Of a stretch of 25,219 nt of DNA, positions 1 through 25,219 are shown piece by piece; position 1 is the first letter of the stretch; every line of letters starts with the position of its first letter. The stretch spans positions 1 to 25,219 of the IMG/VR virus record IMGVR_UViG_3300021961_000584; one strand, 5' to 3'. Under the pieces are notes generated by a model. The model did no database searches. It saw only the letters and a list, made by a program, of their open reading frames with translations, and was not told the origin of the DNA. The position numbers were made by a program, and so were the translations under genes. This DNA comes from a virus.

Positions 1-22
1 GTAATTTAATGCGCTTCCTTGC

Positions 23-667
23 TTAATCAACATCTTTTGAAATTTTAATGATTCCCGATTGAATTGATTGTGCAAAATCAGTTTTTACAACTTGGGTTGG
101 TTGTGGGTATTTTCTAGCCAACCAATTTTTTGCGGTTAGGTGTAGCGATTTGTATTTTTTATTTCCCGCAAAGTTTTCGATTTCATCCAACACCGAATCA
201 ATTTGTTTTTGAGTGTAGCCATCCGCAACAAGTGAATCAAAATGTGATTGCGAAATTGACAAATGAGCAAACGCCCTATATTCATTTTTATCTTTCTTAT
301 TTATTACACTATCACTTACACTTACACTTACACTATCAGCCATGTTTGTCATCGCTTGCTTTGGTTTGCTATTTTTTGCCATGCCATTTTTAGCATTTGC
401 CATTTTTTGCCATCGCTTGCTTGCACCCTCTTTGCCCGCCTTGCTTCTAGCATCTTTTATTTGCTCAAATTTGCGCAAATCTCGCTTCAATGATTGCTTA
501 ATTGGCTCAAATACCACATCAATTAATACATCATCACATTGCGGGTTTTCATCGTTAACATATCGCAAAATGTGTTTAAATAATCGCCCACTTTGCTCAT
601 CAGTTAATTTCTCAATTGTGTGGATTATATCACAATAAAGTACAAAGGATTTTTTGTTTTCTGCCAT
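23..667 (-). CDS. DUF6291-type phage replication protein
   Basis: 214 residues. The N-terminal part (about residues 6-45, with SFVLYCDIIHTIEKL and GRLFKHILRYVN) reads like the DUF6291 domain common in Bacteroidetes phages and prophages, where it precedes or replaces a DnaD-like replication initiator. A basic region (about 64-105, rich in K/R/A/N) and a low-complexity linker of alternating Ser-Val (about 112-121) follow. The C-terminal third ends in a segment with LHLTAKNWLARK, similar to the C-terminal helix of phage replisome organisers. I infer a role in replication initiation or helicase loading, acting on phage DNA in the cytoplasm. It is the last visible gene of the operon driven by promoter copy A and lies 35 nt after the DnaA-like gene. 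The start is preceded by an A-rich leader and no Shine-Dalgarno site. The family assignment is good; the exact role is inferred. Confidence 0.72.
   Translation of the reverse strand: MAENKKSFVLYCDIIHTIEKLTDEQSGRLFKHILRYVNDENPQCDDVLIDVVFEPIKQSLKRDLRKFEQIKDARSKAGKEGASKRWQKMANAKNGMAKNSKPKQAMTNMADSVSVSVSDSVINKKDKNEYRAFAHLSISQSHFDSLVADGYTQKQIDSVLDEIENFAGNKKYKSLHLTAKNWLARKYPQPTQVVKTDFAQSIQSGIIKISKDVD
308..337. repeat. 6-bp microsatellite in replication gene
   Basis: Five tandem hexamers, ACTATC, three ACTTAC, ACTATC, encode the Ser-Val linker of the DUF6291 protein. Gain or loss of a unit keeps the frame and changes the linker by two residues, so the tract can vary in length without destroying the gene. 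Confidence 0.8.
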
Positions 668-702
668 TGTTTTAAGTTTTAAGTTTGATGTAAAATTATA
701 AT

Positions 703-1110
703 TTATTTTTTAAAATCATCATATCTTCCCTCTTCCATCCATCTTTTTATGCGCTTCAATGCCTCAAGATTTTTGCACTTATCAATGTCAATAAATAAAT
801 CTCTAGATTTTACCTTGTATTCAAAATTTTGCAACTCTTTCATGTATTCGCTAATTTCAAACTTGTAAACCTTATCATTAACGTGCAACAAATTTACATG
901 GCAATTAAACCCATAAATTGCGCGTGAATGGTCGGTGCCGAATGCCTCGCCAACTTGTGAGAATGTCAAGCCACAATTGCGCAAAAAATACATTAGGTAA
1001 TGTCTGCGATAAACAATCTCTCGCTTTCTTGTTTTCGATTTTAAATTGTCGCGCTCAATAAACGCAAATGCTTTTTCAATCATCTCATCAAATGTTTTTA
1101 CATCTTTCAT
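703..1110 (-). CDS. DnaA domain-IV-like DNA-binding protein
   Basis: 135 residues. Residues about 22-78 match the DNA-binding domain IV of bacterial DnaA: KREIVYRRHYLMYFLR, then a helix-turn-helix with LTFSQVGEAFG and the signature DHS at 60-62, which aligns with the DHT that contacts the DnaA box in E. coli. The AAA+ ATPase domain of DnaA is absent, so this protein can bind DNA but cannot form an ATP-driven initiator. Possible roles are recruiting host DnaA or replication proteins, competing with host DnaA, or acting as a transcription regulator. It overlaps the upstream gene by 4 nt (ATGA type) and precedes the DUF6291 replication gene. Boxes of the relaxed DnaA type (TTTTTCACA) occur in the promoter of its own operon. 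The domain call is firm; the role is inferred. Confidence 0.8.
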   Translation of the reverse strand: MKDVKTFDEMIEKAFAFIERDNLKSKTRKREIVYRRHYLMYFLRNCGLTFSQVGEAFGTDHSRAIYGFNCHVNLLHVNDKVYKFEISEYMKELQNFEYKVKSRDLFIDIDKCKNLEALKRIKRWMEEGRYDDFKK

Positions 1111-1289
1111 TTTTCTTCATTTTTTACGATTACAAACGTCATTATTTCCCCGTGTGCCTTTGACCTTTTGTTGGTTACCATTACATTGATTTTACCATCT
1201 AGGATTTCGACAATCTCGCCAAATCTTTGGTTGTTCTTTTTGCACATCATTGTGTCAAAATCAAAAGTGAATGTGTTACTTTTCTGCAT
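1107..1289 (-). CDS. Small hypothetical protein
   Basis: 60 residues, not recognised. A beta-rich pattern in the middle (GEIVEILDGKINVMVTNKR) resembles small SH3-like or OB-like barrels, but this is only an impression. It overlaps the DnaA-like gene by 4 nt and its start lies within the end of the 48-residue gene upstream (14 nt overlap), so it is translated as part of the tightly packed early operon from promoter copy A. Confidence 0.7.
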   Translation of the reverse strand: MQKSNTFTFDFDTMMCKKNNQRFGEIVEILDGKINVMVTNKRSKAHGEIMTFVIVKNEEK

Positions 1290-1422
1290 TGTTTTTTAAA
1301 TTAATTATTGATAAATAAAGTTGATAGTTAAATGACCCGTTTCTTTGCCACCATGCCATTGATGTGGCTAAATCAAAGCGCGATTTTTGCAACCGCGCCT
1401 TTTGTATTATAAATTTTCTCAT
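1276..1422 (-). CDS. Small hypothetical protein (48 aa)
   Basis: A 48-residue frame starting MRKFIIQKARLQK and ending NLKNNAEK. It is basic, with a central AWWQRNG. I support it because it begins 3 nt after the stop of the 109-residue gene, ends 14 nt inside the next gene, and so fills exactly what would otherwise be a 136-nt hole in a packed operon; the start is preceded by a run of A residues as in neighbouring genes. Function unknown. Confidence 0.6.
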   Translation of the reverse strand: MRKFIIQKARLQKSRFDLATSMAWWQRNGSFNYQLYLSIINLKNNAEK

Positions 1423-1425
1423 TTT

Positions 1426-1755
1426 TTAAAAATTTAGCATTTCATACAATTGATTTTCTAATTCTGCAATAAAATCAATTTTATCTTGGTGAATGTATGT
1501 ACTACTTTTCCAATTTAAATTATCAAATTGCCATTCATCCAAATCTGCGTTGAATGTCATTGTGTCGATTATTTCAATCATTGGAATATCAACCCAACAT
1601 GTATCAACAATACAACCACCCTCATATTGCTCTTGTTTTTCGCTGAATGTGTCTAGGTCAAAAATTACTTTGATTTCTTCTTGCAAAATTGTGTGCCAAA
1701 TTGTTGCGTAATTTTCCTCAATGTTGATTTCTTCAATTTCAAAATACTTGCTCAT
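1426..1755 (-). CDS. Hypothetical acidic protein
   Basis: 109 residues, strongly acidic (many D/E, few K/R). It contains the pattern MIEIIDTMTFNADLDEW and ends ENQLYEMLNF. No family recognised. Small acidic early phage proteins often act as DNA mimics or inhibitors of host enzymes, but nothing here proves that. It is the second gene after promoter copy A; the leader in front of the ATG contains the AAAACTTAAAA-type sequence seen before other genes of this phage. Confidence 0.7.
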   Translation of the reverse strand: MSKYFEIEEINIEENYATIWHTILQEEIKVIFDLDTFSEKQEQYEGGCIVDTCWVDIPMIEIIDTMTFNADLDEWQFDNLNWKSSTYIHQDKIDFIAELENQLYEMLNF

Positions 1756-1781
1756 GATTTTAAGTTTTTAATGATTAGTGA

Positions 1782-2150
1782 TTAGTTATTTGCGTTTTGT
1801 AAAGCCACCATGTAAAGCGCTTGGTTTATTACCTCTTGACCATTTGTAAATTGCATCAATTTAGATACGTTAACGCTAACAAAATAGTAAAAAGTGTTAT
1901 GTGCTGTTTCGATGCGCTCGGTGCAACCCGTTGCTTTCAATGCTTTACCCCAAGTTTTGTTGCCAATTGATTGTGAATCATTCAATGATTGAGATTGGTT
2001 TTGGCTAATAAAAACCATTTTACCAACATAAAATTGATTGTCATTGTAACCATACTTGTTGCCGAATGCTAGGCTTTTACCCATAAATTGGTGTGCAAGC
2101 GCTAATGATAATTTTTCAATTTGTGCCGTTGTTAGTTTAACTGATTTCAT
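1782..2150 (-). CDS. Hypothetical early protein, first gene of operon A
   Basis: 122 residues when started at the ATG at 2150 (MKSVKLTTAQIEKLS). The frame stays open to 2216, but the upstream ATG lies beyond the predicted -7 box at 2203-2210, so it would not be transcribed from that promoter; the 2150 start also has a long A-rich leader. The middle has a Gln/Ser-rich stretch (SQNQSQSLNDSQS), then GKALKATGCTERI. No family recognised. It heads the operon that ends with the DnaA-like and DUF6291 genes. Confidence 0.68.
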   Translation of the reverse strand: MKSVKLTTAQIEKLSLALAHQFMGKSLAFGNKYGYNDNQFYVGKMVFISQNQSQSLNDSQSIGNKTWGKALKATGCTERIETAHNTFYYFVSVNVSKLMQFTNGQEVINQALYMVALQNANN

Positions 2151-2202
2151 AATGTTTTGTTTTAAGTGTGTTTTTAAGTTGTTTTGTTGTCCTTTGACAT
2201 TA

Positions 2203-2305
2203 CAAAGGTAAGCCACTTTTTATTAATTCCAAACTTTTTCACAATTATTTTTACATTTTTCACAAACTTTTTTTAGAATCCTTTATTTTACAAGGGTTTC
2301 AAGGG
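2203..2305 (-). promoter_or_regulatory. Regulatory module copy A (early operon promoter)
   Basis: Read on the minus strand: CCTTGAAACCCTTG at 2305-2292, then two TGTGAAAAA elements at 2264-2256 and 2243-2235, a -33 box TTTG at 2233-2230, 19 nt, and a perfect Bacteroidetes -7 box TACCTTTG at 2210-2203. Copies B and C have the same order and nearly the same total length. It drives the 122-residue gene and the replication operon. TGTGAAAAA is the complement of TTTTTCACA, which fits the relaxed DnaA box TTWTNCACA. Confidence 0.7.
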
Positions 2306-2332
2306 TAAAATTTTTTTTAATTTTTTTTATTG

Positions 2333-2361
2333 TGTCGCATATTTAGCAAATATTTGCGACA
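2333..2361. repeat. Interrupted 29-bp palindrome
   Basis: Arms TGTCGCA (2333-2339) and TGCGACA (2355-2361) flank an AT-rich centre that is itself partly symmetric (ATTT, AGC, AAAT). Two T8 tracts lie just to its left. It is not followed by a U tract in either direction, so it is not a normal terminator. A protein-binding site or part of a replication origin is possible. Confidence 0.6.
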
Positions 2362-2440
2362 AAATAAGGGGCAGAATTTACCACTTAACGTATAAGAAAA
2401 GGTAAAATTTGTACATGATAAAGTACATGTGTATGTAAAA

Positions 2441-2499
2441 CAACCTTGGAAAAGGTTGAATCAACCTTGTAAAAGGTATGAATCATACCCTAATGGGTA
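2441..2499. repeat. Chain of three hairpins with palindromic junctions
   Basis: Three hairpins follow each other: CAACCTT-GGAA-AAGGTTG (2441-2458), ACCTT-GTAA-AAGGT (2464-2477) and TACCC-TAAT-GGGTA (2486-2499). The junctions are also perfect inverted repeats: AAGGTTGA-A-TCAACCTT (2452-2468) and GGTATGA-A-TCATACC (2475-2489). The right arm of each hairpin can therefore pair either backwards or with the next arm. On the plus strand the first two loops are of GNRA type. It is non-coding. Confidence 0.65.
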
Positions 2500-2500
2500 C

Positions 2501-2531
2501 AAAAAAAGCCACCCAAATTAATGGATGGCTT
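2501..2531 (-). terminator. Rho-independent terminator of cassette B
   Basis: On the minus strand the stem AAGCCATCC / GGGTGGCTT (one mismatch) is followed by seven T. It lies 19 nt downstream of the stop of the 48-residue membrane protein gene and so closes the cassette that starts at promoter copy B. Confidence 0.8.
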
Positions 2532-2549
2532 CACACAAAACACTCAAGG

Positions 2550-2696
2550 TTACTTGAGAAACAAACCTAGATAATATAAGCCGTAAAAAACGCCTAATGT
2601 TGGAATCAGTACCAACGCAATCAAACCCAAGCCATCGTAAACAAATTGTCTTTCCTCGGGTGCTAGATAAAAGTAATCTAATAAAAATTTTTTCAT
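2550..2696 (-). CDS. Small single-span membrane protein (48 aa)
   Basis: A 48-residue frame, MKKFLLDYFYLAPEER at the N-terminus, followed by one hydrophobic helix (about residues 22-47, rich in L/G/V/Y) and a terminal Lys. It is bounded by the 29-nt hairpin upstream and a clear terminator downstream, which is good evidence that it is a real gene. It occupies the last position of cassette B, the position that in cassette C holds the 168-residue protein. No family recognised; a role at the host inner membrane is likely from the helix alone. Confidence 0.65.
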   Translation of the reverse strand: MKKFLLDYFYLAPEERQFVYDGLGLIALVLIPTLGVFYGLYYLGLFLK

Positions 2697-2714
2697 GGTT
2701 TCAAAGTTTTAAAA

Positions 2715-2743
2715 ATGTGCGTGATGGATGCGCACCCCCCGTT
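2715..2743 (-). ncRNA. Conserved GC-rich intercistronic hairpin, copy 1
   Basis: A 29-nt sequence identical, in the sense orientation, to 16697-16725. Read on the minus strand it begins AACGGGGGGTGCG and ends CGCACAT; GTGCG pairs with CGCAC around a 9-nt loop CATCCATCA. It sits between the stop of the 62-residue gene and the start of the 48-residue gene. The strong GC content in an AT-rich region and the exact conservation suggest an RNA element, for example an intercistronic regulator, mRNA-processing site or protein-binding hairpin. Confidence 0.6.
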
Positions 2744-2751
2744 TTGATTAA

Positions 2752-2940
2752 TTATTTTAATAAACACAAATCTTGTTTTGCTAAATATTGTATGGCATCA
2801 ACATTAATTTCAAATGAGAAATTGCTATTTAGTACATAATTGTTTAGTGCTTCAATTACAAAATCCGTTGTTTTGCCGTCATTAAATAACTTTGTTGCAA
2901 CTTTTGTTAATTCTTGTTTTTGTTGTTCAATTGTTTTCAT
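2752..2940 (-). CDS. MKTIE-leader small protein, cassette B
   Basis: 62 residues starting MKTIEQQKQELTKVATKL. The frame extends to 2979, but that start overlaps the predicted -7 box, so the ATG at 2940 is chosen; it is also preceded by an A/C-rich leader. The first 15 nt of coding sequence are identical to those of the 39-residue gene at 16352, and both begin MKTIE and continue with a Q/K/E-rich helix. Mostly helical, unknown function. It is the first gene of cassette B. Confidence 0.72.
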   Translation of the reverse strand: MKTIEQQKQELTKVATKLFNDGKTTDFVIEALNNYVLNSNFSFEINVDAIQYLAKQDLCLLK

Positions 2941-2976
2941 GGTGTTTTCTTTTAGTGTTGTGTCATATTGACATTG

Positions 2977-3079
2977 CAAAGATTATGTTTATTTATATAA
3001 CTACCAAACATTTTGTGAATTATTTTCACATTTTTTTCACATTATTTTTCAAATGCTAGTATTTACAAGGGTTTCAAGG
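2977..3079 (-). promoter_or_regulatory. Regulatory module copy B
   Basis: On the minus strand: CCTTGAAACCCTTG (3079-3066), TGTGAAAAA (3041-3033), the 17-bp palindrome TGTGAAAATAATTCACA (3030-3014), -33 TTTG (3008-3005), 19 nt, and -7 TAATCTTTG (2985-2977). The total of 103 nt equals copy A. A 29-nt stretch covering the palindrome is identical to copy C. A second short palindrome, TGTCATATTGACA at 2961-2973, lies at the expected transcription start. Confidence 0.72.
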
Positions 3080-3106
3080 TGATAATTTTTTTCGATAAAA
3101 TACAAA

Positions 3107-3126
3107 AGGGGGTCAAAAAACCCCCT
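3107..3126 (-). terminator. Rho-independent terminator of lysis genes
   Basis: Stem AGGGGGT / ACCCCCT with a 6-nt loop, followed on the minus strand by TTTTG. It lies about 60 nt after the endolysin stop and directly before module B, so it separates the late (tail and lysis) transcript from cassette B. Confidence 0.75.
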
Positions 3127-3133
3127 ATTTGCA

Positions 3134-3177
3134 AAACTTAAAACTTAAAACCAATGAATGAATCAAAGATGATATAA
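3134..3177 (+). other. Orphan translation leader with 7-codon frame
   Basis: The 18-nt leader AAACTTAAAACTTAAAAC at 3134-3151 is identical to the one in front of the replication gene (669-686, minus). Here it points along the plus strand and is followed after 2 nt by an ATG opening only seven codons (MNESKMI, stop at 3175). It looks like the remnant of a lost or moved gene; coincidence is possible. Confidence 0.35.
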
Positions 3178-3187
3178 ATATACGCTT

Positions 3188-3652
3188 TTATTCTTTAATC
3201 TCAAAATGCATCCAATCGTAATTTTTCTCTTTGCCTAGTGAAATAAAACCATGCTTGTAAAAAATATCAATCATCTCTTTGTATTCAGCACGGGCAAACC
3301 TTGCCGTTTTTGATGTTTCTCTTAATGTGTTGCGTGCGGGGTCTAAATCAATTGCAATACCCCATGCGTGTTTTGACCATGATGAGCCACCGCGCATTTT
3401 GCGATAATTAAAACAACCCCCGTAAAGGTCAATGCCTAACTCAACAATCCTTTCATACCCGTAAACCTCCAAAAGTTCATTAAATACGCTTAAAAACGCA
3501 TTTGCAACGTCTTTGTGGCAACGCATCTTTGTAACTTTTGTTTTTGTGTCCCAAGCAATGCGCATTGGGTAAGGTAAATTGATTGTTGTTAAATATGTGC
3601 CTCTCTCATTTGGTTGCCCATATTTTGCAAGCGCTTGTTGTGTTGTTAACAT
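3188..3652 (-). CDS. M15 family peptidase, endolysin
   Basis: 154 residues. The zinc-binding pattern of M15 (VanY / D-Ala-D-Ala carboxypeptidase-like) peptidases is complete: S93-x-H95-x-x-G98-x-A-x-D102 in [10 protein letters not shown], and the second motif with H149 in DWMHFE. The length fits single-domain phage L-Ala-D-Glu or D-Ala endopeptidases. It should cut peptidoglycan stem peptides or cross-links at the end of infection. No signal peptide is visible, so it needs a holin; the two small membrane-protein genes immediately upstream are the natural candidates. The gene ends the late transcript, closed by the terminator at 3107-3126. Confidence 0.86.
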
Positions 3653-3735
3653 AACTTGTTATTAAAGGTTCAAATGTCAAGTTTTTTGTGCTATAAACGG
3701 GACATTTTAATTGTTTTTCTCCTCAATTAAGTATT

Positions 3736-3903
3736 TTACCTTTTATTCAGTTTTTTAAATCCTAGGTACATAATACCCAAAATCATTACAAGTGTGATGC
3801 CAAGGTTAAATTGATTTGATGTATCAACATCTTGTTGTAATGTGCGCGTTGTGTCAATTAAATAATTGATTGTTGCGGTGTCTAGTTGCGTTGTATCATT
3901 CAT
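3736..3903 (-). CDS. Small membrane protein, lysis region (55 aa)
   Basis: A 55-residue frame: a polar, Thr/Asp/Gln-rich N-terminal half (MNDTTQLDTATINYLIDTTR), one hydrophobic helix (about residues 34-49), and a basic tail ending KKLNKR. The positive-inside rule predicts the N-terminus outside. Its ATG overlaps the stop of the upstream gene as ATGA, which is strong support for a real gene. Its place next to the endolysin suggests a holin, antiholin or spanin-like accessory. Confidence 0.65.
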   Translation of the reverse strand: MNDTTQLDTATINYLIDTTRTLQQDVDTSNQFNLGITLVMILGIMYLGFKKLNKR

Positions 3904-4133
3904 ATTTCTAAAATTTGATTATTACATATTATCTTTTTCTTGTTGGGTAATATTGCCAAAAGCATGCCATCATTTGCTTTATATGAGCCATTCAATACGC
4001 TCGCCGTTTGGCTTTTGTAGCAATCCCACAATTGTTGTTCAACTTTTGATAATCGGTTGTCGGTGTACCACAACCACGCAACCAAAACACCCGTAACCCC
4101 ATACTTTTTAATGCTAACAATCAACGCCTCCAT
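3900..4133 (-). CDS. Putative holin-like small protein
   Basis: 77 residues. A short hydrophobic segment near the N-terminus (about 11-22, GVTGVLVAWLWY) is followed by a polar helix (NRLSKVEQQLWDCYK). This one-span plus charged-helix layout recalls small phage holins of the BhlA/UviB type, although the C-terminal part (about 40-77) is not typical. It is coupled by a 4-nt overlap to the 55-residue membrane protein and followed by the M15 endolysin. Holin is my best guess; a tail-associated role cannot be excluded. Confidence 0.5.
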   Translation of the reverse strand: MEALIVSIKKYGVTGVLVAWLWYTDNRLSKVEQQLWDCYKSQTASVLNGSYKANDGMLLAILPNKKKIICNNQILEI

Positions 4134-4135
4134 GA

Positions 4136-4483
4136 TTAACTTTTTTTGCTGATTAACAAATTATAAAAATCAACAATCGCATCATTGCTTGCCGTGTCAA
4201 TAATATAACCATCAACAACAAGCGTGTTTGAATCAAAAGTAAAATAATACTTATTGTTGCCGTTAACTACAATAAAGAAACCATCAATTGATGCACCGCT
4301 AATTGATACAAAATTAAAATCAACATCGCTTGTTTTGTACACATCTTTTAATGGTGTGATTGTCATGCGCTCGCTTGTTGGCGATACAAAAAATTCATCC
4401 AATGAAAATGTTGTGCATTTGTTTATGAAAGCAATGTTTAATTGCCTATTTACAAATTCATATGTAACCCCATTAATTGTCAT
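4136..4483 (-). CDS. Hypothetical protein
   Basis: 115 residues, beta-rich, with YYFTFDSNTLVVDGYIID in the second half. Not recognised. It overlaps the upstream gene by 4 nt (ATGA) and lies 2 nt before the putative holin gene, so it is part of the late transcript between tail-tip and lysis genes. A small virion or fibre-associated protein is plausible from position only. Confidence 0.65.
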   Translation of the reverse strand: MTINGVTYEFVNRQLNIAFINKCTTFSLDEFFVSPTSERMTITPLKDVYKTSDVDFNFVSISGASIDGFFIVVNGNNKYYFTFDSNTLVVDGYIIDTASNDAIVDFYNLLISKKS

Positions 4484-4812
4484 GATAACGTCTTGTAAAT
4501 TGTTTGTTTTGTATAAATCGAATTAAAAAGTATTGTAAGCGCTGAATCATTTAATTCATAATCTGCACCATCAACATCATGTATTGTTGTGTTTTCAACT
4601 TTCATTGATAACCTAAAAATGCCACCAACAATTATGTTTAATTGGTCAAGTGTAATATTGTTATCAATTGTTGTGTAAATGCAATCAAATGTGATTGAAT
4701 CAACATCAAATAAATCAATGTGTGTTTGAGCCATTGAATCGCTATTTTCACCCGTAAATTCACGAATTACAACAACCTTATTAATTAAATCGAATGTGTA
4801 TTTTTTAGCCAT
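4480..4812 (-). CDS. Hypothetical protein
   Basis: 110 residues, beta-rich and acidic, starting MAKKYTFDLINKVVVIREF. Similar in size, composition and position to its downstream neighbour and translationally coupled to it, so the two may act together; I see no convincing sequence similarity between them. Unknown function in the late region. Confidence 0.65.
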   Translation of the reverse strand: MAKKYTFDLINKVVVIREFTGENSDSMAQTHIDLFDVDSITFDCIYTTIDNNITLDQLNIIVGGIFRLSMKVENTTIHDVDGADYELNDSALTILFNSIYTKQTIYKTLS

Positions 4813-4814
4813 TT

Positions 4815-5690
4815 TTAATAATATGTGCGTGTGTTTTTGAATTTATCCGCAACCTTACATGTTAACTTTGCTTTGCGTGAAAAATCGTAATATTCAAGTT
4901 CGGGTGATTCGCTCACAATTACGGGCAAATCTTGGTAACGATATGAATGATTATGTGCGTTGTAATCGCTAACAAATAAATTGTTTTCGCTCAACAAAAT
5001 CAAATCAACAATTGGCTTAATCACACACTCATTTAACGGGTCGGTTATGATTTCGTAACTATTGAGATTTTCACGAATTACGCGCTTCATTTCTCGGTTG
5101 CCAAAAATGATATTATCAATCTCCATGTTTGGTTGGCGGTTACCTATGTAGCCATAAAATCGCCAATCCGTTGTAATGTTTGAGGCGCTAAAATTTATGC
5201 CCTCAATCTCATGGTAACCATCAAACACTGCTCTTAATCTAGCGGTGCCAAGCGCGTTTTGAGTGTTGTATTGTTTCAACGTGTAATTTGCCCATGTAAA
5301 TGAACCGCTAACACCGCTAATTGAATACTCAATTTCTAGTGAAAAACAACCCACACCATCGCTCACAATTACGGCGCCCCAATCAATTGTTGTAAACCAT
5401 GCATTTGGCTCGTTAACAAATGCGTTTGGTAATGGCTGATAATTTGCCAATGCGCCACTTTTATACAATTTGAATGTGAATGTATCACCCGCATCGCTTA
5501 ATTTCAACCACGCGCTTGTTTTGTCGCTTTCCCATGAATTATTGGATGATGAACCCAACACCAACAACTCACAACAACAATCTTTGACACCTCGGTTTTC
5601 CTCAACAAATGGTTGTGGCAATTTTATTGCGTTATATTCTTTGAATATACGCTCTTCCGTTAATCCATTTTCGCAACCGATAATTGGCAT
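4815..5690 (-). CDS. Late tail-region protein, unknown
   Basis: 291 residues. It has a Cys cluster near residues 38-40 (KDCCCELL), a beta-rich middle with many aromatic residues (FTWANYTLKQYNTQNALG), and a Cys near the C-terminus (LTCKVADKF). No family recognised. The composition (beta strands, Asn/Ser/Tyr) and the position after the fibre-like genes suggest a virion surface or tail-tip protein. The gene is separated from the 40-residue gene upstream by 3 nt. Confidence 0.62.
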   Translation of the reverse strand: MPIIGCENGLTEERIFKEYNAIKLPQPFVEENRGVKDCCCELLVLGSSSNNSWESDKTSAWLKLSDAGDTFTFKLYKSGALANYQPLPNAFVNEPNAWFTTIDWGAVIVSDGVGCFSLEIEYSISGVSGSFTWANYTLKQYNTQNALGTARLRAVFDGYHEIEGINFSASNITTDWRFYGYIGNRQPNMEIDNIIFGNREMKRVIRENLNSYEIITDPLNECVIKPIVDLILLSENNLFVSDYNAHNHSYRYQDLPVIVSESPELEYYDFSRKAKLTCKVADKFKNTRTYY

Positions 5691-5693
5691 TGT

Positions 5694-5816
5694 TTATTTT
5701 TTTATTTCAATTATTGCTTGCAATATTGTTGCAACATCTTGTAAATTATAAACCCCTTTTTGAGTTGCCGCATTTAACGCTTGTTCAATTATTTGTATTG
5801 CTTGTGCTTTTTCCAT
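5694..5816 (-). CDS. Very small helical protein (40 aa)
   Basis: A 40-residue frame, MEKAQAIQIIEQALNAATQK at the N-terminus, then GVYNLQDVATILQAIIEIKK. It is two amphipathic helices with a short turn. It starts at the stop codon of the previous gene (TAATG, 1-nt overlap) and ends 3 nt before the next, which supports translation. Many Bacteroidetes phages carry such short helical proteins between fibre genes. Function unknown. Confidence 0.6.
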   Translation of the reverse strand: MEKAQAIQIIEQALNAATQKGVYNLQDVATILQAIIEIKK

Positions 5817-6109
5817 TATGCAAGGTCTATTGTTACACCAAATCCCAATTCTTCAAGTTTTGATTTTACTACCTCATGAATAGTTGCAAGGTCTTGGTTT
5901 TGTGTTGCATCTAAAACCAATGGCATATTTTCGGGAATGTTAGTTGCTATTGTTTTATAAGCCAAAACATCTGCCTTATTCAATCCCGTTAATAATACAC
6001 ATTGAACTTTATTGCCATCGGCAACCGCAATATATTGCAATCGAGCATAAATTTGTGGTGCTGAAATTTCGGTATTTTTGATTTTAGCGTTGTCTATAAG
6101 TAAAGCCAT
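5816..6109 (-). CDS. Hypothetical small tail-region protein
   Basis: 97 residues starting MALLIDNAKIKNTEISAPQI. Mixed alpha/beta composition, ending LEELGFGVTIDLA. Not recognised. It follows the 400-residue fibre-like protein by 21 nt and is coupled to the 40-residue gene. A small fibre-attachment or assembly role is a guess from context. Confidence 0.62.
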   Translation of the reverse strand: MALLIDNAKIKNTEISAPQIYARLQYIAVADGNKVQCVLLTGLNKADVLAYKTIATNIPENMPLVLDATQNQDLATIHEVVKSKLEELGFGVTIDLA

Positions 6110-6130
6110 TTTTTTATTTTTTATTTATTA

Positions 6131-7333
6131 TTAATATGTGTATAAAGGTATCATATATTCTCCCCAATCATCTGCAATAATTTTCAACCATTTATTTGCT
6201 TGTACTAAACCATTTGTTGGGTAATCTAAAAACATATATGGATTTTCAACTATTAAATTTGATGCATTTATAACGACACTTGAAGAACCAGCATACAAAT
6301 TTACATTTCCACCAGCAATAGCGATATTTGAGCCACTCATTGCATCACGCATTTGAAATAATTGCATTGGTTTATCTCTAATAAATTCGGGGAAATTGGG
6401 ATTATCACCCGTATTTAAACCGAATAAACCTTGACCACCATCAACCCAAAGCCCACTTGATGAGAAATTGTTAAACGCTTCTTTGTTACCAATTCCGTAA
6501 TTTTCAATTACCAAATCGGTAAATATCGAACTTTGACCGCCTCCCGATTGAATATCAACTTTCATCGTATTCGTTGTGCGTATTTCAAACAATCCAAAAT
6601 AATCGTTTTGCTGAATTACGCTATCAGCAAAAACACCTCCATTGTTGTATGGCAAAAAGCCACTTGTCGGGTTAGTTCCACCACCTAAATTGCTTTTTAA
6701 TGTGTCTAAAGTTAGCCTTTTCCAAATCTCTTGTGTTTCATCTAAAAACAAAAATGAATCCTCATCTTGTGGCGTGGTGTAATTATCACTTGTTACGTTG
6801 TGCAATTCCTCTAATTCATAGCCGTTTTGTATGTTGTAAACAATGCGCCCATTACCATTTTGAGAGCGTGTAACAATACCAATAAAAACCGCGTGTAAAG
6901 GTGTTTGTGGCTCACTTGTTGTTACTTGCCCGTCAACATTAGAAAGCCAAAGTTTATCGCCAACATTAAATGCGCTTGTATCTAGGTTGTCAACTTCACC
7001 CACTTGCACAATTAAACCAACCGCCCCGTTTGCAACATCATCGTAAACCGCACCAATTGTTTTGCTTGATGTTAATTCAGTTGTTGCGTTTGCCAAATCC
7101 GCGTGTGGGTAATTAGCGCTTGAGGATGATGAGCGTAAATATACAATTGTTCCTTTAGGAATTGTAAAACCCAAATCATTCTCAAATTGAAAAGAAAGGT
7201 AATTTTTACCAATCGCGCCACCTTTAATTTTAGCGGTGCGGTATTGGGTACCATCCCAATAATCAATGTCTAAAAAATCATCAGCGCCCAACTCGGTGCG
7301 CTCAATTGGGTATTGGTTTATTTGTAATCCCAT
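6131..7333 (-). CDS. Tail fibre / receptor-binding-like protein
   Basis: 400 residues. The N-terminus MGLQINQYPIERTELGADDF and the following segment (DIDYWDGTQYRTAKIKGGAI) read like the virion-attachment part of Bacteroidetes phage fibres. A beta-rich domain with GDKLWLSNVDGQVTTSEP occupies about residues 60-170. A region ending KSNLGGGTNPTSG marks the junction to a repetitive, beta-helix-like C-terminal half rich in N/G/S (about 225-380), ending in an aromatic tail (GEYMIPLYTY). I infer a trimeric fibre or receptor-binding protein. No chaperone gene is obvious next to it, although the 97- and 40-residue genes directly downstream could serve. Confidence 0.55.
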   Translation of the reverse strand: MGLQINQYPIERTELGADDFLDIDYWDGTQYRTAKIKGGAIGKNYLSFQFENDLGFTIPKGTIVYLRSSSSSANYPHADLANATTELTSSKTIGAVYDDVANGAVGLIVQVGEVDNLDTSAFNVGDKLWLSNVDGQVTTSEPQTPLHAVFIGIVTRSQNGNGRIVYNIQNGYELEELHNVTSDNYTTPQDEDSFLFLDETQEIWKRLTLDTLKSNLGGGTNPTSGFLPYNNGGVFADSVIQQNDYFGLFEIRTTNTMKVDIQSGGGQSSIFTDLVIENYGIGNKEAFNNFSSSGLWVDGGQGLFGLNTGDNPNFPEFIRDKPMQLFQMRDAMSGSNIAIAGGNVNLYAGSSSVVINASNLIVENPYMFLDYPTNGLVQANKWLKIIADDWGEYMIPLYTY

Positions 7334-7335
7334 TT

Positions 7336-9573
7336 TTAACTTGTTACTTTGTTAATATTTTCGGTTGTTATTTTATCCTCAAAAGTGGTTGTTGATTTTT
7401 GAATTGGCAACAAATCACAATTTTGCTTAATCTTTGATGTAAATTTAGCCATATTTTGAATGTTAATTTTATTTGTGTCAAAATAACATTCGATTTTGGC
7501 AATTGTAGGCGTTGGAAATGATAATGTTGCAACGCTCCCAACAATCGGTGTAAGTGGGTTGTTTTGGTTGTTATCAAAATCAATTATTGTTGAGCAAATC
7601 CAACGCGGTGCGCTCTCTTTTGGCTCAATTGTAATCATGCCCCATGTGGCGCCTTGCTCCCAATCCCCCGCCAATGATTCATGGGTTGAAACAACTTTCA
7701 TCATTTCGCCTTGAATGATTGAGTTTACAACTTGACCCGTTGAAACCCTTACCAACTCAATTTGACTCACAATATTATCATTATGGTTATATGGCAATAA
7801 TTCCATTTCGCTAAATGACACAAATGACAACCCGTTTTGTATTGATTCAATTTTAACCCTAACCGACCAATCACCGATGTTTTCGTAATTTAACCAATCC
7901 TTGTTTTGATTTGGGTAAAAATCACCATTTGCATTTGCTTGTTGCAACCAATATTCCCAACGAATCAAAAAAGGAAAATGCAAACGCATGCCGTATTGCG
8001 AACCCGTATCAATTCCCGAATCACGCCAAAAACGCGCGGTGCGTTTAACACTTGTTGTTGGCAATATTGAATTTACTTGTGCATTAACATCAATTGGCAT
8101 TACGCCGTTTTGCATTGGTATTTGCGTTAAATCAAATGTTACATTTTGCAAATCAAATGATTCACCCGTTACATAATTATGCGCTTCAACAATGGCATTA
8201 AATTGGCTCATTGTGGTGCCATTATCAACCAAGAATGAACAAAAATATGCAACATCATCCTCAATATTACATGTGTACCTTTCAACATTACCAATGTATG
8301 TATCATTGTTATATGAATGGTCATCAAATGCGCTTGTTTCTAGGGTTAAATAACCACCAACGGGTACGTTTTCAACTAGCATTGCATTATGCAAAAGCAA
8401 ATTCATGTTGCCAACTTTCAACCATGCATAAAATAAGCGGTCTTGCTCGGGTAAATTCTGCATGAATTGCGTATATAACGCATCGGGCGTGAATTTTATT
8501 TGTGCATCGTATATGTTACCACCAACGTTTGTAAATGATAAAACCTCCAATGACATTGTACCACCATTTGGTAACGCCTCACCAACCATTACACCAATGG
8601 GTTGTTGTGATGTTAAAATGCCCGTTAACGTTGATTGATTCGGGAAAACGTTTTTGTAATATGAATCATTTTGTGGTATGTATGCAAAGCCAACCGCACG
8701 CTCATTTGAGCCACTTTCAAATGTGATTGTTGCAATTGTTGGTTGGTCAAAATATATTTCATCAATTCCTTGAATCAATGTTGCATCAACAACATCTTGG
8801 TTGTATGGCTCATCAAACCATCCCGAATCAGCGTTTTCACTTATTACCAATGTTTGGTTGGCAAACGGCTCACCAAGTAATGATTGCCAAGCGGTTTCAA
8901 TATACACTTTTAAACATTGGTTTGTTGAAAACCATTGCTCGTTATAAATACCACTATTAACAACCTCAACATCCAAAAAATATGTGCGGTAAATACCCGA
9001 TGCGCCACCAAATGTTAATGTGGCGTTATAAGCAAATTGACCGCTTTGTTTATTTACAAAACTAGGCAAATAAGGTGATGGTGTTGTTAGGTCAAAAACA
9101 CATTGTGTTGCCTCACCATCAATTAATGAAAGCGCATTGCCTTGGGTGCCATTAGCAACATGATTGATTGACATTCTCATGCCTTGGCGTGTTCTGCCAT
9201 CAACCGCAATCACCATTATTTCACCCGCCGTAAAATCGTACCATGTGGGTATTGAATTGACATCAATTTGGTTGCCGTTAACAGACACACATAATGTTGT
9301 CCATGATGTTATTAAGCCACCGCCCGAGTTGTGTTTTTCAAATAATATTGTATCACCAACCCGAAACCCCTCATCCTCAAAAGAGCCACCAACCCATGTA
9401 ACAATGTTATTTATTGGGTCAAGTGATAAAGTAACCAATGGTGATGTTTGAACACTAATTGATTCCTTTAGCGTTAAACGCAAATATTGCTTATCACCCG
9501 CGTTGCTTTTGTAAAAATTGCGGATGTTGCCAAAAATATCAGTGTACTCTCTATTTTGTAAGATTATTGGCAT
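7336..9573 (-). CDS. Large baseplate / tail-tip protein
   Basis: 745 residues, beta-rich throughout, with Ig-like or jelly-roll-looking segments (for example LRLTLKESISVQTSP near residue 35 and AYNATLTFGGASGIYRTYF near 180) and many Trp/Tyr residues. No enzymatic motif seen. It lies between the hub-like protein and the fibre-like protein, where siphoviruses keep baseplate upper proteins. The gene starts 23 nt inside the preceding 72-residue gene and is followed after 2 nt by the fibre gene. Structural role likely; exact part unknown. Confidence 0.55.
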   Translation of the reverse strand: MPIILQNREYTDIFGNIRNFYKSNAGDKQYLRLTLKESISVQTSPLVTLSLDPINNIVTWVGGSFEDEGFRVGDTILFEKHNSGGGLITSWTTLCVSVNGNQIDVNSIPTWYDFTAGEIMVIAVDGRTRQGMRMSINHVANGTQGNALSLIDGEATQCVFDLTTPSPYLPSFVNKQSGQFAYNATLTFGGASGIYRTYFLDVEVVNSGIYNEQWFSTNQCLKVYIETAWQSLLGEPFANQTLVISENADSGWFDEPYNQDVVDATLIQGIDEIYFDQPTIATITFESGSNERAVGFAYIPQNDSYYKNVFPNQSTLTGILTSQQPIGVMVGEALPNGGTMSLEVLSFTNVGGNIYDAQIKFTPDALYTQFMQNLPEQDRLFYAWLKVGNMNLLLHNAMLVENVPVGGYLTLETSAFDDHSYNNDTYIGNVERYTCNIEDDVAYFCSFLVDNGTTMSQFNAIVEAHNYVTGESFDLQNVTFDLTQIPMQNGVMPIDVNAQVNSILPTTSVKRTARFWRDSGIDTGSQYGMRLHFPFLIRWEYWLQQANANGDFYPNQNKDWLNYENIGDWSVRVKIESIQNGLSFVSFSEMELLPYNHNDNIVSQIELVRVSTGQVVNSIIQGEMMKVVSTHESLAGDWEQGATWGMITIEPKESAPRWICSTIIDFDNNQNNPLTPIVGSVATLSFPTPTIAKIECYFDTNKINIQNMAKFTSKIKQNCDLLPIQKSTTTFEDKITTENINKVTS

Positions 9574-9769
9574 ATTTTTCCATTAAATCGTTTATCTTTT
9601 GCGGGTCGTTATTTTTCAATGCGTTCATTGTATCATTTACATCACGCATGATTTCATCCGCTTTTTGTGGCTCATCTTTTGCCAAAATGTTGAGAATCTC
9701 ATTGTTTTTTTGCAATAACAATTCAAGATTTTTTGTTGTTTGCTCAACTATTTTTAACAACTCATCCAT
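9551..9769 (-). CDS. Small coiled-coil protein
   Basis: 72 residues, almost entirely charged and helical: MDELLKIVEQTTKNLELLLQ at the start, then heptad-like L/I spacing, two DPQK motifs (DEPQKADEIM, NDPQKINDLM). Likely a coiled coil. It overlaps the hub-like gene by 1 nt and the 745-residue gene by 23 nt. It may be an assembly factor or a small tail-tip component; not recognised. Confidence 0.65.
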   Translation of the reverse strand: MDELLKIVEQTTKNLELLLQKNNEILNILAKDEPQKADEIMRDVNDTMNALKNNDPQKINDLMEKYANNLTK

Positions 9770-11505
9770 TAGTTTATTTTTAAAATTTCAACCTTTGTAT
9801 TTGCCCAATTTGAGCGCTCGCGGTAAGTGATTTGTGCAAATGATTTTTCATCAATCCATTCAATTTTTAGAATCTCGCAAATCACCCCGTTGATATACGC
9901 CCAATTAATATCTTGTAAAGTTACGAAATCTTGATGTGTTAGCATCACTCTCGCGTTTTCTTTAATGATGTAATCATTTTTGTTTATCGCGTTAATGTAA
10001 TGGAATTTATCCCATAATGCCGTTGCGCTTGCCTCATCAATGTATGTTGATGCTTGCACATATGAACCAACTTTGAATTGATTTAATTTGGCGTAAAGCG
10101 CTTTAGATACACCATAAAATTCTTGGCTTATCTGCATGGCATTTTTACGCTCACCTATTTGCACGGCAAAAGACGTACCGCCACCAAAAACACCCGTTAC
10201 CGAATCAATCAATGTAAAAAATCCCTTTCCTAGCGATTCAACCCAATTTAATTTGTCTTTGCGTTTGGCTAGGGCAAAAGGTATATTGACCTCATTTAAA
10301 CCCTTTAGCAACACCAAATCATTATTTGTAATGGCAAATGATGGCTCGGTTGAATATTCGGCATCATGCGCATCGTAAACCTCCGCATCTAGCGTGTGCA
10401 AATCTGCAAAATCGGTTTGATAGTGCAAATAATATCTTTTCCATGATTCGCTAGTTAGGTATGAATATTCATCATCTCGGTTGCCTTGCAATGTTAATGA
10501 TGGAATTAATGAATTTGTTGCAATGGTTTGTAAATAATCACGCCTTTCAACGCGCACAACATTGCCAATTATAAACGTTTTGGCATTAAACATTGTTTCA
10601 AGAGCGCTTACAAATGCACCAAGTGTTGGTGTTGTATCACTCGCGCTTGGGTAACCATTGTTAAAAGATGTACCCGCAAATGTTTGCGTTACCGCATCAA
10701 AAATTGTTTCACGCCCTTTAATTAATGGCACGGGGCATAAAACCCAATTATCATCAATTGTGTTTGATTCGTATTGATAACCCAAATACTCGCATGATTT
10801 GCGCATTAATTCGTTAAATGATATTCCCTTTAAATTTCTCAACGGAGGAAAAACCAATTGAATCATTTGATTTGCCAATTTGATTACCGCAATCAACACC
10901 GCTGATGTATAAATTAATTGTGCGGTTGCCTTTAAACTTGCTTGTATTATGGCACCCGTGTTTGGTATTGGTATTGGTATTAAAATTGGAATTGATGCGT
11001 TTATAACATCCGCAATTGCGGTTGATAAATCTTTGACCGCTTGTATTAATTCCTTGGTCATTACATAACCCGCAATGGCTAATTGCAACGCAACCTCGGC
11101 TTGGTTATCTTTTACAATGAAATATGGTACATTGTATGTGTCATAATTAACACCTTTTGATACCATGTTTTCAAATGACAAACCATTGATGCGCTCAAAA
11201 AATGAATCAACATTTTTGCGCCTCTTTAATTTTACCTCGATTTCGTGTTGCCTAACCTTAACATCCTCTAGCAAATCAATGTAATATTCCAATGTGATGC
11301 CATCAACCTCAACTTGGTACGGCAAACCCTCAAATAAACCAACATTTGCAATGTGTTGCTTTACGATTTCAAAACCATCAAGTGGTAAAATAACGCTATC
11401 AACATTCAGCGCCAACACATCGGGGTTACCGCTAAAATCACTCACAACACCGATTGATTCGCGGTTGCGCGGTGTTATCTCTTGCCCGTTTATAAAATGC
11501 CTCAT
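9769..11505 (-). CDS. Tail hub / Tal-like protein
   Basis: 578 residues, directly downstream of the tape measure gene, where siphoviruses encode distal tail and tail-associated proteins. The N-terminal part (about 1-110) is beta-rich, with DFSGNPDVLALNVDSVILP and LKRRKNVDSFFERIN. Residues about 166-220 are unusually hydrophobic, including PILIPIPIP (173-181) and a second helix (LIYTSAVLIAVIKLANQMI), which could be buried in the virion or inserted into the host membrane. Later segments (YLGYQYESNT, LHTLDAEVYDAHDAEY) are not diagnostic. The start overlaps the tape measure stop by 4 nt. The role is inferred from position. Confidence 0.58.
   Translation of the reverse strand: MRHFINGQEITPRNRESIGVVSDFSGNPDVLALNVDSVILPLDGFEIVKQHIANVGLFEGLPYQVEVDGITLEYYIDLLEDVKVRQHEIEVKLKRRKNVDSFFERINGLSFENMVSKGVNYDTYNVPYFIVKDNQAEVALQLAIAGYVMTKELIQAVKDLSTAIADVINASIPILIPIPIPNTGAIIQASLKATAQLIYTSAVLIAVIKLANQMIQLVFPPLRNLKGISFNELMRKSCEYLGYQYESNTIDDNWVLCPVPLIKGRETIFDAVTQTFAGTSFNNGYPSASDTTPTLGAFVSALETMFNAKTFIIGNVVRVERRDYLQTIATNSLIPSLTLQGNRDDEYSYLTSESWKRYYLHYQTDFADLHTLDAEVYDAHDAEYSTEPSFAITNNDLVLLKGLNEVNIPFALAKRKDKLNWVESLGKGFFTLIDSVTGVFGGGTSFAVQIGERKNAMQISQEFYGVSKALYAKLNQFKVGSYVQASTYIDEASATALWDKFHYINAINKNDYIIKENARVMLTHQDFVTLQDINWAYINGVICEILKIEWIDEKSFAQITYRERSNWANTKVEILKIN
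10964..10981. repeat. GGTATT triplet repeat in hub gene
   Basis: Three tandem GGTATT hexamers encode the alternating Ile-Pro run of the hydrophobic segment. Like the repeat at 308-337, unit changes keep the reading frame. Confidence 0.7.
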
Positions 11506-14500
11506 TTTCTTACTTTGTAGCGGTTGTATGTTGTTGTTTTTCCGCTTGTTTTGCTCTCAACAATTTCAACAACACTTTGTGTGATTTGACCAAGTGCAAT
11601 GTTTGTTTCGGGTTTGTCTTTAATTACACTCTTTAAATCTTTAATTTCATTAACTAGTACTGCCAATTCAAGTGCGCTTTGCGGTTGCCCGTTTGATTCA
11701 ACAAATTTGCCGTTGTTATATTCTTGGGCAACGCGTGCCAAATCCGTGTTTGATAGGTTACCAATTTTCTCATTTAATGATTTAGGTACAACCCTTTCAT
11801 TTGGGTGTAAAATAGCATGAAAACCGCCTTTACCATCAACACCATTGCCATTTTTCCCCGTGTCTTCGGTACCATCAAAGAACGTTGGTAATGATGCAAT
11901 AAATTGTTGCAATAATGTGGTGTCGCGTATGGTTTCGGCAAGTGGATTTTTTGAGCCACCCTCAACTTTATTTGAATAAGTTGAATAAACCGATTCCGCT
12001 AATTTGATGCGTTGTTGGCGTTTTGCCTCGCGCTCTTTTTTGCGGTTTGCTTCATCAATAATTCTTTGTTGCTCTGCCAATGATTGTTGCGCATCAATGT
12101 TTCCTTGGGCGCTCAATTCTCGGTAATAATCCAATTGTTGTTGCGCTTTGTTCATCTCGGCATCAATTTGCTCAACTCTTTTTTCACTTTGCTTAACCAA
12201 CCAATCCGTTGTTTGTTTAATGATTTCACGTTTGGCGCTTTCACGCTCTTTTAAATCATCCAACTCTTGTTTGTTTGCATCTTTTGAATCATCTAATGAT
12301 TCCTTTGTAAATCCTTTTTGCGCATCTAGCAATTCTTTTTCAAGGTCAATTTTAAACTCAACCGCATCACTTTCCAATGCATTGATTTCATCGGTTGCTC
12401 TCTCTGCAATAATTTTCTTTTTTAGTTCAATGTCTTTTTTGCGCTCAATTTCTTGCATGTCTAATTCTGCAAGTTGCGTTTGGAAATTTTTATTGATTTC
12501 TAATTTTGCATTATTTGCATTTTTGGCACCCTCGGTTTCTTTTAAAAGTTTATCGCGCTCATCAATTAGGTCTTGTAAGCGCGTTTGTTGATTGTAGTTG
12601 TATTCATCTTCAATTGCTTTCAATTCTGCATCTCTGCGTTGCTCAATTGCGCCTTTTTCGATGTTTAATTTTTCGGTTGCTAATTCCTCAACCTTTGCCA
12701 ATGAAAATTGCCCCGTTTCTTCGACTAATTTTTTTTGTGCCTCAACCTCTTTTTCAATCTCTTTTTCTAGCGCTAATTTTTGGCGCTCTTGCTCAATTAC
12801 AACCAATTCTTGCATCAAATCATTGTATTGGCTCACATAATCATTTAATTCTTTAAACTCGCTCTTTGCCTCGCGTGTAACCTTGGTTGTTTTCTCGGTT
12901 TCTTTGTTCATTGCGTTAACCTCGCTTGTTGCATCCAATACAACCTCACTTGCAACATCAAACTCATTGTTGTATGCGGTTAAACTTGTATTTGATGCGC
13001 TTATTGAACCATTTACCGAACGTATGGCATCCTCAACCGAGCCGTATTTTTCAACAACTTGCTTGTATCTTTTCCTTTCATCATTTGACATGTTCATCAA
13101 ACCACCCTTAAATGCGGTTTGCAATGATTGCAAATCGGTTAATTGTTGTTTGTAACCCTCTTTGCGTTGTTGAACAACTTTAATGTCATTTTGTATTTGT
13201 GCTTTTGTTGCTTTGTTTATCGCCTCTTTTTGTTTTAAAAATTCTTTTTCGGTTATTTTACCCTCATTTCGTTGGCGTTGCAATTCGTTAATTTGTTTCT
13301 CTGCATCTTTTGTGCGGTCGGTGTTGCGTTTATCCGCACGTTTTTGCGCCTTGGCGTTGTATGCCTCGGTGATTGCTTGTTGCTCGCGTGCCTCTTTTGC
13401 ACCGCTTGCAATGTCGTAAAATGCTTGGGCAACCTCAACCAATACGCCAATTATTAACATCCATGGTACCGCATTCATTGCACGCCCCGATTGTTTAACC
13501 GCCTCACCCGATGCTTTAGCCGAGCGAGCCAAATTGATTTGCTCCATGCGATACGCACGGGTCATTGGTATGGATTTAAGCATTGATTGCATGATGTTTT
13601 TTAAACCACCATTCATTACAAATTGCGTTGCATTTAATGCAACCATTGTTGCCTTGTAAAGCGCCCAATATTTAACAACCTTTGCTAGAATATTAAATAT
13701 TGTTTCAAGGTTTTCACTCAACCAAACAACCGCATTTGAAAAACTAGCACCCGCACCGCTCGCGCTATTTACTTTCAAGATATAACCCTCCCATGCGCTC
13801 GTCAACAAATCTAACGCACCGCCAAGGGTATTTAGTTGGGTGTCTGCCATTGCTTTGGCGCTACCCTCCGCCTCATTTAGCGTTTGGCTCAATCCGCTAA
13901 CTTTATCTTGATTTTTAGATAATACCAATAATGCGGTTTGCGCCGAGCGCCCCACCTCATCCATTGCATCGGTTAGCGTTAACCCTTTTGATGATATTTC
14001 TGCTAATGCCTCTTTTACGGGTTTGCCCGTTGATGCCATTTCGGAAAAAATACGGCGTAAAGCGGTACCCGCTGATGACCCTTTAATCCCATTATCAGCC
14101 AACGCACCAAGCATTGCGGTTGTTTCCTCTAAAGTTACACCCGCCGCTTTTGATACGGGCGCAACATATTTCATTGATTCCGCAAAACTTTCCATATCCA
14201 ACGCCGATGTTGAAAATGATTTTGCCATTACATCATTAACGCGTTGCATTTCGCTAGCATTTAAGCCAAACGCACGCAATGTTGACCCCGCAACCTCTGC
14301 GCTTCGTGCTAAATCGGTACCCGTTGCCCCCGCTAATGATAACGTTGATTCGGTTGCGTTTAATATTTCCGTTTCGTTAAAACCTAGTTTTGCAAATTCC
14401 GTTTGCAATTGCGCAACTTGACCCGCGGTAAATCTAGTTGTTGCACCAAGACGTTTTGCATCATCACTTAATGCAACAATTTTATCTTGAGTTGTGCCAA

Positions 14501-15284
14501 GTACGGATGCTAAATTTGCAACACCTTGGTCAAATTCTTTAATGGCGCCAAATGCCGAGCGAACAATTGTAGATAAACCAAATGCAATGCCAAGTTTACC
14601 AAGCATGTTTTGCAAGCCACCCAACGCATTTTGATAATTACCAACGTTTCGGAAATTATCACCAACACTTTTATCAAGTTTTTTTAATTGCGCATCACCT
14701 TGTTGCGCCGAGCGCGTAACCGCTTTATATTGGCTTTCTAGTTTGCGATATTCCGCGGTGTTTTTACGCCCGCTATTTTCTAGCGCTAGCATTTCGGCGC
14801 CTAGGCGCTTTGATTCGTTTTTAAGGTCGCGTGTTGCTTTTTCTAGTTTTTTATATGCGTTTGCCTCGTTTTGAGTGAGTTTAGCGCTTTTTTCCTTTTG
14901 CGCGTTTAATCTTTCCTCTTCTTTTGCTTGTTGTTGCGCCGTGCGCATTTGTTGTTGCGCCGTTTTTTCTTTTTGTTGTGCTAGGCGCTCAAGTTCTTGT
15001 TGCGCTTTTAATGATTGTTGCGTTGCTTGGTCTTTGAGTTTTTCAATCTTAATTGCTTGCTCAACCGCTTTACTAGCATCTTGAGTTGCTTTTGTAAACT
15101 CATTTATGTTTTTGGTTGAATCGAATTTAGCACCGCCAAGCGTTGATTTAATAGTTGTTGAGAGTTGTTTAAACTCTTGGTCAATCTTATTTAATTGCTC
15201 AATTGTTTTTTGTGCGCTCAATCGGATGCCCTCAAATATGTCATCCTTTTCAAATATGTCTTGGCTATTTATCCGCTTTGCCAT
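11502..15284 (-). CDS. Tape measure protein
   Basis: 1260 residues. The N-terminal 210 residues are a long coiled coil rich in Q/K/E/A. About residues 225-430 form the TP901-type tape measure core (GVANLASVLGTTQDKI, LGATTRFTAGQVAQLQTEFA, GIKGSSAGTALRRIF). A hydrophobic helix follows near 600-630 (VPWMLIIGVLVEVAQAFYDI), then about 450 residues of coiled coil. The C-terminal part contains GGFHAILHPNERVVP, a Pro/Glu motif common in tape measure proteins of Bacteroidetes phages. It sets tail length and is ejected with the DNA. By the usual 0.15 nm per residue, the tail would be about 190 nm. It overlaps its upstream neighbour by 20 nt and its downstream one by 4 nt. Confidence 0.92.
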   Translation of the reverse strand: MAKRINSQDIFEKDDIFEGIRLSAQKTIEQLNKIDQEFKQLSTTIKSTLGGAKFDSTKNINEFTKATQDASKAVEQAIKIEKLKDQATQQSLKAQQELERLAQQKEKTAQQQMRTAQQQAKEEERLNAQKEKSAKLTQNEANAYKKLEKATRDLKNESKRLGAEMLALENSGRKNTAEYRKLESQYKAVTRSAQQGDAQLKKLDKSVGDNFRNVGNYQNALGGLQNMLGKLGIAFGLSTIVRSAFGAIKEFDQGVANLASVLGTTQDKIVALSDDAKRLGATTRFTAGQVAQLQTEFAKLGFNETEILNATESTLSLAGATGTDLARSAEVAGSTLRAFGLNASEMQRVNDVMAKSFSTSALDMESFAESMKYVAPVSKAAGVTLEETTAMLGALADNGIKGSSAGTALRRIFSEMASTGKPVKEALAEISSKGLTLTDAMDEVGRSAQTALLVLSKNQDKVSGLSQTLNEAEGSAKAMADTQLNTLGGALDLLTSAWEGYILKVNSASGAGASFSNAVVWLSENLETIFNILAKVVKYWALYKATMVALNATQFVMNGGLKNIMQSMLKSIPMTRAYRMEQINLARSAKASGEAVKQSGRAMNAVPWMLIIGVLVEVAQAFYDIASGAKEAREQQAITEAYNAKAQKRADKRNTDRTKDAEKQINELQRQRNEGKITEKEFLKQKEAINKATKAQIQNDIKVVQQRKEGYKQQLTDLQSLQTAFKGGLMNMSNDERKRYKQVVEKYGSVEDAIRSVNGSISASNTSLTAYNNEFDVASEVVLDATSEVNAMNKETEKTTKVTREAKSEFKELNDYVSQYNDLMQELVVIEQERQKLALEKEIEKEVEAQKKLVEETGQFSLAKVEELATEKLNIEKGAIEQRRDAELKAIEDEYNYNQQTRLQDLIDERDKLLKETEGAKNANNAKLEINKNFQTQLAELDMQEIERKKDIELKKKIIAERATDEINALESDAVEFKIDLEKELLDAQKGFTKESLDDSKDANKQELDDLKERESAKREIIKQTTDWLVKQSEKRVEQIDAEMNKAQQQLDYYRELSAQGNIDAQQSLAEQQRIIDEANRKKEREAKRQQRIKLAESVYSTYSNKVEGGSKNPLAETIRDTTLLQQFIASLPTFFDGTEDTGKNGNGVDGKGGFHAILHPNERVVPKSLNEKIGNLSNTDLARVAQEYNNGKFVESNGQPQSALELAVLVNEIKDLKSVIKDKPETNIALGQITQSVVEIVESKTSGKTTTYNRYKVRK

Positions 15285-15849
15285 GTTCCATTTTGTTTAT
15301 TCGTTCAACCTCTTTTAATAGTGTAAAGTATTCACGCGTTGTTATGTCTTTTGGTCGCAACCAATACCCCACAAATTTGCTCAAATGCACCAATGATTCC
15401 TCAATTGATACGCCCGTGCCGTTGTTATCTAGCAACATTTTCAAGTTTTGTTGCTCAATTTCTAACAAAGTTAGTGAGAATTTATCACGTTTTTGGATGT
15501 AATCCAACTCAATGTTGGCTTTCTTTTTCATTGTTTCAAGCAAACGTTTGTATTGTTTGCCTAATCCATAATCATTAATGTATGAATCATATATTTTGCA
15601 CCATGTAAGCGCATCGGATTGCTCATCACCTTGGCTTTTGTCAACTCTGCAAAATGTCAAATCACCATTTGTGCATTTAATCCAATTAAACAACGGCAAC
15701 TCATCAATTGAATCATAATATGTTGCGCAATTCTCGTTGGTAACCCTCTTTGATTTTTTGGCGTAAAATATCCATGTTTTCGCTAGTGAGCGCAATAATG
15801 TTTTCACCATATTTGTAAAATAAGTTTTCGGTTTCACCCGTTCTTGCAT
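15265..15849 (-). CDS. Putative tail assembly chaperone, start unclear
   Basis: The open frame from 15849 gives 194 residues. The part after about residue 48 (YYDSIDELPLFNWIKC, then GDLTFCRV and IYDSYINDYGLGKQY) looks like a protein found next to tape measure genes in Bacteroidetes prophages. The first 45 residues lie within the 153-residue gene in another frame and look non-native. No ATG, GTG or TTG is present near the natural N-terminus, so translation may begin at an internal ATG at 15810, at an unusual codon, or by frameshifting from the upstream gene at the A6 run 15754-15759. The position just before the tape measure gene is that of the G/GT chaperones of siphoviruses. Confidence 0.6.
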   Translation of the reverse strand: MQERVKPKTYFTNMVKTLLRSLAKTWIFYAKKSKRVTNENCATYYDSIDELPLFNWIKCTNGDLTFCRVDKSQGDEQSDALTWCKIYDSYINDYGLGKQYKRLLETMKKKANIELDYIQKRDKFSLTLLEIEQQNLKMLLDNNGTGVSIEESLVHLSKFVGYWLRPKDITTREYFTLLKEVERINKMEHGKADK

Positions 15850-16174
15850 CGGTTTTTATTGGGTCGGCATCAATTTCAAGCATTTTTTTACCAACATAAA
15901 CAACCATTGAGCGGTAAAAATCACCACTATCAAAAAGGGTGTAATGTGTACCCGCTCGCTTTTGCGGGTTTAGCATCTCGGTAAATGCTGAATAATAACC
16001 CAAAACATCACCATCACCATCAATACCTTGTTTAAATAATTGGTCTTGCCTTATTGTGTCTAATATCCACAATCTAAATTGCGTATCATTACACACTTTG
16101 TACCACAAATAATTATCATTCATGGTTGCAAATTGCTTCAATTTCGTACCTAAAATTGTATCCATTAAACCCAT
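15713..16174 (-). CDS. Tail completion or chaperone-G-like protein
   Basis: 153 residues. It shows the pattern DQLFKQGIDGDGDVLGYYS (about 43-61) followed by TLFDSGDFYRSMVVYV (about 78-93) and YGENIIALTSENMDIL. I recall this QGxDxxGxxLGxYS / GDFYxS arrangement from Bacteroidetes phage proteins resembling gp10-type tail completion proteins. It overlaps the next gene by 137 nt in the +1 frame, which is unusual in this compact genome and could reflect programmed frameshifting. The upstream neighbour is the inverted cassette C, so it needs its own promoter or readthrough. Role uncertain. Confidence 0.6.
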   Translation of the reverse strand: MGLMDTILGTKLKQFATMNDNYLWYKVCNDTQFRLWILDTIRQDQLFKQGIDGDGDVLGYYSAFTEMLNPQKRAGTHYTLFDSGDFYRSMVVYVGKKMLEIDADPIKTDARTGETENLFYKYGENIIALTSENMDILRQKIKEGYQRELRNIL

Positions 16175-16188
16175 TTGCCTTTTTTATG

Positions 16189-16220
16189 TAAAATTAATCA
16201 TTTTTTTTTCATGCCTCAAA
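16189..16220 (-). promoter_or_regulatory. Possible tail-operon promoter
   Basis: On the minus strand TTTG (16220-16217), 20 nt, then TAATTTTA (16196-16189), ending 14 nt before the ATG. The -7 box has one mismatch to TAnnTTTG. The sequence TGATTAATTTTACA around it also occurs before the portal gene (about 23287-23300). A promoter here is needed if the terminator at 17271-17300 stops the head transcript. Confidence 0.35.
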
Positions 16221-16315
16221 CCCTTGAAAATAAAGGGATTTGTGAAAAAGATTGAAAAAAATGTGAAAATAATTCACAAAACGTTTTGCAGTTATCAAAA
16301 TAAATATAATCTTTG
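16214..16315 (+). promoter_or_regulatory. Regulatory module copy C (plus-strand cassette)
   Basis: CCTCAAACCCTTG (16214-16226), a small CCCTT/AAGGG inverted repeat (16221-16237), TGTGAAAAA (16241-16249), the palindrome TGTGAAAATAATTCACA (16262-16278), -33 TTTG (16285-16288), 18 nt and -7 TAATCTTTG (16307-16315). The 40 nt from just after the palindrome to the -7 box match copy B at 34 positions. It drives the three plus-strand genes. Confidence 0.72.
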
Positions 16316-16351
16316 TAGGGCAATAACGCACAAAACAAAACACAAAACACA

Positions 16352-16471
16352 ATGAAAACAATTGAAAATCAAATCAAAGAATTACAAAATGCTTGGAAAA
16401 AAGGCACCACGGGAATGAGCGTAAATGAGTACACCTCAACATTGCACCAACTTTACAAAAAACTTAAATAA
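16352..16471 (+). CDS. MKTIE-leader small protein, cassette C (39 aa)
   Basis: 39 residues: MKTIENQIKELQNAWKKGTT at the start and LHQLYKKLK at the end, probably one or two basic helices. The first 15 nt are identical to the 62-residue gene of cassette B, and both continue into QxxxxEL. It lies 36 nt after the -7 box of module C, after a leader of repeated ACAAAACAC units. The related starts and promoters indicate a shared origin of the two cassettes. Function unknown. Confidence 0.68.
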   Translation: MKTIENQIKELQNAWKKGTTGMSVNEYTSTLHQLYKKLK

Positions 16472-16488
16472 ACTTAATACAAAACACA

Positions 16489-16692
16489 ATGACAACAACA
16501 ACTTACATTTACAAAACGGCTAAAGGAATCAATGTTGAAACGTTTACATCAACGGGGTATGTAACATTAACTCAAAACGGGGTGTTTAAATATGAGCATC
16601 ACTTTGGTATCCATGCATTAAATTTACAAGAACAAATGTTACTTAAAGAATTAATTGAGCGCAATATTGAATACACAAAATCAATCAACTAA
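16489..16692 (+). CDS. Small hypothetical protein, cassette C
   Basis: 67 residues: a beta-rich first half (MTTTTYIYKTAKGINVETFT, then GYVTLTQNGVFKYEHHFG) and a helical, charged end (EQMLLKELIERNIEYTKSIN). Not recognised. It starts 17 nt after the previous gene behind the same ACAAAACACA leader. It has no counterpart in cassette B, so it is the element that differs between the two cassettes. Confidence 0.7.
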   Translation: MTTTTYIYKTAKGINVETFTSTGYVTLTQNGVFKYEHHFGIHALNLQEQMLLKELIERNIEYTKSIN

Positions 16693-16696
16693 AAAC

Positions 16697-16725
16697 AACG
16701 GGGGGTGCGCATCCATCACGCACAT
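16697..16725 (+). ncRNA. Conserved GC-rich intercistronic hairpin, copy 2
   Basis: Identical over 29 nt to the complement of 2715-2743, thus in the same sense relative to its cassette. It begins 4 nt after the stop of the 67-residue gene and ends 18 nt before the ATG of the last gene. Stem GTGCG/CGCAC, loop of 9 nt, with six G directly before the stem. An in-frame GTG inside it could extend the next gene, but the ATG at 16744 behind the A-rich leader is far more likely. Confidence 0.62.
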
Positions 16726-16743
16726 AACAAAACACAAAACACA

Positions 16744-17250
16744 ATGAAACAAACAAAAAAAATTTCGCAATCGGGTTCATTTATCAACTATTTAATGAGC
16801 AATAATAATTCCATCCCCGTTGTAAACGATTGGGCAACTGAATTGATGTGGTCGGATAGGAGAGTTTATTTAATTAGAGAAATATCTAAAGACATGAAAA
16901 GAGTTGTTGTTGAAAGTTGCCACACATACGGCAACGGCTCAAAAGAGATGGGGCATCAAGATTGGAAGCATGAACCAAATGGTCATTTAACAACGTGGGT
17001 TTATAGATACGGGGCATGGTATGTTGAATATTTAACCGCAGAATTTACGAACGAGTTTAAAGAAATGTGTGATGAAAACGGATTTAGGTATTATTATGAG
17101 GCATTAAATGATGAGCAATATAACCAAGTTTATGGTAATGAATTAACACCACAAAACGTTGTTGATGGTATCACAAAACTAAAAAAAGAATATTCAAAAA
17201 TCAGCATCATGTTTGGTGTTTGTGATTATCATTACGATTGGACATTTTAA
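16744..17250 (+). CDS. Accessory phage protein, cassette C
   Basis: 168 residues from the ATG at 16744. The first third (GSFINYLMSNNNSIPVVNDW, then ATELMWSDRRVYLIREI and KRVVVESC) resembles a widespread group of phage accessory proteins of unknown function with a GxATxxxWSDR pattern. The middle is rich in H/W/Y (GHQDWKHEPNGHLTTWVYRY), and the C-terminus is helical, ending DYHYDWTF. It is the last gene of the cassette and is followed by a strong terminator. Because the cassette is compact, self-contained and opposite to the late operon, it behaves like a moron gene that may act on the host or on competing phages; this is an inference. Confidence 0.65.
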   Translation: MKQTKKISQSGSFINYLMSNNNSIPVVNDWATELMWSDRRVYLIREISKDMKRVVVESCHTYGNGSKEMGHQDWKHEPNGHLTTWVYRYGAWYVEYLTAEFTNEFKEMCDENGFRYYYEALNDEQYNQVYGNELTPQNVVDGITKLKKEYSKISIMFGVCDYHYDWTF

Positions 17251-17270
17251 TTAATAAAACAACAAGCAAT

Positions 17271-17300
17271 AAAAAAGGGGGTCGTTAAACCCCCTTTATT
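17271..17300. terminator. Bidirectional terminator between convergent genes
   Basis: Stem AAAGGGGGT (17274-17282) / ACCCCCTTT (17289-17297) with a 6-nt loop, a T-rich tail on the plus side and six T on the minus side. It separates the plus-strand cassette from the tail tube gene and should stop transcription from both directions. Confidence 0.85.
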
Positions 17301-17317
17301 TTGCATTTTAAACGCTA

Positions 17318-18217
17318 TTAGAGCGCGGTAAACGTCAAAGAGCCAACAAACCCTTGCTTGGTTACACTTAACGTGTAAGAATCGCCCGAAATGAACGATG
17401 CAAGCAAAGTGTATTTGCCATCTTGAATTTCACTCACACCCGTTATTGCGGTTGTTGATTGCGTATCATTGTTATACAACGCGAAATCACCAAGTGTTGC
17501 ACCTTTGAATTTCAACGGATTTAACGCCGTGCCATAATCAAATGTTGCATCAATAGTAACTGATACACCCGTAACTTGGGTATCAATTGCCATGTTTACA
17601 TCCAATAAACCTTCAAGCGTGTTAAAATCGATTGCCTCGCTTGCGGTAATCATCCACATTGATGATTCATCAAACAAGCGGTCGAAATCAAAAGATAACA
17701 TGATTTTTTGAGCCGTTGAATCAGTTGCAAACATGAACGTTGGATTCCATGATTGGTTATCAACTGAAATAGGGTAAAGCATATCACCAACCTTTGAGCC
17801 AACCAATGAGCCGTTGATGTCAACAATATACACACCAAACTCAACACAACGACCGCTAGCCAATTTACCAAGGAATTGCGGTGTAGCATCATGCGCCCAC
17901 AACTCACCCGTAAAAGAGCGCTTACCTTGGCGTAAAAACACCATGCGCCCGCTATTTGCCTCTTCAAATACTGAATCTGCTTTTGGCAACTCAACGTTTT
18001 CAAACAATGGTAATGGAAACCAACGTTTTGTTTCATCTTGCTCATTAACTAGGTCAACCCAAGTTGGCAATGTTGCGTTTAAATCAATACCATTAAGGTT
18101 ACCCAATGAATCTTGCATTGGTACCAAAATGAGTTTGCTTGTTACACTTTGTAGTGGCAAGCAATTCGGGCGCCCCGTGTTGGACAATCCCGCATCACAA
18201 TTACATCCTAAAGCCAT
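17318..18217 (-). CDS. Major tail tube protein
   Basis: 299 residues. It begins MALGCNCDAGLSNTGRPNC, followed by a beta-rich core with KRSFTGELWAHDATPQFLG and SVDNQSWNPTFMFATDSTAQ. The last 95 residues (from about 205) look like an added Ig-like domain: VTGVSVTIDATFDYG, LKFKGATLGDFALYN, then a terminal strand pair. The position between neck genes and the chaperone/tape measure block fits the tail tube, and C-terminal Ig-like decorations are common in such proteins. The four Cys within the first 20 residues are unusual. It is the last gene before the bidirectional terminator. Confidence 0.7.
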   Translation of the reverse strand: MALGCNCDAGLSNTGRPNCLPLQSVTSKLILVPMQDSLGNLNGIDLNATLPTWVDLVNEQDETKRWFPLPLFENVELPKADSVFEEANSGRMVFLRQGKRSFTGELWAHDATPQFLGKLASGRCVEFGVYIVDINGSLVGSKVGDMLYPISVDNQSWNPTFMFATDSTAQKIMLSFDFDRLFDESSMWMITASEAIDFNTLEGLLDVNMAIDTQVTGVSVTIDATFDYGTALNPLKFKGATLGDFALYNNDTQSTTAITGVSEIQDGKYTLLASFISGDSYTLSVTKQGFVGSLTFTAL

Positions 18218-18237
18218 TTTTTTTACTTTTTAGAAAT

Positions 18238-18942
18238 TTAACATTTACAATTTTCTTTATACTTTGTTAAGTTAACTCTTAACTCAACACCACTCAAATT
18301 TGCATCAATAATGTTTTGAAAAATACCATCTTGGCGCTCAACACCAAACCTTGCAAAAGTTATTATTTCAAACTCATCAACGGGTTTAAATTTAATATCC
18401 ATTGCTAGCGTGTCAAGAAACAATTGAGCCAAATTATGCATCGGATTTACCGCTTGCTCTAAATGGTCGCGTGTTTTATATTGCGCGGGGTTTGTTTCAT
18501 CTAAAAAGAAAATACGAACATCACCCGAATAATCATAAACACTTTCACGCCCAAATTTTTTAACTCTTGTTGTTTCTAGCAACCAAATTAATGGCGTTTT
18601 TACCATCAAATCCTTATCAAATACCGACCATTCTCTATTGGCGCTTATGTGTGTACCGCTTACAAAAAACGGCTTTTGCAACCAAAAAAACGGGTTTGCG
18701 TATGGTTGAACAACGGGCAAATCACCCAAGTAATGGATGTTGTCGTTTTCAATGTAACTTGCCATTGTTTGATTTGGTGTACCATTTGCATTAATGAAAT
18801 GTAGCGGTTTTCTAGTTCTCGCATACTTTACATTGCACGTTGTGTAAACGTGTGCGCCTTGGTTTAATTCACCATAAATGTAATTGTCAATATTATCAAC
18901 AATTTTTTCAATATCAAATGCAATGTCGTTTATCATAACCAA
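18238..18942 (-). CDS. Tail terminator / neck protein, putative
   Basis: 234 residues. The C-terminal pattern NIIDANLSGVELRVNLTKY resembles the end of tail terminator-like proteins in Bacteroidetes prophages. The middle has NPFFWLQKPFFVSG and PLIWLLETTRVKKFG. It overlaps the upstream connector gene by 10 nt and lies 20 nt before the tail tube gene, the usual place of the protein that caps the tail tube. The family call rests on position and on the C-terminal motif. Confidence 0.5.
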   Translation of the reverse strand: MVMINDIAFDIEKIVDNIDNYIYGELNQGAHVYTTCNVKYARTRKPLHFINANGTPNQTMASYIENDNIHYLGDLPVVQPYANPFFWLQKPFFVSGTHISANREWSVFDKDLMVKTPLIWLLETTRVKKFGRESVYDYSGDVRIFFLDETNPAQYKTRDHLEQAVNPMHNLAQLFLDTLAMDIKFKPVDEFEIITFARFGVERQDGIFQNIIDANLSGVELRVNLTKYKENCKC

Positions 18943-19712
18943 TACGCCGTTGTTTTTTTCACACCATGAAAACCATCAAAATTATCGCCAACATATGATA
19001 TTTTAGCAACACAATTATCATCGCCACCGCTCAAATAAAACTCATCATCAACCGAGTAATTGCGCCCTTTGTTTGTTAATTCAAACAACAAAACGGCACC
19101 CGAACCCGAATCAACATTAAGAACATCAGCAATGGCACCCACACCGCTCATTGAGCCACTTAAATTAATGACATCAACGTTTGGTGATGCGGTGTAATTC
19201 GTGCCAAAATCGGTAACATCAAACGCAACAATTTCACCGCCGAAATCATCCATGTGGGTGATTATGTATTGTTGAATTGCATTGTAAGTTCTTACCGCCT
19301 CATTGTATCGGTTATAAATAAGGGTGTTTAAACTATTTGTTTTATTAGAAACCTCACCATTTTGGCGCACCTCACCATAAATTGTTGCTTGGTTAAATTC
19401 ATCTTTCATGATTTCAAAATATAAAAATCCTTTCATCATGTTTTTGATTCCATCGCTAATTAATAAGCCGTTATTGTATCCGAACGCATCACCAAAATAA
19501 GTTGGTAATTCTTCAACAAATGGCAAATTAATTTTATCAAAGCATGGGGATGAGCCATTATCTGCAATGTATCTCTTATATAATTCAGCGCCCAACAATT
19601 GGGTCATGTAAATCGGTGTGTATCGGTCAATATAACCTAGCACTTTTTCATATGAATACATGCCTTGGTGAATCTCCCATTTTCCCCCGAAATCGTTTGG
19701 TTGAATATACAT
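18933..19712 (-). CDS. Head-tail connector with appended beta-repeat domain
   Basis: 259 residues. The N-terminal 155 residues (DRYTPIYMTQLLGAELYKRY, then GLLISDGIKNMMKGFLYFEI, with long helices) look like the DUF6712-type connector found after capsid genes in Bacteroidetes phages. Residues about 165-245 form two degenerate repeats with Gly-x-Asn-Tyr (FGTNYTASP at 169-177 and KGRNYSVDD at 215-223), each followed by a Gly-rich loop and alternating strands; such repeats decorate many phage virion proteins. The product should sit at the head-tail junction, with the repeat domain probably exposed. The fusion is visible; the exact families are from memory. Confidence 0.6.
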   Translation of the reverse strand: MYIQPNDFGGKWEIHQGMYSYEKVLGYIDRYTPIYMTQLLGAELYKRYIADNGSSPCFDKINLPFVEELPTYFGDAFGYNNGLLISDGIKNMMKGFLYFEIMKDEFNQATIYGEVRQNGEVSNKTNSLNTLIYNRYNEAVRTYNAIQQYIITHMDDFGGEIVAFDVTDFGTNYTASPNVDVINLSGSMSGVGAIADVLNVDSGSGAVLLFELTNKGRNYSVDDEFYLSGGDDNCVAKISYVGDNFDGFHGVKKTTAYWL

Positions 19713-19724
19713 TGCTAGTTCCTT

Positions 19725-20033
19725 TTATTTTTTTAGTTTTCCAAATCCCTTTTTGATAAGGATGCGTGCTAACTCACCCGTTACTTTCCAAATTGACCCT
19801 TTAGGCAATACGGCTGATTCGCCGTTTGCAACAAAATCATATTGCTTGCCATCCTCAATTTCGATTGTTAACGATTCATTGCCATCAACATCTTTAGTGT
19901 AATGAACATCAACAACATTTGTGTCAACGCTCATTTCAACGCTTTGGTCATCTTTACGCTCAAATGTTGCATCAACATTTTTGGTATCCAATTTGACCTT
20001 TAACGCCTTTTTTTTGCGTGGTGTCTTGTCCAT
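19725..20033 (-). CDS. Hypothetical capsid-adjacent protein
   Basis: 102 residues. A basic N-terminus (MDKTPRKKKALKVKL) is followed by an acidic beta-rich middle and a C-terminal helix (SIWKVTGELARILIKKGFGK). Located between the major capsid and connector genes, where decoration, head-completion or small scaffolding-like proteins are often encoded. Not recognised. Confidence 0.65.
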   Translation of the reverse strand: MDKTPRKKKALKVKLDTKNVDATFERKDDQSVEMSVDTNVVDVHYTKDVDGNESLTIEIEDGKQYDFVANGESAVLPKGSIWKVTGELARILIKKGFGKLKK

Positions 20034-20056
20034 AATTAACTTAACTTTTTAGTTGA

Positions 20057-21262
20057 TTAAAGTGCGGCAATTGCGGTTGCAATATCACCTTTAACAAACG
20101 CTTTAACATCATTTGCTTTAACGAATGATGCCAAACGTGCCTCACAAAGGATTGAAACCATGTTGCGGGCAAAGTCATCATTTTCATAACCAACTTGAAT
20201 GTTCATCCCCTCACGCATACGCACGTTGAATTTGGTGAAATCACCAACAAGGAATGTACCCGTTGCAATGTTTGTAGATGCAACGATTATCAAACCACTC
20301 AATTGCATGTTTGGTGCCATTCCCTCGGTAAAGTTGGGGTATGTATATTCACCCGTTGTTGTTTTGCTCAATTCGATTTTAGCAACATCGGATGGGTTAA
20401 GAACAATGTGAGTTGGTACGAAATCACCACCCTCAATTTGCGCTTTAGCAACGCGTAAAACATCAATGATTGTTGGGTTAGTGATAGTACCCGCGAATGA
20501 ACCCGCAGACCATGCAGATGCAGATGCAAGAACACCATTAAGTGATGCACCAACACCCGTACCATTTAACAATTGTGAATCAATGTTTTGTGCAACTGAT
20601 TCCATCAAATCGTTGTTGATTTCGGAACGTACAAACGCCAAATCACTCAACATTTCTTTTGATACTTTGATGAAACCCGCTACTTTTTTAACCTCAACGC
20701 TCACCTCGGTGTATGATACTTGACCATTTGCTTTTGTTCCCGCCTCGGCAACAAACTCGGTTGATGATTGAGTTGTTTGTTGGATGTATGTAACATATTT
20801 TGATGATGTTGCACCAACGTTTGAGATTTCAACAATACGGCGAATTGGTCGCGCCATGCGGTTAACACCCGCCTCAAGTTGAGAAAGTGCGATTGTACCC
20901 GTGTAATCACCCGCAATTGTTGTATCTGCTTTTACTTCTAGGTTGAAATTTTGACCTTTTTCAACTGAATTAAGAATTTCGGCATGCTTTGCGCCAAATT
21001 CATTTACGATTGCTTCGCTTAAATTTTTAGCCATTTTTACGTTTTCTTTTTTTGCTGATTCTTTTAATGCATCAATCTCGCCTTGGAATTTTGCAATTTC
21101 CGCTTCGATTGATGCGCTTTTTGTTTCAATTGCCTCTAGTTTAGACAACTCGTTTTTAAGTGCCACAACATCATCATTGGTTGCAACACCTTGCATTTTT
21201 TCTGCAATCATTGTTGAGATATTCTCAACTACTTGCTCGGGGGTTAAATTAGTGTTTTCCAT
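20057..21262 (-). CDS. Major capsid protein, HK97 fold
   Basis: 401 residues. The first about 110 are helical and charged (coiled-coil delta domain used as scaffold). Then follow typical HK97-family segments: RRIVEISNVGATSSKYVTYI, KKVAGFIKVSKEMLSDLAF, NDLMESVAQNIDSQLLNGTG, and PTHIVLNPSDVAKIELSK. The prohead protease encoded just upstream probably removes the delta domain near residue 110 during maturation. It is located between protease and connector genes, the standard order. Confidence 0.92.
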   Translation of the reverse strand: MENTNLTPEQVVENISTMIAEKMQGVATNDDVVALKNELSKLEAIETKSASIEAEIAKFQGEIDALKESAKKENVKMAKNLSEAIVNEFGAKHAEILNSVEKGQNFNLEVKADTTIAGDYTGTIALSQLEAGVNRMARPIRRIVEISNVGATSSKYVTYIQQTTQSSTEFVAEAGTKANGQVSYTEVSVEVKKVAGFIKVSKEMLSDLAFVRSEINNDLMESVAQNIDSQLLNGTGVGASLNGVLASASAWSAGSFAGTITNPTIIDVLRVAKAQIEGGDFVPTHIVLNPSDVAKIELSKTTTGEYTYPNFTEGMAPNMQLSGLIIVASTNIATGTFLVGDFTKFNVRMREGMNIQVGYENDDFARNMVSILCEARLASFVKANDVKAFVKGDIATAIAAL

Positions 21263-21288
21263 TTCCCTTTTTTTTGTTAAACAATAGT

Positions 21289-22065
21289 TTATTTAAGATT
21301 TGAATTTATAGTGTTCATCACTTTTGCCCAATCAAATGTTGGCTCAACAATAACATCATTTGAGTGTTCTTTAATGAACGGCTCATGTTTTGAGAGTAAC
21401 ATTAGTTGATTGTTCAAATATTTTAAACGCATTTCAAGTTGATAACCGCGTTCATCGCTATACTCACCACTCGTTAATGCTTTAATTGTTGTATTTATGT
21501 CTTTATTAAGGCGCTCAAATGCATCATTTTTGTCTTGCTCGCTTTTGATTACGTCAACAACATTTGTCATGTCATTGGCGCCAAAAGTAACCGCCGAACC
21601 CTCATATAAAACAACCTCATTGATTTCATAAAACCCGCCACTTGGCAATGTTGTATCCTCAACGAATCTCATTTTATCTTTGATGTATTTAAAGCCAATT
21701 GAATGCTCGCGGATTATTTCGCTTTTGTAATCCTCCCATGCATCATTTGCTAGTGATGAGTTACCAAGTTGACCAACGGCAAACAATCCGTAATCATCTT
21801 CTTGTAGGGTGATAAACTTGCCAATTGGTTGTTGCCAATCATGGTGCCTTAAAAACGCAATTTTGCGGTTGCTAGTTGAATCAATACCGCGCTCTTGAAT
21901 TGATTTGGCAAACGCGCCTTTGCGTATTACATCATTATCCGAATCAATGTTATCAAACTTTGCTAAATAAATGGCAACTTGTTTTTTTTCGCCATCCATA
22001 TCTTTGATTTCAAAACCACCTTTGGTTGAATATAGTGCATTTTTCATTTGTACAAATTTAATCAT
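21289..22065 (-). CDS. HK97-type prohead protease
   Basis: 258 residues. Matches phage prohead serine proteases (U35/S78 group): the catalytic His lies in FLRHHDWQQPIGK (H74/H75) and the catalytic Ser in the conserved EHSIGFKYI (S122). A GSAVTFGAN segment closes the core domain near 160. The last 80 residues are helical and may act in scaffold binding. It should cleave the capsid delta domain. It overlaps the portal gene by 8 nt; 26 nt separate it from the capsid gene. Confidence 0.9.
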   Translation of the reverse strand: MIKFVQMKNALYSTKGGFEIKDMDGEKKQVAIYLAKFDNIDSDNDVIRKGAFAKSIQERGIDSTSNRKIAFLRHHDWQQPIGKFITLQEDDYGLFAVGQLGNSSLANDAWEDYKSEIIREHSIGFKYIKDKMRFVEDTTLPSGGFYEINEVVLYEGSAVTFGANDMTNVVDVIKSEQDKNDAFERLNKDINTTIKALTSGEYSDERGYQLEMRLKYLNNQLMLLSKHEPFIKEHSNDVIVEPTFDWAKVMNTINSNLK

Positions 22066-23269
22066 TTAAACCCAAAAGATTGCGCATTTCAACCTCATCA
22101 AAATTAATACCTAGGGCATTAAGTTTTTCGATTGTTTCGGCTTTCAATTTCATTGTCATTGCGCTTTTTTCCTCATCATCTTGCATAATTGGCAAGTGTG
22201 AAAAATCTGCCTCTAAATAATAACCCTCATCAAACAACCCAAATTGGCGCATGATTGATTCATACATTGCTTGGGTTTCGGGTTTTATTGTGTCTTGGTA
22301 AACCATACGGATGGAATCACGCATGTTTGAGAATGTTGCCCCATCAACACTTGAAAAGATGTTTGCGTTTAATCCGTAGGCATCAAACAATGCAATTTTA
22401 TCCGCGGTAAGTTCTTCAAACAACATCAAATCCTTTGTTGGGTAACTCATGGGTTGCCAATTTACTTTTGCCTCGGTAATTATCAACTCATCTTTTGAAC
22501 GGCGGTACCAATCTTGTTGTATCTGCTTTTTTTCCTCGGGGGTCATTGGAATTGCGCCACCCATGTCCGATTGTTGTGCGCTTAACACACCAATTGCACC
22601 CATGTTTTCAAGCAATACATTTCTTTTGTGGTATTGTGCGCGAATGTTTGAAAGCGGGTATTTTAACGAATCAATGCGTGATGTTGGTTTAATGATGTTC
22701 ATACCATCATCAGTTGTTAGGTAAACCATATCACCCCATGTTATCGTTTCTTGGTCATCGTTATCATAATAAAAAGTAAACTTATCAATCAAATCGTTGG
22801 CATCCATTTGTTTTAATTTCTTGCCACTCACATGAATCTTTACCTTATCAGCGGGTAACGGCACGAATAAATTGCGGATGTTAAACGCTCTTTTTGGTGA
22901 GTATGCAAAAACGTTTGAATACAATGCATCTTGCACGCTTAATGTATAAACAACATCTTGCCATGATTGCATTGCGTTTGGTTTATTAATCAAATCCAAC
23001 AACCAATGGCTTTCAACTAGGTTGCCCGCCTTATCATATAACTTTGGCACGTTTGATGACATCATTGATGCCCTTTTGTCAATCACCGCCCTTAATTCGG
23101 GTATCTCAACGTAAAGGCGCCACGAATCATTGGTATCAATCCAAACCGCTTCCTTTTTGCCCCATATTTGTGATTGCATGGGTAACATGCGCCTCATATC
23201 CTCAATGAAGCGCCCATTATTGTTTAGCGATGTACCATAAAACGCCTCCCAAAAGTTTAATAAATTCAT
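22058..23269 (-). CDS. Portal protein, HK97 family
   Basis: 403 residues. Typical portal segments: ELRAVIDKRASMMSSNVPKL near residue 60, LINKPNAMQSWQDVVYTL near 95, the wing/stem part with DSLKYPLSNIRAQYHKRNVL, and the late segment LDAYGLNANIFSS-type (FDAYGLNANIFSSVDGATFS). It forms the dodecameric DNA channel at one capsid vertex. The order terminase, portal, protease, capsid is the classical one. The start is preceded by an AT-rich leader without a Shine-Dalgarno site. Confidence 0.9.
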   Translation of the reverse strand: MNLLNFWEAFYGTSLNNNGRFIEDMRRMLPMQSQIWGKKEAVWIDTNDSWRLYVEIPELRAVIDKRASMMSSNVPKLYDKAGNLVESHWLLDLINKPNAMQSWQDVVYTLSVQDALYSNVFAYSPKRAFNIRNLFVPLPADKVKIHVSGKKLKQMDANDLIDKFTFYYDNDDQETITWGDMVYLTTDDGMNIIKPTSRIDSLKYPLSNIRAQYHKRNVLLENMGAIGVLSAQQSDMGGAIPMTPEEKKQIQQDWYRRSKDELIITEAKVNWQPMSYPTKDLMLFEELTADKIALFDAYGLNANIFSSVDGATFSNMRDSIRMVYQDTIKPETQAMYESIMRQFGLFDEGYYLEADFSHLPIMQDDEEKSAMTMKLKAETIEKLNALGINFDEVEMRNLLGLND

Positions 23270-23297
23270 CCGCGAATAATTTATTTTGTAAAATTAA

Positions 23298-24686
23298 TCA
23301 AATATTTTTGAACATTGATTGAATAAATATGCTTAATCCACTCATGCAATCGGGTGCATCATCGTTTTTGTTCTTTCCCTCTTTGCTGAATGTTTGAACG
23401 TTTTGAATAAATTGCAATGATTGTTCATCATCTTTTTGTACAAATGTGAGGCGCTGTTGTATGAACGCGCTTTGCATGATTATGCGTGTTATCTTGTTAG
23501 TTTGGTTAGCCACTTGCAACACCTTTGCGGTTGTTATATGTTGTAATTGGCGCGCAAACATCGCGCCCATGCTGTTTGATTCAACGCGCACATAACTCAC
23601 ACCCCAATGATTAAGTTTTGAGGCACACAATGGGAGCGTTACATCGGTGTTATCTTTGGTAAACACATAATCACAAACGTATAATTTGCCATTAACAATT
23701 ATGGCAATTGCCATTGCGGTATAATCCGCGCCTTGGTCGGCAACATCAATGTACCCAATTGCCCCATCATATCCTTTAGGATTGGTTTCGGATTTATTAC
23801 TTTCAATGATTTGCGTTAACTCGCTGTTGCTTATAACGTTAAGTGCGTTAAACAATCGCCCTTCAACCTCAACGGGTTGTTGCATATATTCAGCAAGCCA
23901 AATTTCTTTTGCCGTGCGTTTTCTTTTCTCATGATATTCATTGGTTGACATGACATCCTCACAAAATGAGTTGCCTTGGTCATCTAGGGCGCTAATCACA
24001 ATTGATTGGTCATAAATACCCTCATTCATGTTTTTGCCAATCACATCATTTAATGACCAACGTGTGCCAATATCAATACGCGCACACCCGCGCTCAAAGC
24101 GTGAATCATGTGTTGATTGCTTCCATTGCAATATGCGGTCGTTTATTGTATCGCTCAACGCATCCTCAATGCCTCTGTAAAGGTCATCAGTAATTGCCAC
24201 CTTTGTGGCGCCAAATCCAATAATGGTACCGCCAACACCCGCGCCAAAATAACCAACTTGGCGTGATTGGTTTGTGTTCCATCCATTCAAGTTTGCTTTA
24301 TCACTTGACAATGCAACGCTAGGAAATACCTCTTTAAACTTATCACCCTTTACAACCTCGCGCACATCGTATGAAAATTTGAGATACAATGTGGCGGTGC
24401 ATGTGTTGCGCATTACTGATTCGCTTGGGTTGTTTCCTAGTGTCCACGCGCAAAACAATGTGGTGATGTAAGATTTGCCCGCACGCGGAGGCATTGATAC
24501 GCTCAAAGATTTGATTTTGCCGTTTTCGACATCTTGAAACGCAATTGCCACATCTTTTAAAAATGGGCGCCTCTTGAAAAACTCGCGGTCATAATACAAA
24601 CAAAAGTGCCAAAATGAGCGCCTTGCCAACTCTAATTTTAACAAATGCTTTAATGCATCACTCTTGTTCATCTGCATCATCACCAA
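23298..24686 (-). CDS. terL: Terminase large subunit
   Basis: 462 residues. ATPase domain: Walker A MPPRAGKS (65-72), Walker B VAITDD (163-168), coupling motif GTRWS (207-211). Nuclease domain of RNase H type: D314 in IGYIDVADQGADYTA, E369 in VRVESNSMG, D446 in NDDAPDCMSG. All catalytic acids are present, so the motor should be active. It cuts and pumps phage DNA into proheads through the portal. The Walker B has DD rather than DE, as in some terminases. The frame opens at 24686, overlapping TerS by 29 nt; the internal ATG at 24671 (MNKSDALKHL) is an equally good start. Confidence 0.93.
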   Translation of the reverse strand: MVMMQMNKSDALKHLLKLELARRSFWHFCLYYDREFFKRRPFLKDVAIAFQDVENGKIKSLSVSMPPRAGKSYITTLFCAWTLGNNPSESVMRNTCTATLYLKFSYDVREVVKGDKFKEVFPSVALSSDKANLNGWNTNQSRQVGYFGAGVGGTIIGFGATKVAITDDLYRGIEDALSDTINDRILQWKQSTHDSRFERGCARIDIGTRWSLNDVIGKNMNEGIYDQSIVISALDDQGNSFCEDVMSTNEYHEKRKRTAKEIWLAEYMQQPVEVEGRLFNALNVISNSELTQIIESNKSETNPKGYDGAIGYIDVADQGADYTAMAIAIIVNGKLYVCDYVFTKDNTDVTLPLCASKLNHWGVSYVRVESNSMGAMFARQLQHITTAKVLQVANQTNKITRIIMQSAFIQQRLTFVQKDDEQSLQFIQNVQTFSKEGKNKNDDAPDCMSGLSIFIQSMFKNI

Positions 24687-25017
24687 GCAATGATTTTAAA
24701 TCATCAACCGATAAACCGCTAAAATCATGATTGATTTGCGTTTGCTCAATTTGTTGTGTTGGTGCGCCAAATGCTGAATCCATTAATGCCTTGTAAGCAT
24801 TTACATCACCATCTTTTGCACGCTTCACCAATGCCAATGTCATCAAATCCTCTTGGCTCAACGTTTGCTCAATTCCATCAATGGGGTTTGTTGCCTTTTG
24901 GTCAACATCTAGCCAATAACGTGCAATTGTGCTTCGATTTCTAGCGCCTTTTGGTCGCCCTTTTGGGTTACCGCTTTGCCCTTTTGCCCAACTTTTTAAA
25001 TTATCTTCTTTTGCCAT
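24658..25017 (-). CDS. terS: Small terminase subunit (DUF5681-like)
   Basis: 119 residues. The N-terminal GQSGNPKGRPKGARN (13-27) is the hallmark of the DUF5681 family, a DNA-binding helix-turn-helix protein found directly before large terminase genes. The central helix (DLMTLALVKRAKDGDVNAYK) probably mediates oligomerisation, and the acidic C-terminus (LLGDDADEQE) may contact TerL. It should recognise the packaging site on phage DNA. It overlaps terL. Confidence 0.82.
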   Translation of the reverse strand: MAKEDNLKSWAKGQSGNPKGRPKGARNRSTIARYWLDVDQKATNPIDGIEQTLSQEDLMTLALVKRAKDGDVNAYKALMDSAFGAPTQQIEQTQINHDFSGLSVDDLKSLLGDDADEQE

Positions 25018-25110
25018 TGTATCATCATTGTATTTGTTCGATTTAAGACACTTTAAGGTTACAATTGGTAAAGTTACTCATAAAACGATTTAAATGCTCT
25101 TAAAACGGCT

Positions 25111-25219
25111 CTATGATACCAAATATTTAATCAATTCAAAGATGCCCCACAACAATAATACCACAACAACGCGCAATAATGACATCACCGCGCTTTTTCC
25201 GCTTTCAAGCCATTTATGT
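25111..25219 (-). CDS. Small membrane protein, truncated by window edge
   Basis: The last 35 codons of a minus-strand frame that runs in from the right edge: KWLESGKSAVMSLLR, then a hydrophobic helix (VVVVLLLWGIFELI) and the end KYLVS. Only the C-terminal part is visible. Small one-span proteins of this layout occur near terminase genes of several phages. The 93 nt between its stop and terS contain ACTTTA and TAAAGT arms about 13 nt apart and no convincing promoter. Confidence 0.5.
   Translation of the reverse strand, partial: HKWLESGKSAVMSLLRVVVVLLLWGIFELIKYLVS

Follow-up and report, generated by a model that had tools for sequence, protein, structure and literature searches.

The 25,219-base virus contig analysed here (IMG/VR record IMGVR_UViG_3300021961_000584; hereafter the window) carries three homologous copies of one promoter module, which is probably the early promoter of the DnaA-C/DUF6291 replication operon in a broad group of Bacteroidota phages, re-used in this phage for two accessory cassettes. 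We put the probability of this reading, which draws on sequence comparison, at roughly 0.7. The promoter would be read by host RNA polymerase and, from upstream to downstream, would be made up of a distal site, A-tract repeats TGTNAAAA one turn apart, a -33/-7 core promoter and a short conserved leader (nAAnGTCAATAAnGCACA) that runs into an A-rich start region. Of these elements, the distal site and the leader vary least.

Three module copies in one phage genome

The window is without terminal repeats. Its late genes lie on the minus strand, from terminase (24686-23298) through portal, protease, capsid (21262-20057), tail and tape measure to an M15 endolysin (3652-3188); downstream of the endolysin come two small units and then the replication operon at the left end of the record. 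Genes outside the profile tests were named by position and by their homologues in relatives. The protein at 703-1110 is a match to Bac_DnaA_C in Pfam (E 1.1e-11), and Flavobacterium, Cellulophaga and Olleya phages encode relatives of the DUF6291 protein. Because of these relatives and the promoter type, we place the record among Bacteroidota phages. An Rfam scan of the 25-kb record returned only one sub-threshold CRISPR repeat.

The copies lie where the preliminary description had placed them, A at 2203-2305 and B at 2977-3079 on the minus strand and C at 16214-16315 on the plus strand, and they head, as it had stated, the replication operon (A) and two accessory cassettes (B and C; Table 1). 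BLAST within the record aligns B with C at 83% over 98 nt (E 1e-24) and B with A at 76% over 88 nt (E 6e-14), and A, B and C are the sole copies in the 25 kb. The 29-nt stretch reported as identical between B and C is present in both as TGAAAAAAATGTGAAAATAATTCACAAAA. All three copies align across about 98 nt plus the leader; the likeness of B and C extends into the first codons, and these two also share a second element of 39 nt at 90% identity (2715-2753, minus strand; 16687-16725, plus strand).

AT-richness does not explain this likeness. The best ungapped 80-mers match at 61 (A-B), 59 (A-C) and 67 (B-C) positions, whereas dinucleotide shuffles, 500 per pair, averaged about 37 and never exceeded 47, ruling out a composition artefact. 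The strict spacing claimed for the module was found as well: AAACCCTTG-N36-GTNAAAATAATT fits A, B and C with zero mismatches, and other phages also keep a strict spacing. It is reasonable to infer that A, B and C would answer to one common regulator.

Table 1. Positions of the module copies, cassettes and associated features in the window.
Feature	Positions	Strand	Details
Operon read from copy A	23..2150	minus	ORFs 2150-1782, 1755-1426, 1289-1107; DnaA domain-IV protein 1110-703; DUF6291 protein 667-23
Copy A promoter	2203..2233	minus	-33 TTTG, N19, -7 TACCTTTG; predicted start near 2198
Copy A TGTGAAAAA/TGTAAAAA repeat array	2234..2266	minus
Copy A distal site GAAACCCTTGTAAAATAAAGGATTC	2276..2300	minus	centre 85 nt from -7 box end (about -89.5)
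Cassette B	2501..2940	minus	ORF 2940-2752; pseudoknot-like element 2741-2711; small membrane-protein-like ORF from 2696; terminator 2530-2501
Cassette B intercistronic element GGGGTGCG-N9-CGCAC	2711..2741	minus
Copy B promoter	2977..3011	minus	-33 TTTG, -7 AATCTTTG; predicted start near 2972
Copy B half-site array, including TGTGAAAATAATTCACA palindrome	3011..3053	minus	TTGAAA/TGTGAA/TGTGAA/TTCACA, exact 11-nt steps
Copy B distal site GAAACCCTTGTAAATACTAGCATTTG	3050..3075	minus	centre 86 nt from -7 box end (about -90.5)
Terminator-like hairpin of the late operon	3104..3126	minus	just upstream of copy B
Copy C distal site CAAACCCTTGAAAATAAAGGGATTTG	16217..16242	plus	centre 86 nt from -7 box end
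Copy C half-site array	16239..16281	plus	includes TGTGAAAATAATTCACA palindrome 16262-16278; nearly the same as B
Copy C promoter	16282..16315	plus	-33 TTTTG, -7 AATCTTTG; predicted start near 16320
Cassette C ORFs	16352..17250	plus	16352-16471, 16489-16692, about 16744-17250; antisense to tail genes
Cassette C intercistronic element GGGGTGCG-N9-CGCAC	16699..16729	plus
Terminator-like hairpin closing cassette C	17271..17302	plus	symmetric enough to serve both strands

Core promoter and leader

The primary-sigma promoter of Bacteroidota is -33 TTTG / -7 TAnnTTTG (F. johnsoniae, PMC6847099; F. psychrophilum, PMC9723704). The preliminary description assigned a promoter of this type to every copy; A indeed has the full TTTG-N19-TAnnTTTG, whereas B and C carry AATCTTTG at -7. 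The -7 consensus is exact in copy A and in most relatives, and B and C depart from it by one mismatch, at the first base. The -33 TTTG stands 19-20 nt from the -7 box in A, B and C, inside the 17-22 nt of the Bacteroidota sigma-A criterion. The bare pattern is expected 0.6 times by chance, so that the promoter call rests on comparative evidence. Predicted starts were set about 5 nt past the -7 box, a spacing taken from F. johnsoniae, in which the G of the -7 element is at -5 relative to the transcription start (PMC6847099). The phage module resembles the Bacteroidota primary-sigma promoters in its core boxes, their spacing, the AT-rich upstream DNA and the A-rich leader before the ATG; it differs from them in having, in addition, a conserved distal quasi-palindrome, placed at either of two helical positions, and a leader specific to phages.

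This conserved leader is the strongest signature of the module, and the preliminary description had missed it. At least 120 IMG/VR viral contigs contain the leader TTTGNAAKGTCAATAWGGCA; a genome usually has it once, and 19 of 20 larger contigs have a single copy. Phages as a rule have one leader promoter each, the three copies in this record being an exception. Among 395 Bacteroidota genomes the leader had zero exact matches, and one match with a single mismatch compared with three in the control. No match above chance was obtained among the cultured phages of INPHARED. The iterated profile described below does match promoters in the Flavobacterium phages tooticki and lillamy (E about 1e-8), which lack the AAACCCTTG site.

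Modules in related phages

A search of related phages for further copies, as the preliminary description had recommended, recovered homologous modules in L090, L093, L075 and others. A scan of viral contigs with AAACCCTTG-N28..44-GTNAAAATAATT gave eight matches; the spacing is exactly 36 nt in four of them (L033, L035, L038 and L039), which are one phage family and have the promoter and the leader TTTGCAATGTCAAACAA ahead of small ORFs. Those relatives found through the capsid that reach the early region (L073, L074 and L075) have AAACCCTTG, in direct or inverted orientation, within the promoter past the last late gene, and L074 and L075 each have two AAACCCTTG modules. A single-protein search with the DnaA-C protein gave zero matches, and an alignment search based on DnaA-C proteins recovered 80 early regions. 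The profile built from A, B and C matched L090 (E 6.8e-8) and L093, where the module heads an operon with a DnaA-C protein, followed in L090 by a DUF6291-type protein. In L090, L093 and L075 alike, the module sits between the last late gene and the DnaA-C operon (with DUF6291 in L090 and L075). Iterating the profile yielded 42 different modules. Our search of the open-access literature found no description of this module.

The distal site and its helical spacing

The distal site is a quasi-palindrome, GAAACCC-N11-GGG-N-TTT, of which the previously noted CCTTGAAACCCTTG part, the element backed by phylogenetic comparison, is one arm. The palindrome is imperfect, and copy B is the worst example. 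Whichever way the site is turned, its centre falls 74-76 or 85-87 nt away from the -7 box end. One helical turn separates these distances, which correspond to centres at about -80 and -91 relative to the start when the G of the -7 box is placed at -5, its position in F. johnsoniae (PMC6847099).

An independent test used promoters picked by the leader TTTGNAAKGTCAATAWGGCA alone (30 non-redundant) and a matrix trained on other loci. Sites above the 99% null were present in 12 of the 30, and 11 of these 12 fall inside the two predefined windows (P 3.6e-14; the loci have common ancestry, so the counts are not fully independent, and the contigs are fragments). The twelfth, in L167 at 108 nt, resembles an upstream terminator hairpin. 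In 29 of 75 leader-selected promoters (about 40%) no distal site is recognisable, and the site is therefore not essential to all of them.

The distal site belongs to the phages, as the leader does. Across 148 bacterial genomes GAAACCCTTGTAAA had 13 matches against 9 in the control, a longer distal-site pattern showed no overall excess above control in 118 genomes, and the joint pattern gave 25 matches in bacterial genome contigs with no excess at the 36-nt spacing. A host regulatory element is rejected, given a site not above control and a leader with no exact match in the Bacteroidota genomes.

Two positions one turn apart, together with free orientation, fit the need of a dimeric protein that touches RNA polymerase, and a protein probably binds at the distal site. 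A gene co-occurrence scan for such a regulator found none that tracks the site cleanly, a comparison confounded by ancestry and partial contigs. The site might instead be the operator of a phage repressor that closes the early genes late or in lysogeny. We consider this unlikely: a repressor would suit a palindromic, orientation-free site common to several promoters of one phage, but the site is 75-87 nt upstream of the -7 box, far from the polymerase footprint, and one site per promoter at whole-turn steps suits polymerase contact better than steric block. Nor was a repressor gene recognised among the early proteins tested in the record. We infer activation rather than repression through the distal site.

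Repeat arrays between the distal site and the promoter

The TGTNAAAA repeats number 15 in leader-selected promoters against 5 expected on the coding strand, and zero on the other strand; they lie about 11 nt apart, at about 40, 52 and 61 nt from the -7 end. They are a real, helically spaced, one-stranded feature, which may represent phased A-tracts or directional sites. The proposal that TGTGAA-N5-TTCACA is the operator could not be sustained, as this arrangement is limited to the paralogous copies B and C: TGTGAAAATAATTCACA is absent from copy A, which has TGTAAAAATAATTGTGA, and A, L090 and L093 carry TTGTGA/TTGTTA at this place.

It is conceivable that the TGTGAAAAA repeats are DnaA boxes, recognised by the phage DnaA-domain-IV protein or by host DnaA, in which case the module would be an autoregulated promoter or an origin in three places. 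The phage does encode the Bac_DnaA_C match noted above, TTTTTCACA fits the relaxed box TTWTNCACA, four of whose nine matches in the record fall in modules, and the relaxed form is enriched in leader-selected promoters (10 vs 1.7); L191 has TGTGGATAA, the reverse complement of TTATCCACA. However, the relaxed form fits A-tracts too and is not enriched over the whole record (9 vs 8.8 expected), and clear boxes are missing in many modules (L073, L132-L137, the L033 family). DnaA-C genes are found in 32 of 44 phages with the distal site and also in 12 of 29 without it, and three copies would be unusual for an origin. On balance we find this explanation unlikely.

Cassettes B and C

Cassette C is an insertion. 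It is absent from all 12 of 12 comparable relatives, in which the gap from the tail-tube gene to the next gene is 128-300 nt, compared with 1143 nt here; the earlier account had recognised the cassette and missed both its insertion status and its absence from relatives. Homologues of its second gene, at 68-89% identity, occur in other phage contigs, usually as the first gene after the early promoter. In L031, an antisense cassette of two genes lies between terminase and portal; it has the same module and is unrelated to cassette C and independent of it.

Phage morons are small accessory genes, with their own promoter and terminator, inserted between structural genes. Cassette C is like them in comprising small accessory genes, in having its own promoter and terminator and in being absent from relatives at the same place. 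Unlike morons, it is antisense and is headed by a copy of the early promoter that belongs to the phage itself; it should therefore follow early control and not be independent.

Cassette B sits between the direct module copies B and A, as small ORFs do in L074 and L075, a layout that suggests gain and loss of cassettes by recombination between modules. One could go further and attribute the likeness of the copies solely to DNA of the early region having recently duplicated and recombined, with no shared regulation at all; the palindrome might then serve a recombinase as its site. The direct repeats framing cassette B, with their counterparts in L074 and L075, would agree with this, as would the presence of CAAACCCTTG next to both ends of cassette C (16217-16226 and 17347-17356) and of a few similar intergenic palindromes in bacterial genomes without a promoter at phage spacing. 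Such an account is nonetheless highly improbable. The likeness of B and C ends soon past the start codon, the regulatory parts and their helical spacing are kept across distant phages, and a recombination site would not need helical spacing; the repeat at 17348 is in a coding region, and coding 9-mer matches run at about ten per 330 kb of relatives, or about one per window by chance.

Discussion

We favor the reading of the module as an early promoter re-used for accessory genes. A dimeric protein would bind the distal site (centre about -80 or about -91), share one face of the helix with RNA polymerase and, once bound, contact the polymerase, most likely as a class-I-type activator, and the A-tracts may act as UP-like or bent DNA. 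Duplication of the promoter in this phage would have left cassettes B and C switched on together with replication, B immediately ahead of the replication operon, and C as an antisense insertion within the tail region that ends in a terminator of its own. The promoters of A, B and C would all be early in timing.

The assignment to class I is made by analogy with E. coli CRP. Class I activator promoters of this type have a symmetric site upstream of the core promoter that can be moved in one-turn steps and is orientation-independent. The symmetric site of the module is likewise found at whole-turn distances (74-76 and 85-87 nt) and in both orientations; unlike the CRP case, its sequence is unrelated and its activating role is presumed. 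Repeats that carry promoters between genes have a parallel in the halovirus HF2 genome (PMC8707807), an archaeal system with unrelated sequences.

As a plausible but tentative extension, many uncultured Bacteroidota phages may share an early-control system in which a dimeric activator, possibly phage-coded, is read at whole turns, and the leader RNA and the intercistronic pseudoknot mark early mRNAs; cassettes would join the regulon by carrying these tags. The literature we searched held no description of a shared early-transcription control system of this kind, and early gene control in Bacteroidota phages appears to be little described there.

The promoter-plus-leader signature, present in at least 120 contigs, allows early operons and accessory cassettes to be located in uncultured genomes by sequence alone. 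Its fixed helical spacing offers a simple and sharp experimental test, and the module is a candidate strong promoter for Bacteroidota genetics. Moreover, it provides a direct target in the search for the factor by which these phages are switched on.

A conserved intercistronic element

Cassettes B and C each carry the same intercistronic element between their genes, and it is found in 28 further distinct phage sequences (for example at L209:3655 and L073:10380 of other phage contigs). The element is placed in early operons about 10 nt 3' of a stop codon and 15-23 nt 5' of the next ATG. This conserved RNA element is able to fold as an H-type pseudoknot. The inner stem is invariant across the sequences compared, and base pairs of the outer helix change in a compensatory way (CG/UA and GC/AU), with a covariation score that is reached in 5 of 500 shuffles. 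Rfam gave no match to the element.

Coordinates of the intercistronic elements and of the second gene of cassette C
Feature	Position	Strand	Detail
Intercistronic element, cassette B	2711-2741	-	CGAG-GG-GTGCG-N-CTCG-N4-CGCAC
Intercistronic element, cassette C	16699-16729	+	CGAG-GG-GTGCG-N-CTCG-N4-CGCAC
ORF for 67-residue protein	16489-16692	+	cassette C

Cassettes and gene gaps in related phages

In the relatives L022 (5480-5850), L004 and L007, a terminator lies in the tail-tube gap together with promoter-like sequence directed into the tail genes; in the window this place is taken by cassette C. Direct repeats of CAAACCCTTG at 16217-16226 and 17347-17356 adjoin both ends of the insertion, the second copy lying inside the tail-tube gene; this pair could be a chance occurrence or a trace of recombination.

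The capsid relative L031 has the same promoter module as the window, lying antisense between terminase and portal (2673-2812, minus strand), with two small ORFs read from it and a terminator at the cassette end. It is an independent cassette built to the same design. Additional genes, which the window lacks, lie between portal and protease in L031 (4154-6152), with similar gaps in L024 and L029; by eye, a 476-residue protein from the L031 gap looks like a LamG-type repeat protein.

The bacterial genomes L320, L327, L330 and L334 contain a few intergenic palindromes shaped like the distal site of the phage early promoters (for example AAAACCCTTATAAATACTGGGGTTTT), and these have no promoter at the phage spacing. 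Palindromes of this form are no more frequent in the bacterial genomes scanned than a control pattern.

A candidate early effector

The 67-residue protein of cassette C has homologues in other phages, at up to 89% identity, and in nearly every case the homologue is the first early gene. It is a candidate for early host takeover or anti-defence, and is worth studying as such.
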